A stretch of DNA of 64,000 nucleotides, from positions 186,001-250,000 of the forward strand of contig NZ_MTBP01000001.1 in assembly GCF_002911665.1 (NCBI RefSeq), written 5' to 3'. Under the pieces are notes generated by a model that saw only the letters and a program-made list of their open reading frames with translations, had not been told where the DNA came from and did no database searches. Source of the DNA: Actinomadura rubteroloni (GTDB taxonomy: Bacteria > Actinomycetota > Actinomycetes > Streptosporangiales > Streptosporangiaceae). Shown piece by piece: positions 1 to 64,000 of the stretch. The translations under genes were made by a program, and so were the position numbers. How positions within the stretch are numbered: the first letter of the stretch is position 1; every line of letters starts with the position of its first letter.

Positions 1-587
1 TCTACCTCAGCGCCGCGACGCCCGGCACCAAGCACTGGCGGGTCGAGGTCGTGGAGGCCGCCGATCCGGCCGCGTTCGATGTCCGGAACCGTCGTGTGAC
101 GCTGCCCGGCGACGACAAGACGGGCGTCAAGGACCCGGTGATCGTCCGACATGACGGGCTGTGGCATCTGTGGGCGTCCTGCCATCCGCTCGCCGACCCC
201 GCCGAGGCCGACCAGATGGTCACCGACTACGCCACCAGCCGGGACGGCCTGGAGTGGACCTGGCACGGCACCGCGCTCGGGCGCCGTCCGGGCGCGTGGG
301 ACGCGCGGGGCGTCCGCGTCAGCGCGGTCCGGTTCACGCCCGACGGCGTCCTCGCCGCCTACGACGGACGCGCCGCCGCCGCGCAGAACTACGAGGAGCG
401 GACGGGGTTCGCCGCCGGCGCCGACCCCGGCGCGCTCACCGCGCTCGACGGTCCCCCGGTCGCGTCGCCGCACCACGGCGGCGGGCTGCGCTACCTCGAC
501 GTCGTGCCGGTCGCGGGCGGCCACCGCCTCTACTACGAGTGGACGCGTCCGGACGGCGCCCACGAACTCCGCACCGAACTGCGCTAG
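1..587 (+). CDS. Glycosidase-like beta-propeller protein, C-terminal part (partial)
   Basis: The gene starts before the window; the reading frame is open from base 3 and ends at the TAG at 585-587. The visible 194 residues include KDPVIVRHDGLWHLWAS, resembling the blade motif of five-bladed propeller glycosidases (GH43/GH32/GH130-like clans), in which an acidic residue before Pro-Val starts a blade. A second blade-like segment ends in LYYEWTRPDGAHELRTEL. No signal peptide or catalytic triad can be judged because the N-terminus is missing. The stop codon shares the palindrome CTAG with the stop of the convergent sulfotransferase gene. Substrate is unknown; a non-catalytic sugar-binding propeller is an alternative. 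Confidence 0.6.
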   Translation, partial: YLSAATPGTKHWRVEVVEAADPAAFDVRNRRVTLPGDDKTGVKDPVIVRHDGLWHLWASCHPLADPAEADQMVTDYATSRDGLEWTWHGTALGRRPGAWDARGVRVSAVRFTPDGVLAAYDGRAAAAQNYEERTGFAAGADPGALTALDGPPVASPHHGGGLRYLDVVPVAGGHRLYYEWTRPDGAHELRTELR

Positions 588-1573
588 CCGCCCGCACGGC
601 CGTTGCGCGCCTGGAACTGGCCCGGCGGGCGCTCCCCGACCCGTCCGCCGGACGCGTCGCGCGGTGCGAGCCAGTCGCCGAAGTCCTCCCCTGTCACCTT
701 CTCCAGCACCCGGACGTCGGCCTCGAAGTAGGGGATGAGCGCCTGCCGCTGCTCCCAGGTGAGCGGGCGGCGGGGCCGTCCGCCGCGCTGGAGCGCCCGT
801 TCCAGCGGGACGGTCACCCGGGCGCGCAGCGGATGGCCGGGCAGCGCCGCGTCCACCGCCGCGCTGACCCGCAGCGCGCGCGACAGCAGCCTGTGCCGCG
901 CGGACGCGTCCGGATGCGCGGTGACGTTCTCGCGCGGCACCTCGGTGACGACGCCCTCCTCGACGCCGAGGAATGCGAAGATCCGGTCCAGCGTCGCGAC
1001 GGGCCGCTCCAGCAGCTCCCGGTAGCGGAACACGAGCACCTGCTCGCGGGGGAACAGCGTGTAGAGGTGGTCGAGCTGCTCGCCGTAGCGGCCGAGCCCG
1101 ATGTAGTGCCAGAACGCCGACCAGCCCGCCGCGATTCGCTCCGGCTCCAGCGCGCACGCCTCGACCACGTCGCCGACGGGTTCCAGCCCTGCCGACCACA
1201 GGTGCGTCCAGTTGGAGTGGGCACGTTCCACGGGGTCGCGCAGGATCGCGATGATCCGCACATCCGGAACGAGGTTCCGGATCCGCTTCTGCGCCTCCAG
1301 GTCGTACAGATAGAACGGCGTGGCCTCGCCCCGCCCGATCCCGTCCGGCGCCTGCGCGAACAGCGCCTCATAATCCGCCCGCCGCCACACGTGCTCCCGG
1401 TACGTCTGCACGTCACCGGGCCCGCCGCGCTCCGGCGGCGGCCCGTCCGTGAGAAAGAACTTCGGCTCTTTGACCGGCGACAGATACAGCCCGGGGTGAC
1501 GGCTGAGCGCGGCGTGCAGCGCGGTCGTCCCGGCCTTCGGCGCCCCCACCACGAGAAAGGTCGGCAACGACAT
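584..1573 (-). CDS. Sulfotransferase family protein (PAPS-dependent)
   Basis: A 329-residue protein beginning MSLPTFLVVGAPKAGTTAL. The GAPKAGTTAL segment is the 5'-phosphosulfate-binding loop and RDPVERAHSNW near residue 110 matches the 3'-phosphate-binding motif of PAPS-dependent sulfotransferases. The family transfers sulfate from PAPS to hydroxyl or amino groups of sugars, lipids or small molecules; the acceptor here is not predictable. The ATG at 1573 was chosen over the upstream in-frame start because AGGAGG lies just before it and the PAPS loop should sit at the extreme N-terminus. No signal peptide, so probably cytoplasmic. It is convergent with the glycosidase-like gene, overlapping by 4 bases. 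Confidence 0.88.
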   Translation of the reverse strand: MSLPTFLVVGAPKAGTTALHAALSRHPGLYLSPVKEPKFFLTDGPPPERGGPGDVQTYREHVWRRADYEALFAQAPDGIGRGEATPFYLYDLEAQKRIRNLVPDVRIIAILRDPVERAHSNWTHLWSAGLEPVGDVVEACALEPERIAAGWSAFWHYIGLGRYGEQLDHLYTLFPREQVLVFRYRELLERPVATLDRIFAFLGVEEGVVTEVPRENVTAHPDASARHRLLSRALRVSAAVDAALPGHPLRARVTVPLERALQRGGRPRRPLTWEQRQALIPYFEADVRVLEKVTGEDFGDWLAPRDASGGRVGERPPGQFQARNGRAGG

Positions 1574-1740
1574 CCCGGCCTCCTGCGACTCGACAATATG
1601 CCGACTATACCCACCAATTAACCATGAATACAGGCACCGTCCTCCCCCGGCCACCCCGCAAGCCTTGCGCAGTCACCGTCCGGCGACGCGGGGCATCCAC
1701 GACGAAGCGCGGCACGCGCAGACGCGCGGTACGCGGAGAC

Positions 1741-1982
1741 GCGCACGGCATCGCCCGCGCCCGCCAGGAGGACGGCGATCTCGACGCCGCCCTGGTCTCC
1801 TTTCGAGGCCGCGCGCGCCGGGGCGGCAACTCCGGGGCGTGCTTCCGGATCGGGCTGATCCGCGCCGAGCGCGAAGGGGCCCCGGGGCAGTCACCTGGTT
1901 CCGCCGCGCGGCCCGGCTGAGCCACGGCGAAGCCTTTCGGCGTTACGTGGCGTTATGCGGGAAGGCGTCCGCGACGGTGGCG
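1741..1982 (+). pseudogene. Degraded tetratricopeptide/Sel1-like repeat remnant
   Basis: No intact gene occupies 1574-2072. In one frame (about 1741-1880) the translation reads ARQEDGDLDAALVSF and ACFRIGLIRAER, typical of the helix pairs of TPR/Sel1 proteins. The next repeat, TWFRRAARLSHGEAF, continues in a different frame (about 1893-1980). The repeat order is right but the frame changes, so this looks like a frameshifted, decaying gene. No convincing start or stop belongs to it. It could also be chance in GC-rich DNA, though two adjacent TPR-like segments in the expected order make that less likely. The rest of the 500-base gap shows nothing else I can assign. Confidence 0.4.
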
Positions 1983-2072
1983 CGGCGGTGTCCGCGGCGC
2001 GCGTGAGCCGGGTTCAGGGGGCGGGTGCGGGTCTCCTCGGCGATGGTCGCCGCCGGGAGGAGGCACACGCGG

Positions 2073-2522
2073 TCATCGGTCGTCCTTCGCCGTCGGGGCG
2101 GCCTGTGGTGAGAGAGCGATGATCGGGATGGGGCGGGAGGTCATGCGCTGGTACGCGCTGTAGCGGTCACGGTTCGCGGCGTCGCACAGGGCGAGGAGCC
2201 TGTCGTAGGCGTCGTCGTCCGGTCGGACGATTCTGGCGGTCGCCCGGTACTGACGACGCCCCACTCGTATGTTCACCGTCGGTGCGGCGCTGAGGTTCAG
2301 CAGCCAGGCCGGTGGCTTGTCGTTGCCGCCGTTGGAGGCCACGACGAGCAGGTCGTCGCCGTCGCGGGCGTAGACGAGCGCGACCGTGCGGAGTTTCCCC
2401 GTCCGGCGCCCTCGCGCGGTGAGCAGGAGGGTGGGGACGCCGAGGAGGCGGTGGCCGACCCGGCCGCCGGATGCCTGGTAAAGCCACTGGTGGGTGGCGA
2501 GAAGGCGTGTGTAGGCACTCAT
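2073..2522 (-). CDS. F420-dependent nitroreductase-type (deazaflavin) oxidoreductase
   Basis: A 149-residue protein with the hallmarks of the Ddn/FDOR-A split beta-barrel family: an N-terminal helix ending in HQWLYQASGG, the strand LLTARGRRTGKLRTVAL, then VASNGGNDKPPAWLLNL and a barrel with VGRRQYRATARIV. In this family G-R-x-(S/T)-G-x-x-R-(T/S) binds the F420 phosphate. Members reduce quinones, nitro compounds or enones using F420H2, which fits an actinomycete. The length is normal. It starts at the ATG ending at 2522. It appears to be a single-gene unit. The physiological substrate is unknown. Confidence 0.85.
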   Translation of the reverse strand: MSAYTRLLATHQWLYQASGGRVGHRLLGVPTLLLTARGRRTGKLRTVALVYARDGDDLLVVASNGGNDKPPAWLLNLSAAPTVNIRVGRRQYRATARIVRPDDDAYDRLLALCDAANRDRYSAYQRMTSRPIPIIALSPQAAPTAKDDR

Positions 2523-2736
2523 CAGGATCGCTTTCAGTCGGGGATGGTCGCCTGTTCGACCGCCGCGCCGGCGCGGACGATCGTCCGGGCTCCGGGCCGG
2601 CGCTGCGGGGCGCGACCAGTGGCGATCTTGTGCGGCCGGTCGTTGGGCCAGGCGAGTTCGAGGTAGCCGTGGAGCGGCCGGCAGCCCTGGTGCAGCGGGC
2701 TTTTCGGCGGGTGTGCGCGGCGCGTGTGAGCCGGGC

Positions 2737-3120
2737 TTAGAGGTCGGGTGGGAGGGTGCGGAGGCGGTCGAGTTCGCGGCGGTCGCGTTTGGTGGGGCGG
2801 CCGGTGCCGCGGTCGCGGCGGGCGACCGGGACGAGGGCCTCGCGCGGGGGCGGCGGGGGGCTCTGGTCGGTGTAGGACTCCTGGGCGGCGGCCGGGCTGA
2901 CGCGTTTGCGCAGGAGTTGGCGGACGATCACGACGCGTTCGCGTCCTTCCAGGCGGACGCGCACTTCGTCGCCCGTGCGGAGCTGCGCGGCGGGCTTGAC
3001 CCGGTCGCCGTTCACCCGGACGTGGCCGCCCCGGCACGCCGACGTCGCCAGGGAGCGCGTCTTCACGAGCCGGACCGACCAGATCCACGCGTCGACCCGG
3101 ACGCTGCCTTCGTCCGCCAT
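2737..3120 (-). CDS. S4-domain RNA-binding protein (Hsp15/YrfH-like)
   Basis: A 127-residue protein. Residues about 8-70 form an S4 RNA-binding domain: RVDAWIWSVRLVKTRSLAT, then GGHVRVNGDRVKPA and GDEVRVRLEGRERVV. A basic tail follows, with a proline run and a final Lys/Arg-rich segment. This matches the Hsp15 family, which binds 50S subunits carrying stalled nascent chains. The ATG at 3120 follows a short open stretch and places the S4 domain at the N-terminus. It is 44 bases downstream of the SDR gene on the same strand and may be cotranscribed. The 214 bases between its stop and the reductase start (2523-2736) hold no gene I recognise. Confidence 0.88.
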   Translation of the reverse strand: MADEGSVRVDAWIWSVRLVKTRSLATSACRGGHVRVNGDRVKPAAQLRTGDEVRVRLEGRERVVIVRQLLRKRVSPAAAQESYTDQSPPPPPREALVPVARRDRGTGRPTKRDRRELDRLRTLPPDL

Positions 3121-3164
3121 GTGCCCGACTGTACCGCCCGGCCTTTTCAGAGTGCGCTGGGAAA

Positions 3165-4217
3165 TCAGGGGCGGCGGCCGATGCCGGTGGCGAATTCGCG
3201 GATCCGCATCGGGCCGCTCGTCGCCCGTGCGAGCGGCGGTGTGTCGAGGGACGCGTTGGAGCGCAGGCCGTCCAGGAATTCGGCGATGGCGTCCAGGCTG
3301 GAATGGCGCGGACGCCATCCCAGTTCCTCGTGCGCGCGTCCGGTGTCGAGGAGCGGGACGTGGAGCGCCAGGTCGAACAGGTCGGGCGACGCCGGGACGA
3401 TCCCGAGCCGCCACGCCGCCGCGACGAACGTCCGGAGCGCGCCCACCGGCACCCGCGCGGTGCGGGCGCTGAGCAGGTCGGCGAGCCGCTGCATGTCGAT
3501 GACCGGTTCGGCGGCGAGGTTGAACGGGCCGCGCACGTCGCGGACGGCGGCGAGCCGGTAGGCCTCGCCCGCGTCGTCGGCGTGCAGCGCCTGGACGGCC
3601 AGTCCCGGGATGTCCGGCAGGACGGGCACGACGCCCGCCCGCGCGAGCCGGTTCGGGACGAACGGCCCGCCGAAGATCCGCCGCTGCGCCGTGGCCGCGC
3701 CGCGCTGGAAGATGAAGCCGGGCCGCATCCGCACGACGCGACGTCCGGGGTTCTCCAGCTCGAACGCGTCGAGCACCCGTTCCAGGTAGCACTTCTCGCG
3801 GCTGTAGGCGGCGGTCGGCCAGCCGTCGGTGGGCCAGGACTCGTCCACCGGACGGCCGTCGGCGGGCTTCGGCGAGTACGCGCCGACCGAGGAGGCGTGG
3901 ACGAGCGCCGGGACGTCCGCGTCGGCGACGGCGCGCAGCACGCGCATCCCGCCGAGCACGTTGTTGCGCCACGTGACGCGCGGCCGGTGCGTCGGCTGGA
4001 ACATCCAGGCCAGGTTGATCACGGCGTCGGCGTCCCGGAACAGCGGGACGAGGTCGTCGCGCGCGGTGTCGGCGGCGGCCCACTCGGTCTTGTCGAACGA
4101 CAGTCCGGGACGGCGCCGGGCGATCCCGAGGACCGAGGTGACGTCCGCATCCGCCGCGAGCGCCCGCAGCGTGCCGACGCCGACGTTGCCGGTGGCCCCG
4201 ACCACGACGATCCGCAT
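3165..4217 (-). CDS. NAD-dependent epimerase/dehydratase (extended SDR)
   Basis: A 350-residue extended short-chain dehydrogenase. The Rossmann nucleotide-binding motif GATGNVG is at residues 7-13. The catalytic region shows HASSVGAYSP followed by the active-site pair in YSREK near residue 145, and NLAWMF/RNNVLGG fit the NAD-binding core. A C-terminal substrate-binding lobe includes LGWRPRHSSLDAIAEFL, typical of sugar-nucleotide epimerase relatives. The substrate cannot be assigned; neighbours do not form a sugar pathway. A GC hairpin (4284-4317) separates it from the upstream exporter gene. Confidence 0.88.
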   Translation of the reverse strand: MRIVVVGATGNVGVGTLRALAADADVTSVLGIARRRPGLSFDKTEWAAADTARDDLVPLFRDADAVINLAWMFQPTHRPRVTWRNNVLGGMRVLRAVADADVPALVHASSVGAYSPKPADGRPVDESWPTDGWPTAAYSREKCYLERVLDAFELENPGRRVVRMRPGFIFQRGAATAQRRIFGGPFVPNRLARAGVVPVLPDIPGLAVQALHADDAGEAYRLAAVRDVRGPFNLAAEPVIDMQRLADLLSARTARVPVGALRTFVAAAWRLGIVPASPDLFDLALHVPLLDTGRAHEELGWRPRHSSLDAIAEFLDGLRSNASLDTPPLARATSGPMRIREFATGIGRRP

Positions 4218-4283
4218 GATGTCTCCCCCTGGTTGCGTATCGGTCGCCGCCCCCTACCCCGGCGGCCCCCGGCTACGCGGAAC

Positions 4284-4317
4284 GGGCCGGCGCCGCGGTC
4301 TCCCGCGACGCCGGCCC
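4284..4317 (-). terminator. GC-rich hairpin, terminator of the MFS gene
   Basis: The arms GGGCCGGCG and CGCCGGCCC pair perfectly, extended by a 5-bp inner stem after one C-A mismatch, with a 4-base loop. It lies 17 bases past the stop of the minus-strand exporter gene. No U-tract follows, as is usual in high-GC actinomycetes. Confidence 0.7.
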
Positions 4318-4333
4318 GCAGCCGGCGGAGCCG

Positions 4334-5776
4334 TCAGGCGTGCGCCCCCTGGCGGCGGCGCGTCAGCAGCGGCACCACGTTGAGCGCCAGGCCGACGAGC
4401 CCGACCGCGGTCACGAGGTTCACGCCGGGGTGGAACGGGGCGAAGCCCCCGCCGTCGCCCGTCCCGTCCGTCGCGACCAGCGCCGTGACGACGGCCAGCA
4501 CGAGCGCCGCGCCGACCTGCCCGGACGTCTGGACGAGCCCGGACGCGAGCCCCTGCTCGCTGTCCTCGATCCCGTCGGTGGCCTGCGCCATGATCGAGCT
4601 GAACCCGAAGCCGAACCCGCCGCCGAGCAGGATCATCGTCGGGAAGATGGTCGTCAGGTAGTCCGGGTGGTCGCCCGCCGTCAGCAGGAACCAGCCGTAG
4701 CCGAGGCTGAGCGAGACCATCGAGCTGGTGATCAGCTTCGGCGTGCCGAACCGTCCGATGAGGTTGCCCATGAACGGGGACACGGCCGCGACGATCAGGC
4801 CGACGGGCAGCAGCGCCATCGCCATCCGCAGCGGCGACCAGTGCAGGACGTCCTGGAGGTACAGGGTCATCATGAACTGGAAGCTGAGGTAGGAGCCGAA
4901 CAGCGCGATGATGCTGAGGTTCGCGCGGACGATCGTCGCGACCCGCAGGATGCCGAGCCGGACGAGCGGGTGCCGCACCTTGGTCTCGGCGAACACGAAC
5001 CCCGCGAGCAGCGCGACCGCCACGACGACCGACAGCAGCGTCAGCGGATCGGTCCAGCCCCGGTCGGGAGCGGACACGACGGTGTAGACGGCGAGCAGCA
5101 TCCCGGCGGTCAGCGTGACGGCGCCGATGATGTCGTGGCCGCCCTCTTCCGCCTTGCGGTCCTTCGGGATCAGGAGGAGGCCGACGACCAGGGCGGCCAG
5201 CGCCAGCGGGACGGGCGTCAGGAACGTCCAGCGCCAGCCCGCACTGGTCAGCAGGCCGCCGAGGATCAGTCCGGACGAGTAGCCGCTGGCTCCGAAGATG
5301 GAGAACACCGACAGCGCCCGGATGCGCGCCGGTCCGTGGAAGGTGGTGGTCAGGATGGACAGGGCGGTCGGCGCGGTGAAGGCCGCGGCGAGGCCCTTGA
5401 CGAAACGGGTGATGATCAGCAGCGTGCCGTTGTCCACGAGCCCGCCGACGAGCGAGGCCGCGGCGAAGACGCCGAGCGCGATCAGGAAGACGCGGCGGCG
5501 GCCCAGCAGGTCGGCGGTGCGCCCGCCGAGCAGCAGCAGTCCGCCGTAGCCGAGGACATAGCCGTTCACGATCCACTGGAGTGAGGTCGTGCCCATGTCC
5601 AGTTCGGTTCCGATGGACGGGAGCGCCACGCCCACCATCGACACGTCCAAAGCGTCGAGGAACAGCACGGCGCACAGCACCGCGAGGATGCCCCACAGCC
5701 TGGGGGTCCAGCTCTGGTTGACCGGCTCCGCCGGCGCGTGGGCAGCGGTGACACGGGAAGTTTCGGTGGTGGTCAC
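4334..5776 (-). CDS. MFS drug-efflux transporter, DHA2 (14-TMS) family
   Basis: A 480-residue integral membrane protein with about 14 hydrophobic segments. TM1 carries LFLDALDVSMVGVALPSI, the D1-type motif of the DHA2 subfamily; the loop after TM2 has GGRTADLLGRRRVF (motif A); LQWIVNGYVLGYGG is typical TM2. Such proteins export drugs or toxic metabolites using the proton gradient. It is divergent from a MarR gene, the classic arrangement of a repressed efflux pump. The GTG at 5776 is preferred over upstream ATGs because a -35/-10 pair and an operator occupy that stretch, which makes the mRNA leaderless at this GTG. The longer alternatives begin at 5833 or 5818. Confidence 0.9.
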   Translation of the reverse strand: MTTTETSRVTAAHAPAEPVNQSWTPRLWGILAVLCAVLFLDALDVSMVGVALPSIGTELDMGTTSLQWIVNGYVLGYGGLLLLGGRTADLLGRRRVFLIALGVFAAASLVGGLVDNGTLLIITRFVKGLAAAFTAPTALSILTTTFHGPARIRALSVFSIFGASGYSSGLILGGLLTSAGWRWTFLTPVPLALAALVVGLLLIPKDRKAEEGGHDIIGAVTLTAGMLLAVYTVVSAPDRGWTDPLTLLSVVVAVALLAGFVFAETKVRHPLVRLGILRVATIVRANLSIIALFGSYLSFQFMMTLYLQDVLHWSPLRMAMALLPVGLIVAAVSPFMGNLIGRFGTPKLITSSMVSLSLGYGWFLLTAGDHPDYLTTIFPTMILLGGGFGFGFSSIMAQATDGIEDSEQGLASGLVQTSGQVGAALVLAVVTALVATDGTGDGGGFAPFHPGVNLVTAVGLVGLALNVVPLLTRRRQGAHA

Positions 5777-5784
5777 GTCAAAGG

Positions 5785-5813
5785 ACGATACATGCACATG
5801 CATTGATTGTCTA
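5785..5813 (-). promoter_or_regulatory. Promoter of the MFS gene with leaderless start
   Basis: Read on the minus strand, TAGACA (5808-5813) and TATCGT (5785-5790) are separated by exactly 17 bases. Transcription would begin around 5778-5776, at the GTG start codon, consistent with the absence of a Shine-Dalgarno sequence there. The spacer holds an inverted repeat, so repressor binding would block RNA polymerase. Confidence 0.6.
5792..5803. promoter_or_regulatory. Candidate MarR operator 1 (ATGCACATGCAT)
   Basis: An inverted repeat with 5-bp arms ATGCA/TGCAT around a 2-base centre. It lies between the -35 and -10 of the exporter promoter. It resembles the second site at 5837-5848 (shared pattern ATGYANNTRCAT). 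Binding by the adjacent MarR protein is inference. Confidence 0.6.
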
Positions 5814-5836
5814 CGCATAAGATCCTTAAGCAACTA

Positions 5837-5848
5837 ATGTAGCTGCAT
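5837..5848. promoter_or_regulatory. Candidate MarR operator 2 (ATGTAGCTGCAT)
   Basis: A 12-base inverted repeat, imperfect at one symmetric pair, 31 bases before the MarR start codon and 45 bases centre-to-centre from operator 1. Its position suggests autoregulation of the MarR gene. Confidence 0.6.
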
Positions 5849-5878
5849 AAGATGCGCGGAGATGGTAGGATGCGCGGC

Positions 5879-6277
5879 ATGGAGCCGGAAGAGCATGGCT
5901 TGGTCGAGCGGTGGAGGTCCCTGCTGACCTGCTACAACACGGTCGCGTGCCATCTCGACCGCCTGTTGCAGGAGAAGCACGGCCTCACGATGAGCGAGTA
6001 CGAGACGCTGGACCGTCTCGCCGAGTGCCGCCGCGACTCCCAGCGCATGCAGGATCTGGCGGGTGAGATGTATCTCAGCCAGAGCGCTCTTTCCCGCACC
6101 GTGGGACGGCTGGAGAAGCACGGGCTCGTCGCCCGGTCGCTGTGCTCGTCGGACCGCCGGGGCGTGTTCGTCTGCATCACCCCGGAGGGCCGCGCCCGGC
6201 ACGAGAAGGCCCGCGCGACCCATCGCGCCGTCCTCGCCGAGCACCTGGTCGCCGAGGACCTGCTTCCCACGAGGTGA
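5879..6277 (+). CDS. MarR-family transcriptional regulator
   Basis: A 132-residue winged-helix protein. Helix-turn-helix residues about 50-90 read MQDLAGEMYLSQSALSRTVGRLEKHGLV, in pieces: recognition helix SQSALSRTVGRLE, then the wing SSDRRGVFVCITPEGR with the conserved D-R-R of MarR wings. MarR dimers bind inverted repeats and release DNA on binding a small molecule. It is divergent from the DHA2 exporter, whose promoter carries a matching palindrome, so it probably represses the pump and itself. Of three nearby in-frame ATGs, the one at 5879 has TAGGA about 8 bases upstream. It is convergent with a second, unrelated MarR gene. Confidence 0.88.
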   Translation: MEPEEHGLVERWRSLLTCYNTVACHLDRLLQEKHGLTMSEYETLDRLAECRRDSQRMQDLAGEMYLSQSALSRTVGRLEKHGLVARSLCSSDRRGVFVCITPEGRARHEKARATHRAVLAEHLVAEDLLPTR

Positions 6278-6300
6278 ACGGACGGGCGTCCGCCCGAGTT

Positions 6301-6762
6301 TCAGCGCGCCGGGAAATGGTGCTCGTAGAGCCGTTCCAGCAGGTTCTTCAACTGGGCGCGCTCGGCCGCGTCCAGGGGGGCTAGCAGTTCGTCCTGGACG
6401 CCGTCGATCAGCGCGTCGAGCCGCCGCACGCGGTCCCAGCCCGCGGGCGTGATCGTGATGACGTTGCGCCGCCGGTCGGACGGATCGGGCGCCCGCTCCA
6501 CGTACCCCTGCACGGACAGCTCGTTGAGCACCGCCACGAGATCGCTCCGGTAGATCCCCGACACGCGGCTCAGCTCCGCCTGGCTCACCGGGCCCGTCTC
6601 GCGTAGCGCGGTCAGTACCGCGTAGTGCCAGCGGCGGGCGTCGGCGGTGGCGAAACCGTCGGTGACCAGGCGGTCCGCGACGGCCGAGACGTGTCCGACG
6701 AGACGGGTCGGCAGTGCGCGCAGCCGCGCGGACCCCGAGCGCGCGGGCATGTCGTCCGGCAT
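6301..6762 (-). CDS. MarR-family transcriptional regulator (divergent from the dehalogenase gene)
   Basis: A 153-residue MarR protein. SQAELSRVSGIYRSDLVAVLNELS forms the DNA-binding helices, quoted here as SQAELSRVSGIYRSDLVAVL, and DPSDRRRNVITITPAG is the wing with the invariant D-R-R. The C-terminal dimerisation helix ends LLERLYEHHFPAR. AAGGAG sits just upstream of its ATG. It is divergently transcribed from the haloalkane-dehalogenase-like gene, with a near-perfect 15-base palindrome (6777-6791) between them. The likely role is repression of itself and the hydrolase, with an organic substrate as inducer. Confidence 0.87.
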   Translation of the reverse strand: MPDDMPARSGSARLRALPTRLVGHVSAVADRLVTDGFATADARRWHYAVLTALRETGPVSQAELSRVSGIYRSDLVAVLNELSVQGYVERAPDPSDRRRNVITITPAGWDRVRRLDALIDGVQDELLAPLDAAERAQLKNLLERLYEHHFPAR

Positions 6763-6776
6763 GGTCGGCTCCTTGC

Positions 6777-6791
6777 GTTAGTCGGACTAAC
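6777..6791. promoter_or_regulatory. Palindromic operator GTTAGTC-G-GACTAAC
   Basis: The 7-bp arms are perfectly symmetric around one central base, 15 bases upstream of the MarR start and 53 upstream of the hydrolase start. A further GTTAG half-site and an AACGTT/CGTTAG cluster lie at 6802-6822. Its position in a divergent intergenic region next to a MarR gene makes it the probable operator. Confidence 0.72.
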
Positions 6792-6843
6792 GGTTTACGT
6801 TCGTTAGTGACATAAACGTTAGAGCAACGAACGAAGGACCGCC

Positions 6844-7707
6844 ATGCCTGCGATCGACGTACTCGACTCGACCGTCCACTACCGCGAGTCCGGAAACGGA
6901 ACACCATTCGTCTTCCTGCACGGCAACCCGGCGTCGTCGCACATCTGGCGGAACGTCCTGCCCGGCGTCGGCGGCGCGCGGCTGCTCGCGCCCGACCTGA
7001 TCGGCATGGGCCGGTCCGGCAAGCCCGACATCCCCTACCTTTTCGCCGACCACGCGCGGTACCTGGACGCCTGGTTCGACGCCCTCGGCCTGGACGGCGT
7101 CGTGCTCGTCGGCCACGACTGGGGCGGCGCGCTCGCGTTCGACTGGGCGTCCCGGCACCCGGACCGGGTGAAGGGCGTCGCGTTCCTGGAGAGCGTCGTC
7201 CGTCCGCTCCCGTGGGACGGCCTGTCGGCGGCGGCGCGGGAGCGCACCGAACTCGTCCGCACGCCGGGCGCGGGCGAACAGATGGTGCTGGAGGAGAACC
7301 GGTTCCTGCTGACGGCGTTCAAGGGGGCCGTCCTCACTCCCGTCGGCGACGCGGACTACGCCGAATACCTCGCGCCGTTCCCGACGCCCGAGAGCCGCCG
7401 CCCGATCCTCGCCTGGGCGCGGCAGTTCCCGCTCGGCGGCGAGCCGGCCGAGGTCGCCGCACGGCTGGACGCGTTCCGGCCCTGGCTCAAGGACAGCGCG
7501 GACGTCCCCAAGCTGCTCCTCACCTTCGACGGCGCGGGCACCCTGCTCATCGGGCCGGACACGGTCGCGTGGTGCGCGGAGAACATGGCCGCGCTGGAGA
7601 CCGTCGCGTGCGGGCCGGCCGGGCACCACGCGCCCGAGGACCGTCCGGACGAGATCGCCGCCGCGCTGTCCGCCTGGGCCGGACGCCACGGGTTTACCTC
7701 GCGCTGA
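6844..7707 (+). CDS. Haloalkane dehalogenase-like alpha/beta hydrolase
   Basis: A 287-residue alpha/beta hydrolase that follows the haloalkane dehalogenase pattern rather than ordinary esterases. HGNPASSHIWRN carries the halide-stabilising Asn. The nucleophile elbow is GHDWGGALAFDW, with Asp as nucleophile followed by the halide-binding Trp. FLESVVRP supplies the acid Glu of the HLD-II subgroup, and GPAGHHAPEDRP supplies the catalytic His. The enzyme would hydrolyse carbon-halogen bonds of aliphatic halides to alcohols in the cytoplasm. It is controlled, by inference, by the divergent MarR gene. An epoxide hydrolase or other Asp-nucleophile hydrolase is a less likely alternative; no activity can be proven from sequence. 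Confidence 0.8.
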   Translation: MPAIDVLDSTVHYRESGNGTPFVFLHGNPASSHIWRNVLPGVGGARLLAPDLIGMGRSGKPDIPYLFADHARYLDAWFDALGLDGVVLVGHDWGGALAFDWASRHPDRVKGVAFLESVVRPLPWDGLSAAARERTELVRTPGAGEQMVLEENRFLLTAFKGAVLTPVGDADYAEYLAPFPTPESRRPILAWARQFPLGGEPAEVAARLDAFRPWLKDSADVPKLLLTFDGAGTLLIGPDTVAWCAENMAALETVACGPAGHHAPEDRPDEIAAALSAWAGRHGFTSR

Positions 7708-7732
7708 CATCTCCGGCGGCAGAATCGACGCC

Positions 7733-8860
7733 GTGTTCGGTCCGCAGGGCGTCGTCGTCCTGGTGCTCCTGGTGCTGGCGTTCGCCGGCCTGGCCTGGGT
7801 GCTCGCGCGGCGGGGGCCGCTGGCGCTGCGGGTCCCGGCCGGTGCGCTGGCGTTCGTCGTCGCGGCGGTGTTCGGTATGGCCACCGTCAATCGCTACTAC
7901 GACTACTACGAGACGTGGGGCGATCTCTTCGGGGATCTGTCGGGCGCGTCCGACGGCGTCCAGGCGCTCCCGCCCGCGGCGGGCCGCGCCCTCGCGACCG
8001 GCGGACGCCGCGCCGACCGGGGCATGCTCGCCGACATCGCGCTCCCCGGCGCGCGCAGCCGCATCGCGCGGGACGGTCTCGTCTACCTGCCGCCGCAGTA
8101 CTTCCAGCCCGCGTACGCACGCGCCCGTTTCCCGGTGCTGGAACTGCTGCACGGCTCGCCGGGGCAGCCGTCGGACTGGCTGACGGGGCTGCGGGTCGAG
8201 AACGCGTTCCGCCGCGTCCTGCACGACCGCGCGGCGCGGCCCGCGATCCTCGTCATGCCGGACATCAACGGCGCGCAGGCCGGACGGACCGGATCGCAGT
8301 GCCTCGACCAGCCCGGCGGCCCCCGCGACGACACGTATCTGTCCGCCGACGTGCCCGCCGACGTCGCCGCGCGGTTCCGCGTCCGGCCCGGACGGTCGTT
8401 CGGCGTCGCGGGCTTCTCCGAGGGCGGGTTCTGCGCGGCGGACCTCGCGCTGCGCCATCCCGGCCTGTTCGCGGCGGCCGGGTCGATGAGCGGCTACTTC
8501 CAGCCGCTGCCCGAGCACGGGGCGGACCCGTTCCGCGGGAACGCCGCCGCCCGGCTCGCGAACGACCCGCTGTGGCTGGCGTCCCGTCCGGCGCGGCACC
8601 TGCCGGCGTTCTGGCTGATGGCCGGGGGCGCCGACCGGGGCGACGTGGAGAGCGCGGGGATCTTCCGGTCCGTCCTCGCCGCGCACGGCGCGCACGTGCC
8701 GCTGGTGACGATCCCGCACGCGCGGCACACGTTCGCGGCGTGGAAACCGGCCCTGCCGCGCCTGCTGACGTGGATCACCGGTCGGCTGCCGCCGGTCGCG
8801 CCGTGCCCGGGAACGGGTGTCCCCGGGCACGGCGCGGCGGTCACTTGCCGGGGGACATGA
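7733..8860 (+). CDS. Membrane-anchored esterase (mycolyltransferase/esterase D-like fold)
   Basis: A 375-residue protein with two N-terminal hydrophobic segments (residues about 5-25 and 35-50), then an extracellular alpha/beta hydrolase domain. LVYLPPQYF and FPVLELLHGSPGQPSDW open the domain. The nucleophile motif is GFSEGGFCA, with a candidate acid in MAGGADRGD and the His in PHARHTFAAW. This arrangement is that of the esterase/Ag85-like family in actinobacteria. It starts at GTG 7733, 26 bases after the dehalogenase stop, so the two may be cotranscribed. Its last 20 bases overlap the 3' end of the convergent small secreted-protein gene. Confidence 0.78.
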   Translation: MFGPQGVVVLVLLVLAFAGLAWVLARRGPLALRVPAGALAFVVAAVFGMATVNRYYDYYETWGDLFGDLSGASDGVQALPPAAGRALATGGRRADRGMLADIALPGARSRIARDGLVYLPPQYFQPAYARARFPVLELLHGSPGQPSDWLTGLRVENAFRRVLHDRAARPAILVMPDINGAQAGRTGSQCLDQPGGPRDDTYLSADVPADVAARFRVRPGRSFGVAGFSEGGFCAADLALRHPGLFAAAGSMSGYFQPLPEHGADPFRGNAAARLANDPLWLASRPARHLPAFWLMAGGADRGDVESAGIFRSVLAAHGAHVPLVTIPHARHTFAAWKPALPRLLTWITGRLPPVAPCPGTGVPGHGAAVTCRGT

Positions 8861-9107
8861 CGGGCGCCGAGCCCGTCGCCTTGTTGATGATGTCGCTGCC
8901 GGGGCTGCCGTCGCCCTTGGCGAGGTTGCCCGAGCGGTCGATCTCCAGGAGGCTGTCGTTCCCCGCGTCCGACCCGGTGTTGGCGGTGTTGAACGTGTTG
9001 ACGCCGACGTTCGCGAGGGACGGCCCCGTCGAGGCGGTCGCCGTCCCGGCCGTCCCGAGGGCGAGCAGGCCCGTGACCAGTGCGGTCGCGAGCGTCCTGA
9101 TGAGCAT
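8841..9107 (-). CDS. Small secreted protein of unknown function
   Basis: An 88-residue product with a clear Sec signal peptide: hydrophobic core LATALVTGLLALGTAGTA, cleavage near TAS-TG. The mature peptide is only about 62 residues, rich in Asn, Gly, Ser and Thr, with no cysteine and ending APVMSPGK. I do not recognise a domain. It is too short to be an enzyme; a surface or matrix peptide is possible. AAAGGA precedes the ATG. It starts 26 bases after the end of the symporter gene and is probably the last gene of that operon. Confidence 0.7.
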   Translation of the reverse strand: MLIRTLATALVTGLLALGTAGTATASTGPSLANVGVNTFNTANTGSDAGNDSLLEIDRSGNLAKGDGSPGSDIINKATGSAPVMSPGK

Positions 9108-9133
9108 GGGGGTTCCTTTCGGGAGCGCGGCGG

Positions 9134-10138
9134 TCAGGCCGCCGCGGGAACGGGTTCGGGGACGCCCCGGCGCGTCGCGAACCGCTGCGCGAGCCAGGAG
9201 CACACCAGCAACTGGAGCTGGTGGTAGAGCATGAGCGGGAGCACGGCCGTGCCGACGCCGGCGCCCGCGAACAGCACGGTCGCCATCGGCAGCCCGCTGG
9301 CGAGGCTCTTCTGCGAGCCGCAGAACAGCGCCGCGATGTGGTCCTCGCGGGAGAACCCGGCCGCGCGGGAGATGAGCGCCGCGACGGCCATCGCGACGGC
9401 CAGCAGCACCGCGATGACGAGCCCGAGCAGGCCCAGCTCGCGCACCGCCAGCCCGTGCCAGATGCCCTGGACGACGCCCAGGCTGAACGCCGTGTAGACG
9501 ACGAGCAGGATCACGCCCCGGTCGTACAGCGAGAGCTGCTTGCGGTACGCCCGGACGCGGTCGCCGATCCACCGCTGCGCGACCTGCCCCGCGAGGAACG
9601 GCAGCAGCAGCCGCACGACGATGTCGCCGACCGACCCGAGCGAGAACCCGCCGCCGCCCGCCGACATCAGCGCGGCGGCCAGCACCGGCGTCAGCACGAC
9701 GCCGAGGACGCTCGACAGCGACGCGCTGCAGATCGCCCCCGCCTCGTTGCCCCGCGCGATCGACGTCAGCGTGATCGACGACTGGACGGTGGACGGCAGC
9801 ACGCACAGGAACACCACGCCCGCGTACAGCGGTTCGCGCAGCACCGTCGGCACCAGCAGCGAGCACGCCAGCGCGAGCAGCGGGAACACCACGAACGTCA
9901 CCGACGTGATCGCCGCGTGCAGCCGCCAGTGCCGCAACCCGCGCAGCGCCTCGGACGTGGACAGCCGCGCACCGTAGAAGAAGAACAGCAGCGTGATCGC
10001 GACGTTGCCCGTCCAGTCGAGGACCTCGGCGGCGGTGCCGCGCGCGGGGAGCACCGCGGCGATTCCCACGGAGCAGAGAATCGCCGCGATGTAGGGATCG
10101 ACGCGCAGCCGCGTCAGCGTCGCGGAGACAACGCGCAT
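9134..10138 (-). CDS. Bile acid:sodium symporter family protein (YfeH/SBF-like)
   Basis: A 334-residue protein with about nine to ten membrane segments. It carries the SBF-like family's signature pieces: LLFFFYGARLSTSEALRGL early, CVLPSTVQSSITLTSIARGN in the middle (the ST-Q-S-S sodium-site region), and ALFCGSQKSLASGLPMATVL late. Homologues are sodium-coupled carriers of organic anions; the substrate of the YfeH branch is unknown. It lies 40 bases downstream of the isocitrate-lyase-like gene and 26 upstream of the small secreted-protein gene, all on the same strand. It might therefore move a substrate or product of that enzyme; this is inference. Confidence 0.87.
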   Translation of the reverse strand: MRVVSATLTRLRVDPYIAAILCSVGIAAVLPARGTAAEVLDWTGNVAITLLFFFYGARLSTSEALRGLRHWRLHAAITSVTFVVFPLLALACSLLVPTVLREPLYAGVVFLCVLPSTVQSSITLTSIARGNEAGAICSASLSSVLGVVLTPVLAAALMSAGGGGFSLGSVGDIVVRLLLPFLAGQVAQRWIGDRVRAYRKQLSLYDRGVILLVVYTAFSLGVVQGIWHGLAVRELGLLGLVIAVLLAVAMAVAALISRAAGFSREDHIAALFCGSQKSLASGLPMATVLFAGAGVGTAVLPLMLYHQLQLLVCSWLAQRFATRRGVPEPVPAAA

Positions 10139-10178
10139 GTCCGTCCTTCGCTCCTCGCCGTGCCGATCCCGGTCCGCG

Positions 10179-11039
10179 TCACACCCCGGCCCTCGCCGGC
10201 TTCGCGTGGTGGCGGCTCATGTTGCGCTCCAGCAGCGCCAGCGACTCCTTCACGCCGACGCTGGACGGCGTGATCTCGGGGAGCCGGCCGTCCTCCTCCT
10301 TGAGCCGGGCGATGGCCTCGTCCATCGCCGACTGCGCCGCGAACAGGCACGGCGTGCTGTAGATCGCGACGTCGACGCCGAGATCGGTCAGCTCCGACAG
10401 CGACAGCCGGGGCGACTTGCCGCCCGCGATCTGGTTGAACAGCAGCGGCTTGTCGCCGATGACCTCGCGGACGCGGTGGATCCAGTCCACGCTGCGCACG
10501 CCGTCCACAAGGATCACGTCGGCGTCGGTGCGCGCGAGGGCCTTGGCGCGGAGCAGGATCTCCTCCTCGTCCGTGGCGTCGGTGCGCGCCACGACGACCA
10601 GGTCGCGGCGGGTCGCGAGCACCAGTTCGAGCTTCTCCAGGTACTCCTCCAGGGGGAGGATCCGCTTGCCGTCGACGTGCCCGCAGCGCCGGGGACGCGC
10701 CTGGTCCTCCAGGATCACGCCGGACGCGCCGGTCATCTCGAGCTGCTCGATGACGTGGCAGGCGACCTCGGGGTCGACATAGCCGTCGTCGATGTCGACC
10801 AGGAGGTGCTGCGCCGGGAACGCGAGCCGCAGCCGCTGGACGAACGCCACGATGTCGGGCCAGGCGATGAAACCGATGTCGGGCAGCCCGTAGTGCGAGG
10901 CCGCGAATCCGAACCCGGACACGAACAGGCCGTTGTAGTGTTTGGCGGCGACGGAGGCGGAGAACATGTCGAAGACTCCGATGAGCGGGGTCACGCCCTC
11001 GGACAGGATCGCGCGGCGCAGCGCGTCTCCGTAATTCAC
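10179..11039 (-). CDS. Isocitrate lyase/PEP mutase superfamily enzyme
   Basis: A 286-residue TIM-barrel protein. FDMFSASVA and FVSGFGFAAS match the start of ICL/PEPM enzymes, DIDDGY is the metal-binding strand, and LEDQARPRRCGH contains the lyase-type catalytic loop Cys followed by Gly-His. VVARTDA is also typical. The family cleaves or rearranges 2-hydroxy-dicarboxylates or phosphonates; the Cys loop favours a lyase (2-methylisocitrate or dimethylmalate type) over a mutase. The GTG at 11039 was chosen because AAGGAG lies 8 bases upstream. It is probably the first gene of a three-gene operon. A 30-base AT-rich inverted repeat lies about 105-135 bases upstream. Confidence 0.83.
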   Translation of the reverse strand: MNYGDALRRAILSEGVTPLIGVFDMFSASVAAKHYNGLFVSGFGFAASHYGLPDIGFIAWPDIVAFVQRLRLAFPAQHLLVDIDDGYVDPEVACHVIEQLEMTGASGVILEDQARPRRCGHVDGKRILPLEEYLEKLELVLATRRDLVVVARTDATDEEEILLRAKALARTDADVILVDGVRSVDWIHRVREVIGDKPLLFNQIAGGKSPRLSLSELTDLGVDVAIYSTPCLFAAQSAMDEAIARLKEEDGRLPEITPSSVGVKESLALLERNMSRHHAKPARAGV

Positions 11040-11143
11040 TGAACTCACTCCTTGGGGCTCGGGGTGGTGTGCGGGCGGGGGCCGCCGGGCGGCGGGATCG
11101 CCCGCCCCGGGAAGCACGGATCATTGCCATTCCGTGTGACCCA

Positions 11144-11173
11144 AGTTACTCATGAAAGTTTTAAAGCTTGAGT
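11144..11173. promoter_or_regulatory. AT-rich inverted repeat TTACTCA-N16-TGAGTAA
   Basis: Perfect 7-bp arms flank a 16-base AT-rich centre that is itself nearly symmetric (AAGTTTTAAAGCTT). This is the most AT-rich spot in the neighbourhood. It sits in the 340-base gap (11040-11379) upstream of the ICL-like operon, so it may be an operator for that operon. I see no gene in the gap. Confidence 0.5.
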
Positions 11174-11379
11174 AATCAGTGCGCCTCTACGCTTCAAAAA
11201 CAGGGACGTTTCCCTTCGGCTTTATCGACCGATGCGCCGAGTTCCTCCCATGATCTCCGGGAAAGGAACGCCCATGTTCGTGAGATTTTCCGATCATCGC
11301 CCGGTCATGCCCGCCCCAGCTCGGCGAACCGCCGCGTGCGCCATAAGGCGAAAAGCCGCACAGTGGGGGGTTCGCGTAA

Positions 11380-12102
11380 TTACCAGCGGCGGGGGCGAAG
11401 GGTGAAGGCGGCGACGGTGTAGGCGATCGTCGTCAGGACGGGGAGCACGATCAGGGACGAACGCCAGACGTCCAGCAGGGAGAAGAGGATCCAGCCGCCG
11501 ATGAACGTCATCCAGCCGGCGAAAAGGGGGACGCGGCCGAAGGTCGCCGCCGACAGGAAGATGAGCAGCCCAGCCCAGAGGATCGTCCAGGAACCGGTGA
11601 GCCAGTCGCCGGGCGGGTATTCCTGGGTGTGTTCTCCCAAAGCCGCGCGAACCACGTGGTGTTTCCAGTAGGAGACTGCGACGTGGTCGTTCTTCTTCGC
11701 GGCTTCGTAGAAGGACTTGGAGACGTCCAGTTCTTCCGTGCGGGCCTCGGTGGTGCGGACCTTCACCAGGTAGCTCGTCGTCGTGGTGTCGGCGCGGAGC
11801 GGGAGGTGGACGGCCAGCGGGGGCGCGACGTGGAAGGGACCCATCGGGGGTGCGGGCGGGGCGGGCGGGGGCTGGTAGGGCGTCGGCGGGTCCTGGTGCG
11901 TCGTCACGACGATCCGCTTGCTCAGGACCACGGCGTCCACCGTGCGGACGCAGTCGGGCGCGGGCGTGCCGACGCACGGCGACGCGTGGCGGTAGGCGGA
12001 GATCTCGGCGTACGGGCCGACGGCCTGCCGGACGCCGAAGACGACGCCGGCGAGGCCGAGGGCGGCGACGGCGAGTTGGAGCGCGCGGGCCGCCGGGGTC
12101 AT
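11380..12102 (-). CDS. Predicted membrane protein, unknown function
   Basis: About 240 residues from the ATG at 12102; a longer form from a GTG at 12159 is possible and no clear ribosome site decides. One hydrophobic segment near the N-terminus is followed by an extracytoplasmic domain with two Cys (SPCVGTPAPDCVR) and a proline-rich stretch. Then comes a KSFYEAAKKND/VSYWKH region, and at least three membrane helices at the C-terminus ending YTVAAFTLRPRRW. The arrangement resembles actinomycete proteins of unknown function with a DUF3592-like loop, but I cannot name the family. Confidence 0.65.
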   Translation of the reverse strand: MTPAARALQLAVAALGLAGVVFGVRQAVGPYAEISAYRHASPCVGTPAPDCVRTVDAVVLSKRIVVTTHQDPPTPYQPPPAPPAPPMGPFHVAPPLAVHLPLRADTTTTSYLVKVRTTEARTEELDVSKSFYEAAKKNDHVAVSYWKHHVVRAALGEHTQEYPPGDWLTGSWTILWAGLLIFLSAATFGRVPLFAGWMTFIGGWILFSLLDVWRSSLIVLPVLTTIAYTVAAFTLRPRRW

Positions 12103-12323
12103 CGGGCCGACGGACGGACGGGGAGCACATCCATGCGGCAAGGATGACGTCCGCCGCACCCGCCGGGAAGCCCCTTTTCCCGGCCGCGCCGATCATGAAC
12201 AATGGGCGAACGTCGAGTGAACACCCGTCCACAGGCCCAGCGTTTGGGCACTTTCGCCCAGGTTGGGACGGTTCACTGGTCGCCGGCCGACGCCGGCCGG
12301 TCGAGGCAGAAGGGCAATCCCGC

Positions 12324-13157
12324 GTGAGCGCAATCAGTGTCTGGCAGTCCGTCGTGCTCGGGGTCGTGGAAGGGCTCACCGAGTTCCTGCCGGTCTCGTC
12401 CACCGGGCATCTGAAGATCACCGAGGGGCTGCTCAACATCGACGTCGGCGACAAGTCCGTCGTCGGGTTCACCGCCGTCATCCAGGTCGGCGCGATCGCG
12501 GCCGTCCTGCTGTTCTTCCGCAAGGACATCACCCGGCTCGTCGTCGCCTGGTTCCGCGGGATCGCGAACAAGGAGAAGCGCGGCCACGATTACCGGCTGA
12601 CCTGGTGGATCATCTACGCGACGATCCCGATCGTCGTCGTCGGCCTGCTCGCCAAACCGCTCATCGACGGGCCGCTCGCCTCGCTCTGGGTCGTCGCGGG
12701 GTCGCTGATCGTCGGCAGCGGGATCATGGCGCTCGCCGAGAAGTACGGACGGCTGGCCAAGAGCGAGGACAAGGCGACGCTCACCGACACGATGGTCGTC
12801 GGGTCCTCGCAGATCCTCGCGCTGCTGTTCCCGGGCTTCTCCCGGTCCGGCGCGACGATGTCGGCGGGGCTGCTGCGCGGCCTGGACCGTCCGGCCGCGA
12901 CCCGGCTGTCCTTCTTCCTGTCGCTGCCCGCGCTGACCGGCGCGGGGCTGTACGAGCTGAAGGACGCGGCGGGCGGCGACACTTCGATCGCCGCGCTCGC
13001 CGTCGGGACGGCCGTGTCGTTCGTCGTCGCCTACGCGTCGATCGCGTGGCTGCTGCGCTACGTCGCGAGCCACTCGTTCGCGGCGTTCATCATCTACCGG
13101 CTCTGCGTCGCGGCGCTGCTGATCGGGCTGCTGGCGGGCGGCGGCCTCACCGCCTGA
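12324..13157 (+). CDS. uppP: Undecaprenyl-diphosphate phosphatase
   Basis: A 277-residue polytopic protein carrying both BacA/UppP signatures: GVVEGLTEFLPVSSTGH at residues 13-29 (E/Q-rich motif and catalytic region) and LLFPGFSRSGATMSAGL around residue 170. It dephosphorylates undecaprenyl diphosphate so the lipid carrier can be reused in peptidoglycan and wall-polymer synthesis; overexpression gives bacitracin resistance in known species. The length is normal (about 270-280). The GTG at 12324 follows GAAGGG and starts the protein directly at the first helix. Confidence 0.95.
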   Translation: MSAISVWQSVVLGVVEGLTEFLPVSSTGHLKITEGLLNIDVGDKSVVGFTAVIQVGAIAAVLLFFRKDITRLVVAWFRGIANKEKRGHDYRLTWWIIYATIPIVVVGLLAKPLIDGPLASLWVVAGSLIVGSGIMALAEKYGRLAKSEDKATLTDTMVVGSSQILALLFPGFSRSGATMSAGLLRGLDRPAATRLSFFLSLPALTGAGLYELKDAAGGDTSIAALAVGTAVSFVVAYASIAWLLRYVASHSFAAFIIYRLCVAALLIGLLAGGGLTA

Positions 13158-13200
13158 CCCCGAAGGAGATTCGGTCCCGGGCGTCGCTAATGTCCGAGTC

Positions 13201-13812
13201 ATGAAGCGGGCCGGACGGGAGATCATCGAGGCGTGCCGGACGAGCTTCGGCCCCGCCCCGCGTCCGCTGCCGGGCGACCTGCGCGCCCGCGCGCCGCTGT
13301 GGCTGCGCAGCCGCCCGCGCGACGAGCTGTGGGACGTCGTCCGCGACCACGACGCGCTCCTCACCCACGGGACGGTCGTGTGGGGCAGCGTCGTCCAGGC
13401 GCACCGGGCGCTGCTGCGGCCCGGCCGGGGCGACCGCCCGGCCGTCGTCGTCTACTCCCCCGACCCCGCGTTCGACGACATGCCCGACGAGCTGCAGGAC
13501 ATCGCGTCCGCGCTGTTCGCCGTCAAGGGCACCGCGCCCGGCGACCCGGGGCTGGCGGCGTTCGCGGCCGTCCTCGCCGACGAGCGCCGCCGGGTCGCGC
13601 GCCTGGCCGTCCCGCGCGGGCTCGTCGGGAGCCTGCCCGCGTTCGCGACGTCGCTGCTCGTCCGGCGGCGGCACCTGCCCGGCGGCTACCTCGGCGCGGG
13701 CACGTTCCCGCTCGTCGTCCGGGCGGAGCGGCCGGGAGCGCTCGTCCTGCCGGGCCGGTTCTGGCCGGACCGGCTGCTCGGCCTGTGGCGCTCGGCGGCC
13801 CGCTCCGGCTAG
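13201..13812 (+). CDS. Conserved hypothetical protein
   Basis: A 203-residue, Arg/Leu-rich protein without signal peptide or membrane helices. RDHDALLTHGTVVWGSVVQAH and VVVYSPDPAFDDMPDEL suggest a compact alpha/beta fold (first segment abbreviated here: DHDALLTHGTVVWGSVVQAH). I do not recognise the family. The ATG at 13201 lies 43 bases after uppP, so cotranscription is possible. Its TAG stop shares the sequence CTAG with the stop of the convergent membrane-protein gene. Confidence 0.65.
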   Translation: MKRAGREIIEACRTSFGPAPRPLPGDLRARAPLWLRSRPRDELWDVVRDHDALLTHGTVVWGSVVQAHRALLRPGRGDRPAVVVYSPDPAFDDMPDELQDIASALFAVKGTAPGDPGLAAFAAVLADERRRVARLAVPRGLVGSLPAFATSLLVRRRHLPGGYLGAGTFPLVVRAERPGALVLPGRFWPDRLLGLWRSAARSG

Positions 13813-14918
13813 GTCGTGGGGACGGTCTTGTGGTCGCGGCGGCGCCGTCCGACGTAGGAGCCGTCCCGGCGCTGCTCCTCGGCCGCGGGCGGCTCGGGGG
13901 CGGGCTCGGGGGCGGGCCCGGGCGTCGGCGCGGCGAGCGGCATGACCGGGTAGGTCCCGGTGCGCCGCGTCGGGCGCCGCGCCGGCTCGGGGTCGGGCGC
14001 GGGCTCCCGCGTCGGCCGGGGCGGGTCGGCGCGGCGCAGTTCGTGGCGCGGGAACGTCAGCACCGCGAGCCCGGCCAGCAGGACGCTCCCGCCGCGCAGC
14101 ATCGCCATCGTCCGGTCGTGCGGCCAGGGTTCACCGAACAGCAGCGTGGCCGAAACCAGAATGTGCGCCTTCGCTGTGACAGTGAGGACGGTGACGAGGA
14201 TCGTCAGGCGGCAGCGCTGGAGCCCGATGGACAGCAGCCCGATGCCGAGGAGGCCCGCCAGGACGAACAGGTAGACGTGCGGCGTGGTGAACGGGTTGTG
14301 GTGCCCCTGCTTGTAGAGCAGCTCCATGCCGAGCCCGAACGTCTCCGCCACGCCGAGCATCGCCCCCGCGCCGATGCCGTAGGCGATGCCGGTGATCGCG
14401 CGCGCGTGCCGCCCGGTCGTGACGCGGTCGCGGAGCATGAACATCCACAGCGGCAGGAACAGCGACGGGACGACCACGAGCGCGATCGCCCACAGCGGCG
14501 GCACCGTGGCGAGGCGCGGACGCTCGACGGTCTCCGTCCACGGCCCGGGCGCCCCCGCGACCGAGAGCGCGGCGGTGGCCATCGCGGCGACGACGATCGC
14601 CATCGCGAACCACTCGCGGCGGGTGAGCCGCTCCCCGAACCGGACCGCTCCGATGACGAGCAGCACGACCAGGCTCCCCGCGTAGGCGGGCAGGGCGCTC
14701 GCGATCGGCAGGGTCAGCAGGGCGAGGTCGGCCATCGTGAAGCCCGACAGCAGGATGATCAGGCCGAGGACCCAGCCGGGGCTGCGCGCGACGCGGCCGG
14801 TGGTCTGGAGCGGACGGCGGGCCGAGAGCGTGGGGAGGGAGCGGGCGGCGGACTTGAACAGGACGAAGGCGACGACGAAGAGCACTTGCGCGGCGCAGGC
14901 CAGCAGCGGCGCTGTCAT
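13809..14918 (-). CDS. EamA/DMT-like multi-spanning membrane protein
   Basis: About 369 residues with nine to ten hydrophobic helices in two halves, for example GWVLGLIILLSGFTMADLAL and VLAGLLGIGLLSIGLQR, followed by a long proline- and arginine-rich cytoplasmic tail (residues about 300-369). The spacing of helices resembles drug/metabolite transporter (DMT) proteins that actinomycetes annotate as EamA-like. No substrate can be inferred. The ATG at 14918 was preferred to the GTG two codons upstream because GGGGG is better spaced from it. It is convergent with, and overlaps by 4 bases, the preceding gene. Confidence 0.72.
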   Translation of the reverse strand: MTAPLLACAAQVLFVVAFVLFKSAARSLPTLSARRPLQTTGRVARSPGWVLGLIILLSGFTMADLALLTLPIASALPAYAGSLVVLLVIGAVRFGERLTRREWFAMAIVVAAMATAALSVAGAPGPWTETVERPRLATVPPLWAIALVVVPSLFLPLWMFMLRDRVTTGRHARAITGIAYGIGAGAMLGVAETFGLGMELLYKQGHHNPFTTPHVYLFVLAGLLGIGLLSIGLQRCRLTILVTVLTVTAKAHILVSATLLFGEPWPHDRTMAMLRGGSVLLAGLAVLTFPRHELRRADPPRPTREPAPDPEPARRPTRRTGTYPVMPLAAPTPGPAPEPAPEPPAAEEQRRDGSYVGRRRRDHKTVPTT

Positions 14919-14924
14919 GAACAC

Positions 14925-15340
14925 CCCCGGGGTGAGGCCCGCTGAACGGGCCAGAGGTGACCCGGCCCGTCCGGCCGGGCGAACTGCCTATAGTCCGGAT
15001 AGTGACATAAGACACTCACGGAATATTCAGCCCAGATGACGGAGAATGCCGTCCCGCCTCGTGCTGCGGTGAGTAATCCGGGTACCGAGGTTTGTTCTTT
15101 TCGCGCGGCGGCGGGAACGGGCAGGGTAGTAACGTTGCGGAAGGTCCCCCCGCGCCCGGCCCGCGGCCGGTCGGCGTCCGTCCGCAAAAGTCAAGATCAA
15201 GTGACGCAGCGCATTGCCGATGACTCAGCGTAGGTGAATGATTGCGTTGCGTTCCCGTCCTCTCAGTGTGGTGATCCCGTGACACTCGGCCCGCCAGCCA
15301 GCACCGCTCCGCCGCGTACCGCCGTCCGGCGCGCCGCGTC
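14925..15340. other. Divergent intergenic region, no gene seen
   Basis: About 440 bases between the divergent membrane-protein and RsbW-like genes. It contains the short symmetric element CTATAGTCCGGATAG near 14988-15002, a plausible promoter or operator for the minus-strand gene. A 65-codon open frame at 15036-15233 has no ribosome site or recognisable motif and is not called. Confidence 0.4.
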
Positions 15341-15367
15341 GTGCGCCCCCGCGCCGGAGCCGCTGCC

Positions 15368-15763
15368 GTGACCGCCGACATGGAGCCGGTGGGCGACCCG
15401 TTCACCTGTACCGGGGAACGCGCCGCCGGGCAGGCCGCGCGGCGGATCGTCCGGGAGCGGGCCGCCAAGGTCGTCGGGGACGCCGAACGGCTGGACGACA
15501 TCGAGCTGATGACCGCCGAGGCCGTCGCCAACGCGGTGCTGCACGGGTCGGGACTGATCACCGTGGACGTCCGGACGGACCGGCGGCTGCTGCGCGTCGA
15601 GGTCCACGACGAGGGGCCTGGCTCCCGCGACGACCGGGGCACGCTGCGGCTCGACCACGGCCGGGGGCTGGTCGTCATCGACGCGCTCGCCGCCGAGTGG
15701 GGGCTGGAGCAGAGCGCGCACGGCACCTACCTCTGGTTCACCGTGGACGTCCCCCGGATGTGA
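15368..15763 (+). CDS. RsbW-like ATP-binding protein (anti-sigma/HATPase_c)
   Basis: A 131-residue single-domain GHKL ATPase. The N box is EAVANAVLHGSG, the G1 region is VHDEGPG, and the G2 region is HGRGLVVIDALAAEWG. In actinomycetes such stand-alone kinases are anti-sigma or anti-anti-sigma partners, or companions of regulatory switches. The GTG at 15368 was chosen because GGAG is 8 bases upstream; ATG 15380 is the alternative. No partner sigma or STAS gene is adjacent, so its target is unknown. Confidence 0.83.
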   Translation: MTADMEPVGDPFTCTGERAAGQAARRIVRERAAKVVGDAERLDDIELMTAEAVANAVLHGSGLITVDVRTDRRLLRVEVHDEGPGSRDDRGTLRLDHGRGLVVIDALAAEWGLEQSAHGTYLWFTVDVPRM

Positions 15764-15797
15764 CCGCGGCCGGGACGGACCCGGCCGCGGCGGGGCG

Positions 15798-17414
15798 TCA
15801 TTCCGGTGCGGGCACCTGGACGAGCACGCGGCGCAGGACCTTCCCGGTCGCGTTGCGCGGCAGCTCGGCCGGGAAGTGGACGTCGCGCGGGACGGCGAAC
15901 CGCGCCAGGTGCTGGCGGACGTGCGCCTTCACGGCCTCGGCGTCCAGCGGCTCTCCCGCCGGGTCCAGGACGAGGTGCGCCGCGAGCCGCTGCCCGAACT
16001 CGGCGTCCGGCACGCCGACCACGACCGCCTCGCGGACCTGCGGCAGTTGCAGCAGGACCTCCTCGACGGCGCTCGGGAAGATGTTCTCGCCGCCGGAGAC
16101 GACCATGTCGTCGTCGCGGCCGTCCACGGTCAGCCGGCCCGCCTCGTCCATGTGGCCGAGGTCGCCGAGGCTGATCATCCCGTCCTGCATCTCCTTGGTG
16201 GCGCCGTTGGTGTACCCGGCGAACATCAGCTCGTTCGCGGCGAAGATGCGGCCGGTGACGCCGGTCGGGACGGGCTTGCCGTCGGCGTCCAGGATCGCCA
16301 CGCGCGTCCCGGGCGGCGCGGTGCCCGCGCAGCCGGGCTTGGCGCGCAGGTCGGCGGGCGTCGCGATCGTCACCCACGACGCCTCGGTCGAGCCGTACAG
16401 GTTGTAGACGACCTCGCCGAACAGGTCCATGAACGCGGTGGACACCTGGCCGGGCAGGGCCGAGCCGCTGACGGCGCAGATCCGCAGCTTGCTCGTGTCG
16501 TACTTGGGGAACGTCTCGCCGGGGAGGTCGAGGATGCGGCGCAGCATGACCGGGATCGCGATGAGCGTGGTGGCGCGGCTCTCGGCGAGCCGGGCGAGCG
16601 ACCGCTCCGGGTCGAAGCGGCGCTGCAGGACCATCGTGGCGCGCAGCGAGATCGCCGCCTGGAGCATCGCGTAGCCCCAGGTGTGGAACAGCGGCGCCTC
16701 GATGAACATCGTCTCGTGGACGCGCAGCGGGATCCGGGACAGGATCGACGCGAGCGGCTGGAGGCCGGGGTTGGAGTGCCGGTTGGCGCCCTTGGGCGTG
16801 CCGGTCGTCCCGGAGCTGAGCATGATCGTCCGGCCGGAGCGGCGCGGCGGCTCGATCTCGACCTGCGGGGTCGAGGCGATCAGCTCGTCCAGGCCCGAGT
16901 CGCCGCCGCCCGCCGTGATGGCGTGGACGCCGTCGGGGACGGCCGCGAGGAACTCGCCGAACTCGTGGTCGGCGATCACGACGTCGACGTTCTGCTCCTT
17001 GATCACCGTGACGAGCTGGTCGACGCTCATCCCGGTGTTGAGCAGGACGGTGTCGGCGCCGCGCTTGCTGGCCCCGACGAGCGCTTCGAGCATGCCCCGG
17101 TGGTTGCGGCACAGCACCGCGACCGTCGGCGGCTCGCCGAAGCGGCCGAGCGCGGCGGCCAGCCGGTCCGTGCGGGCGTCGATCTCGCCGTAGGTGATCG
17201 CGCCCTCGTCGTCGAGCACGGCCACCCGCTCGGGGTCGCGGGCCGCGGCGGACACGAAGGTGCCGCCGAGGTTCGTCCCCCAGCGCCGCAGCGCCGAGAG
17301 CTGCCGCGCGACGCGCTGCGGCGGACCGGGCTTCCACAGCCCGCTGCGCGCGAACATGCCGCCGACCCGTGCCGCCGACCGTGTCCGTTCGCCGATGTTC
17401 GAGGATCCGCTCAT
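15798..17414 (-). CDS. Acyl-CoA synthetase (AMP-forming, ANL superfamily)
   Basis: A 538-residue adenylating enzyme with the full set of ANL motifs: the P-loop-like LSSGTTGTPKGANR near residue 210, YGSTEAS near 345, the hinge region GDLGHMDEAGRL followed by GRDDDMVVSGGENIFP near 430, and the C-terminal Lys in RNATGKVLRR. It activates a carboxylic acid to acyl-AMP and then acyl-CoA. IGERTRSAARVGGMFARSG at the N-terminus is an extension seen in actinobacterial long-chain enzymes. The ATG at 17414 has AGGTC upstream; GTG at 17426 is possible. It is divergent from a TetR gene, which may regulate it. Confidence 0.92.
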   Translation of the reverse strand: MSGSSNIGERTRSAARVGGMFARSGLWKPGPPQRVARQLSALRRWGTNLGGTFVSAAARDPERVAVLDDEGAITYGEIDARTDRLAAALGRFGEPPTVAVLCRNHRGMLEALVGASKRGADTVLLNTGMSVDQLVTVIKEQNVDVVIADHEFGEFLAAVPDGVHAITAGGGDSGLDELIASTPQVEIEPPRRSGRTIMLSSGTTGTPKGANRHSNPGLQPLASILSRIPLRVHETMFIEAPLFHTWGYAMLQAAISLRATMVLQRRFDPERSLARLAESRATTLIAIPVMLRRILDLPGETFPKYDTSKLRICAVSGSALPGQVSTAFMDLFGEVVYNLYGSTEASWVTIATPADLRAKPGCAGTAPPGTRVAILDADGKPVPTGVTGRIFAANELMFAGYTNGATKEMQDGMISLGDLGHMDEAGRLTVDGRDDDMVVSGGENIFPSAVEEVLLQLPQVREAVVVGVPDAEFGQRLAAHLVLDPAGEPLDAEAVKAHVRQHLARFAVPRDVHFPAELPRNATGKVLRRVLVQVPAPE

Positions 17415-17662
17415 CTGACCTGTCACCCGCCGACCGTCATCACCGGCCGGCGTGCCCGGCCTCGGAGATGACCGTAAAGCCGCGGGGGCGGCCGGTCTCC
17501 TGCATGGAGTCAGGTGTTCTGGCGGGACCTTGTCATTCCGGTGACAACATCGGAGGATCCGTCTTTACTGGCCTGTCCTGGAACGATCGGTTTCTCCACC
17601 GGGTTTATGAGCGCCGCACATAATTGCGCGAATACCGTGCGTATACGGGCCGGGTGCGAGGT

Positions 17663-17668
17663 TAGGCT
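17663..17668 (+). promoter_or_regulatory. -10 element TAGGCT of the TetR gene (leaderless)
   Basis: TAGGCT ends 7 bases before the ATG at 17676 and no ribosome-binding site lies between, which implies transcription starts at or next to the start codon. The same element precedes the TetR gene at 27.8 kb. Confidence 0.55.
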
Positions 17669-17675
17669 GACGGCC

Positions 17676-18434
17676 ATGACCAGTACCGGCACCGGACGGG
17701 AGCGTCCGGCGTTCCGGCGGCTGACCTCCGACCGGCGGCGCGAGGAGATCATCTCGGCCGCGATCGCGACGTTCGGGAACCGGCCCGAGCCGGACGTCTC
17801 GATCGACGACGTCGCCGCGGCGGCGGGCACGTCCCGCTCGTCGGTCTACCGGTACTTCGACGGCAAGGGCGAGCTGTACGAGGTCGTCGCCGAGCGCGTC
17901 GGGACGATGCTCACCGACCGGCTCGCGGCCGTCACGGGCACGTCGCCGTCGGACGCGCTGACGCGGCGCCTCGCGCTCTACTTCGACTTCCTGGAGGAGT
18001 ACGAGGGCGGGTACGCCGGGATCCTCGGCATCGGGGCGGGCCGGGCGCCGGAGGCCGCGCTGGACGTCGCCGAGCGCGTCCGGCAGCGCATCTGCGACCT
18101 GACGTTCCGGACGCTGGAGCTGGACGAGCCGGGCGAGCCGCTGCGCGTGGCCGTCCAGTCGTGGATCGCGGGCGTCGAGTGGGCGGGCGCGGAGTGGCTG
18201 CGGACGCGCAGCCCGTCCCGGCCCGAGCTGGAGATCATCCTCGGCGCGCAGTTCACGACGCAGCTCCTCGCCGTCGCGCCGCTCGACCCGGTCGTGGCCG
18301 AGCGGATCACGTGGCTGCTGCGCGTCGAGCCGCCGGGCTCGGCGTTCGGCGAGCTGATCCGGTCCGTCGCGGACGCGTTCGACCGGCGTGCGCTCGCCGC
18401 CCTCGCCGCGTTCCTCCCCGAGCCCGAACGCTGA
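17676..18434 (+). CDS. TetR/AcrR-family transcriptional regulator
   Basis: A 252-residue TetR protein. Residues about 20-65 form the DNA-binding domain: RREEIISAAIATFGN, then SIDDVAAAAGTSRSSVYRYF, with FDGKGELYEVVAE after the recognition helix. The C-terminal ligand domain includes LALYFDFLEEYEGGYAGILG, like regulators of fatty-acid or xenobiotic genes. It is divergent from the acyl-CoA synthetase, 261 bases away, so that gene is a candidate target. An upstream in-frame start exists, but the -10 element at 17663 argues for leaderless initiation at the ATG at 17676. Confidence 0.86.
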   Translation: MTSTGTGRERPAFRRLTSDRRREEIISAAIATFGNRPEPDVSIDDVAAAAGTSRSSVYRYFDGKGELYEVVAERVGTMLTDRLAAVTGTSPSDALTRRLALYFDFLEEYEGGYAGILGIGAGRAPEAALDVAERVRQRICDLTFRTLELDEPGEPLRVAVQSWIAGVEWAGAEWLRTRSPSRPELEIILGAQFTTQLLAVAPLDPVVAERITWLLRVEPPGSAFGELIRSVADAFDRRALAALAAFLPEPER

Positions 18435-18451
18435 CCCACGACGCCGCCGCG

Positions 18452-18660
18452 TCACGTACGCCCGCTCCGGGCTCGGACGGCCGCCGCCGCGTGCTCGCTC
18501 TAGGGCGCGACGCGTACGTCCGCTACGGGCTCGGACGGCCGCCGCCGCGTGCTCGCTCTAGGGCGTCGGCGCGTACGTCCGCTATGGGCTCGACAGAAGC
18601 CATCGGGGCTCGCACGCGGGCGCGGCACCGGGGACCGCTAGGGCGTCGGCGCGTACGGCC
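18452..18660. repeat. Degenerate tandem copies of the PucR gene 3' end
   Basis: The block CGTACGxCCG...GGGCTCGxC...CTAGGG recurs with CGTACG at 18455, 18513, 18572 and 18652, spacings 58, 59 and 80 bases. The last copy is the true 3' end of the minus-strand PucR-like gene, encoding RRLLSSPYRPYAPTP and its stop. The others read as diverged versions of the same tail (for example RWLLSSP-stop-RTYAPTP) on the minus strand, downstream of the functional stop. They look like partial terminal duplications. Confidence 0.75.
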
Positions 18661-19876
18661 GGTACGGGCTCGACAGGAGCCGGCGGGTGCTGGCGCGCGG
18701 ACGCGTCACCGGGCCGCCGTGTCCAGGCGGGCCGCTGTGGCGGGCGTGCAGGATCATCTCCAGCTCCAGGCAGCGCTTCGGGTCGTGCAGGTCCGCGCCG
18801 AACAGCTCCTCCAGGTGCCGCAGGCGGTACCGGACGGTCTGCGGATGGACGTGCAGCCGGTTGCCCGCCTCGGTCGCGTTGAAGTTGCTCTCCAGCAGGG
18901 ACAGCAGCGTCTCCGACAGCCGCGCCGTCTGGACCGGCGACAGGCCCGCGAGCGGGGCGAGCCGGGTGCCGGCCGCGTGCTCGATGAGGTCCTCCGCCAT
19001 GAAGATCACGAGCGTGGGGACGTGATCCATGCAGCGCACCAGGCCGTCCGCCGCGATCCGGCCGCGCCGCGCGAGCGTCATCGCGCGGCGCGCCCAGCGC
19101 AGCGACTCGGCGGCGCGGGCGGGCGGCAGCACCGGGCCGAGGACGACGATCCAGTCGGCGAGCAGCGCCTCCAGCAGCCGCATCCGGCCCGGACCCTCGG
19201 GGTCGGGCAGGAGGAGGCACGGTTCGCCGCGCGCGAGGTCGACCAGGACGTCCGGCGGGAGCGCGGGCGGGCGGGCGCCGGTGTCGGCGCGCGGGTGCAG
19301 CACCACGGCCGCCGCCGAGCGCGGGATCCGCCACCGGGCGGCGCGGGCCGCGTCGGCGACGGCGCCGGGGTCGCCGTCGTCGAACAGGAGCGCGAGCAGC
19401 CGGGCGCGGCGGCGGCGGACCGCGTCGTCGCTGCCCGCCCGTTCGGCCTCGTACCCGGCGGCGGCCTCGGCGGTGACGGCGTCGAGGTAGGTGAACTGCG
19501 CCTCGGCGAGCAGGCCGAGCGTCGCGCGGTCGATGTCGAGGGACTCGGCGGACGCGGTGAGCGTCCGCCAGACGGCGCGGGCGCAGCGGTGCAGCGCGAC
19601 GTGCAGTTCGTCCAGGTCCCGGCCGCGCAGCGCGACGCCGCGGCCGAGTTCGCGGAAGCGCTCGGCGACGCGGGGCCAGGCGGCGCGCGGGTCGTCCACC
19701 AGGGCGTAGAAGAGGCGCAGGCTCTCGCCCACCCAGGCGCGCACGTCCGCGTGGGCGGGGTCGGTCGCGTCGTCGGCCAGTTCGGCGGCGGCGACGGCGA
19801 CGGCGGGGCGCATGCGCCGGACGAGGTCCGGCGGGATCGCCTCGAACGGACGGACATCGAGTTCAGGCCGCGTCAT
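18638..19876 (-). CDS. PucR/CdaR-type helix-turn-helix regulator (paralog 1)
   Basis: A 412-residue protein beginning MTRPELDVRPFEAIPPDLV. Its C-terminal HTH_30 domain reads LLESNFNATEAGNRLHVHPQ then TVRYRLRHLEELFG, the PucR/CdaR pattern in which a variable N-terminal half senses a signal. The middle part carries LRWARRAMTLARRG, typical of the GGDEF-like region. AAGGAG precedes the ATG at 19876. It is closely related to the next gene and to the gene at 26.3 kb. The final 18 codons have been duplicated downstream in decayed form. Confidence 0.85.
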   Translation of the reverse strand: MTRPELDVRPFEAIPPDLVRRMRPAVAVAAAELADDATDPAHADVRAWVGESLRLFYALVDDPRAAWPRVAERFRELGRGVALRGRDLDELHVALHRCARAVWRTLTASAESLDIDRATLGLLAEAQFTYLDAVTAEAAAGYEAERAGSDDAVRRRRARLLALLFDDGDPGAVADAARAARWRIPRSAAAVVLHPRADTGARPPALPPDVLVDLARGEPCLLLPDPEGPGRMRLLEALLADWIVVLGPVLPPARAAESLRWARRAMTLARRGRIAADGLVRCMDHVPTLVIFMAEDLIEHAAGTRLAPLAGLSPVQTARLSETLLSLLESNFNATEAGNRLHVHPQTVRYRLRHLEELFGADLHDPKRCLELEMILHARHSGPPGHGGPVTRPRASTRRLLSSPYRPYAPTP

Positions 19877-20074
19877 GGCAACACTCCTTGTGGAACCCCG
19901 AGTTCCACAAGAGTGCCCCAGGACACGCCGCCACCGATTGTCACGCGAGTGCGTTGTTTTCCGGACGGACTCCACGCCGGAATGCCAAGAAACGACGAAC
20001 GTGCAGGTCAGAAAGGGGTGCCTAAAACGCCGAACCCGGCCGTCCGGAAGAACCGGACGGCCGGGTCGCCACGC

Positions 20075-21340
20075 TTACGGAACGGCGTGTTCCACTGCGG
20101 CGGGCGTGTTGTCGGACGTCGCGTACCGCGCGTGCAGGATCAGCTCCATCTCCAGGCACCGCCTGGGGTCGCGCAGGTCGTCGCCGAACAGGTCTTCGAG
20201 CTGCCGCAGGCGGTACCGGACGGTCTGGGGGTGCACGCGCAACCGGCGGCTCGCCTGCGCCGCGTTGAAGTTGTGCTCCAGCAGCGCCTGCAACGTCTCG
20301 GTGAGCCGGTCGCGCTGCGCGGGCGCGAGGCCCGACAGCGGCGCCAGCCGGGTCGTCGCCGCGTCGTCGATCAGCTCGCCCGCGCGGAACACCACCAGCG
20401 ACGGCAGGTGGTCGGCGCTGCGCACCGGCCGGTCGACCGGGAACGCGCCGCGCCGCGCGAGCACCAGCGTGTCCCGGGCCCAGCGCAGCGACTCGCGGGC
20501 GCGCGGCAGCGGGACCGTCGGGCCGACCGCGACGATCCAGTCCTGCGTCAGCGGGTCCAGCAGCGCGGCGCGTCCGGGGGCCTCCGGGTCGGGCAGCAGC
20601 AGCGACGGCTCGGGCATGCCCTGGTCGGCGAGCAGTTCGTCGGGCACGGGCAGCGGCGGACGGAACGTGCCGGTGGTGTCGTCGCGTCCGACCTGGCCGG
20701 GCCGGGGCGCGACGGCCACCGCCGCGACCGTGGACGGCAGCGGCCAGCGGGCCTGCGCGGCGAGGGTCTCGATCGTCGCCTGGTCGCCGACCGGGTCGGC
20801 GAGCAGCAGCGCGAGCAGCCGCGCGCGGCGCAGCCGCTCGTCGCGCGCCGCGTCGCCGCACTCGGCCCGGTAGCCCTCGGCGACCACCGCCGACACCGCG
20901 TCCAGGTAGCTGAACTGGGCCTCCACGACGCGCAGCAGCGTGTCGTGGTCGAGGTCCAGCTCGTCGGCCAGCGAGGTGATGCCGCGCCAGGCCGCGAGCG
21001 CCGACCGGCGCAGCGTCTGGTGCGACTCGATGGGGTCGCGGCCGTCGCGGGCGAGTTGCCGGCCCGCCGCGCGGTAGAAGGACGCGACGCGCCCCCAGCC
21101 GGTGCCGGGGTTCTCCAGCAGGTCGCAGAAGTGGGCGAGTCCGGCGACGATGCCGTCGCGGAGGCGTTCGGCGTGCGGGCTGCCCGGCCGGGGCGGCGCG
21201 TCGCCCGGCGGGCCGTCGGTCCGGCCGAGCAGCTCGCAGAGCAGCTCGTCGGCCGCGCCCTCCACGGCGGGCCGCAGCCGGGTGCCGACCCAGGTCGGGA
21301 TCGCCTCGAACGGACGATGGTCGAGTGTTGTCGCGGTCAC
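20075..21340 (-). CDS. PucR/CdaR-type helix-turn-helix regulator (paralog 2)
   Basis: A 421-residue paralog of the adjacent regulator, sharing HRPFEAIPTWVGTRLRPAVE at the N-terminus, LRWARDTLVLARRGAFPVD in the middle, and the C-terminal HTH with LLEHNFNAAQASRRLRVHPQ and TVRYRLRQLEDLFG. GGGGGAG precedes the GTG at 21340, and the N-terminus aligns with paralog 1 there. The gap of about 200 bases between the two genes (19877-20074) has no gene. Tandem duplication is the simplest origin. Targets are unknown. Confidence 0.85.
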   Translation of the reverse strand: MTATTLDHRPFEAIPTWVGTRLRPAVEGAADELLCELLGRTDGPPGDAPPRPGSPHAERLRDGIVAGLAHFCDLLENPGTGWGRVASFYRAAGRQLARDGRDPIESHQTLRRSALAAWRGITSLADELDLDHDTLLRVVEAQFSYLDAVSAVVAEGYRAECGDAARDERLRRARLLALLLADPVGDQATIETLAAQARWPLPSTVAAVAVAPRPGQVGRDDTTGTFRPPLPVPDELLADQGMPEPSLLLPDPEAPGRAALLDPLTQDWIVAVGPTVPLPRARESLRWARDTLVLARRGAFPVDRPVRSADHLPSLVVFRAGELIDDAATTRLAPLSGLAPAQRDRLTETLQALLEHNFNAAQASRRLRVHPQTVRYRLRQLEDLFGDDLRDPRRCLEMELILHARYATSDNTPAAVEHAVP

Positions 21341-21541
21341 GTGATCACTCCCCCGAGGAATGTTGATGGACCACCACCAAGCATCACGTATTACGCGCCG
21401 ACCCGATTGTGTGACGCGGAAGACTTTTGACCCTTCCACCTCCCGCCGATTTACAAACGGGGTGGATGGCCGACAAACGCCTGAACGCGCTACGTTCCAT
21501 GGCTTTTCATCTGTCCCATGACGTGGGACGCTGTCGTATTT

Positions 21542-22492
21542 TCACTGGATCAGGCCGGCGCGCCGCCACAACGCGGCACCGGGGCCGCTGATGAGTCCCA
21601 GCTCGTCGAGAAAGGGAACGATCTTCGCACCGAGCCAGTGGCGAGTGGCAAGGTGATGCGGATTGGCGAGCGCCATCGCCCGTCCTTCGGCGGGCTCCAG
21701 CCCGACGCACCGGTACACCTCGGGGTCGATCATGAATTCGAGCGTGGCGGTCGCGCCGACCGCCGCGACGAGCCGGTGCCGGGCGAGCGCCGTCCGGCCG
21801 AGCCCCCGCACGCTCCGCTCGATCTCGGCCCGCGCGTACCGGACGTGCCGCGCCTCCTCCACCACGTGGATGCGGCTGATCTCCCGGATGAGCGGCTGCA
21901 CGAGCGTGTCCGCCATCGCCGCGCGCTGCATCCGGTCGAAGATCTCCTCGCCGACGAGGAACACCGCCCACATCGACGGCCCGGAGCCGAGCGCCTTGAA
22001 CAGCCGGCCGATGTTGCGGACCGGCGCGGGCGGGCCGTAGACGGGCGTGCCGAGCCGTTCCATCAGCTTGGCGAACATCACGACGTGGCGCGTCTCGTCT
22101 CCGACCTCGGTCAGCCCGAACTGAGCGTGCGCGGTGCGCGGATCCACGTCGTAGAGGAACCGCAGGAAGAGCTGCATCAGGCACATCTCCAGCCAGATGC
22201 CCGCGGCGGAGACGCTCGCCAGCTCGTGCCGCGACAGCTCGACGCGCCGGGCGTGGGTGAGGCCGTCCCAGAACGGCGTCCCGTACAGCGAGACGCGTTC
22301 GAGCGGCAGGAACGGCTTCTCCTTGTCGAACGGGGCGTCCCAGTCGAGTTCGGCGTCGGGGTCGAACGAGGCGCGGGCCGCCGAGCGGAGCAGCCGCAGC
22401 GCGACGGTCTCCCGGTCGCGGGCCGTTCGGCGCGGACGCGGGCCGTTATCCGGGGTCACGCCGCGCGGCGCGGGGGCATTCAGGGAGGTCAT
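21542..22492 (-). CDS. AurF-like diiron protein (p-aminobenzoate N-oxygenase family)
   Basis: A 316-residue helical protein with the metal-ligand pattern of AurF-family diiron N-oxygenases: SAAGIWLEMCLMQLFLRF gives the first Glu, EVGDETRHVVMFAKL gives the Glu/His set, and HVVEEARHVRYARAEIERS gives the second E-x-x-R-H motif. AurF oxidises an aryl amine to a nitro group. This copy stands alone with no biosynthetic cluster around it, so it may have another hydroxylation or N-oxidation role. AAGGA precedes the ATG at 22492. No signal peptide. Confidence 0.8.
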   Translation of the reverse strand: MTSLNAPAPRGVTPDNGPRPRRTARDRETVALRLLRSAARASFDPDAELDWDAPFDKEKPFLPLERVSLYGTPFWDGLTHARRVELSRHELASVSAAGIWLEMCLMQLFLRFLYDVDPRTAHAQFGLTEVGDETRHVVMFAKLMERLGTPVYGPPAPVRNIGRLFKALGSGPSMWAVFLVGEEIFDRMQRAAMADTLVQPLIREISRIHVVEEARHVRYARAEIERSVRGLGRTALARHRLVAAVGATATLEFMIDPEVYRCVGLEPAEGRAMALANPHHLATRHWLGAKIVPFLDELGLISGPGAALWRRAGLIQ

Positions 22493-22646
22493 GGCGGGTC
22501 CTTCGCGGGAACGATCGGCCATCGGGCAGAACGACTCTCCCGCGCCGCGAAAGTTGAAGAAATACGGCTTTCGCGCAGGTCCGCGCGTTACGTTGGCAAT
22601 TCCCGCACAACAGCCGGAACGGCCGGTTCCATGGGGAAAGACGAGA

Positions 22647-22689
22647 GCACCCGCCCGTCCCCCTGGGAGATAGGGAGACGAACGGGTGC
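22647..22689 (-). terminator. Hairpin terminator after the lipoprotein gene
   Basis: Two 18-base arms (22647-22664 and 22672-22689) pair throughout only in the minus-strand transcript, where three positions are G-U wobbles; in the plus-strand transcript they would be C-A mismatches. This asymmetry marks it as a terminator for the minus-strand gene ending at 22719. Confidence 0.75.
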
Positions 22690-22718
22690 CGATGCCCTGG
22701 CGCGGCGGACGAACCGCG

Positions 22719-23249
22719 TCAGGACTTCTTGACCCGGCAGGCGGGAATCGTGTCGAACGCCGTCGTCAGCGCCGGATTCGCCCGCAGGTCGTCGCGGGGG
22801 CCGGTGTAGCTCACCGAGGCCAGCACCTGCTGGGACAGGCCGGCCAGCGCCGCCCGGAGCGACTTCGTGTCCGTGACCTTCGTGTCGTCCAGCTTGGTCC
22901 GGACCTGGTTCAGGACGGTCTTCGCGCCCGCCAGCTTGGTGAGCGCCGCGTCGTACGTCGCCTGGCCGTCGCTGACCGGAGGAACGCCCGCCTTCTTCAG
23001 GCCCGCCTCCATCGTGTCCATCCGCCGGGCGAGCTGGGTGAGGAAGGCCGCGATGTTGGCCTTGTAGGCCTTCGGGTCCTCGGTGACCGCCGGCAGCCGG
23101 ACCGCCTCGTTCAGCCCGATCGACGAGCAGACCTTCGCGGCCCACACGGCCTGCGGCGTCGTGTGCGGCTTGTCGCCGGAGGAACCGCAGCCGGCGGCGG
23201 CCGTGCCGAGGGCGACGGCCAGGGCCGCGCCGGTGACCAGACGCCGCAT
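22719..23249 (-). CDS. Small lipoprotein, paralog A
   Basis: A 176-residue protein with a lipobox-type signal peptide: MRRLVTGAALAVALGTAAAG then Cys near residue 21. The mature part is helical and Lys/Ala-rich, with WAAKVCSSIGL near the start and IPACRVKKS at the end; two Cys could form a disulfide. It is a clear paralog of the gene at 44938-45474 (shared pattern KVCS, AKP/GQ-x-Y-(N/D)-x-A-L, KVTDxKSL, Q-P-(A/Q)C). It lies 66 bases downstream of the fibronectin-III protein gene. Function unknown; a membrane-anchored partner of that surface protein is inferred. Confidence 0.8.
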   Translation of the reverse strand: MRRLVTGAALAVALGTAAAGCGSSGDKPHTTPQAVWAAKVCSSIGLNEAVRLPAVTEDPKAYKANIAAFLTQLARRMDTMEAGLKKAGVPPVSDGQATYDAALTKLAGAKTVLNQVRTKLDDTKVTDTKSLRAALAGLSQQVLASVSYTGPRDDLRANPALTTAFDTIPACRVKKS

Positions 23250-23279
23250 GGTGTTCTCCTTACGAGCGGGGCTTGCCGG

Positions 23280-23308
23280 GCCCGGCCGCACGCGCGGTGC
23301 GGCCGGGC
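23280..23308 (-). terminator. 11-bp hairpin between the FN3 gene and lipoprotein A
   Basis: The arms GCCCGGCCGCA and TGCGGCCGGGC are a perfect match around a 7-base loop. It sits immediately after the FN3 gene stop and before the lipoprotein ribosome site, so it may terminate or attenuate read-through. Confidence 0.65.
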
Positions 23309-23315
23309 CGTCGCG

Positions 23316-25703
23316 TCAGCGGCCGGTGAGGTTCAGGTCGATCGTGTTGCCGTCACCGGCCGTGAACGCCGACAGCAGCGGCGCCAGGCCCTCGCAGCCC
23401 TCCAGCTCGTCCAGCTTGTACTTGCCGCTGATCTTGCTGCCCTTGACCGGGTCGAACGCGCCCGCCGACTCCAGGTGGAGCGCCGACGGCGTCCGGGTGG
23501 TGCACTGCTCGCCGCCGGCCAGCGGGATCCCGAAGAAGCTGAGGCTCGGCAGGCCGACCTTGACGTTGACGTCGGCGACGAGCTTGCCGTCGAGGGTGCC
23601 GGTCACCTTGCCCTGCGGCGTCATGACGATGCCGGCCCGCACCGGGAGGAAGCCGAAGATCTTGAAGTCGCCCGTGGTCGGGTTGAGCGTCAGGTCCCCG
23701 GTGTACTTCTTGGTGGCTCCGTCGATGGAGGCGACGAGCCCGCCCGTCAGCGGCGCGGTGCCGTTCGGGGCCTTGAGGAAGGTGGAGCCGTTGACGTTGA
23801 AGGCGTACTCGCCGCCCTCGCCGCCGGTGCTCTCCTTGCCGGTGTGGAACTTGAGCGGCGCGCTGGCGGCCGACAGGTTGCCGGCCTTGTCCTTGGCCTT
23901 CACCGTGACGGTGTAGTCGGTGTCCGGCGCGAGGCCGTTCAGCGTCGCGCTGGTGGCGGTGACGTCGGCGACCTTCTTGCCCGACGAGTCGTACACCTCA
24001 TAGCCGGTGACGGCCACGTTGTCCGTCGACTTGTCCCAGGTCAGCGACACGCTCGTGGGCGCGGGCGTGGCCACCACGTTCGCCGGGGCGCTCGGCGCCA
24101 CCGTGTCCGCGGCGGGGCCCGTCGTGACCTGCACCGCCGAGCTGGCGGCGGAGACGTTGCCGGCCTTGTCCTTGGCCTTCACGGTGAACGCGTACTCGGT
24201 TCCCGGGGTCAGGCCGGTGACCGTCGCCTTGGCGTCGGTGACGTCCGCGACCTTCTTGCCCGCCTTGTCGTAGACCTCATAACCCGCGACGCCGGAGCCC
24301 GCCGAGCCGTCGGCGTTCTTCGGGTCAGCCGACGGGTCCCAGCTCAGGTCGACCGACTTGCCGTCCGCCGAGCCGACCGCCTTCACGTTCACCGGGACGC
24401 CCGGCGCCGTGGTGTCACCGGCTCCGGCCGTGGTGATCTTGACCGCGGCGCTGGCGGCGGAGACGTTGCCCGCCTTGTCCTTGGCCTTCACCGAGAACGC
24501 GTAGCTGCCGCCCGGCGTCAGGCCGGTGACGGTCGCCTTGGCGTCGGTGACGTCCGCGACCTTCTTGCCGGCCTGGTCGTAGACCTCGTAGCCCGCGACG
24601 CCCGTGCCCGCGGAACCGTCGGAGTCCTTCGGGTCCGTTGACGGGTCCCAGCTCAGCTCGACCGACTTGCCGTCCGCCGAACCGGCCGCCTTCACGTTCG
24701 CCGGGACCGACGGCGCCGTCGTGTCGTTCCCGCCGGCTCCGCCCGTGGTGACCTTGACCGCCGCGCTGGCGGCGGAGACGTTGCCGAGCTTGTCCTTGGC
24801 CTTCACGGTGAACGCGTATTCGGTTCCCGGGGTCAGGCCGGTGATGGTGGCCTTGGGGTCGGTGACGTCGGCGACCTTCTTGCCCGCCTTGTCATAGACC
24901 TCGTAGCCCGCGACGCCCGAGCCCGCAGAACCGTCGGAGTCCTTCGGGTCCGTCGACGGGTCCCAGCTCAGGCCGACCGACTTGCCGTCCGCCGAACCGA
25001 CCGCCTTCACGTTCGCCGGAACCGTCGGAGCCGTCGTGTCGGGCACGCCGCCGTCCGGGGAACCCGCCGTGATCGTGGCGAGCAGGTTGTTCTGGCCCGT
25101 GTCCTGGGTGCAGACGACGTGGTCGAGGTTGGTCCCGTCCGGCTGCGTGCCGAGGTCGATCGTGTAGCCGTCACCGTCGATGGCGACGACCTTCAGCCAC
25201 AGGTCGTTGACGAAGACCTGGGACTTGTCGCCTTCCTTGCCCTTGATGGTGACCGACGGCGTCATCCCGTGCGCCTTGACGTCGAACGCCTGCTGCTTCT
25301 CGGGAATCGCGGTCTTGTCGAACGTCAGCTCGGGGTGGATGACCGTGTCGGCCTGTCCGGGCGACTTGATCGTCGCCGTCGCCGTCGCGCTGCCCTCGAT
25401 GGACACCGCGCCGATCAGGTCGAGGCCCGACATCGTCTTGGCGTCGAGGTGCGCCACCGCCTTCACCGGGAAGGAGCCGGACGGCTTGTTCGGCGTCTGC
25501 ACCTCGGGAATGGACGCGGTGATGTCGATCGTGAGCGCCTGCTTGTGGATGATCGGGTAGGCGCAGGTGTACTTCAGGCTCAGCGGCCAGTCCTTGGCCG
25601 ACGCCGAACCTGCCGTGCCGGTGGTCAGCGCGGCGACCACGGCGCCGACGGCGGTCGCCGCCACGGCGGGCCTGGTCCACCGGGACTTCTTCTTGGCGTT
25701 CAC
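23316..25703 (-). CDS. Secreted DUF6801-like/fibronectin-III protein (four FN3 repeats)
   Basis: A 795-residue exported protein. Signal peptide residues 1-36 (ends SASA). Residues about 37-215 match the actinobacterial DUF6801 type: LSLKYTCAYPIIHKQALTID, then IHPELTFDKTAIPE and a second Cys in VVCTQDTGQNN. Four fibronectin type III repeats start near 222, 327, 431 and 536; the first three are nearly identical. A C-terminal module (about 633-795) with FKIFGFLPVRAG, FFGIPLAGGEQC and DGNTIDL recurs in three other proteins of this window. GTG start with AAGAGG upstream. A surface adhesin or matrix protein is inferred. It is divergent from a PucR-like gene. Confidence 0.85.
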   Translation of the reverse strand: MNAKKKSRWTRPAVAATAVGAVVAALTTGTAGSASAKDWPLSLKYTCAYPIIHKQALTIDITASIPEVQTPNKPSGSFPVKAVAHLDAKTMSGLDLIGAVSIEGSATATATIKSPGQADTVIHPELTFDKTAIPEKQQAFDVKAHGMTPSVTIKGKEGDKSQVFVNDLWLKVVAIDGDGYTIDLGTQPDGTNLDHVVCTQDTGQNNLLATITAGSPDGGVPDTTAPTVPANVKAVGSADGKSVGLSWDPSTDPKDSDGSAGSGVAGYEVYDKAGKKVADVTDPKATITGLTPGTEYAFTVKAKDKLGNVSAASAAVKVTTGGAGGNDTTAPSVPANVKAAGSADGKSVELSWDPSTDPKDSDGSAGTGVAGYEVYDQAGKKVADVTDAKATVTGLTPGGSYAFSVKAKDKAGNVSAASAAVKITTAGAGDTTAPGVPVNVKAVGSADGKSVDLSWDPSADPKNADGSAGSGVAGYEVYDKAGKKVADVTDAKATVTGLTPGTEYAFTVKAKDKAGNVSAASSAVQVTTGPAADTVAPSAPANVVATPAPTSVSLTWDKSTDNVAVTGYEVYDSSGKKVADVTATSATLNGLAPDTDYTVTVKAKDKAGNLSAASAPLKFHTGKESTGGEGGEYAFNVNGSTFLKAPNGTAPLTGGLVASIDGATKKYTGDLTLNPTTGDFKIFGFLPVRAGIVMTPQGKVTGTLDGKLVADVNVKVGLPSLSFFGIPLAGGEQCTTRTPSALHLESAGAFDPVKGSKISGKYKLDELEGCEGLAPLLSAFTAGDGNTIDLNLTGR
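24095..25040 (-). repeat. Tandem FN3-encoding DNA repeats (about 310 bp period)
   Basis: Units starting near 25040, 24722 and 24410 (minus strand) are nearly identical at protein and DNA level; a fourth from 24095 is diverged. Each encodes VPANVKA, DGKSV, SWDPS, GVAGYEVYD, GKKVADVTD and NVSAASAAV in order. The identity suggests recent unequal recombination or gene conversion, so copy number may vary between strains. Confidence 0.85.
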
Positions 25704-26337
25704 TCGCTACCTCTTGCGTTCCACTGAAAGGGCTGGGGGTCTCGGCTGCCGCAGGGACGCGTCACAGAAAAGGGGCCTCCCCGGCCGGAGCGGAGGCCGG
25801 CCGCGTCCGGGCCGCCCGCCGTACCGGGGCGATCAGGGGCTTCGACGGGCGCAAACTATCCGGCGGCGGGACGCGCCGTCCATACGTTGTTCCGAGACTC
25901 GCGAAAGTTGATAAGTGGCGGGTGACGTGCGCCACTCGGTCAGCAGGGTAACGAACCGGCACCGTCGCGAATACCCCTGCGACCCCCGCGCGAGCTGATT
26001 TGAAGGCAACTCAGTGTTCTTCTCCGGAATCTCGTCACCAGGTGAGTACTCGGCCGCTACACGCGGCGCCCCGACGCTTTCTTGTCACCAGACGCGCGTT
26101 CGGACCCCGGGATTGTTCATCTGACATAAGGACCGTCGGGCTGCGCGCGGGTTAGCTTCGACGTGTCCTGGATCACGGCAGGCACGGCGCGCAGGGGTAC
26201 CCGCTCGGTGCGTTCCCACCCCCCGCCGTGATCCCTGCACAACGGCCGGCAGTTCCGTCAGGCCCGAGTACGGTGCGACCCCGCACCGGCTGACCTCGGC
26301 CGACACGGCGAGCACCGGCTCTGGAGGTGTGTCCCTC
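25704..26337. other. Divergent promoter region, no gene seen
   Basis: About 630 bases between the FN3 gene and the divergent PucR-like gene. It is locally AT-richer near 25860-26050, as expected for promoters of two units. I found no supported coding sequence and no clear palindrome. Confidence 0.45.
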
Positions 26338-27723
26338 ATGACCCGAACCCTCGACCCGGGGGCCATCGCGACGCCCGGCGCCGCCGCGGCGCCGCCGGTG
26401 TCGCCGCTGCCCCGGCGGCTCGCGCAGCTCATGCGTCCCGAACTGCCGAGCCTGTGCGAGGAGATCGTCGCGGAGATCCGCAAGGCGATCCCCGAGTACG
26501 CGCGCGCCGGCGACGGCCCGTACGACCGCGCGTACGACCAGGTACTGCACGCCAGCGTCCGGCAGAGCCTCACGGCGTTCGCCGACCGCATCGGCGGGAC
26601 GGCCGGTGGATCGTCCCACCGGGAGGCCGCGCGGCAGCTCGGCGAGTACGAGGCGATGGAGGGCCGGAGCCTGGACTCGCTCCAGGCGGCCTACCGCATC
26701 GGCGGGCAGGTGGCGTGGCGGCGCGTCATGAAGGTGGCGCCGCGCTACGACATCTCGTCGGCGGTCATGTCGCGGCTGGCCGACGCGCTGTTCTCGTTCA
26801 TGGACGAGCTGGCCGCGCTGTCGCTGGAGGGCTACCTCGCGGCGCGGGCGCACCCGGTCGCCGCGCTGGACGAGCGCCGCCGCCGTCTGCTGCGCGTGCT
26901 GCTGGACGGCGCCGCCGGTCCGGGTCCCGCGCTGATGGAGATGGCCGAGTCGGCGGGGTGGACCGTACCGGAGCAGGTCACGCTGGTGGCGCTGCGTCCG
27001 GGGCCGGGCCAGGTCCGGAGCGTGCTGGACGACGACCTGCTCGTCGACCTGGACGACGCCGAGCCGCACCTGCTGATCCCGGGCCCGCCCACGCCCGAGC
27101 GCGCCGCGATGCTGGCGGCGGCGTTCCCCGGCCGGGGCATCGCGATCGGCACGGCGGTGCCGATGGCGCGTGCGGCGGACTCGCTGCGCTGGGCGCGGCA
27201 GGCGCTGCACCTGGCCGAGGAGGGCGTGCTGACGGTGGACGGCCCGGTCATCCGCTGCGACGACCACCTGGTCACGCTGTGGCTGATGGCGGACCCGGCG
27301 CTGCTGGAGCAGCTCGCCCACCAGGTTCTCGGGGTGCTGCCCGCGATGACGCCGGGCCAGCAGGACCGGCTCACCGAGACGCTGCGGACGTGGCTCGTCA
27401 CGCGCGGCACGGCCGCCGAGATCGCGTCGCAGTTGCACATTCACCCGCAGACCGTCCGGTACCGCATGCGCAAGATCGAGCAGACGCTCGGCCCGGAGCT
27501 GGCCGACCCGGACGCCCGGTTCGGGATCGAGGCGGTGCTGCGGGCGATGGAGCTGCGCGAGCGGGCGCGCAAGACGCCGGCGCGCGGCGGTGCGCCGGGC
27601 GCGTCGCGGGGCACCGGCCGGGCGGTTCCGCCGGCGGCGCTGCCGACGGCGCGGGCGCGGCGGGGCGGGCCGACCGTTCCGCACGCCGTGTCGACGCCGC
27701 GCGTGCCACGCCGACGGGGATGA
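26338..27723 (+). CDS. PucR/CdaR-type helix-turn-helix regulator (paralog 3)
   Basis: A 461-residue regulator with the same overall plan as the two PucR genes at 18.6 and 20.1 kb. The N-terminal helical region has ARQLGEYEAMEGRSLDSLQA; the middle has LRWARQALHLAEEGVLTVDG; the C-terminal HTH reads LVTRGTAAEIASQLHIHPQ then TVRYRMRKIEQTLG. A low-complexity Arg/Pro tail of about 45 residues follows. GGAGG lies 10 bases before the ATG at 26338. It is divergent from the FN3 surface-protein gene, so control of that gene is a reasonable inference. Confidence 0.84.
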   Translation: MTRTLDPGAIATPGAAAAPPVSPLPRRLAQLMRPELPSLCEEIVAEIRKAIPEYARAGDGPYDRAYDQVLHASVRQSLTAFADRIGGTAGGSSHREAARQLGEYEAMEGRSLDSLQAAYRIGGQVAWRRVMKVAPRYDISSAVMSRLADALFSFMDELAALSLEGYLAARAHPVAALDERRRRLLRVLLDGAAGPGPALMEMAESAGWTVPEQVTLVALRPGPGQVRSVLDDDLLVDLDDAEPHLLIPGPPTPERAAMLAAAFPGRGIAIGTAVPMARAADSLRWARQALHLAEEGVLTVDGPVIRCDDHLVTLWLMADPALLEQLAHQVLGVLPAMTPGQQDRLTETLRTWLVTRGTAAEIASQLHIHPQTVRYRMRKIEQTLGPELADPDARFGIEAVLRAMELRERARKTPARGGAPGASRGTGRAVPPAALPTARARRGGPTVPHAVSTPRVPRRRG

Positions 27724-27725
27724 GT

Positions 27726-27752
27726 TCCCCGGCCCGTCGACCGGGCCGGGGA
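27726..27752 (+). terminator. GC hairpin terminator
   Basis: TCCCCGGCCCG pairs with CGGGCCGGGGA around a 5-base loop, starting 3 bases after the stop of the PucR-like gene. Confidence 0.7.
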
Positions 27753-27797
27753 CGGACCGCGGAGCCGCGGCGCTCGGGGGCGCCGCGTCGGGAGCGT

Positions 27798-27803
27798 TAG
27801 GCT
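27798..27803 (+). promoter_or_regulatory. -10 element TAGGCT of the TetR gene
   Basis: Identical in sequence and similarly placed to the element before the TetR gene at 17.7 kb. It leaves no room for a 5' leader before the ATG at 27813. Confidence 0.5.
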
Positions 27804-27812
27804 GGAATGGCG

Positions 27813-28412
27813 ATGGAGACCACGACGGCTGCGCCTCCCGGACTGCGGGAACGGAAGAAGGCGGCGACGCGGCGGGCACTGCACGAGGCAGCCGTCCGCC
27901 TGACGGCCGAGCACGGGCTCGACCAGGTGACGGTCGAGGCCATCGCGGACGCCGCCGGGGTCTCGCGCCGCACCTTCTCGAACTACTTCGAGAACAAAGA
28001 GGACGCCCTGCTCTACGGGCACATCGAGTGGCGCTGCCGGCTGAGCGATCAGTTCGCGGCCCGTCCTGACGGGGAACCCGCCTGGATCGCGCTGCGCACG
28101 GCCGCGCGCGAGGTCTTCGCCGACTTCTCGCTGCATCCGGGGCTGCTGCGGCAGATCCAGCTCGCGCACTGCAACCCGTCCCTGAGCCAGGGGCAGGTGG
28201 CCCGGTTCGCGGAACTGGAGCTGGAGCTGGCGGCGCTGATCGCGGCGCGCGACGGCCTGCCCGCCGACGGGATCCGTGCGCGGGTGCTGGCGGCGGCGTT
28301 CCTGACGGCCGTGCGGGTGGGCGCGCAGCGCTGGGCCGACGAGCATCCGGGACGGTCGCTGATCGCGCTGGTGAACGAGGCACTGGACGAGGTCGGGCGT
28401 TCGTTCGTCTGA
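27813..28412 (+). CDS. TetR/AcrR-family transcriptional regulator
   Basis: A 199-residue TetR regulator. RERKKAATRRALHEAAVRLT is the first helix, followed by TVEAIADAAGVSRRTFSNYF, the helix-turn-helix with the family's typical FSNYFENKEDAL. The C-terminal half reads LLRQIQLAHCNPSL and is of the actinobacterial type found beside efflux or surface genes. The -10-like TAGGCT at 27798-27803 lies 9 bases before the ATG at 27813, suggesting leaderless translation there; the ATG at 27807 is too close to the -10. Its target is unknown. Confidence 0.86.
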   Translation: METTTAAPPGLRERKKAATRRALHEAAVRLTAEHGLDQVTVEAIADAAGVSRRTFSNYFENKEDALLYGHIEWRCRLSDQFAARPDGEPAWIALRTAAREVFADFSLHPGLLRQIQLAHCNPSLSQGQVARFAELELELAALIAARDGLPADGIRARVLAAAFLTAVRVGAQRWADEHPGRSLIALVNEALDEVGRSFV

Positions 28413-28465
28413 GCGCGTCCGTTTTTGTGGTGGAATCGGGGTCTCGGCGTTCCCAAGGATGGCCT

Positions 28466-29254
28466 GTGACCTCTCTTCCCCCCGGCAAGGGACGGCCGGA
28501 GCCGCCGCCCGTCGCGGCGTGGATCCGCGTGCCCGCGCTCGTCATCGTGCTGCCGTTCCGGCTGCTCTGGGAGCTGGTCGTCCTGGTGGGGCGGGGCGTC
28601 GGGTGGGCGGTGGACGCGCTGGTCGTCCGTCCGCTCGCCTGGCTCGGCCGGACGCTGTGGCGTTATCTCCTGGTACCGCTCGCCCGCGCCCTGTGGTGGC
28701 CCGTCGCGATGTTCGGGCGGTACGTACTGCGGCCGATCGGCCTGGGGTTGGCGCTGCTGTTGCAGTACGTCCTCGTCCTGCCGTTGGTGCTGCTCTATAA
28801 GTACGTGCTGCGACCGATCGGGCTCGCGTTCGGCTGGGTGTGGTTCGCCGCCGGACGCGCGCTGCTGTTCCTCCTGCGCGTGCTGATCGTCGTGCCGTGC
28901 GCGTGGATATATAGGTACGGGCTTCGTCCGCTGGGCCTCGCGCTCCTGTGGACGCTCCGGATCCTCGTCGTCGTGCCGCTCGCCTGGGCCTACCGGTGGA
29001 TCCTGACGCCGCTCGGCCACGCGCTCCGCTGGTCGTGGTTCGCAACGGGCCGCGTCCTCTTCTACCTGGTGGTCGTGCCGTGCCGCGCGGTGTACCGGTA
29101 CGTCATGACGCCGCTCGGGCACGCCGTCCGCGCGACGTGGCGGACGTGCGTCGCCGCGCCCGCCCGCTGGATCCGCGCGACGTTCGTCGACCCGATCCGC
29201 GCGGCCGGACGCGATGTCCGGGAGCTGATTCGCCGGGCGTTCCGTCCGGGCTGA
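28466..29254 (+). CDS. Membrane-associated protein built of internal repeats
   Basis: A 262-residue protein consisting almost entirely of a repeat of about 32-35 residues: a hydrophobic helix of Leu/Val/Trp followed by Y-(R/K)-(Y/W)-x-L-x-P-(I/L)-G-(L/H)-A-(L/F). Examples are FGRYVLRPIGLGLALL, YKYVLRPIGLAFGW, YRYGLRPLGLALLW, YRWILTPLGHALRW and YRYVMTPLGHAVRA. Later units become more polar, ending in an amphipathic R-rich tail. The pattern implies five to six membrane-embedded or membrane-lying hairpins. I do not recognise a functional family. The GTG at 28466 has AAGGATGG upstream. It ends 14 bases before pyrD. Confidence 0.72.
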   Translation: MTSLPPGKGRPEPPPVAAWIRVPALVIVLPFRLLWELVVLVGRGVGWAVDALVVRPLAWLGRTLWRYLLVPLARALWWPVAMFGRYVLRPIGLGLALLLQYVLVLPLVLLYKYVLRPIGLAFGWVWFAAGRALLFLLRVLIVVPCAWIYRYGLRPLGLALLWTLRILVVVPLAWAYRWILTPLGHALRWSWFATGRVLFYLVVVPCRAVYRYVMTPLGHAVRATWRTCVAAPARWIRATFVDPIRAAGRDVRELIRRAFRPG

Positions 29255-29260
29255 GATAAT
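29255..29260 (+). promoter_or_regulatory. -10 element GATAAT of pyrD
   Basis: GATAAT overlaps the region just after the previous stop codon and ends 8 bases before the pyrD ATG, which lacks a ribosome-binding site. pyrD is therefore probably transcribed separately and leaderless. Confidence 0.55.
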
Positions 29261-29268
29261 CGGACACG

Positions 29269-30339
29269 ATGTATCGACTTCTGTATGCACTGGTCATCAG
29301 CCGTGTCCCCGCCGAGACGGCCCATCACTGGACGATGTCGGGGCTCCGGGCCGTCCAGGCCGTCCCGGGCGGGACGGCGCTGCTGCGCCGCCTGCTCGCG
29401 CCGCGCGATCCCGCGCTGCGCGTGCGCGCCCTCGGCCTGGACTTCCCCGGCCCGCTCGGGCTCGCCGCCGGATTCGACAAGGACGCCGTCGCCTACGACG
29501 CGCTCGGCGCGTTCGGGTTCGCGCACGTCGAGGTCGGGACGCTCACCGGCGCCGCCCAGCCCGGCAACCCCAAACCCCGGCTGTTCCGGCTCACCGCCGA
29601 CCGCGCGGTGATCAACCGGATGGGGTTCAACAACCGGGGCTCGATCGACGCGGCGCGGCGGCTGCTGCGGCGCCGTCCGCCGACGATCGTGGGCGTCAAC
29701 ATCGGGAAGACCAAGGTCGTCCCGGAGGAGCGGGCCGCGGCGGACTACGTCGCGAGCGCCGGGCGGCTCGCCCCGCACGCCGACTACCTCGTCGTGAACG
29801 TCAGCTCGCCGAACACGCCGGGGCTGCGGAACCTCCAGGCGGTGGAGCATCTGCGTCCGCTGCTGGCCGCCGTCCGCGCCGCCGCCGACCAGGTCACCGA
29901 CCGGCACGTCCCGCTGCTGGTGAAGATCGCGCCCGACCTCGCCGACGCGGACGTGGACGCCGTCGCCGACCTCGCGCTCGACCTCGGCCTGGACGGGATC
30001 ATCGCCACCAACACGACGATCTCCCGGGACGGGCTGCGCTCGTCCGCCGATCTCGTCAAGGAGACCGGCGGCCTGTCGGGGGCGCCGCTGAAGGAACGGT
30101 CGGTCGAGGTGCTGCGGCGGCTGCGCGACCGGACGGGCGGACGCCTCACGCTCGTCTCCGTCGGCGGCGTCGAGACGGCCGACGACGTGTGGGAGCGGAT
30201 CCGGGCGGGCGCGACGCTCGTCCAGGGCTACACCGGGATGATCTACGGCGGCCCGTTCTGGGCGCACCGCGTCCACCGCGACCTGTCGCGGCGGCTGCGG
30301 GCGAGCGCGTTCTCGTCGCTGGCGGCGGCCCGGCGCTGA
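29269..30339 (+). CDS. pyrD: Dihydroorotate dehydrogenase (quinone), class 2
   Basis: A 356-residue enzyme of pyrimidine biosynthesis oxidising dihydroorotate to orotate with FMN and passing electrons to quinone. Class 2 features are present: an N-terminal membrane-associating helical extension (residues 1-45), [20 protein letters not shown], and the catalytic Ser in [13 protein letters not shown]. Further motifs are [19 protein letters not shown] and [10 protein letters not shown] with YTGMIYGGP at the FMN phosphate. The length is standard. It stands alone rather than in a pyr operon. Confidence 0.96.
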
Positions 30340-30391
30340 TCTTTGCCGCGCGGGGAGTGTGCGCGGAGGCGCGCGGCGGCATCGCCTGTGT

Positions 30392-31618
30392 ATGGAGAAG
30401 CGCACGGCGGTCACGCGCGTCGGCCTGGTGGTGGCCGCCGCGCTGCCCGCGCTCGTCCTGCGGCTGACCGGGACGCATCCGCCGCCGGGCGTCGCGACGC
30501 TCGTGTACGGGCTGGGGGTGCTCGCGGCGGCGGTCGTCCTGATGTGGGCGTCGGAGACCGCGCGGGCGGACATCTCGGGCGCGCTGGCGCTGGCGCTCCT
30601 CGCGCTGATCGCGGTGCTGCCCGAATACGCCGTCGACCTCTACTACGCGTACGCGGCGGGGCATCGTCCGGAGTACACGGCGTTCGCGGCGGCGAACATG
30701 ACGGGGGCGAACCGGCTGCTCATCGGCGTCGGCTGGGCGGTCGTCGTGCTGGCGTTCGCCCTCGCCACCCGCCGCCGGGGCCGGGGCCGGCACGGCCGCT
30801 CGTCCGCCCGCCGCGACGTCACGCTGCGCCCGGCGCACCGGATCGAGCTGGGCTATCTGGCGCTCGCGGCCGTGGTGGCGTTCGTGCCGCCGCTCGCCGA
30901 CGAGATCGGCTGGTACGTGTCGATCCCGCTGCTGGCGATCTACGTGGCGTACATCCTGCGGATCGCGCGCGGCGGCCCGGACACCGCCGAGGAGGCGATG
31001 GGCGTCGCCGCCTACTTCACCGCCCTACCGGCGCTCCCCCGCCGCATGGCGACGTGCGGCGGGTTCGTGTTCGGCGCGGTGATCGTGTTCGCGTCCGCCG
31101 AGCCGTTCGCGGAGGCGCTGGTGCATCTCGGCTCGTCGGCGGGGATCGACAAGTTCCTGCTCGTCCAGTGGCTGGCGCCGCTGGCGTCCGAGGCGCCCGA
31201 ACTGATCGTGGCGACCGTCTACGCGTGGCGGCTGCGCGACGCGGACGGCATCGGCGCCCTGCTCTCCAGCAAGGTCAACCAGTGGACGCTGCTCATCGGC
31301 ACCCTGCCCTTCGCCTACCGCGCGGGCGGCGGCGCCTGGTCGCTGCCGCTGGACTCACGTCAGGCCGAAGAAGTCCTGCTCACGGCCGCCCAAACGGTCC
31401 TCGGCCTCGGCTTCCTCATCGACCTGGTCTTCCGCCGCTGGGAGGCGGCGGTCCTGTTCGCGCTGTTCGCGATCCAGTTCGCCGTCCCGTCCCAGCAGGC
31501 CCGTCTCGTGCTCGCGGGCATCTACCTGGCGGCGGGCTTCACCGTCCTCATCACGAAGCACCGCGCGCTGGCCGCCGCGATGTCCACCGCCCTGCGGCGC
31601 CCCCCGGCCGGCCGGTGA
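30392..31618 (+). CDS. CaCA-family sodium/calcium exchanger-like protein
   Basis: A 408-residue polytopic protein with two inverted halves, each with a CaCA alpha-repeat. The first is LIAVLPEYAVDLYYAYAAG plus NMTGANRLLIGVGW; the second is PLASEAPELIVATVYAWR plus LLSSKVNQWTLLIGTLP. The paired E residues in LPEYA and APELI correspond to the ion-coordinating sites of Na+/Ca2+ exchangers. It would extrude calcium or a related cation. The ATG at 30392 has no obvious ribosome site; an upstream GTG in frame is the alternative. Its stop lies in a hairpin shared with the convergent lipase gene. Confidence 0.85.
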   Translation: MEKRTAVTRVGLVVAAALPALVLRLTGTHPPPGVATLVYGLGVLAAAVVLMWASETARADISGALALALLALIAVLPEYAVDLYYAYAAGHRPEYTAFAAANMTGANRLLIGVGWAVVVLAFALATRRRGRGRHGRSSARRDVTLRPAHRIELGYLALAAVVAFVPPLADEIGWYVSIPLLAIYVAYILRIARGGPDTAEEAMGVAAYFTALPALPRRMATCGGFVFGAVIVFASAEPFAEALVHLGSSAGIDKFLLVQWLAPLASEAPELIVATVYAWRLRDADGIGALLSSKVNQWTLLIGTLPFAYRAGGGAWSLPLDSRQAEEVLLTAAQTVLGLGFLIDLVFRRWEAAVLFALFAIQFAVPSQQARLVLAGIYLAAGFTVLITKHRALAAAMSTALRRPPAGR

Positions 31619-31632
31619 CGACCGGCCGGGGG
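31601..31632. terminator. Bidirectional hairpin between convergent genes
   Basis: CCCCCGGCC (31601-31609) pairs with GGCCGGGGG (31624-31632), with a possible inner CCGGT/ACCGG stem. It straddles the stop of the exchanger gene and is 20 bases from the stop of the lipase gene, so it can serve both. Confidence 0.6.
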
Positions 31633-31652
31633 CCCTGCGCTCAGCCCGGACG

Positions 31653-32942
31653 TCAGCAGTTCGACGTCGCGGGCTTGCCGTCGAGCCTGTCCTGCAAGAA
31701 GGCCAGCGCGGCCTCGTTGCCCCGGTAGACCAGCGTGATGTGGCTGAGGTCGTCGTAGGTCTTCCACGTCTCCTGCACGCCGAGCGCGCAGTACTTGTCG
31801 TGGAGCCGGGACGCCTGGGAGAACGCGACGATCTCGTCCGCCTTCGAGTGGTACTGGAAGACCGGCACCTTGATCGCGGTGCCGCCCAGCCGGTTCTCGA
31901 CGGCCCGGCCGCTCCAGCTCGGGTCGCCGAGCGGGCTGCTGGTGAAGATGTCGTCGACGGTCAGCTTCTGGTAGTTCGTGATGAGTTCCAGCGTGCAGTC
32001 GTCCTGCGGCATGTTCTGGATGAGCTTGCGCCCGTTGTCGGTCAGCAGTTCGTCGAACGGCAGCTCGGGGTACGCGTTGTGCAGCCCGATCAGGGCGTAC
32101 AGCATGAACCCGAACATCGGGGAGCCGTCCAGGTTGAGCGCCACCGCGACGATGTCGCCGGGCACGCCGCCGCCGCTGACGCCGATCAGCTTCAGCTCGG
32201 GCGCGTACTCGGGCTGCTGCTGCGCCGCCCACATGACCGCGCCGCCGCCCTGCGAGTAGCCCTGGAAGAGCACCTTGGCGTCCTTGGACAGCCCGGCCTC
32301 GGGCAGCCGCTGCGCCGCGCGGACGGCGTCGAGCACGGCGTGGCCGAGCGCCTTCCCGGTCATGTAGCTGGTCGTCGGGTCCTTGTGGTAGCCCTCGTAG
32401 TCGGGGACGGCCACGGCCCACTTGCGCTTCAGCAGTTCGTTGAGCATGGCCTGCTCGTAGAAGCTGCCGGAGTCGATCATCTTGGACGGGGCGCAACGGA
32501 ACGCGGGACCCGACGTGCCGGGGGCGAACGCGACGACCGGCACCGTGGCGGGGTCGACGCCCTTCGGCACGAGGACCGTCCCGGTCACGGCGTTGGGCTT
32601 GCCCGTGGCGGTCGTCGACAGGAACATGACCTCCCACGCGTTCGCCAGGGAACGCGCGGTCGGCGGACCGGCCTTGGACGGACGCGCCCGCAGGACGTCG
32701 CCCGGCGAGCCCGCGGGCAGCGGCGACGGCGGGGTGTAGAAGTCGTCGCCGGGCGGGCCGGTGTCGGCGGCCCCGAGCAGCGTGCGGGCCGGCGCCATCG
32801 GTGCGGACTTCGTCTGGGCGGACGCCGTGGCGCCCGGCACCGCGAACAGCGCGGCCACCACCAGGAGCGCGACGGCGAGCGCCGTGCGCCGCGTCCCCGC
32901 GGGCGCGGACCGCGCGCGGGAGTTCTCGAAGATCTTCGTCAT
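31653..32942 (-). CDS. Secretory lipase (LIP family, alpha/beta hydrolase)
   Basis: A 429-residue exported enzyme. Signal peptide residues about 1-42 (RRTALAVALLVVAALFAVPG, cleavage near ASA-QT). The catalytic domain shows VAFAPGTSGPAFRCAPS, the nucleophile elbow FQGYSQGGGAVMWAA, a candidate Asp in YHSKADEIVAFSQ, and the His in YDDLSHITLVYRGNE. Cys pairs (RCAPS; DDCTLE; KYCALG; TSNC) fit an extracellular protein. It matches the secretory lipase family, also found in Candida and Actinobacteria, which hydrolyses acylglycerols. It starts 28 bases downstream of the DUF6801-like gene on the same strand, so cotranscription is likely. Confidence 0.88.
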   Translation of the reverse strand: MTKIFENSRARSAPAGTRRTALAVALLVVAALFAVPGATASAQTKSAPMAPARTLLGAADTGPPGDDFYTPPSPLPAGSPGDVLRARPSKAGPPTARSLANAWEVMFLSTTATGKPNAVTGTVLVPKGVDPATVPVVAFAPGTSGPAFRCAPSKMIDSGSFYEQAMLNELLKRKWAVAVPDYEGYHKDPTTSYMTGKALGHAVLDAVRAAQRLPEAGLSKDAKVLFQGYSQGGGAVMWAAQQQPEYAPELKLIGVSGGGVPGDIVAVALNLDGSPMFGFMLYALIGLHNAYPELPFDELLTDNGRKLIQNMPQDDCTLELITNYQKLTVDDIFTSSPLGDPSWSGRAVENRLGGTAIKVPVFQYHSKADEIVAFSQASRLHDKYCALGVQETWKTYDDLSHITLVYRGNEAALAFLQDRLDGKPATSNC

Positions 32943-32970
32943 GACTCTGCCGAATCCTTTGAGCGGGCCA

Positions 32971-34119
32971 CTACGGCGCGGCGGTCAGGGAGATGGTGTT
33001 GCCCGGCCCGGCCGTGACGGCGCTGAGGACGGACGTCAGCACCCCGCAGTTCTGGAGCTTGGGCAGCGTGTACTTGCCGGTGAGCTTTCCGCCGGACGCC
33101 TTGTCGAACGGGTCCGCGACCAGCCCGATCTGCGCCGGGGCCGCCGTGCGGCAGTCCGGCCCGCCGCCGATCTCCAGGCCGAACACCTTCACCGACGGCA
33201 CGCCGACCGGCACCGCGGACGTCGTCGTCAGCTTCGCGGCCGACAGCGTCCCGGTCGCCGCGACGGCCGGGCCGAACGCCACGTCGAAGCTCGCCGGCAG
33301 GAAGCCGAACAGCTTGAACGGCACCGCGCTCTTGTCCAGCGCCAGGTTCCCCGTCAGCTTTCCGGCGGCGTCGAAGCCCGTCGTGAGGGAGCCGGTGAGC
33401 GGGACGGTCACGCCCGCCGCCTTGACGCGCGTGGAGCCCTTGAGCTTGAACACGGCGGCGGGTTCTTCCTTGCCGACGACGTCGAACTCGGTGAGCACGT
33501 TGTTCTGCCCGGGGTCCTGCGTGCACTCGGACTCGAAGGGGCCGAGACCGCTCTCGCCGCCGTCCTTGAGCTTGGCGCTCATCGACAGCACGAGGTCCCC
33601 GACCGCGATCTTTCCGTGCCCGGCCTTGGTGAAGGTGAGCGACGGCGCGTTGCCGTGCACGTTCACCGTGAACTCGCCGGACTCGGGGATCGCGCTCTTG
33701 TCGAGCGTCATGTTCACGTCGAGCGGGGAACCGTCCGGGTGGTCCGGGGACGTCACCGTCGCGGTGGCAAGCGCCGCGCCCTCCAGCGTCTCGCCGTAGA
33801 CGGCGCGCAGGCCCTTGGTCGCGCCCGCGTTCACCGTCGCGACCGCCTGGACCGCGAACTTCGGCGTCCCCTCACCGGCCGGGAACGTCTTCGGGATCTC
33901 AGCGTCGATCTTCACGCTCAACGGCTGCCGGCCGATGAGCGGATACGCGCACTGGTACTTCAGGGTCAGCGACACCGCCTGCCCCGCGTCGGCCGGGGCC
34001 GCGGCCGCCAGCGCGAGCCCGGCGCCGCCGCCGGGCGGTGCGCCGACGCCCGCGAAGGCACCGCCGATCGCCAGGGCCGTGCCCACTGCCAGGGCAAATC
34101 CCGTCCTGGTCCGTCTCAT
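32971..34119 (-). CDS. Secreted DUF6801-like protein without FN3 repeats
   Basis: A 382-residue exported protein; signal peptide about residues 1-45, Ala-rich. The N-terminal domain has VSLTLKYQCAYPLIGRQPLS and closes with ESECTQDPGQNNVL, the DUF6801-type Cys pair and ending. It passes directly, with no FN3 repeat, into the C-terminal module (about 215-382) with FKLFGFLPASFD, VFGLEIGGGPDC and GPGNTISL, shared with the FN3 proteins. The ATG at 34119 is preferred to the GTG at 34143 because GAGG is nearby. It is upstream of the secretory lipase in the same direction. Function unknown; cell-surface location is inferred. Confidence 0.82.
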   Translation of the reverse strand: MRRTRTGFALAVGTALAIGGAFAGVGAPPGGGAGLALAAAAPADAGQAVSLTLKYQCAYPLIGRQPLSVKIDAEIPKTFPAGEGTPKFAVQAVATVNAGATKGLRAVYGETLEGAALATATVTSPDHPDGSPLDVNMTLDKSAIPESGEFTVNVHGNAPSLTFTKAGHGKIAVGDLVLSMSAKLKDGGESGLGPFESECTQDPGQNNVLTEFDVVGKEEPAAVFKLKGSTRVKAAGVTVPLTGSLTTGFDAAGKLTGNLALDKSAVPFKLFGFLPASFDVAFGPAVAATGTLSAAKLTTTSAVPVGVPSVKVFGLEIGGGPDCRTAAPAQIGLVADPFDKASGGKLTGKYTLPKLQNCGVLTSVLSAVTAGPGNTISLTAAP

Positions 34120-34248
34120 GGCATCCTCGCCTCTTCGTCTCACCCGGTGGGAGACACCGATCGCCCGGTCACGGCGTCCGCCGCGCTGGACCCGCCGGGG
34201 CGCCGAACCGGCGAGTTCCTCCCGAGGCCGCCGCTACGCCGCCGTCCG

Positions 34249-34293
34249 GAAGTTTCGTGGAGGCAAAGGTACTTGTCAGCCACGCAAAACTTC
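34249..34293. promoter_or_regulatory. Imperfect inverted repeat upstream of the DUF6801/lipase operon
   Basis: GAAGTTTCGTGG (34249-34260) is mirrored by CCACGCAAAACTTC (34280-34293), 12 pairs with a 2-base bulge. It lies in the 370-base gap 34120-34486, about 130 bases upstream of the DUF6801-like gene, and could be an operator or leader hairpin. No gene is seen in this gap. Confidence 0.45.
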
Positions 34294-34486
34294 ATCGCGT
34301 CGCCGTGACAACTTGCCCCGCGAACTCGCGCACACGCCACGGGTTGCGCGCCGACCGATCAAAGGGGCGAACCCCGACGGCACGGCCCACTTCGTCACTC
34401 CGGAGCAATCAGCCCGCAAGGGCTGTCGTCCGTCGACAAGTTCACCGCCCCGCCGGGGCACCATCAGAAGAGGACGAGACCCAACA

Positions 34487-35695
34487 TCAACCCACGCGCT
34501 GCACGTAAGTCGGCAAGCGGCGCTCGACGTAGTCCCCAGTGCCGAGTTCGCCGCCGTCGTTGTCACCCCAAGTACGGGGCACCGCACCGGACTGCACGCT
34601 GATCGCGTGCCACGGGCCCGCATGGATGACCGTGTTGTTGAAGTTCTCGCCTGCGAGCGGCGTGGGGCTTGTAGTCCAACCGCCACCCGTCCCGAGAGGG
34701 CCGGCACCCCACGCGAAGCGGTTGTTGGCGGGCGCGGCGGCACTGGTGACCGCTGTGGTGTACCGGGCTCCGGCGGAGATCCCGACCACATTCGTCAGGC
34801 CGGGAACGGTGATCGGCGAGAGGCGCTGGGTGGTTGTGCCGTCGCCGAGTTCGCCGGAGTCGTTATGGCCCCATGCCTTGACGGTCCCGCTGGATGTCAA
34901 CGCCACGGAGTGGAAGAAGCCCACGCCGACCTCCGTGACGCCGGACAGACCCTGCACGGTCACCGGGGAGCATGAAGCGGTGGTGTCACCGGTCCCAAGC
35001 TGCCCGGCAGAGTTGGATCCCCATGCCTTGACGGTGCCGTCGGCTTTAAGCGCCAACACATGGGCTCTGCCGACGGCGATGGCGCGTGGCGTGGTCGCCA
35101 GGCCGGTAAGCCCGGCCACCGTGACCGGAGTCTTGCTGGCTGCGCAGTTCCCCGTGCTGGAGCCCCAAGCTTTGGCGGTGCCGTCCGCCAGCACCACCAC
35201 GACCGTTCTGTCGTAGGAATCCATGCCGACGGATACGGCGTTGGTGATGCCGGGAACCTGAGTGGGGACATTGACGCTGGCTGAGGGGTCGAGGCCGAGG
35301 ACATCAGTTGAGTTATTGCCCCAGACCCAGACCGTGCCGTCCTGCTTGACCGCCGCCGCGCTACTCGCGCCGGCGGCCACCATCTTGACCCGGGTAAGGT
35401 TCTTCACCTTGACGAACACGTTCGAGTCCGCGTTGACGCCGTTCCCCAGCTCGCCTTCGGTGCCTTCGCCCGACGCGTAGACCTCATTGAACCCAGTGGC
35501 GTCCGGGGCTGTCATCACCAGGCTGAACTGATAGCCCGACGCAGCGCCGCCCGGTACCGGGTTGCCCCACGGGGTCTGCGCTAAGGCAGACGTGGGGGCG
35601 GCGATGCCGCTGGCCGTCGCAGCCGTCGCCACGATCGCGGCCAGGCCCGCCCGCCACGCGGTCCTGCGCTTGCCCTTCACGACCTGTTCCACCAT
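34487..35695 (-). CDS. Secreted RCC1 seven-bladed propeller protein, copy 1
   Basis: A 402-residue exported protein: MVEQVVKGKRRTAWRAGLAA and Ala-rich signal peptide (to about residue 40), then about seven RCC1-type repeats of 50 residues. Typical segments are KQDGTVWVWGNNS, KADGTVKAWGSNSAGQLGTG and SSGTVKAWGHNDSGELGDG. RCC1 propellers bind proteins or lipids in eukaryotes and are widespread as secreted proteins in Actinobacteria. It is nearly the same as the next gene and related to the propellers inside the S8 proteases further right, but it has no protease domain. AAGGAAG precedes the ATG. Confidence 0.87.
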   Translation of the reverse strand: MVEQVVKGKRRTAWRAGLAAIVATAATASGIAAPTSALAQTPWGNPVPGGAASGYQFSLVMTAPDATGFNEVYASGEGTEGELGNGVNADSNVFVKVKNLTRVKMVAAGASSAAAVKQDGTVWVWGNNSTDVLGLDPSASVNVPTQVPGITNAVSVGMDSYDRTVVVVLADGTAKAWGSSTGNCAASKTPVTVAGLTGLATTPRAIAVGRAHVLALKADGTVKAWGSNSAGQLGTGDTTASCSPVTVQGLSGVTEVGVGFFHSVALTSSGTVKAWGHNDSGELGDGTTTQRLSPITVPGLTNVVGISAGARYTTAVTSAAAPANNRFAWGAGPLGTGGGWTTSPTPLAGENFNNTVIHAGPWHAISVQSGAVPRTWGDNDGGELGTGDYVERRLPTYVQRVG

Positions 35696-35778
35696 GTCAA
35701 TACTTCCTTCCGAGAGAGCGGGAGAGCGGGAGAGCGAGCCACTCCGACTCGCTTCCGTACGTAAGGCCCATTGACAAT
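35696..35778 (-). promoter_or_regulatory. Leader of RCC1 copy 1, conserved with that of copy 2
   Basis: Read on the minus strand, GTTGTCAA/ATTGTCAA followed by GGGC(C/T)TTAC and GAGTCGGA recurs at 35696-35778 and 37007-37085. TTGTCA is a plausible -35. In copy 1 the element CTCCCGCTCT is repeated, giving three GAGAGCGG-type units at 35711-35735 on the plus strand. Confidence 0.5.
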
Positions 35779-35791
35779 CCTCAGCGCGGTA

Positions 35792-37006
35792 TCAACCCAC
35801 GCGCTGCACGTACGTCGGCGTGGGGTGGTCGATGTCGTCTCCCGTGCCGAGTGCGCCCCACTCGTTCCGCCCCCACGCACGGGGCACCGCACCTGGCTGC
35901 ACGCTCAGCGCGTGGTCCGGCCCGGCCGTGATGACCGTGTTGTTGAAGTTCTCGCCGGCGAGCGGCGTTGGGCTGGACGGATTCGTATTAGTGCCCGTCC
36001 CGAGCGCGCCAGCACCCCACGCGAAGCGGTTGTTGGCGGGAGCGGCGGCACTGGTGACGGCTGTGGTGTAGCGGAGTGCCGCGGAGATTCCGACGACATT
36101 CGTCAGGCCGGGAACGGTGATCGGCGACAAGCGGCCCGTGGTCGTCCCGTCACCGAGCTGGCCGCTGCCATTGGCGCCCCATGCCTTGACGCTCCCGCTG
36201 GAAGTCAGCGCCACGGATTGCATCTCTCCCGCGCTGACCTGAGTGACACCGGACAGGCCCGGCACGGTCACTGGGGAACATGAAGCGGTCGTGTTGCCGG
36301 TCCCAAGCTGCCCGGACCCGTTGCTCCCCCATGCCTTGACGGTGCCGTCGGCCTTGAGCGCCAGAACGTGGTACGAGCCGACCGCGACAGCGCCTGGCGT
36401 GGTCGCCAGGCCGGTCAGTCCGGCCACCGTGACCGGAGTGCTGCTGGCTGCGCAGTTCCCCGTCTTGGCGCCCCAGGCTTTGGCGGTGCCGTCCGCCAGC
36501 ACGACCACGACGGTCCCCCCGATGCCCATGCTGGCGGACACGGCGTTGGTGATGCCGGGAACCTGGGTGGGAACGTTGACGGTGGCCTCGGGGTCGAGGC
36601 CGAGACCGAGGTCGTCGTTTAAGTTCGTGCCCCACGTCCAGACCGTGCCGTCCTGCTTGACCGCCACGGAGCTAGTCCATCCGGAATCCACCATCTTGAC
36701 CCGGGTGAGGCCCTTCACCTTCACGAACACGTTCGAGTCGGTGTACGTGCCGTTTCCCAGCTTGCCGTCGGAGTTCTCTCCGGTCGCATAGACCTCATTG
36801 AATCCGGTGGCGTCCGGGGCGGTCGTCACCAGGCTGAACTGGTAGCCCACGGCAGCGCCACCCGGTACCGGATTGCCCCATGGGGTCGGTGTCAGGGCCG
36901 AGGCGGAGGCGGCGATGCCGCTGACCGTCGCCGCCGTCGCCACGATCGCGGCCAGGCCTGCACGCCACACCGTCCTGCGCTTGCCCTTCACGACTTGCTC
37001 GACCAT
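35792..37006 (-). CDS. Secreted RCC1 seven-bladed propeller protein, copy 2
   Basis: A 404-residue paralog of the preceding gene with the same start (MVEQVVKGKRRTVWRAGLAA), the same C-terminal TYVQRVG and aligned repeats such as KADGTVKAWGSNGSGQLGTG and SGSVKAWGANGSGQLGDG. The ATG at 37006 is chosen by alignment with copy 1 and by GGAAG upstream; an in-frame start 25 codons earlier exists but is not shared. The two genes plus their leaders form a tandem duplication of about 1.3 kb. It is divergent from the DUF6801-like/FN3 gene at 37.5 kb. Confidence 0.87.
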   Translation of the reverse strand: MVEQVVKGKRRTVWRAGLAAIVATAATVSGIAASASALTPTPWGNPVPGGAAVGYQFSLVTTAPDATGFNEVYATGENSDGKLGNGTYTDSNVFVKVKGLTRVKMVDSGWTSSVAVKQDGTVWTWGTNLNDDLGLGLDPEATVNVPTQVPGITNAVSASMGIGGTVVVVLADGTAKAWGAKTGNCAASSTPVTVAGLTGLATTPGAVAVGSYHVLALKADGTVKAWGSNGSGQLGTGNTTASCSPVTVPGLSGVTQVSAGEMQSVALTSSGSVKAWGANGSGQLGDGTTTGRLSPITVPGLTNVVGISAALRYTTAVTSAAAPANNRFAWGAGALGTGTNTNPSSPTPLAGENFNNTVITAGPDHALSVQPGAVPRAWGRNEWGALGTGDDIDHPTPTYVQRVG

Positions 37007-37464
37007 GTCAAGGCTTCCTTCCGAGAGAGCGAAAGAGTCGTTCCGACTCACGTCCGCACTTACGGTAAAGCCCTTTGACAACCTTGTGGGCGGCCCGTTT
37101 CGGCCAGATCAGCTTTCGCGCGACCATTGAGCAGTACGCTGTGCCCGACAGCCCGTGGAGCCACATCCAAAGCGACGTTTGCTCACTTGGTGACAACTGC
37201 CATCCGGCCATCGTTGGCCCGGGGAGCAAAGCGTCGGCGTTTGTGTTATCCGATGACAAGCTCCCGTAGGCGGATGCTCGCCCGCTGTTAGAAGAGCCCG
37301 GATCTGGACCCGCCCACTTTCGTGAGGCTCAGGTCACTCCCTACGCTCGGCAACATCCGGTTTCCCGTGCCCGTCGTCGAGCGACCGGAGGTCGGGACGC
37401 GCCCATGGCGCTCGATGCCCATGGAGGCCGCACCCAGCCTCGGCGGAACTAGGAGAGGCAGCAC
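37007..37464. other. Divergent intergenic region
   Basis: About 460 bases between RCC1 copy 2 and the plus-strand DUF6801-like gene, AT-richer than surroundings (37060-37270). It contains the copy-2 leader (37007-37085) and presumably the promoter of the plus-strand gene. No supported gene. Confidence 0.45.
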
Positions 37465-39381
37465 TTGGACGCCAAGATCACTTTCAAGAGGCTGAAGACC
37501 GCCTCGGCAGTGGCCACCACCGCCGTAGTCGCGGGAACTCTCTCCGCTGTCGTCAGTCTCGGCGGATCGCCGACCGCGCAGGCCGCCCCGGACGGGGTGA
37601 CGCTGCCGTTCAAGTGCACGTTCCCGTTCATCGGCGTGCAGGACTTGAGCATGAACATCAAGCTGCCCGACCTGCCTCGAGAGATGGTGCCGGGCGGCCC
37701 AGGGCCGAATGCACTGCACATCGACGCGGTGGCGACGATCGGCGCGAAGACCACCCAGGGACTTCGCCTGCTCGACGCGGCTACCCTGGAGGGCTCCGCC
37801 CTCGCCAGAGCACGTCTAGAGCAGCCCGAACCGCCGAGCGTCACCGCGAAGACCGAGGCGGCCATCGCAAAAACTCCGATTCCGCCGTCAGGTTCATTCA
37901 AAGTCCACGCATCGGGCACCGTCAACGCAGCTCCGTACTCGGATTCCACCAAGGGCAAGGGCACGCTCACGCTCACCTCGCTGTCGTTGAACACCAAGCT
38001 TCGGAAGGCGGACGGCGGCCTGACCGACCTTGGTGACACCTTCACCACGGAATGCACGCAGAGCGGTGGAAGCAACGTCCTGGCCGAGATCAATTTCGGC
38101 GAGCCCGACAAGAAGCCTCCGACGAAGCCCGGCAAGTTGACGGTGGTCCAGTCCGGTAAGACCGCCTACCTGTCGTGGGGCAAGGCGTCCGATGACCGCG
38201 GCATCGTCGGCTACAAGGTCTTCAACGACGGCAAGGAGATCCCCGACCCCACCGACGCAGAACCGGACCGGATGGTCGGCTCATTCGGCGAAGTGACCAC
38301 GACGACCATGCCGGTGGAGCCGGGCAAGGACTACAACCTCACCGTGAAGGCGGTCGACGCCGGGGGGAACCTGTCCGACGCGACCGATCCGGTCACGTTC
38401 AAGGCCGGGCCGGACGCGCCGGAGAAGTCGCCGCCGAGTACGCCGGGCAAGCCGAAGGTGACGGCGGTCGGCGGGACGTGGGCGCGGCTCGAATGGGGGG
38501 CGTCGGAGGACAACATCGGCGTCGCCGCCTACGAGGTGTACGCCAAGGAGGGCAACGGCCAGCCGAAGCTCTCCGGCACCTTCCCCGGGACGGACCCGTA
38601 CGGCTGGGCCGAGGGGCTGAAGGCGCAGCACGACTACACGCTGTACGTCCGCGCCAAGGACGAGGCCGGCAACGCCTCCCCGTTCAGCGCGCCCGTCGCG
38701 GTCCACACCACGAACGGCCCGCCGGACGGTTGCGGCAAGTACGACGGCGCGCCCGCGTCGCAGAAGAGTCGCGGTTGTGTCTACATGGCCGGGTACAACA
38801 ACCTGAACAAGCTCAACAGCGCCGTCGTCGTCAACGACCCGAAGACCGCCACGCACACGAACATCGCTTACCAGGCGACCGCCGACGGCAAGAACATCCA
38901 CGCGAGCTTCAAGTTCGCCCAGCCGCTGCGCTCGCCATCGACGGTCCTGACGTTCGGCCTCATGCCGACGACGGCGATGATGGAGTTGCAGCAGGTCGGC
39001 AACGGCAGCCTTGACGGCATCTACCACTCGGAGAACGGTGGCGGCTACGAGATGACGGCGAAGGCCAAGGTCATCGTGCGGATCTACGACGCGCGGGCCA
39101 ACGGGGCGCCGCTCAACGTCGGGCCGGCCTGCCAGAGCAGCGAGCCGGTGCAGCTGACGCTGACCGCCACGCCGTCGGAGTACCGCGACATCCTGGTCGG
39201 TGGGGTCCTGTCGGGGAAGATCGACCTTCCGAAGTTCAGCGGCTGCGGTGGCAAGCGGGAGAACATGAACCCCGTCTTCAACGCCGCGATCTCCGGCAAG
39301 GGCAACTACGTCAAGATCCTGCAGGGTCCGATCTGCAAGCCGGAGACGACGGACTGCCGTCCCGTGACCCCGCCGCGCTGA
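37465..39381 (+). CDS. Secreted DUF6801-like/fibronectin-III protein (two FN3 repeats)
   Basis: A 638-residue exported protein beginning at TTG 37465, with AGGAGAGG 6-13 bases upstream and no better start. Signal peptide to about residue 41 (PTAQAA). Residues about 45-215 are DUF6801-like: VTLPFKCTFPFIGVQDLSMN and TTECTQSGGSNVLAEI. FN3 repeats start near 217 (PGKLTVVQSGKTAYLSW) and 322 (PGKPKVTAVGGTWARLEW). The C-terminal 220 residues (four or more Cys) are a diverged version of the module seen in its relatives, ending KGNYVKILQGPIC. A strong hairpin follows at 39411. Confidence 0.82.
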   Translation: MDAKITFKRLKTASAVATTAVVAGTLSAVVSLGGSPTAQAAPDGVTLPFKCTFPFIGVQDLSMNIKLPDLPREMVPGGPGPNALHIDAVATIGAKTTQGLRLLDAATLEGSALARARLEQPEPPSVTAKTEAAIAKTPIPPSGSFKVHASGTVNAAPYSDSTKGKGTLTLTSLSLNTKLRKADGGLTDLGDTFTTECTQSGGSNVLAEINFGEPDKKPPTKPGKLTVVQSGKTAYLSWGKASDDRGIVGYKVFNDGKEIPDPTDAEPDRMVGSFGEVTTTTMPVEPGKDYNLTVKAVDAGGNLSDATDPVTFKAGPDAPEKSPPSTPGKPKVTAVGGTWARLEWGASEDNIGVAAYEVYAKEGNGQPKLSGTFPGTDPYGWAEGLKAQHDYTLYVRAKDEAGNASPFSAPVAVHTTNGPPDGCGKYDGAPASQKSRGCVYMAGYNNLNKLNSAVVVNDPKTATHTNIAYQATADGKNIHASFKFAQPLRSPSTVLTFGLMPTTAMMELQQVGNGSLDGIYHSENGGGYEMTAKAKVIVRIYDARANGAPLNVGPACQSSEPVQLTLTATPSEYRDILVGGVLSGKIDLPKFSGCGGKRENMNPVFNAAISGKGNYVKILQGPICKPETTDCRPVTPPR

Positions 39382-39410
39382 CGGCCGGGCTGACGGTGAG
39401 CTGACGGTCC

Positions 39411-39444
39411 GAGGGGGCCGTCCCCGCACGGGGACGGCCCCCTC
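39411..39444 (+). terminator. 15-bp perfect hairpin terminator
   Basis: The arms 39411-39425 and 39430-39444 (GAGGGGGCCGTCCCC and its complement) pair perfectly around a 4-base loop, 30 bases after the stop of the DUF6801/FN3 gene. Confidence 0.85.
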
Positions 39445-39445
39445 C

Positions 39446-40500
39446 GCCGTCGAGCGTCCGGTTCCATATTTCTTCCGGCACACCATGGTTTTTTGTCACT
39501 TGGTGCGCCTTTTCCCACCCGCACCGAACAATCTTGTGGTGTCCGTCTCGTCGGCGATAGGCTGAATTGTCGTTGTGACGGTTTCGCCGTCGATGTCGCT
39601 TGTCCGGGGAGAGCGAGCAGGGGAACGTTTCACCGGCGACCGCCGGGCCGCGTTCCCCGGCGAACGGCTTCATGCTCCCGCGCACCGGACGGCCACCGAA
39701 CGGCGGCCGGCGGATTCCACGGCCGGGGGCGGTACACCCGGGCGGGAAGGTGGGGCGCCTGTGAAGCACAGTATCGGAATTCCGGTACGCGCCGGGCGGG
39801 AACGCGCGGGAATCCGCGGGAAAGACAATTCCGGTCGGCCGGGCACGAGCTGCGGGACGCGACCGAACCCGGTTCACAACGGTTTTCCCACCACTCCGAA
39901 CAAAGCGTTCTCGGCATCTCGGCTCTCGCTGCGGAAAATACCTTTCCGGCAGCGGCCGCATCGCTCCCCCGGAAGACCCGTTTTCCACCTGGGCACGCCG
40001 TACCACGGCTGGCCGGAAGCGGAACTCGATCCGTCGGCGACCACCGCGCCGGCCGGGTCGGCGACGGCTATAAGAAGACGATAAAGCACGCACGGAACAT
40101 GGCGTCGGAAGACAACCTTCAGGGCCTGTCGCGCCGCGTCGTGTTCGCTAGGTGGCGACTCGTAGTCAGCCCGCTGACCTGCGGTCGAACTCTTGGATCG
40201 GAGTGAGCCACCCGGCAGTGAAACTTGTCACAGCAGTACGATGACGCAGGCCTCACCAGGGGGTAGTTTACGTCCACGAAACGTCGGTGGAAACGGCTCG
40301 ATGGACGCCTGTGAGACTGCTCGTCAAACCCCCCGTCCAGTCGAATTCCCTCGATTTTCGAAAGCCGCCTGACAGCCAGTCCGCAAACCCGCTCTGACGC
40401 GGACAGCCGAGAGTATCGGAGGAGTGCTGGATCTCGGGGGTTGATCGAGAGAAAGCAGTGCGGCCTCAAGCGGTGCTGTTCCCATCAGAAAGGCATGTGA
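39446..40500. other. Long region (about 1.05 kb) without a convincing gene
   Basis: Open frames here (for example a long minus-strand frame at 39311-40093 and plus-strand frames at 39493-40206) have no ribosome site, no domain-like sequence and no actinomycete codon bias, and they overlap one another. Base composition is lower in GC than coding DNA, especially 39480-39560 and 40180-40470. Features that may be regulatory include GATAGGCT at 39557 and GTAGTTTACG at 40263. It probably holds the promoter and a long 5' leader of the next gene, and perhaps a decayed gene. Confidence 0.5.
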
Positions 40501-41715
40501 GTGAACCTCAACAACAAAGGGATCAGGAAGAGCCTGATCCTGAGCGCGGCCACGGGTCTCGCGATCGGCGCCGCGGGCGTCGCGGGTGTCGGCGCGGCGT
40601 CGGCTGCCACTGGCGTCCAGGCTGCTGCCACCAAGTCGCTCACCTACAACTGCACCTACCCGCTCATCGGTAGCCGCAGCGTGAAGGTCGACATCGACAC
40701 GAACGTTCCCTCGAAGCTGGGCGTCGGGCAGTACACCAACGACATCCAGATCAAGTTCAAGGCGACGCTCGGCGCGGACACCACCGACGGCCTGAAGGCG
40801 GTCGGCGGCGCGAGCATCGCCGGTGCCGCCAACGCCAAGGCCGCCGTGCAGGGCCCCGGGCAGAACGTCAGCGTGAACGTGAACAACGCGTTCCCCGAGA
40901 CGAAGATCCCGGACTCCGGCTCCTTCACGCTGGAGGGCTACGGCGAGGCCCCGGCCATCGGCTTCGACCAGGCCGGCCACGTCACCGCCGCCCTGACGTC
41001 GATGGAGTTCACCGTCCTCGTCAAGAAGGCGGACGGCTCGCCTTCCGCCCTCGGCGAGTTCAAGGCCCCCTGCACGCTCGCGAGCGGCCAGGACGCCACG
41101 ATCGTCTCGGCGGACATCGTCCAGGGCGACCAGCCCCTCGGCGACCCGTGGCAGAAGCCGAGCTACTTCCCGTACCAGGCGACGGGCGCCAAGACCGGCA
41201 CCCTGAACTACGGCTTCAACCTCAACGGTTCGTCGTACATCAAGGGCCCGAACGGCACCGTCCCCATCAACGGCGGCATCAACGTGGCCGTTGACGGCGG
41301 CTCGGGCGCGATCACCGGCCAGCTCAACCTGCAGAAGACCAAGGGCATGATGAGCATCCTCGGCTTCCTGCCGGTCGAGGCCACGGTCGACTTCCAGCAG
41401 GTGGGCGACACCGTGGGCACCTTCGCCAACGGTCAGATCAAGACCACCTCGACGATGTACATCAAGCTGCCGAGCTTCACCCTGTTCGGCATCCCCCTCG
41501 GTGGTGGCGACCAGTGCCGCGCCAAGGACCCCTCGAAGATCCAGATGCAGTCCAACGACGGCGTCTTCTTCAACCCGCTGGTCGGCGGGCCCTTCAAGGC
41601 CCCGAACTACTCGATCGCCGAGCTCGAGAACTGCGGCCTGATCAACGGGATCCTCTCCATCTTCGCCTCCCAGTCCGGCAACACCATCGACCTGAAGCTG
41701 TCCCCGAAGGCCTGA
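40501..41715 (+). CDS. Secreted DUF6801-like protein without FN3 repeats
   Basis: A 404-residue exported protein starting at GTG 40501 (GAAAGG upstream). Signal peptide to about residue 36. Domain 1 (about 45-205) has KSLTYNCTYPLIGSRSVKVD and a second Cys in KAPCTLASGQD. Domain 2 (about 238-404) is the shared C-terminal module: YGFNLNGSSYIKGPNGTVPI, MSILGFLPVEATVDF, FTLFGIPLGGGDQCRAKDP and SGNTIDLKLSPKA. Codons are strongly biased to AAG, TTC and AAC, suggesting high expression. It has its own terminator-like hairpin before the next gene. Probably an abundant surface protein. Confidence 0.84.
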   Translation: MNLNNKGIRKSLILSAATGLAIGAAGVAGVGAASAATGVQAAATKSLTYNCTYPLIGSRSVKVDIDTNVPSKLGVGQYTNDIQIKFKATLGADTTDGLKAVGGASIAGAANAKAAVQGPGQNVSVNVNNAFPETKIPDSGSFTLEGYGEAPAIGFDQAGHVTAALTSMEFTVLVKKADGSPSALGEFKAPCTLASGQDATIVSADIVQGDQPLGDPWQKPSYFPYQATGAKTGTLNYGFNLNGSSYIKGPNGTVPINGGINVAVDGGSGAITGQLNLQKTKGMMSILGFLPVEATVDFQQVGDTVGTFANGQIKTTSTMYIKLPSFTLFGIPLGGGDQCRAKDPSKIQMQSNDGVFFNPLVGGPFKAPNYSIAELENCGLINGILSIFASQSGNTIDLKLSPKA

Positions 41716-41745
41716 TCTAGGCACTAGGACGGCTGGTCCTCACAT

Positions 41746-41787
41746 GCTGGCTCCCGCCGACGATCCCCCTTCGCGGCGGGAGCCAGC
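41746..41787 (+). terminator. 14-bp perfect hairpin
   Basis: GCTGGCTCCCGCCG (41746-41759) pairs with CGGCGGGAGCCAGC (41774-41787) around a 14-base loop, between two DUF6801-like genes in the same direction. Confidence 0.8.
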
Positions 41788-41815
41788 GGTCTGCCACCTA
41801 CAGGAGAGATAAAAA

Positions 41816-44698
41816 GTGAGACGAAGGACACGAGCACGTAAGGCCAGCGCGATCGCGCTGCTGGCCGCGGGCTCCACTGCCCTCACCGGGGTCGTGGGCC
41901 TGACGTTCGCGCAGAGCGCGGTGGCGGCGGTGCCGCACGGCGAGCTGACGCTGAACTACCGTTGTGTCTACCCGATGATCGGGGCCCAGGACCTCAAGGT
42001 CAACGTCAAGGTCGACGGCATCCCGGACACGGTCAAGACCAACCAGTCGGTCGCGCCGCTTTCGGTGAAGACGACCGACATTGTGAGCGCCAACACCACC
42101 AAGGGCCTGTTCGCGATGGACGCCAAGTCCCTCGAGGGCTCGGCGGTCGCGGAAGTCAACGGCGTGTTCCCCGACGGGCACACCGAGGACATGCCGACGA
42201 ACGTCACCATTCCCAAGGTGGCGGTGCCGGACGAGGGCGACTTCCCGCTGACGGCGGACGGCACGACGCCGAAGGCGATCAACGCCGGTACGACCAAGGG
42301 CTGGGGCCGCGTCAACGTCGGCAACCTCAAGCTCCACGTTTCGCCGAAGAACACCGCGGGCGAGCTGACCGCCCTGGGCGACTTCGACGTGCAGTGCTAC
42401 CAGAAGCCGGGCCAGGACAACCAGATCGCTGCGGTCTACGTCCAGGAAGGCTCCGAGACGGGCGGCGAGGCGCCGAACGTCAAGTGGGAGCGTCCGACGG
42501 CCCCCGAGCCGAAGGCCGACGACCACACCCCGGTGGACGGCAAGCTGTCCGGCCTCACGTTCTCCTGCAAGTTCCCGATCATCAAGCCGCAGGCTCTGAA
42601 GATCGACGCGAGCCTGCCGTACCCGGAGGACATCCACGCCAACACGCTGACCCCGGAGATGAAGGTCACTTCGGACGCCGAGGTCAACGCGTACACGGTC
42701 AACGCGATGCAGACGGTCATCGACCCGCCTGCGGCGTCCCTTGAGGGCTACGCCATCGCGACGGCCAACCTGTGGGCGCCGGAGATCCAGAACGGCCAGA
42801 CCCCGCTGGCGGCGAAGCTGAAGCTGCCGATCACGAAGACGGCCGTCCCCGAGTCCGGCACCCTGCCGCTCAAGGGTCTGCTGGGCACCGCGCCGCCGCT
42901 GGTCTTCTCCAAGGCCGGCGAGGGCAAGATGGGCGTGCAGCGTCTCGACCTGTACGTCATCCTGCGCGACAAGGACGGCAACCCGCACCCCGACCTGAAC
43001 GCGGGCGGCAAGCCCTTCCAGGTCCCCTGCACCCTGGACGGCCCGGCTGCGCCGACCGGCCAGAACAACATCATCCACACCTTCAAGGTCAGTGGCGACG
43101 TCACTCCGCCGGAGGACAAGACCCCGCCGACCGTTCCGGGTGCGCCGGCCGTCGCCGACATCACCGGCACCACGGCGAACGCGTCCTGGGGCGCCTCTAA
43201 GGACGAGGACGGTGGCTCGGGCCTCGCGGGGTACAACCTGTACCTCAACGGCACCAAGTTCGGTGACACCGTCACCGACGCGAAGGCGGCGCTGACCGGC
43301 CTTGAGGCCGGCAAGCACTACAAGCTCGAGGTCGAGGCGGTCGACAAGGCCGGCAACAAGTCCGACAAGAGCTCGGTCGAGTTCGACACCCCCGCTCCGG
43401 CCTCCAAGCCGGGTCCGGTCACGGGTCTCGAAGTCACCAGCAAGACGTTCGAGTCGGTCTCGCTGAAGTGGAACGCCGCCGAGGGCGCTGAGTCCTACGT
43501 CGTGAAGTACGGCGACAAGACCCAGGAAGTCCCCACGGGCACCACCGCCACGATCACCGGCCTGACCCCGAACACCCCGTACACCTTCTCGGTGTACGGC
43601 GTGAACAAGCAGGGCAACGGCGACGCGGCCTCGGCCGACGCCACCACCGAGCAGAAGCCGGTCGACAAGCCGGCGGACCTCAAGGGCCTGACGGTCGTGG
43701 GCACCACCTTCGACTCGGTCACGGTCAAGTGGGACGCGAGCACGGGTGCCGCCAAGTACAAGATCGCGTGGGACGGTGGCTCCGCGGAGACCGCCGACAC
43801 CACCTACACGATCAAGGGCCTGACGGCGGGCACGTCGTACAAGGTCACGGTCACCCCGAACAACACCACGGGCGACGGCGCCTCGGCTTCGGTCGACGCC
43901 AAGACCCCGGCCAAGCCCGACACCACGAAGCCCTCGGTTCCGGGCGACGTCAAGGGCGCGGTGACCAACGACAGCGTCGCGCTGACCTGGTCCGCTTCCA
44001 AGGACGAGGACGGCGGCTCCGGCCTGGCCGGCTACTACGTCTACCAGAACGGGCAGAAGCTGCCCGGCCTGGTGACCGGTACCAGCAAGACCATCAGCGG
44101 TCTCGCCGCCGGCAAGTACTCGTTCACGGTCTCGGCCGCGGACAAGGCCGGTAACGAGTCGGCGCAGAGCGCGCCCGTCGAGGTCACGGTCGAGACGCCG
44201 CCGACCGGCGGCAGCAACACCTACGCCCTCACCGGCACGTCGGCCATCAAGAGCATCAACGGGACCATCCCGCTGACGGGCTCCGTCGCCACCACCGTCA
44301 CCGACGGCAAGGTCAGCGGCGACCTGACGCTCAACGGCAGCGCCGGCAAGTTCTCCCTGTTCGGCTTCCTGCCGGGCACCGTGGACGTCGCCTACGCCCC
44401 GCAGGGCAAGACGACCGGCACCCTGGCCGGCACCACGCTGAACACGGAGACCAAGACGGTCGTCAAGCTCTCGTCGATCAAGGTCTTCGGCCTGGAGATC
44501 GCCGGCGGCACGACCTGCCAGACCGCGACGCCCGCCACCATTCCGCTGAAGTCGACCAACTTCGGTGCGAACGGCGGCGACCTGAGCGGCACGTACACCC
44601 TTCCGGCCCTCCAGGGCTGCGGTTTCCTGAACCCGCTCGTCAGCGCTCTCGCTGCCGGGTCGGGCAACACGGTCACCCTGAAGGCCGTCAAGAAGTGA
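41816..44698 (+). CDS. Secreted protein with two DUF6801-like domains and four FN3 repeats
   Basis: A 960-residue exported protein, GTG start with AGGAGAG upstream. Signal peptide to about residue 38 (AQSAVAA). Two DUF6801-like domains: about 40-205 (LTLNYRCVYPMIGAQDLKVN) and 244-420 (LTFSCKFPIIKPQALKID). Four FN3 repeats start near 437, 532, 617 and 705; the first and fourth share SKDEDGGSGLAGY. The C-terminal module (803-960) has FSLFGFLPGTVDVAY, KVFGLEIAGGTTC and SGNTVTL. Codon bias suggests strong expression. It is followed by a lipoprotein gene, as is its relative at 23.3 kb. Confidence 0.86.
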   Translation: MRRRTRARKASAIALLAAGSTALTGVVGLTFAQSAVAAVPHGELTLNYRCVYPMIGAQDLKVNVKVDGIPDTVKTNQSVAPLSVKTTDIVSANTTKGLFAMDAKSLEGSAVAEVNGVFPDGHTEDMPTNVTIPKVAVPDEGDFPLTADGTTPKAINAGTTKGWGRVNVGNLKLHVSPKNTAGELTALGDFDVQCYQKPGQDNQIAAVYVQEGSETGGEAPNVKWERPTAPEPKADDHTPVDGKLSGLTFSCKFPIIKPQALKIDASLPYPEDIHANTLTPEMKVTSDAEVNAYTVNAMQTVIDPPAASLEGYAIATANLWAPEIQNGQTPLAAKLKLPITKTAVPESGTLPLKGLLGTAPPLVFSKAGEGKMGVQRLDLYVILRDKDGNPHPDLNAGGKPFQVPCTLDGPAAPTGQNNIIHTFKVSGDVTPPEDKTPPTVPGAPAVADITGTTANASWGASKDEDGGSGLAGYNLYLNGTKFGDTVTDAKAALTGLEAGKHYKLEVEAVDKAGNKSDKSSVEFDTPAPASKPGPVTGLEVTSKTFESVSLKWNAAEGAESYVVKYGDKTQEVPTGTTATITGLTPNTPYTFSVYGVNKQGNGDAASADATTEQKPVDKPADLKGLTVVGTTFDSVTVKWDASTGAAKYKIAWDGGSAETADTTYTIKGLTAGTSYKVTVTPNNTTGDGASASVDAKTPAKPDTTKPSVPGDVKGAVTNDSVALTWSASKDEDGGSGLAGYYVYQNGQKLPGLVTGTSKTISGLAAGKYSFTVSAADKAGNESAQSAPVEVTVETPPTGGSNTYALTGTSAIKSINGTIPLTGSVATTVTDGKVSGDLTLNGSAGKFSLFGFLPGTVDVAYAPQGKTTGTLAGTTLNTETKTVVKLSSIKVFGLEIAGGTTCQTATPATIPLKSTNFGANGGDLSGTYTLPALQGCGFLNPLVSALAAGSGNTVTLKAVKK

Positions 44699-44731
44699 CC
44701 TACGGTCATGGCTGACATGTCGTAGACAGAG

Positions 44732-44762
44732 CCCCCGCCGCCGCCTCCAGCGGCGGCGGGGG
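44732..44762 (+). terminator. 13-bp GC hairpin terminator
   Basis: CCCCCGCCGCCGC pairs with GCGGCGGCGGGGG around CTCCA, 34 bases after the stop of the large FN3 gene. Confidence 0.82.
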
Positions 44763-44937
44763 TTCGCCGCATCCGGGGGTCCTCCCGGTCGGCGGGCGGC
44801 AGCCCGCGGCTGCCGTGCATATCGTGTAGTGAATCTTCCACCGCCGTTCCGGGCGGCTTTTCCGGGACGGCGCCGCTGGATCGTCCCCAAAGCTGTGAGT
44901 CCCTGCGACCATCACAGCGTGCCCAAGGAGAATGAAC

Positions 44938-45474
44938 ATGGTCCGACGCGTGATGGGTGGAATCGCGCTGGCCGGCGTGCTGGCCGTTTCGGTCGCCGGG
45001 TGCGGCGGCGGTGACGACAAGAAGTCGGGCCCCGAGCTGGCCTGGGCCGGGAAGGTGTGCTCCTACCTGAAGGCGGACACCTCGAAGGTCGCGATGCCGG
45101 GGCTCGACGCCAAGAACGCCAAGGAGGCCAAGGACTCCATGCTGACGTTCATGAAGACCATGAAGACCCGGCTCGCGACCCAGCAGCGCAACCTGGAGAC
45201 GGCCGGGACGCCCCCGGTGGCGTCCGCGAAGCCCGCCTACAACACGGCGCTGGCCAACCTCGCCAAGATCCAGACCCAGCTGACCTCCGCCATCGGCACG
45301 CTGGACAAGGCCAAGGTCACGGACCAGAAGTCGCTGACCAAGGCCCTCAGCCCCTACACCCAGCAGCTCGCGCAGTTCAGCGGGTACCAGGGGCCCGTGA
45401 AGGACCTGTCCACCAACGCGGACCTGAACACCGCGTTCAAGGACTCCCCGCAGTGCTCGGGCCTGACCGCCTGA
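44938..45474 (+). CDS. Small lipoprotein, paralog B
   Basis: A 178-residue lipoprotein: MVRRVMGGIALAGVLAVSVA, then GC (lipobox VAGC, Cys about residue 21). The mature helical part has WAGKVCSYLKADTSKVAMPG, AKPAYNTALANLAKIQTQL, KVTDQKSLTKAL and the final SPQCSGLTA. It parallels the lipoprotein at 22.7 kb in length, Cys placement and motif order. The ATG at 44938 is used because AAGGAG is 7 bases upstream; the ATG at 44932 is too close. It sits downstream of the large FN3 gene. Function unknown. Confidence 0.82.
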   Translation: MVRRVMGGIALAGVLAVSVAGCGGGDDKKSGPELAWAGKVCSYLKADTSKVAMPGLDAKNAKEAKDSMLTFMKTMKTRLATQQRNLETAGTPPVASAKPAYNTALANLAKIQTQLTSAIGTLDKAKVTDQKSLTKALSPYTQQLAQFSGYQGPVKDLSTNADLNTAFKDSPQCSGLTA

Positions 45475-45490
45475 CCTCCCCGGTGGCCTC

Positions 45491-45520
45491 CGCCTCCCGG
45501 CTCGTGCGAGCCGGGAGGCG
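45491..45520 (+). terminator. Shared-family hairpin CGCCTCCCGGCTCG-TG-CGAGCCGGGAGGCG (14-bp stem)
   Basis: Perfect 14-bp stem with a 2-base centre, 16 bases after the lipoprotein stop. Exactly the same 30 bases occur at 53421 and 57508, and variants with the same CGCCTCCCGG core occur at 49588 and 59907. Confidence 0.82.
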
Positions 45521-45843
45521 TTCGTGTTTCCGGGGGCGGATCACCTCGCCGCCGCGACGCCCACCCTGACAATGTTCCCTGACAAAATCATCGACCACTT
45601 GCGGACGCTCGCGTTTTTCGCCCTTTCTGCTAACTTGAAAAATCGGGGTCACTGGCATCGAAAACCACGACCAGCCGCGTGCGCACTGTTACCGAACAGT
45701 ATTTTCTGACACTTTCCGACAAGATCAACAAAATGTTCGGAACACAAGGGCGCCGCCCGGTCGTCTTGGCCACTCCACCTGCGAAGACAACGGTCTAACG
45801 TAATGGCGCTTCCCCAGGAAGCTCCCACTACAGGAGGCCGAGT
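45521..45843 (+). promoter_or_regulatory. Long upstream region of S8-RCC1 gene 1, duplicated upstream of gene 3
   Basis: Together with the hairpin (45491-45520) this stretch aligns almost without gaps to 53421-53772; TTG to TTG offset is 7929 bases against 7930 at the hairpin. I estimate over 80 percent identity by eye. Shared landmarks are CGACCACTTGCGGACGCTCG, GAACAGTATTTTCTG, ACTTTCCGACAAGATC and CACTACAGGAGGCCGAG. A candidate -10, TAACGT (gene 3: TAATGT), lies about 60 bases before the start codon with TCCACC/TTCACC 16 bases upstream of it. Confidence 0.65.
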
Positions 45844-48800
45844 TTGTCTTCTCCCCCCGTCATCGGACAGTCACAGAAAAGCCGCCGCAGGCCGCTCGCC
45901 GCGTTAGCGGCGCTGGCGCTCGCCGCGTCCGGCCTCGCGGCTCCCCACGCCGCCGCCGACCCCGCGCCGAAACTGAAGCCGCGCTACGACCACTCCCGCG
46001 AAAAGGGACGGCCCGGCACCAAGGGCCCGCTGCCCAAGGGCTTCTCCCGGACGAGCCTCCAGGTGAAGTTCCGGACGGAACTGAACGTCCGCCTGCACGG
46101 CAACACGCTCACCTCGTCCGACAGTGCGGCGACCGCCGCGATTCGGGCCGCGTTCGCCCGGTACCCCGGTGCGATCATCACGCGGACGTCGCGGCAGTCC
46201 GTGCGGGCCATCGATGATCGGCGCTCCCGGCTGGAGGCGAAGACCGGGCGGGAACTGCCCGACTTCAATTCCTGGTTCTTCGTCACCGTCCCGAAGAACG
46301 GCGAAGGGCTCCTCGCCGCCCTCAACGCGCTCTCCGGAGTGGAGATCGCGCAGGCGCGTCCCGTCATCAAGAGCCCGACCGAGCCGCTGCGCGCCCAGCA
46401 GCTCTACCGGAACGCCGTCGGGTCGCCCGCCGGAACGGGAATCGACGCCGACGCGATCAACAACGTCCCCGGCGGCAAGGGCGACGGGGTCACCGTCGGC
46501 GACGTCGAAGCGGTGGCCAACGCGAACACGGCCCTGTTCGGTATCCAATGGGGTCAGATCGCTGCGGGCCTCGCGCACACGCTCGCCGTCGATGTGGGAC
46601 CGTCCGCGCCGACCGTGTGGGCCACCGGCTCCAACAGCCACGGCGAGCTCGGCGACGGCACCACCACCAGCCGCACCACTCCGGTCCTCGTCTCCGGCCT
46701 GTCCGGGGTGAAGACCGTCGCGGCGGCCAACAGCTACTCCCTCGCGCTCAAGACCGACGGCACCGTCTGGGCCTGGGGATCGAACAGCGTCGGGCAGCTC
46801 GGCGACGGAACCACGACCGAGCGGCACACGCCCGTCCAGGTCAGCGGCATCACCAACGCCACGGCGATCTCGGCCGGATCGGACGGGCACGCGCTCGCCG
46901 TCCTGTCCGACGGAACCGTCAAGGCCTGGGGATCCAACACCAACGGGCAACTCGGCGACGGAACCACCACCAACCGCAGCACGCCCACCACCGTCCCCGG
47001 CCTCACCGGGGTCAAGACGACGTGGGGCGCGGTCGCCGCAGGCGGCGGACAGTCCCTGGCCGTCCTGACCAGCGGCACCGTCAAAGCGTGGGGCACCAAC
47101 AGCAGCGGCCAGCTCGGCGACGGCACCACCACCAACCGCAGCACCCCGGTCAGCGTCCCCGGGATCACCACCGGCAAGCAGGTCGCGGCGGGCGGGTTCC
47201 ACAGCCTCGCCGTCCTCACCGACGGCTCGGTGAAAGCCTGGGGCCTCAACGGATCCGGCCAGCTCGGTGACGGAACCACCACGTCCCGCACCAGTCCGGT
47301 GAACGTCCCGCTGCCCGAACCGGCCGCGAGCGTCGTCGCAGGGGGCTTCCACTCCGCCGCCGAAAGCTACGACCCCGACACGCACGACTACTACTCGGCA
47401 TGGGCCTGGGGCTACAACAACCACGGCCAGGTCGGCGACGGGACCACCACCACCCGGACGAGCCCGACCGCGGTCACCACCGAGGGCTTCGTCACGGCGC
47501 TGGCCGCGGGCGCGCAGTACACCGTCGCGAGCTTCGCCTTCGGGCAGGCGGCGTGGGGTTACAACTCCAGCGGCCAGCTCGGGCTCGGCGACACCACCGA
47601 CCGGACGAGCCCGGTGAGCTGGAACGTCGTCACGAACTCCTGGAACACCTGCCATGAGGAACTGAGCGGACGGCCCGCCCCGGGCGGCGATCCGGTCCGG
47701 GTCCCGGCCACATGGGGTTCGAACTGCCTCGCCAGTTCGCAGACGTCGCACGGCACCGCGGTCGCCGGGATCATCGGGGCGCGGGACGGGAACGGCGCCG
47801 GAATCGCCGGCATCGCCCCCAACGCCGGGCTGCACCTCTCGAACCCGTCGGACTACGTCACCACGCTCGCCGGGCTCGGGTCGGGCGACGTCGTGCTCTA
47901 CGAGTTCAGCCCGGTCATCGGGAGCAAGTGGTACCCCGGTGAGTACGACCCGCTCATCTATGACGCGACGGTCACGGCGACGGCCCAGGGGATCACGGTC
48001 GTCGAGGCCGCCGGGAACGGCTCCAACAACCTCGACGACCCGTCCGACCCCGACGCGGTGACGGTCATGAGCCGTCCCGACTCGGGCGCGATCATGGTGG
48101 GCGCGGGCGCTCCGCCGAGTCCGGGCGGCTCCAACTGCACCGGATCCAGCCCGCTTCCCGAGCGGACGGCGCTGGGCTTCTCGACCTACGGCTCACGTCT
48201 CGACGTCCAGGACTACGGCGCGTGCGTCGCGACGCTCGGCGTGCCGGGCAACCAGGGCCTGACACCGTCCGAGACGGACCCGAACAAGATGTACACGGGG
48301 ACGTTCAACGGGACGTCGAGCGCCAGCGCGATCACGGCCGGGGCGGTCGCCGCGCTCCAGGGCGTGGCGAAGAAGACCGGCTCGGCGCTGCTTCCGGCGC
48401 AGATCCGGCAGTTGCTCAAGCAGACGGGCACCGCGCAGCCCGCGGGCGACCCGCACCACATCGGGCCGCAGCCGAACCTGCGCGCGGCGGTGAACTACCT
48501 GCGCGGCGGTGTCGCGGCGGGGACCAACCACACGCTGGACGTCCGGAACGACGGGACCGTGCGGGCGTGGGGCGCGAACTCCAGCGGGCAACTCGGCAAC
48601 GGCACGACCACGGGCAGCGCGACGTCCGTGCAGGTGTCCGGGCTGACCAACGTGGTCCGGGCGCCCGGTTCGGTCGCGGCCGGGCAGAACCACTCGCTGG
48701 CCGTCCGGGCCGACGGGACGGTCTGGGCCTGGGGCGCGAACGGCAGCGGCCAGCTCGGCAACGGCAGCACCACGGCCAGTTCGACGCCCGTCCAGGTGTC

Positions 48801-49575
48801 GGGGCTGACCGGGGTGAAGGCGGTCGCCGCCGGGCTGAGCTTCTCGCTCGCGCTGAAGAACGACGGCACCGTCTGGGCGTGGGGCGACAACAGCTCGGGG
48901 CAGCTCGGCAACGGCACCACGACGAGCGCCTCCAGCCCCGTCCAGGTCAGCGGGATCACGGACGCGGCCGTCATCGGCGCCGGGTACTCGCACGGCCTGG
49001 CCGTCCGGGCGGACGGTTCGGTGAAGGCGTGGGGCGCCAACTCCAACGGGCAGCTCGGCAACGGCACGACGACCAACAGCGGCACGCCGGTCACCGTGTC
49101 GGGGCTGAGCGGCGTCTCGACGTGGCCCGGTTCCCTCGCGGGCGGGTTCGCCCACTCCCTCGCCGTCCTCGCGGACGGGACGGTCAGGGCGTGGGGCTTG
49201 AACAACAACGGCCAGCTCGGCAACGGCACCACCACGGCGAGCAGCACGCCCGTCACCGTGACGGGGCTCAGCGGTGCGGCCACGGTCGGGGCGGGCGGCT
49301 GGCACAGCGTCGCCGCCGGTACGGCCGGCACCGCCAAGGCGTGGGGGCTCAACGCCAACGGGCAGCTCGGCGACGGAACGACGACGAGCAGCACCACGCC
49401 CGTCAGCGTCGGCGGAAGCGGCAACTTCGCCGGAATCGCCGCCGGGACGTACCACTCCATCGCCGTCCTCTCCGGCGGCGCGCCCTACACGTGGGGCAAG
49501 AACGCGTCCGGCCAGGTCGGCGACGGCACGACCACCGACCGGCCCAGCCCGGTCGCGGTGAGCGGCCTGTCCTGA
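45844..49575 (+). CDS. S8 (subtilisin-family) protease with inserted and C-terminal RCC1 propellers, copy 1
   Basis: A 1243-residue exported protein starting at TTG 45844 (AGGAGG 9 bases upstream). Signal peptide residues 1-38. A propeptide-like region (about 55-170) contains LQVKFRTELNVRLHG and ELPDFNSWFFVTVP. The protease domain opens with GDGVTVGDVE (D220, E222), is broken by seven RCC1 repeats (about 237-598), and resumes at SWNTCHEE (W600, H604). Then SHGTAVAGIIGA has catalytic His636, VVEAAGNG the oxyanion Asn725 and FNGTSSASA the nucleophile Ser825. Conserved Cys lie in NTCHEE, GSNCL, GGSNC and YGACVA. A second seven-blade propeller fills about 892-1243. Glu at the usual Asp position is odd. 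Likely secreted or surface-attached; substrate unknown. Confidence 0.85.
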   Translation: MSSPPVIGQSQKSRRRPLAALAALALAASGLAAPHAAADPAPKLKPRYDHSREKGRPGTKGPLPKGFSRTSLQVKFRTELNVRLHGNTLTSSDSAATAAIRAAFARYPGAIITRTSRQSVRAIDDRRSRLEAKTGRELPDFNSWFFVTVPKNGEGLLAALNALSGVEIAQARPVIKSPTEPLRAQQLYRNAVGSPAGTGIDADAINNVPGGKGDGVTVGDVEAVANANTALFGIQWGQIAAGLAHTLAVDVGPSAPTVWATGSNSHGELGDGTTTSRTTPVLVSGLSGVKTVAAANSYSLALKTDGTVWAWGSNSVGQLGDGTTTERHTPVQVSGITNATAISAGSDGHALAVLSDGTVKAWGSNTNGQLGDGTTTNRSTPTTVPGLTGVKTTWGAVAAGGGQSLAVLTSGTVKAWGTNSSGQLGDGTTTNRSTPVSVPGITTGKQVAAGGFHSLAVLTDGSVKAWGLNGSGQLGDGTTTSRTSPVNVPLPEPAASVVAGGFHSAAESYDPDTHDYYSAWAWGYNNHGQVGDGTTTTRTSPTAVTTEGFVTALAAGAQYTVASFAFGQAAWGYNSSGQLGLGDTTDRTSPVSWNVVTNSWNTCHEELSGRPAPGGDPVRVPATWGSNCLASSQTSHGTAVAGIIGARDGNGAGIAGIAPNAGLHLSNPSDYVTTLAGLGSGDVVLYEFSPVIGSKWYPGEYDPLIYDATVTATAQGITVVEAAGNGSNNLDDPSDPDAVTVMSRPDSGAIMVGAGAPPSPGGSNCTGSSPLPERTALGFSTYGSRLDVQDYGACVATLGVPGNQGLTPSETDPNKMYTGTFNGTSSASAITAGAVAALQGVAKKTGSALLPAQIRQLLKQTGTAQPAGDPHHIGPQPNLRAAVNYLRGGVAAGTNHTLDVRNDGTVRAWGANSSGQLGNGTTTGSATSVQVSGLTNVVRAPGSVAAGQNHSLAVRADGTVWAWGANGSGQLGNGSTTASSTPVQVSGLTGVKAVAAGLSFSLALKNDGTVWAWGDNSSGQLGNGTTTSASSPVQVSGITDAAVIGAGYSHGLAVRADGSVKAWGANSNGQLGNGTTTNSGTPVTVSGLSGVSTWPGSLAGGFAHSLAVLADGTVRAWGLNNNGQLGNGTTTASSTPVTVTGLSGAATVGAGGWHSVAAGTAGTAKAWGLNANGQLGDGTTTSSTTPVSVGGSGNFAGIAAGTYHSIAVLSGGAPYTWGKNASGQVGDGTTTDRPSPVAVSGLS
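46552..47637 (+). repeat. RCC1 propeller (7 repeats) inserted in the S8 catalytic domain
   Basis: Seven units of about 50 codons, each with a variant of AVAAG-x-x-HSLAV, DGTVKAWGSN, GQLGDGTTTNR and a closing V-x-G-(L/I). The seventh ends just before the resumed protease motif WNTCHEE. The equivalent inserts lie at about 50338-51425, 54475-55545 and 60919-62001 in the other three copies. Confidence 0.85.
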
Positions 49576-49587
49576 CGCACGTCCGAT

Positions 49588-49626
49588 GACGCCTCCCGGC
49601 CGCGCGCCACGCGGCCGGGAGGCGTC
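49588..49626 (+). terminator. 17-bp hairpin of the CGCCTCCCGG family
   Basis: GACGCCTCCCGGCCGCG pairs with CGCGGCCGGGAGGCGTC around CGCCA, 13 bases after the stop of S8-RCC1 gene 1 and 30 bases before the start of gene 2. Confidence 0.85.
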
Positions 49627-49655
49627 CCACACCACCCCGTACAGGAGGCAACAGC

Positions 49656-52600
49656 TTGTCCTCTCCCCCCATGACCAAGAAGAGACGCAGACCTCTCGCC
49701 GTCCTCGCCGCGCTGGCGCTCGCCGCCTCCGGCCTGGCGGCCCCGCACGCCGCCGCCGCGCCGACGCCGAAGCTCGCGCCCGGCTACGACTTCTCGCGGG
49801 AGAAGGGCGGGCCGGGCACGCACGGACCGCTGTCGAAGAACTTCTCCACGAACACGATCAAGGTGAAGTTCCGCACGGAGCGTCAGGTCCGCCTGCGTTC
49901 CGGACGGTTCTCCGCGTCCGCTTCGTCGGACACCGCGCAGATTCGGAAGATCCTCGCGGACTACCCCGGCGCCACGATCCGTCCCCTGTCGAGCAGGCCG
50001 GAGAAGGCCATCAGCGACGAGCGGGCTCGGCTGGAGAAGCGCAGCGGCCGGGCGCTCCCGGACCTGAACTCCTGGTTCGTCATCACGGTGCCGAAGGGCA
50101 TCGAGACCCTGCTCAGCCGACTGAACGCGCTTCCTTCCGTCGAACTCGCCCGTGCCGCGTCGAAGTCGACGCCCGCCGACGAGACGTTCCGGCCCGCTCA
50201 GCTTTACCGCAACGCGGTCGGCGCGGCTGCCGGGACCGGGCTCGACGTCGACGCCATCAACTCGGTGCCCGGCGGAAAGGGCGACGACGTCACCGTCGCC
50301 GACGCCGAGGGGGTCCAGTCGCTGCTCGTCGCGTACCGTTTCGGTGCCGTCGCGGCCGGGACCGCGCACAGCGTGCTCGTTGATCAGGACGGGTTCGTCT
50401 GGGCGACCGGCTCGAACGACAACGGCCAGCTCGGCGACGGAACCAAGACCAACAGCAAGATCGTCCGGAAGGTCGCGGGGCTGAGCGACGTCAAGGCCGT
50501 CGCCGCCGCAGGCGACTACACCGTCGCGCTCACGAACAGCGGCACGGTCTGGGCGTGGGGCGACAACGCGAACGGCCAGCTCGGCAACGGGACGACGACC
50601 GACAGCCCCACTCCCGTCCAGGTCACGGGCCTCCTGAATGCCACGGCGATCTCGGCGGGTCCGGACGGACACGTTCTCGCGGTCCTTTCCAGCGGCCAGG
50701 TCAAAGCCTGGGGGGCCAACGGGTCGGGGCAACTCGGCGACGGAACGACGACCCAGCGGACGAGCCCGGTGACCGTCGCCGGGCTGAGCGGTGTGGCCAC
50801 GGGATTCGGAGCCGTCGGCGCCGGGAACGGCCACTCGCTGGCGGTCCTGGCCGACGGCCGGGTCCAGGCATGGGGCGGCAACGCCTCCGGCCAGCTCGGG
50901 GACGGCACGACGACCGGCCACCTCGCCCCGGCGAATGTGACGGGGATCAGCGATGCCAAGCAGGTAGCCGCCGGAGGCGCGCACAGCCTCGCTCTCACCT
51001 CGGCGGGAGCGGTCCGCGCGTGGGGGGCCAACCAGCTCGGCCAGCTCGGCGACGGAACGACGACGAGCCGCCTCACGCCGGTCAACATCTCGCTTTCCGA
51101 GAAGGCGACGAGCGTCGCCGCCGGAAGCACCAACAGCGCCGCGACGACTTACGATGCCGTCACAGGCGATGGCACCGGAAATATTTGGGTGTGGGGCGAC
51201 AACAGTTACGGCCAGGTCGGAAACGGCACGACCACGAATGCCGCGACCCCCGCACAGGTCTCTGGCATCGGGGCGGTGTTCAGCGTCGCCCTCGGAGCGC
51301 GCCATTCCGTTGCCGACTCCTACTTCGGATTCACGGTGTGGGGCTCGAACTCCGTCGGACAGTTCGGCACCGGCGACACGACGAGCCACCTCGACCCGAA
51401 ACTCGCCGAGCTCGCTCTCAGTTCGTGGAACACCTGCCATGAGGAGTTCACCAATCGCCCCGCTATTGCCGGGCCACCGGTCATCGTCCCGCCGGTGGCA
51501 GGGAATACTTGTGCGGGTACTTCAAGTCAAGTCGAGCACGGCACGGCCGTAGCCAGCATCATCGGTGCGCGCGCCGACAACAATGCCGGCATCGCCGGCA
51601 TTGCGCCGAACACCCATCTCCAGTTGACGTTGGAAAGCCACCTGAGCGAGTCGATCGCCGCACTCCATCCCGGCGATGTCCTGCTCTATGAAACACACGC
51701 CGGTGGCACCCTTAACGGACTCTACCCCAAAGAACTCGAGCCTGACACATATGCACTCACCCAAATCGCTGTCGCGAACGGAATCACCGTAGTCGAAGTT
51801 GCCGGCAACGGTGGAAAGAACCTCGACGACCCGGCCGACTTCGACGCGCATACCATCATGGGCCGCCCCGACTCCGGCGCTATCATGGTGGGAGCGGGTG
51901 CACCGCCCAGCCCTAGCGGAACCAATTGCCTCGGCGCCAATCCACCAGTGGAACGGTCGGCTATCAACCTCTCTTGGTGGGGGTCCAATTATGGATCGCG
52001 CGTGGACGTTCAGGCGTACGGCTCGTGCGTCGCGGCGGCGGGCACGCTCACTTACCGTGATCTGACGTCGAACGTGAACGACCCGAACAAGGTCTACAGA
52101 AGCATGTTCAACGGCACGTCCAGTGCCAGCGCGATCATGGCGGGTGCGGTCGCGACGGTTCAGGGAGTGGCGAAGAAGTACGGCGGCCCGCTGGAGCCCG
52201 CTCAGGTCCGGCAGATCCTCAAGCAGACCGGCACCCCGCAGGCTCCGGGCGACACCCGGCACATCGGGCCGCAGCCGAACCTGCGCGCCGTCGTGAGCTA
52301 TCTGCGGGGTGGGCTTGCTGTGGGGAGCAGCCATGCGATCTCGGTGCGGAATGACGGGAGTGTGTGGGCTTGGGGGCTCAACTCCAGTGGGCAGCTCGGG
52401 AACGGGACCACCGTCAACAGCACCTCGGGGGTGCAGGTCTCCGGGTTGAGCGGTGTCGTGCGGGCGCCCGGGGCTGTCGCGGCCGGGCAGAACCATTCGT
52501 TGGCCGTCCGGGCTGATGGGACTGTTTGGGCTTGGGGGGCCAACGGGTCGGGGCAGCTCGGGAACGGAAGTACCGCCAACAGTTCCGTGCCCGTCCAGGT

Positions 52601-53378
52601 CAGTGGGTTGACCGGGGTCAAGGCGGTCGCGGCGGGGCTCAGTTTCTCACTCGCGCTCAAGAGTGACGGGACTGTTTGGGCTTGGGGGGCCAACGCTTCC
52701 GGGCAGCTCGGGAACGGGTCCACGACCGGGAGTTCCACGCCGGTTCAGGTCAGTGGGATCAGTGATACCGCCGTCATCGGGGCCGGGTCTTCGCATGGGC
52801 TCGCCGTTCGGGCGGACGGGACGGTCAAAGCCTGGGGCGCCAACTCCAACGGGCAACTCGGGAACGGGTCGAACACCAACAGCAGTACGCCCGTCAGCGT
52901 TTCCGGGTTGAGCGGGGTTTCCACGTGGGCCGGGTCGCTTGCGGGTGGATTCGCCCATTCGGTCGCGCTGCTCGCGGACGGGACCGTTCGCGCTTGGGGG
53001 CTCAACAATTACGGGCAGCTCGGGAACGGGTCCACGACCTCCAGCAACATCCCCGTCACCGTCAGCGGGCTTACCGGTGTCGCCACGGTCGGGGCCGGTG
53101 GGTGGCACAGTGTCGCCTCCGGGACGTCCGGGGTGTCCAAGGCGTGGGGGATGAACACCAGCGGGCAGCTCGGGGACGGGTCCACCACGAGCAGTTCGAC
53201 GCCCGTCGTCGTCAGCGACTGGGGGCCGCTCGCGGGTGTCGCGGCCGGCGGGAGCTCCACGACCGGCACCACTCCGGCCGGGACCGTCTTCGCCTGGGGG
53301 CTCAACTCCTCCGGGCAGCTCGGGGACGGGACGACCACGAATCGCAGCACGCCCGTCTTCGTCAACGACCTTCCGTGA
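49656..53378 (+). CDS. S8 protease with inserted and C-terminal RCC1 propellers, copy 2
   Basis: A 1240-residue paralog of the preceding gene, TTG start with CAGGAGG upstream and the same MSSPP N-terminus. The signal peptide ends near PHAAAA. Protease pieces are DDVTVADAE (D216, E218), a seven-blade RCC1 insert (about 229-589), SWNTCHEEF (W591), VEHGTAVASIIGA (His628), VVEVAGNGG (Asn718) and FNGTSSASA (Ser822). The C-terminal propeller runs from about 885. Base usage changes inside the gene: about 51160-52000 is AT-richer, and from about 52310 to the end codons shift to GGG, GTT and TTG, unlike copies 1 and 4. This suggests a mosaic origin. Only 80 bases separate it from copy 1. Confidence 0.85.
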   Translation: MSSPPMTKKRRRPLAVLAALALAASGLAAPHAAAAPTPKLAPGYDFSREKGGPGTHGPLSKNFSTNTIKVKFRTERQVRLRSGRFSASASSDTAQIRKILADYPGATIRPLSSRPEKAISDERARLEKRSGRALPDLNSWFVITVPKGIETLLSRLNALPSVELARAASKSTPADETFRPAQLYRNAVGAAAGTGLDVDAINSVPGGKGDDVTVADAEGVQSLLVAYRFGAVAAGTAHSVLVDQDGFVWATGSNDNGQLGDGTKTNSKIVRKVAGLSDVKAVAAAGDYTVALTNSGTVWAWGDNANGQLGNGTTTDSPTPVQVTGLLNATAISAGPDGHVLAVLSSGQVKAWGANGSGQLGDGTTTQRTSPVTVAGLSGVATGFGAVGAGNGHSLAVLADGRVQAWGGNASGQLGDGTTTGHLAPANVTGISDAKQVAAGGAHSLALTSAGAVRAWGANQLGQLGDGTTTSRLTPVNISLSEKATSVAAGSTNSAATTYDAVTGDGTGNIWVWGDNSYGQVGNGTTTNAATPAQVSGIGAVFSVALGARHSVADSYFGFTVWGSNSVGQFGTGDTTSHLDPKLAELALSSWNTCHEEFTNRPAIAGPPVIVPPVAGNTCAGTSSQVEHGTAVASIIGARADNNAGIAGIAPNTHLQLTLESHLSESIAALHPGDVLLYETHAGGTLNGLYPKELEPDTYALTQIAVANGITVVEVAGNGGKNLDDPADFDAHTIMGRPDSGAIMVGAGAPPSPSGTNCLGANPPVERSAINLSWWGSNYGSRVDVQAYGSCVAAAGTLTYRDLTSNVNDPNKVYRSMFNGTSSASAIMAGAVATVQGVAKKYGGPLEPAQVRQILKQTGTPQAPGDTRHIGPQPNLRAVVSYLRGGLAVGSSHAISVRNDGSVWAWGLNSSGQLGNGTTVNSTSGVQVSGLSGVVRAPGAVAAGQNHSLAVRADGTVWAWGANGSGQLGNGSTANSSVPVQVSGLTGVKAVAAGLSFSLALKSDGTVWAWGANASGQLGNGSTTGSSTPVQVSGISDTAVIGAGSSHGLAVRADGTVKAWGANSNGQLGNGSNTNSSTPVSVSGLSGVSTWAGSLAGGFAHSVALLADGTVRAWGLNNYGQLGNGSTTSSNIPVTVSGLTGVATVGAGGWHSVASGTSGVSKAWGMNTSGQLGDGSTTSSSTPVVVSDWGPLAGVAAGGSSTTGTTPAGTVFAWGLNSSGQLGDGTTTNRSTPVFVNDLP

Positions 53379-53419
53379 CGTGAACGGGTCGAGCGGCCTG
53401 TCCTGACGGACGTCCGATG

Positions 53420-53451
53420 ACGCCTCCCGGCTCGTGCGAGCCGGGAGGCGT
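53420..53451 (+). terminator. Shared-family hairpin (15-bp stem)
   Basis: Same 30-base perfect hairpin as at 45491, here extended by one A-T pair, 42 bases after the stop of S8-RCC1 gene 2. Confidence 0.84.
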
Positions 53452-53772
53452 TCGTGTTTCCGGGGGCGGATCACCTCGCCGCCGCGATGCCCACGCCGAC
53501 ATTGTTCTCCGACGAAATAATCGACCACTTGCGGACGCTCGCATTTTTCTCCATTTCTGCTAATTTGAAAAATTGGGCTATTGGTGTCTAAAACCACGAC
53601 CGGCCGTGTGCGCATCGCTACCGAACAGTATTTTCTGGCACTTTCCGACAAGATCGACGAAACCCTCGGAACACAAGGGCACCGACCGGTCGTCTCCGTC
53701 ACTTCACCTGTGAAGCTATTGGTCTAATGTAATGGTGTTTTCCCAGGAAGATGCCACTACAGGAGGCCGAGC
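53452..53772 (+). promoter_or_regulatory. Long upstream region of S8-RCC1 gene 3, duplicate of that of gene 1
   Basis: Colinear with 45521-45843. Candidate -10 TAATGT follows TTCACC by 16 bases; the TTCAC-CT-GTGAA inverted repeat is perfect here and decayed upstream of gene 1. AT-rich islands are shared at the same positions, which argues against simple drift of useless spacer. Confidence 0.65.
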
Positions 53773-56700
53773 TTGTCCTCTCCCCCCGTCATCGGACCGT
53801 CACAGAAAAGCAGACGCAGACCTCTCGCCGTGCTCACGGCGCTGGTCCTCGCGGCGTCTGGACTCGCGGCCCCTGGCGCTGCCGCCGATTCTCAGCCGAA
53901 AACGAAGGCGCTGTACGACCACGGCCGGGACAAAGGGCGGCTGCCCGGTACGAAGGCTCCGCTGCCTGCGGGTTTCTCGACCACCCAGCTCGAAGTGAAA
54001 TTCCGGTCCGATCGGACGGTGCGCGTTCGCGGCGGGCGGCCCGTGGCCGAGAAGCCCGAGGACGCCAAGGCGATCCAGAAGCTCTTGAAAGAGCATCCGG
54101 GCGCTTGGATGCGGCCGCTGACGTCTCGGCCGGAGGCGGAGATCACCGCCCAGCGGGTCAAGGCGGAGAAGCGTACGGGCCGGTCTCTCCCCGATCTCAA
54201 TTCGTGGTTCGTCATCAGCGATCCCGGCGGCATCGAGGGGCTGCTGACAGAACTCAACCGGCTACCGTCCGTGGAGATCGCGCAGGCCCGGCCGAAGACG
54301 AAACCGACCACCGAGCCGTTGCAGTGGCGGCAGGTCTACCGCAATGCCGCGGGCGCGGCGACCGGCACCGGAGTGGACGCGGACGCCGCCAATTCCCTCC
54401 CCGGAGGCAAGGGCGACGGGGTCACCGTCTACGACATCGAAGGCGAAGGGGAGTTGCTGCCCGTCGCGACGACGCGGGGGTCGGTGGCGGCGGGCGACAA
54501 GCATTCGTTGTGGCTGGACGGCGAACCGACCCCTTCGGTGTGGGCTTTCGGCGACAACGGCAAAGGCCAGCTCGGCGACGGCACCACCACCGCGCGGAAG
54601 GTCATGGTCAAGCTGCCGGGGCTGACGGGGGTCAAGGCGCTCGCGGCGGCCGGGAACTACTCGCTGGCGTTGAAGAGCGACGGGACCGTGTGGGCGTGGG
54701 GTGAGAACACGCACGGTCAGCTCGGCGACGGCACCACCACCGAACGCCACACCCCCGTCCAGGTGACCGGGATCAGCACCGCCGTCGCCGTCAGCGCGGG
54801 CATCGACGGCCATGCGCTCGCCGTGCTGGCGGACGGCACGGTCAAGGCGTGGGGCAACAACGACCACAGCCAGCTCGGCGACGGGACCACGACCGACCGG
54901 CCGACCCCGGTGACGGCCCTGACCGGCGCGTCCCCGGCGTACGGCGCGGTCGCGGCCGGTGGCGGGCACTCGGTCGCGATCCTGGCCGGGGGCACGATCA
55001 AGGCCTGGGGCCGCAACGACCACGGGCAGCTCGGGAACTCCACGACCACCGATTCCCCCACGCCGGTGACGGTCACCGGCCTGTCGACCGCCTCGACCGT
55101 CGCGGCGGGGAGCCTGCACACGCTCGCGTCGCTGGCCGACGGGACCGTCCGCTCCTGGGGGGACAACAGCCGCAAGCAGCTCGGTGCCGCCACCAGCGGT
55201 GACGCGACGGCCCCGATCACCGTGACGAGCTGGCAGATGACCAATGTCAGCAAGGTGCTGGCGAACGCCTTCAACAGCGCCGCCGCGGCGAACGATTCCC
55301 TGCCCATCGTGTGGGGCGCCAACGAGAGCGGGCAGCTCGGCGACGGAACCACGACCGACCGGCTCGCGCCCGCCTTCACCTATTCGAGCGCGACGAACGT
55401 TCCGCTGGCGCTCGGCGCGCACCACGCCTTCCTGGCCGACCGCACGCAGCGCGCGGGCGCCTGGGGCGCTAACGACGCGGGACAGTTGGGCGACGGCACG
55501 ACCATCAACCGAACACGACCCGCGTACGTCCAGCACTATCTGCACCCCATCAACACCTGTCACGAAGAGTTCGCCGACCGGCCGGCGGTCGCGGGACCGA
55601 TCGGATCGGTGGGCCCGAAGCTCACCGGCCTTTGCGACAGCACCGAATCGACCTTTCATGCCACCGCCGTCGCGAGCATCATCGGCGCGGACGACGAGAA
55701 CGGTGTCGGCCTGGCCGGGATCGCTCCCCACGCCGCGATCAAATCCGACGGGACCGTGTACCTGGCCGACGCGGTGGCGCAGGCGCAGCCCGGCGACGTG
55801 ATCCTCTACGAGCAGGTGACCTTCGCCAACAACGCCCCTAAGAGCTACCCATTGGAGTGGGAACCGGCGGTCTACGACCTCACGGTCTCGGCGGTCGCGC
55901 ATGGGGTCACCGTCGTCGAACCGGCGTCCAACGACGCCGTCAACCTTGACGACGGCAGCGACCCCAACGCCAAGATCATCATGGACCGGCCCGACTCCGG
56001 TGCGATCATGGTCGGCGCGGGCCAACCCCTCACGTCCGGCGGCAGCACCTGCTACGTGGGTTCAAAGCCGCAGCTCTCGGCCGAGAGCTATTCCACCTAC
56101 GGCACGCGCGTCGATGTCCAAGCCGACGGCAGTTGCGTCTGGGCAGCATCCGTGGACATGCCCAATGGCCACTATCCCGCTTCGGAGACGGACCCCAACA
56201 AGTTCTACACGGAGGCGTTCAGCGGGACTTCCTCGGCCAGCGCGATCATCGCGGGCACGGTGGCGGCGCTCCAGGGCGTGGCCAAGAACTACGGCCAGGT
56301 CCTCGCCCCCGGCCGGGTGCGCGACCTCCTCAAGCAGACCGGCACGCCGCAGCCCGCCGGCGACCCGCATCACGTCGGCCCCAAGCCGAACCTGCGGGCG
56401 GCCATCACCTACCTGCGCGGCGGCATCGCCAGCGGTGAACGGAATTCGCTGGGCGTCAAGAACGACGGGACGGTGTGGGCCTGGGGCGAGAACGACACCG
56501 GACAGCTCGGTGACGGGACCACCACCGACCGCCCCACGCCCGTCCAGGTCACGGGGCTGACAGGAGTGCGGCGGGGTCCGGGCGCGGTCGCGACGGGTTA
56601 CGGCGGCCACTCCCTCGCCGTCAAAGCGGACGGCACGGTGTGGGCCTGGGGCTCGAACTCCTCCGGCCAGCTCGGCGACGGTACGACCACCAGCCGCACC

Positions 56701-57483
56701 ACGCCCGCCCAGGTACCGGGATTGAACGGCGTCGTCGCCGTGGCCGCCGGTTCCAACTGCTCTTTGGCGCTCAAGGCGGACGGCACCGTCTGGGGCTGGG
56801 GCTCGAACGCCGCCGGGCAGCTCGGCGACGGCACCACCACGCAGCGCCTCACTCCCGTCCAGGCGAGCGGCCTGACCGGTGTCAAGGCGATCGCGGCCCG
56901 CTCCAACCACGCGCTGGCGGTGCTGTCCGACGGGACGGTCCGCAGTTGGGGGAACATGTATTACAACGGCGTCAGCGACACCCACCTCGTCCCCACGACG
57001 GTCAGCGGCCTCACCGGCGTGGCCACCTGGCCCGGTTCCGTCGCCGCCGGAACCCAGCACAGTGTCGTGACCAAGGACGATGGCACCGTCTGGGGCTGGG
57101 GCGAGAACGGCCGCGGCCAGCTCGGCGACGGGACGACGACCTCCCGTTCGGCTCCCGTCCAGGCCACCGGCCTGACCGGAGTCGCCGCGGTGGGCGCGGG
57201 CGCGTGGACGTCTTTCGCGACCAAGGCCAATGGAACCGTGTCCGCCTGGGGATACAACGGCAATGGCCAGCTCGGCCTCGGCACCACCCAGACTCCGGTC
57301 ACCACCCCGACCGCCCTCACCGGCATGACCGCGGGTTCGGGAATCACCGGCGGCGATTACCACACGCTCGCCGTCCAGCCCAACGGGACCATTTACGCCT
57401 GGGGTTCCAATTACAGTGGCCAGCTCGGCGACGGCACCACCACCAACCGGCCCAGCCCGGGGACGGTGATCGGCACTCCCTGA
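53773..57483 (+). CDS. S8 protease with inserted and C-terminal RCC1 propellers, copy 3
   Basis: A 1236-residue paralog, TTG start with AGGAGG upstream, MSSPPVIGPSQKSRRR N-terminus. Protease pieces are DGVTVYDIEGEGE (D221, E223), a seven-blade insert (about 235-591), INTCHEEF (His597 in the motif, Trp replaced), TFHATAVASIIGA (His629, with HAT instead of HGT), VVEPASND (Asn720, G-N replaced by S-N) and FSGTSSASA (Ser820). The C-terminal propeller runs from about 885 to 1236. It is the most diverged copy around the active site yet keeps His, Asn and Ser. Its upstream region is nearly that of copy 1. Confidence 0.84.
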   Translation: MSSPPVIGPSQKSRRRPLAVLTALVLAASGLAAPGAAADSQPKTKALYDHGRDKGRLPGTKAPLPAGFSTTQLEVKFRSDRTVRVRGGRPVAEKPEDAKAIQKLLKEHPGAWMRPLTSRPEAEITAQRVKAEKRTGRSLPDLNSWFVISDPGGIEGLLTELNRLPSVEIAQARPKTKPTTEPLQWRQVYRNAAGAATGTGVDADAANSLPGGKGDGVTVYDIEGEGELLPVATTRGSVAAGDKHSLWLDGEPTPSVWAFGDNGKGQLGDGTTTARKVMVKLPGLTGVKALAAAGNYSLALKSDGTVWAWGENTHGQLGDGTTTERHTPVQVTGISTAVAVSAGIDGHALAVLADGTVKAWGNNDHSQLGDGTTTDRPTPVTALTGASPAYGAVAAGGGHSVAILAGGTIKAWGRNDHGQLGNSTTTDSPTPVTVTGLSTASTVAAGSLHTLASLADGTVRSWGDNSRKQLGAATSGDATAPITVTSWQMTNVSKVLANAFNSAAAANDSLPIVWGANESGQLGDGTTTDRLAPAFTYSSATNVPLALGAHHAFLADRTQRAGAWGANDAGQLGDGTTINRTRPAYVQHYLHPINTCHEEFADRPAVAGPIGSVGPKLTGLCDSTESTFHATAVASIIGADDENGVGLAGIAPHAAIKSDGTVYLADAVAQAQPGDVILYEQVTFANNAPKSYPLEWEPAVYDLTVSAVAHGVTVVEPASNDAVNLDDGSDPNAKIIMDRPDSGAIMVGAGQPLTSGGSTCYVGSKPQLSAESYSTYGTRVDVQADGSCVWAASVDMPNGHYPASETDPNKFYTEAFSGTSSASAIIAGTVAALQGVAKNYGQVLAPGRVRDLLKQTGTPQPAGDPHHVGPKPNLRAAITYLRGGIASGERNSLGVKNDGTVWAWGENDTGQLGDGTTTDRPTPVQVTGLTGVRRGPGAVATGYGGHSLAVKADGTVWAWGSNSSGQLGDGTTTSRTTPAQVPGLNGVVAVAAGSNCSLALKADGTVWGWGSNAAGQLGDGTTTQRLTPVQASGLTGVKAIAARSNHALAVLSDGTVRSWGNMYYNGVSDTHLVPTTVSGLTGVATWPGSVAAGTQHSVVTKDDGTVWGWGENGRGQLGDGTTTSRSAPVQATGLTGVAAVGAGAWTSFATKANGTVSAWGYNGNGQLGLGTTQTPVTTPTALTGMTAGSGITGGDYHTLAVQPNGTIYAWGSNYSGQLGDGTTTNRPSPGTVIGTP

Positions 57484-57507
57484 GCGCCTGATTCCTGCGG
57501 ACGCGTC

Positions 57508-57537
57508 CGCCTCCCGGCTCGTGCGAGCCGGGAGGCG
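57508..57537 (+). terminator. Shared-family hairpin (14-bp stem)
   Basis: Identical 30-base palindrome to those at 45491 and 53421, 24 bases after the stop of S8-RCC1 gene 3; the next bases TTCGTGTTTCC are also shared with the other copies. Confidence 0.84.
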
Positions 57538-57562
57538 TTCGTGTTTCCGACGGGAAAGAAAA

Positions 57563-57610
57563 GAGGCGCCCCCGTGTTCTCTGATGGGGTCAGGAACATG
57601 GGGGCGCCTC
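57563..57610. terminator. 17-bp hairpin, probably terminating the DUF397 gene
   Basis: GAGGCGCCCCCGTGTTC pairs with GAACATGGGGGCGCCTC with a single non-Watson-Crick pair and a 14-base loop. It lies 15 bases beyond the stop of the minus-strand DUF397 gene. Confidence 0.78.
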
Positions 57611-57624
57611 CCTGCGGGGATGGG

Positions 57625-57810
57625 TCAAATGGCGCGGATGGCCGCCGCGAAGTGGCGGAACTCGGCACGGTCCACCAGCAGCTTCGGGCCTTCCGGGTCC
57701 TTGCTGTCGCGGACCGCCACCGTGCCGGGAACGGTCGCCAACTCGATGCAGTGGTCACCGTTCTGGCCGCTGCGGGACGACTTGCGCCAGCGGAGGTTGT
57801 TCAGGTCCAT
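57625..57810 (-). CDS. DUF397-domain protein
   Basis: A 61-residue protein with the complete DUF397 pattern: LRWRKSSRSGQNGDHCIELA, then VAVRDSKDPEGPKL and a final F-x-x-F-(A)-x-A-I. DUF397 proteins are small actinomycete partners of XRE-type regulators, and several pairs control differentiation and antibiotic production as toxin-antitoxin-like or anti-regulator couples. The ATG overlaps the end of the upstream XRE gene by 10 bases, so translation is coupled. Confidence 0.92.
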   Translation of the reverse strand: MDLNNLRWRKSSRSGQNGDHCIELATVPGTVAVRDSKDPEGPKLLVDRAEFRHFAAAIRAI

Positions 57811-58589
57811 CGCTCCTCAATCACCTTTCGGATAAACACACGCGAGTCCTCAACGTTGAGGGCCCGCGCCTGGAGTATACCGAAGGCTTCGAACTGGCGG
57901 GAGATAATCCCATCTCCCCGAACTGTCTCACCGTCGGCGTTATTCGCCAGGAAGGCGACCGAGGTGTTGTCCGGCTGGGTGGCGATGGCGAACGTCCCAT
58001 CGACGCCCTTGTAGCGGCCGAACGGCGCGACCTGCGTGTAGATTTCCTCGCGCTCGGACAGCACGAGAATGTGTTCGAGCTGCGCACGCATGATCTTGCG
58101 CGACCCGACGCCGCGATAGAACACGCCCTCTTCCATCACCGAGAAGATTTTCGGGGGATGCTCCTGGCCGAGGATCTTGGCCTGCCTGGCCATGCGGGCC
58201 AGCAGCGCGTCCTCCGTGCGCACCAGGGCGCGGGCGTAGTCCTCCGTCTGGAACAGGCCGTTGACGAACATCATGTCCGCCGCGCGCAGGATCTCGGCGG
58301 TGGCCTCGTACTCCTCGAAGTCGGCGAACGCGCGGGGGGACATCGAGTCCGCGACGTACATCTTCCACGCCGCGAGGATCTCGCCGTTGGCCTCCAGGAG
58401 CTCGTCCAGCTTCTCGGCGACCTGGAGCGAGCACTTGTTCTTGCCCTGGAGGATCTGGCCCAGGAAGCCGTTGCTGATCGGGATCATGTCGGCGAGCTGC
58501 TGCCGAGTCCATCCCTTCTGTTCCCGGAACTTGTCGACGCCTTCCCCGAACCGCCGCAGGTTGGGTAGCGGCTTCTTGAGCTGTGCCAT
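57801..58589 (-). CDS. XRE-family regulator with DUF5753-type sensing domain
   Basis: A 262-residue regulator. Residues about 15-70 are an XRE helix-turn-helix: FREQKGWTRQQLADMIPISN, then FLGQILQGKNKCSLQVAEKL. Residues about 85-262 match the DUF5753-like domain found in these actinomycete proteins: DFEEYEATAEILRAADMMFV, GLFQTEDYARAL and the C-terminal SRVFIRKVIEERW. With the overlapping DUF397 gene it forms the familiar Scr/Bld-type two-gene unit. It is divergent from the ATPase gene at 58.7 kb, another frequent neighbour. Confidence 0.92.
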   Translation of the reverse strand: MAQLKKPLPNLRRFGEGVDKFREQKGWTRQQLADMIPISNGFLGQILQGKNKCSLQVAEKLDELLEANGEILAAWKMYVADSMSPRAFADFEEYEATAEILRAADMMFVNGLFQTEDYARALVRTEDALLARMARQAKILGQEHPPKIFSVMEEGVFYRGVGSRKIMRAQLEHILVLSEREEIYTQVAPFGRYKGVDGTFAIATQPDNTSVAFLANNADGETVRGDGIISRQFEAFGILQARALNVEDSRVFIRKVIEERWT

Positions 58590-58735
58590 CTGACCGTTCC
58601 TCCCGATTGAACCGGCCTTAGATGATCACCGGGTACGGCTCCGGTGATCTCGGACTCTGGGTGACATCGACGTCACGCTACGCCCACGGTGTGCGTTGAT
58701 GGAAGTCGTTTCCGCGAATCAATTCGGAGGAATCG

Positions 58736-59179
58736 GTGACGATCATGAAGCAAAGGCCCGCTCCACCCCGCCCGCCCACCGACTTCTCGTCGGTGATCTT
58801 CCATTCCATGCCGGAATCAGCCCAAGATGCCCGAAATTTCGTAACGGCGTGGTTTATGCGGCGCGGATACGACACGTCCACCACCGAGAGCGCGCGACTC
58901 GTCGCCAGCGAATTGGTCACCAACGCCCATCTCCACGCGACTCGCCCCGGTGACCCGATCGACGTCCGCCTCTACCTCAGCGACTTCGGGCCGGTGATCG
59001 AGGTCGCCGACCCGTCCGACCGGATGCCCGCACCGGCCGACGACGGCGACGCCCTCGCCCTGCGCGGGCGCGGCCTCGCGCTCGTCGCGGCGCTCAGCCG
59101 CCGCTGGGGCGCGAACCCGGTCGTCGGCGGCGGCAAGGTCGTCTACGCCGTCCTCGCCGCCGGAAAGGACGACGCGTGA
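58736..59179 (+). CDS. RsbW-like ATP-binding regulatory protein
   Basis: A 147-residue GHKL ATPase: helix SMPESAQDARNFVTAWFMRR, N box ARLVASELVTNAHLHAT, then DPSDRMP and the G2 box LRGRGLALVAALSRRWG. In actinomycetes this family sits beside XRE-DUF397 pairs and is thought to act as a phosphotransfer or anti-sigma-type partner. The GTG at 58736 has GGAGG 5 bases upstream; the ATG at 58745 is the alternative. Divergent promoters lie in 58590-58735. The stop overlaps the next start (GTGA). Confidence 0.88.
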   Translation: MTIMKQRPAPPRPPTDFSSVIFHSMPESAQDARNFVTAWFMRRGYDTSTTESARLVASELVTNAHLHATRPGDPIDVRLYLSDFGPVIEVADPSDRMPAPADDGDALALRGRGLALVAALSRRWGANPVVGGGKVVYAVLAAGKDDA

Positions 59180-59454
59180 AGACCCGTCGCGGCTCCGCGC
59201 GGATCCGACTCGGCCTGGTGCGCGGGCGTCCGGCCGGGCCGCATCCGCACGGCCACCTCGTCCCGCTCCTGCACGACCTCTTCCCGGACTGGTGGTTCTC
59301 CATCACCCCGCGCGGCCGGTGGGTCGCCCGGCCGAAGGACGCCGGGCGCACGACGCTCACCGCCACGTCCCTGGGCGACCTGCTGTCCTCGGTCTACATC
59401 GCCGAGCCGACGGCCGCCGCCCGCATCCACCGCCACATGCGGCACATCCCCTAG
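59176..59454 (+). CDS. Small conserved hypothetical protein
   Basis: A 92-residue basic protein, GTG start overlapping the ATPase stop by 4 bases, indicating translational coupling. LVPLLHDLFPDWWFSITPRG and GRWVARPKD look like a small ligand- or protein-binding domain, and the end RIHRHMRHIP is His/Arg-rich. I do not recognise a family, but short genes of this kind often follow RsbW-like genes in actinomycetes. Confidence 0.72.
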   Translation: MKTRRGSARIRLGLVRGRPAGPHPHGHLVPLLHDLFPDWWFSITPRGRWVARPKDAGRTTLTATSLGDLLSSVYIAEPTAAARIHRHMRHIP

Positions 59455-59550
59455 ACGTGGCGGGGCCGCGCGCACCGTCCCGGACGGCGCGGCCCCGCCC
59501 GGCATCACCCCGTCCGAAGCACGACCGAACCGAGAATCGGAACGACGACC

Positions 59551-59901
59551 ATGTCCAAGAAGCAGCCCGAAGAGCCCCAGCAGCCGTCCCTCTACACGCC
59601 GGCCGAAGTCGCGAACTTCTTCCGCGTGGATCCGAAGACGGTGACCCGCTGGGCCAGGACGGGGACCCTGAACCCCGTCACCCTGCCGTCCGGCCACCGC
59701 CGGTACCACGCGGCCGAGATCCACCGCCTGCTCCAGCTCGGCGACGCGAGCGCGAACGCGAACGCCGCCGCCGAGCACCGGCCGGAGCCCGAGCCCGGCG
59801 CGGGGCCGCGCGCCCGCGCCGTCCTGCACAGCGTGATCCGCGACTACTTCGGCGGCGACGCCGCCGCCGCGATCCGCGCCATCCGCACCGAGCTGAACTG
59901 A
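59551..59901 (+). CDS. BldC-like MerR-type helix-turn-helix protein
   Basis: A 116-residue DNA-binding protein. Residues 14-65 are a MerR-type winged helix: LYTPAEVANFFRVDPKTVTR, then WARTGTLNPVTLPSGHRRYH and AAEIHRLL, which is the BldC pattern (a developmental repressor in Streptomyces binding DNA cooperatively). An Ala/Glu/Pro linker and a C-terminal helical tail (VIRDYFGGDAAAAIRAIRTE) are extra to BldC. It is transcribed toward S8-RCC1 gene 4 and is separated from it by a hairpin. Confidence 0.87.
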   Translation: MSKKQPEEPQQPSLYTPAEVANFFRVDPKTVTRWARTGTLNPVTLPSGHRRYHAAEIHRLLQLGDASANANAAAEHRPEPEPGAGPRARAVLHSVIRDYFGGDAAAAIRAIRTELN

Positions 59902-59906
59902 CCGGC

Positions 59907-59941
59907 CGCCTCCCGGCCGCGCGCCGCGCGGCCGGGAGGCG
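59907..59941 (+). terminator. 17-bp hairpin of the CGCCTCCCGG family
   Basis: CGCCTCCCGGCCGCGCG pairs with CGCGCGGCCGGGAGGCG, followed by TTCG as at the other members of the family; 5 bases after the BldC-like stop. Confidence 0.84.
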
Positions 59942-60204
59942 TTCGCGGAGTGATCCAAACTACAGTCCGTGTCCGATTCTGGACTGATCATATTTATCAA
60001 TTTCAACTAACGTGTAAAACTGGTGCTCCAGCACCATTCTGTGACGGCGCGGACACAGATTCATCCGCCGGGACGTAACACACCGGAAGGTGAGCACGGC
60101 AACCGGCGCACCACGCACAAATTTGAGTTCCCAGCGCAGGACACCGGCTCCTACTTTCAGTGACACGGTCCCCCCAGAGACCGTTCTCTCAAAGGAGCCC
60201 ATCT
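59942..60204 (+). promoter_or_regulatory. Upstream region of S8-RCC1 gene 4 with a small inverted repeat
   Basis: AT-rich near 59960-60020. TGGTGCT-CC-AGCACCA (60021-60036) is a perfect inverted repeat with 7-bp arms, a possible operator or leader hairpin about 170 bases before the start codon. The region is not alignable by eye to the conserved leaders of genes 1 and 3. Confidence 0.45.
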
Positions 60205-63200
60205 GTGTCCTCTCCCTCCGTGCGCGGGCGACCACCGGCCGCATGGCGACGGCCGCTGGTCGCGCTCACCGCGCTGGCCCTCGGCGCGACCAGCCTCGGC
60301 ATCACCGCGAGCCCGGCCGACGCCCAGGCCAAACCGCGCCTGAAAGCCCTCTACGACCACTCTCACGACAAGGGCAAGCCGGGAACGCGCGGCCCCCTGC
60401 CCAAGGGTTTCTCCACGACGACCCTCAAGGTGAAATTCCAGAGCGAGGCCAAGGTCCGGCTGCGCGGCGGAAAGCTCACCGGCGCCGACTCGGGCGCCAC
60501 CGCGCAAATACAGAAAGTGCTCGCGAAGTATCCCGGTGCGACGGTCACGCGGCTGTCGCAGCGCTCGGAGAAGAAGCTCGACGACGAACGCGCGGCCCTT
60601 CAGGAGAAGACGGGCCGGGAAATGCCCGACTTCAACTCCTGGTACGTCGTCCGCGTGCCGAACCGTCTGGCCGACCTCGTCACGGACCTCAACGCGCTGC
60701 CGTCCGTCGAGATCGCGCAGGCCCAGCCCCGGCTGAAGAACATGTCCGAGCCGCTGCGCGGTCAGCAGCGCTACCGCAACCCGGTCGGCGACCCGGCCGG
60801 GACGGGCATGGACGTCGACGGCATCAACAGCGTCCCCGGCGGCAAGGGCGACAACATCACCGTCGCCGACGTCGACTCCGGCACCGTCCAGTCCGCCGCC
60901 TTCGGCCTGGAGTGGGGCGACATGGCCGCGGGCCTCGGGCACACGCTCGCCGTCGACCTCGGGCCGTCCGCGCCGACCGTGTGGGCCACCGGCTCCAACA
61001 ACCACGGCCAGCTCGGCGACGGAACCACCACCAACCGGACGACGCCCGCCGAGATCCCCGGCCTGTCCGGGGTGAAGGTCGTCGCGGCGGCGGGCGACTA
61101 CTCCCTGGCCCTCAAGACCGATGGAACGGTCTGGGCGTGGGGCTCGAACGGCGTCGGGCAGCTCGGCGACGGCACCACGACCGAGCGGCACACACCCGTC
61201 CAGGTCAGCGGCATCACCAACGCCACCGCGATCTCGGCGGGTTCGGACGGGCACGCGCTCGCCGTCCTCGCCGACGGGACCGTCAAGGCGTGGGGATCCA
61301 ACAGCACCGGCCAGCTCGGCGACGGAACCACCACCAACCACAGCACGCCCATCACCGTGCCCGGCCTCACCGGGGTCAAGACGACGTGGGGCGCGGTCGC
61401 CGCGGGCGGCGGACAGTCCCTGGCCGTCCTGACCAGCGGCACGATCAAGGCGTGGGGGTCCAACAGCTCCGGCCAGCTCGGGGACGGGACCACCACCAAC
61501 CGCACCACTCCGGTCAGCGTCTCCGGCATCACGACGGGCAAGCAGGTCGCGGGGGGCGGGTTCCACAGCCTCGCCGTCCTCACCGACGGCTCGGTGAAGG
61601 CCTGGGGGCTCAACGGATCCGGGCAGCTCGGCGACGGGACCACCACGTCCCGGAACACCCCGGTGAGCGTCCCGCTGTCCGAGCCGATCGGCAGCGTCGT
61701 CGCCGGCGGCTTCCACAGCGCCGCCCAGGCCTACGACCCCGTCACGCACGACCACTACTCGGCGTGGGCCTGGGGCTACAACAGCCACGGCCAGGTCGGC
61801 GATGGAACCACCACCAACCGGACGAGCCCGACCGAACTGACCAACACGGGGTTCATCACCGCGCTGGCCGCCGGCGCGCAGCACACCGTGTCGGAGGTCG
61901 CGATCGGCAACGCCGCGTGGGGCTACAACTCCAGCGGCCAGCTCGGGCTCGGCGACACCACCGACCGGACCCACGAGACCGTCTGGGACGTGCGCGCCAA
62001 CTACTGGAACACGTGCCACGAAGAGTTCACGGGACGTCCGAGTCCGGGCGGCGACCCCACCCGGATCCACACGACATGGGGCTCGAACTGCCTGTCCTCG
62101 ACGCAGAGCGAGCACGGCACCGCGATCTCCGGGATCATCGGCGCCCGGGACGACAACAACGCGGGCATCGCGGGCATCGCGCCGCACGCCAAGCTGCTGC
62201 TCTCCGGCACCGGCGCCGACATCGTCGACACCATCGACGCGCTCGGCGCGGGTGACGTCATCGCCGCGCCCCTCGCCTGGGTCGTCGACGGCAAGGAATA
62301 CCCGTTCGAGTGGGAAGGGTCGGTCTACGACGCGATCGTCCAGGCGACCGCGCGGGGCACCACGTTCATCGAGGCCGGCGGGAACAAGGGCACCAACCTG
62401 GACGACCCGGCCGACGCCAACGCCGTGACGATCATGAGCCGCCCCGACTCGGGCGCGATCATCGCGGGCGCGGGCGCTCCGCCGAGCCCCGGCGGTTCCA
62501 ACTGCCTCGGCTCCAGCCCGCCCGCCGAGCGGACGGCGATCAACCTCGCGGGCTGGTGGGCGTCCAGCTACGGCTCGCGGGTGGACCTCCAGGCGTACGG
62601 CTCGTGCGTCGCAACGCTCGGCGTCACCGGCTACCAGGACCTCACGCCGTCCGAGACCGACCCCAACAAGATGTACCGGGGCACGTTCAACGGCACGTCC
62701 AGCGCCACCGGCATCCTCGGCGGCGTCGTCGCGACGGTCCAGGGCGTGGCGAAGAAGTACGGCACGCCGCTGACGCCGCAGCAGGTCCGGCAGCTCCTCA
62801 AGCAGACCGGCACGCCGCAGCCCGCCGGCGACACCCGGCACATCGGTCCGCAGCCGAACCTCCGCGCCGCCGTGGCCGCCCTGCGCGGCGGTGTGTCCGC
62901 CGGCGGCGACCACACGCTGGACGTCAAGAACGACGGCACGGTGTGGGCGTGGGGCTCCAACGCGTCCGGTCAGCTCGGCGACGGGACGACGACCAACCGG
63001 ACGACGCCCGTCCAGGTGTCCGGGCTGACGAACATTGCGCGGACGATCGGTTCGATCGACGCGGGCGGCAACCATTCGCTCGCGGTCAAGAGCGACGGGA
63101 CGGTCGTGGCGTGGGGGTCCAACGCGTCCGGGCAGCTCGGCGACGGGACCACCACCAACCGCACCGCGCCGGTCGCGGTCAGCGGGCTCACCAACGTGCG

Positions 63201-63951
63201 CGCGGTGTCGGCGGGCGACAACTTCTCGCTGGCGCTGAAGAACGACGGGACCGTCTGGGCGTGGGGCAACAACGCCAACGCGCAGCTCGGCGACGGGACG
63301 ACGACGAACCGGACGACGCCGGTCCAGGTGTCCGGGCTGACGTCCGTGGCGTCCATCGGGACGGGCCAGTACCACGGCCTCGCCGTCCGCACGGACGGGA
63401 CCGTCCGTGCGTGGGGCGACAACGGGTACGGCCAGCTCGGCGACGGCACCACCACCGACCGGCCGACGCCGGTCACCGTCAGCGGGCTCAGCGGCGTCTC
63501 GACGTGGCCCGGCGCGGTCGCGGGCGGCCTCGGCCACTCGCTGGCCCTGCTGGCCGACGGCTCCGTGAAGGCGTGGGGCCTCAACGCCAGCGGCGAGATC
63601 GGGGACGGAACCACCACCAACCGGACCACTCCGGTCGCCGTCAGCGGGCTCAGCGACATCACGAGCCTCAGCGCGGGCGCCTTCCACAGCGTCGCAGTGC
63701 GGGCCAACGGCGCCGCCATGGCGTGGGGCTCCAACCTCAACGGCTCGCTCGGGGACGGCACCACCACGACCCGGACGACCCCGGTGACCGTCACGGGCCT
63801 CGGCAGCCTCTCGGGCATCGCGGCCGGGAACCTGCACACGGTCGCGGTCCGTCCCGCCGGGGCGGTCTACGGCTGGGGCGACAACAACAACGGTGAACTC
63901 GGCGACGGGACCACCACCGATCGATACACCGCGGTAGCGATCCTGCCGTGA
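60205..63951 (+). CDS. S8 protease with inserted and C-terminal RCC1 propellers, copy 4
   Basis: A 1248-residue paralog. The GTG at 60205 is chosen because AAAGGAG precedes it and it gives the same MSSP start as copies 1-3; an upstream in-frame start at 60160 is less likely. Protease pieces are DNITVADVDSG (D222, D224), a seven-blade RCC1 insert (about 239-599), YWNTCHEEF (W601), SEHGTAISGIIGA (His637), FIEAGGNKG (Asn727) and FNGTSSATG (Ser832). Here the Asp position keeps the canonical D-S-G, unlike the other copies. The same four Cys positions are present. The C-terminal propeller fills about 900-1248. Confidence 0.86.
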   Translation: MSSPSVRGRPPAAWRRPLVALTALALGATSLGITASPADAQAKPRLKALYDHSHDKGKPGTRGPLPKGFSTTTLKVKFQSEAKVRLRGGKLTGADSGATAQIQKVLAKYPGATVTRLSQRSEKKLDDERAALQEKTGREMPDFNSWYVVRVPNRLADLVTDLNALPSVEIAQAQPRLKNMSEPLRGQQRYRNPVGDPAGTGMDVDGINSVPGGKGDNITVADVDSGTVQSAAFGLEWGDMAAGLGHTLAVDLGPSAPTVWATGSNNHGQLGDGTTTNRTTPAEIPGLSGVKVVAAAGDYSLALKTDGTVWAWGSNGVGQLGDGTTTERHTPVQVSGITNATAISAGSDGHALAVLADGTVKAWGSNSTGQLGDGTTTNHSTPITVPGLTGVKTTWGAVAAGGGQSLAVLTSGTIKAWGSNSSGQLGDGTTTNRTTPVSVSGITTGKQVAGGGFHSLAVLTDGSVKAWGLNGSGQLGDGTTTSRNTPVSVPLSEPIGSVVAGGFHSAAQAYDPVTHDHYSAWAWGYNSHGQVGDGTTTNRTSPTELTNTGFITALAAGAQHTVSEVAIGNAAWGYNSSGQLGLGDTTDRTHETVWDVRANYWNTCHEEFTGRPSPGGDPTRIHTTWGSNCLSSTQSEHGTAISGIIGARDDNNAGIAGIAPHAKLLLSGTGADIVDTIDALGAGDVIAAPLAWVVDGKEYPFEWEGSVYDAIVQATARGTTFIEAGGNKGTNLDDPADANAVTIMSRPDSGAIIAGAGAPPSPGGSNCLGSSPPAERTAINLAGWWASSYGSRVDLQAYGSCVATLGVTGYQDLTPSETDPNKMYRGTFNGTSSATGILGGVVATVQGVAKKYGTPLTPQQVRQLLKQTGTPQPAGDTRHIGPQPNLRAAVAALRGGVSAGGDHTLDVKNDGTVWAWGSNASGQLGDGTTTNRTTPVQVSGLTNIARTIGSIDAGGNHSLAVKSDGTVVAWGSNASGQLGDGTTTNRTAPVAVSGLTNVRAVSAGDNFSLALKNDGTVWAWGNNANAQLGDGTTTNRTTPVQVSGLTSVASIGTGQYHGLAVRTDGTVRAWGDNGYGQLGDGTTTDRPTPVTVSGLSGVSTWPGAVAGGLGHSLALLADGSVKAWGLNASGEIGDGTTTNRTTPVAVSGLSDITSLSAGAFHSVAVRANGAAMAWGSNLNGSLGDGTTTTRTTPVTVTGLGSLSGIAAGNLHTVAVRPAGAVYGWGDNNNGELGDGTTTDRYTAVAILP

Positions 63952-63958
63952 TGCGCGG

Positions 63959-63987
63959 CGCCTCCCGGGGCTTCGGCCCCGGGGGCG
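63959..63987 (+). terminator. GC hairpin after S8-RCC1 gene 4
   Basis: CGCCTCCCGGGGC and GCCCCGGGGGCG fold around TTCG with one bulge. It starts 8 bases past the stop codon and again carries the CGCCTCCCGG core. Confidence 0.72.
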
Positions 63988-64000
63988 TCAGGCGGGAATG

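Follow-up and report, generated by a model that had tools for sequence, protein, structure and literature searches.

The closely similar stretches of DNA that precede genes 1 and 3 of a tandem array of four S8-RCC1 peptidase genes in Actinomadura rubteroloni are very probably a recombination tract between sister genes rather than a conserved regulatory RNA. Within the array, gene conversion or unequal crossing-over would have put the same module, made up of the preceding gene's terminator, a promoter-bearing intergenic region, a ribosome-binding site, and the start of a signal peptide, before both genes. The copying would have taken place near, and probably slightly before, the split from Actinomadura rayongensis, after which the two copies would have drifted at about the neutral rate. 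The right end of the tract would fall in the signal peptide/propeptide region, and the gene bodies behind it would come from much older paralogs that are themselves mosaics. The gap between leader identity and synonymous identity would thus arise because the pieces differ in age and not through selection on the leader.

The shared stretch within the S8-RCC1 array

Coordinates refer to the window, the whole 64,000-nucleotide stretch of DNA that was analyzed, and all features described are on the forward (+) strand. The upstream gene (44932..45474) codes for a lipoprotein-like protein of 180 amino acids with no Pfam match, and its ortholog is syntenic in A. rayongensis (92% amino acid identity; 0.90 synonymous identity). 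A terminator scan placed the predicted intrinsic terminator of this gene, with a 13-bp stem and a TTCGTGTTTC tail, at 45491..45530 (hairpin at 45491-45520, followed by the T-rich tail), which is the left end of the tract. Between this terminator and the start of gene 1 lie approximately 313 bases of AT-richer, promoter-bearing intergenic DNA (leader 1; 45531..45843). This region closes with the block CCACTACAGGAGGCCGAG (45825..45842), which is identical in leader 1, leader 3, and the leader of the homologous A. rayongensis gene Ga and which contains the ribosome-binding site AGGAGG (45832-45837), with a TTG start 6 nt further. Gene 1 (45844..49575) encodes a secreted S8 peptidase with RCC1 repeats (Pfam S8 and RCC1). 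Gene 2 (49656..53378), also S8-RCC1, has a 3' third orthologous to that of Ga and is preceded by an 80-nt spacer (49576..49655) with a different terminator-like hairpin and the ribosome-binding site TACAGGAGGC; the leader is absent there, as an earlier note on this DNA had recorded. Behind the gene 2 stop follow a gene-1-type 3'-end remnant (AGCGGCCTGTCCTGACG.ACGTCCGATGACGCCTCCCGG; 53379..53420), a second copy of the terminator, which now ends gene 2 and forms the left end of the copied tract (53421..53460), and leader 3, the copy of leader 1 (53461..53772). Gene 3 (S8-RCC1; 53773..57483) has a body more diverged than any other in the array (56% amino acid identity and 0.50 fourfold-site identity to gene 1), and a third copy of the terminator with the first bases of the tract lies behind it (57508..57549). 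Gene 4 (S8-RCC1; 60205..63951) is the ortholog of A. rayongensis Gb.

In genes 1 to 4, RCC1-type repeats occur inside the S8 peptidase and again behind it. With the motifs read by eye, the inner repeats apparently lie between the segments of the catalytic Asp (GDGVTVxDxE) and His (HGTAVAxIIGA), and such a beta-propeller-like insertion within the catalytic domain of a subtilase seems unusual. Window positions 57550-59900, a variable island at which A. rayongensis differs, contain small genes of regulator type (HATPase and MerR/HTH_17 matches); between its S8-RCC1 genes, that species has a gene for a patatin-like phospholipase and another that is protein-kinase-like (L042:4844-8217).

Global alignment of 45491-45843 with 53421-53772 gave 305 identical bases out of 352 aligned (86.6%) and one 1-base gap, in agreement with the single gap and more than 80% identity that had been read by eye. 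The differences comprised 33 transitions and 14 transversions, which were evenly spread and unclustered, and there was one indel base per 47 substitutions, compared to about one gap run per 6.6 substitutions in average spacers. The GC content of the whole stretch was 0.56 to 0.59, versus 0.71 for the window. With the terminator excluded, leaders 1 and 3 were identical at 265 of 312 positions (84.9%), significantly above the 0.50 identity at fourfold sites of genes 1 and 3 (Fisher test, P = 1e-24; synonymous identity was also about 0.50), and the earlier note's observation therefore holds by its own refuting condition, a leader identity no higher than synonymous-site identity. The description of a leader of about 350 bases conserved far beyond the coding sequence was accurate in part: the stretch is real and the identity of the leader is high, but its first 40 or so bases belong to the upstream gene as its transcription terminator, and the similarity extends past the start of the gene through the first 14 codons (90% at the nucleotide level) before it fades, with third-position identities of 86% in codons 0 to 14, 62% in codons 14 to 48, and 46% in codons 48 to 90.

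A whole-genome search (6.47 Mb, 7 contigs) found two full copies of the stretch only, and its first 42 bases were found a third time behind gene 3, at 57508-57549. Further copies were sought in the genome and plasmids and none were found, and a mobile-element origin was rejected on that ground. A. rayongensis was the only one among 65 searched genomes of the genus with any part of the leader; other genus-wide DNA matches (approximately 40 to 50 bits) fell on the start of the coding region and none on the leader.

Divergence of the leader relative to A. rayongensis

An excess of leader identity over synonymous identity fits both a selected leader and a leader younger than the gene bodies. The genome used for comparison was that of A. 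rayongensis DSM 102126, a close relative, in which the orthologous upstream gene is followed by the same terminator and then by Ga. Leader 1 is orthologous to the Ga leader, since the syntenic, orthologous upstream gene anchors both. The Ga leader retains only the last 146 or so bases, and the remaining approximately 150 of the 313 are replaced by about 20 unrelated bases. Over the 146 comparable bases, leader 1 and Ga were identical at 126 (0.863; 20 differences), leaders 1 and 3 differed at 24, and leader 3 and Ga differed at 32. By site pattern, leader 1 paired with Ga at 17 sites and with leader 3 at 13, and leader 3 paired with Ga at 5, which resolves the order of copying events weakly.

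Neutral divergence between the two species was calibrated over approximately 104 kb of synteny, with simple Jukes-Cantor and Nei-Gojobori estimates. Between-species identity was 0.866 at fourfold sites (12,648 sites) and 0.898 in pooled spacers (28 orthologous spacers). The identity of leaders 1 and 3 (0.849) was not significantly different from the fourfold value (Fisher test, P = 0.40) and was slightly below that of the orthologous spacers (P = 0.01). The distal 150 or so bases that Ga lacks were 0.85 identical between leaders 1 and 3, and the core was 0.84 identical. Most of the leader thus appears to be neutral DNA copied around the species split, because its identities are at the neutral level, its substitutions are evenly spread, the ratio of nonsynonymous to synonymous change (pN/pS) in its longest shared open frame is 1.01, and the part missing from Ga is as alike as the rest.

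The probable promoter region and readings based on selection

The leader is most likely an ordinary promoter region with a short 5' untranslated region (UTR), to judge from its sequence. A candidate core promoter in leader 1 (45774..45801) consists of the -35 hexamer TCCACC, 16 nt, and the -10 hexamer TAACGT; its counterpart in leader 3 (53703..53730), placed by alignment position and sequence, reads TTCACC, 16 nt, TAATGT, and the Ga leader has TTGACC/TAACGT. The TAACGT/TAATGT hexamer at 45796 was the only TAnnnT kept in all three leaders with a usable -35 element (16-nt spacer), and the candidate is not significant alone (14% of column shuffles equal it). A promoter at 45774..45801 is a reasonable guess and would imply a 5' UTR of approximately 35 to 40 nt. 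A sigma-70 scan match in leader 1 (45706-45734) was dropped because its second hexamer is lost in leader 3. Genes 1 (with gene 2) and 3 are probably driven from similar promoters and similarly expressed, and gene 2 may depend on read-through from gene 1, since its 80-nt spacer is without the leader. The gene 4 leader (59937-60204) is unrelated to leaders 1 and 3 and is 77% identical to the Gb leader, a value below the neutral expectation despite a conserved block common to both (CTGGACTGATCAT.TT.ATCAATT.CAACTAACGTGT; window 59979-60018), which is a likely promoter. A distant likeness of leaders 1 and 3 to the gene 4 leader was set aside as chance (a 35-base match in leader 3 was reached by 9 of 500 shuffles, and leader 1 gave no support).

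The earlier note had also proposed a functional long 5' UTR, a regulatory RNA, or a shared operator set. A leader that dates back as far as the genes and that purifying selection has preserved, whether as a long structured 5' UTR or as a cis-regulatory RNA, would account for an identity of 0.85 far above the flanking-gene synonymous identity of 0.50, for the few indels, and for one 17-base and one 18-base block that are invariant in leader 1, leader 3, and Ga, but it is highly improbable given the remaining results. With a leader of the same age as the gene bodies, evolving at about a fifth (0.2) of the neutral rate, 4.4 differences would be expected between leader 1 and Ga in 146 bases, whereas 20 were seen (Poisson P = 5e-8, for one outgroup genome, with equal constraint assumed in both species). 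About half of the leader (approximately 150 of 313 bases) is missing in A. rayongensis, the rest is at neutral divergence, and the substitutions are unclustered, all of which speaks against a functional long 5' UTR. Nor was a regulatory RNA borne out: folding z-scores of -1.23 and -1.45 for the two leaders were unremarkable relative to shuffled sequence, and an Rfam search at a permissive threshold returned no family at its gathering score, with sub-threshold SrbA matches on the terminator hairpin. In a consensus structure from only three sequences, 1 of 51 predicted pairs showed a two-sided change, with a positive (unfavorable) covariation term. A small protein or leader peptide encoded within the leader is scarcely conceivable. 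The longest shared open frame (45652-45798 and 53581-53727) has 48 codons and the same end point in both copies, but its pN/pS of 1.01, the spread of differences over codon positions (9/10/7), and a third-position GC content of 0.62 to 0.65, compared with 0.84 to 0.97 in genes 1 and 3 taken by quarters, speak against coding. Shared operator sites that coregulate genes 1 and 3, with similarity kept or repeatedly restored by selection, are unlikely, although less so than either of these. Both genes do carry the same promoter-bearing region, both copies retain the candidate promoter, and the block CACTTTCCGACAAGATC occurs in both leaders and has no exact copy elsewhere in the genome, but nothing stronger was supported: divergence overall is at the neutral rate, the distal half is dispensable in Ga, and a search for operator repeats yielded weak ones, with repeats and inverted repeats mostly differing between the copies. 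Short operator sites may exist inside the core, as far as three compared sequences indicate, and some constrained sites could underlie the AT-rich composition and the two invariant blocks of 17 and 18 bases.

Gene mosaicism and relation to known recombining paralogs

Recombination between sister genes, the favored explanation, is recorded in the gene bodies as well. Codon columns 317 to 594 of gene 1 are of the gene-4 type (83% of polymorphic sites match gene 4; P < 1/400). Columns 900 to 1262 of gene 2 are 86 to 99% identical at the nucleotide level to the tail of Ga, and the front of Ga (the first 90 or so codons) groups with gene 1, with an exchanged segment at columns 26 to 74; Ga therefore consists of a gene-1-type front and a gene-2-type tail. 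A Sawyer-type segment test supported exchange for gene 1 with gene 4, gene 2 with Ga, and gene 1 with Ga. Third-position GC content in gene 2 was 0.75 in the third quarter versus 0.85 to 0.91 in the rest of the gene, and a similar drop was found in Ga. At columns 960 to 1160, gene 2 was approximately 77 to 92% identical to gene 1 at the protein level, with synonymous sites near saturation.

Terminator hairpins are located at the seams of the array. The 30-bp hairpin has exactly three genomic copies, all within the array (before gene 1 and behind genes 2 and 3), and in A. rayongensis the same hairpin follows Ga, with unrelated sequence beyond. The left end of the tract lies within the 30-bp terminator, identical to that behind gene 2, and at the right end identity fades within homologous signal-peptide codons; the terminator repeats, together with homologous coding DNA at the 5' end, may have been the pairing sequences for exchange. 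The tract has the marks of gene conversion or unequal crossing-over, in that the paralogs are far more alike within it than in its flanks (0.849 versus 0.50), its divergence fits neutral drift since copying (unclustered, pN/pS of 1.0, at the species-level fourfold value), and both of its ends are in sequence common to donor and recipient. The recent local gene conversion that the earlier note had listed among its options is thus supported by the mosaicism, the neutral-rate divergence, and the terminators at the seams; the exact mechanism of recombination and the direction of copying are presumptive. The remnant at 53379..53420, whose string is also present at the gene 1 stop (49559-49600) and, in a diverged copy, behind Ga, appears to be a recombination scar. 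The 3' flank of gene 3 (57484-57549) resembles that of the lipoprotein-like gene which precedes gene 1 (TGA.CGCCTGATTCC...CCGCCTCCCGG), is closest to the A. rayongensis version of that flank, and would be another such scar at a terminator.

A variant of the main explanation, compatible with it and different only in which part moved, is that a whole unit of leader and gene was duplicated in tandem and that the bodies were later overwritten from older paralogs, with the leader left over. Gene 1 has a middle part that plainly belongs to the gene-4 type, and the tract ends at repeated terminators, as unequal crossing-over predicts, but no donor came to light for the gene 3 body, which has diverged further than any other, and this variant is a tentative possibility short of even chances. 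It is very unlikely, by comparison, that the array deals one promoter and secretion-signal module to divergent protease bodies via recombination at repeated terminators; if it does, new mosaic proteases would come under common control, in an expression-linked diversification system of a free-living actinomycete.

Under recombination between sister genes, spacer identity in excess of flanking synonymous identity can mislead, as one species suggests a selected RNA and a second reveals a neutral tract. In tandem paralogs, promoters and signal peptides can differ in history from the protein bodies behind them, and these separate histories matter for ortholog calling and for the prediction of regulation in such arrays.

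The closest precedent for the shared leader is found in recombining bacterial paralog pairs such as PE_PGRS17 and PE_PGRS18, and the Actinomadura case is real but ordinary. These neighboring paralogs of Mycobacterium tuberculosis have documented gene conversion and near-perfect upstream noncoding homology from position -235 (PMC1762029). Both systems are tandem secreted or surface repeat-protein paralogs of a high-GC actinomycete with alike upstream DNA and exchanged segments. In M. tuberculosis, the event is directly visible among strains of a single species, and the exchange was seemingly without the upstream region (PMC1762029), whereas the Actinomadura event is deduced from two species, is most visible upstream, and involves far more diverged bodies. 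In regulatory switching, or horizontal regulatory transfer, intergenic regions are replaced separately from genes, and a source in the same genome is allowed (PMC5890482). As in that process, the intergenic region here has a history unlike that of the gene behind it and was moved by recombination, with leader 1 orthologous to the Ga leader and the gene bodies mostly paralogous; that study compares one locus between strains, whereas two paralogous loci of one genome are concerned here. The array also resembles concerted evolution of prokaryotic paralogs (PMC6053082), in which recombination makes paralogs more alike than their age predicts, but here only the 5' module was homogenized, and leader 1 still resembles its A. 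rayongensis counterpart no less than it does leader 3.
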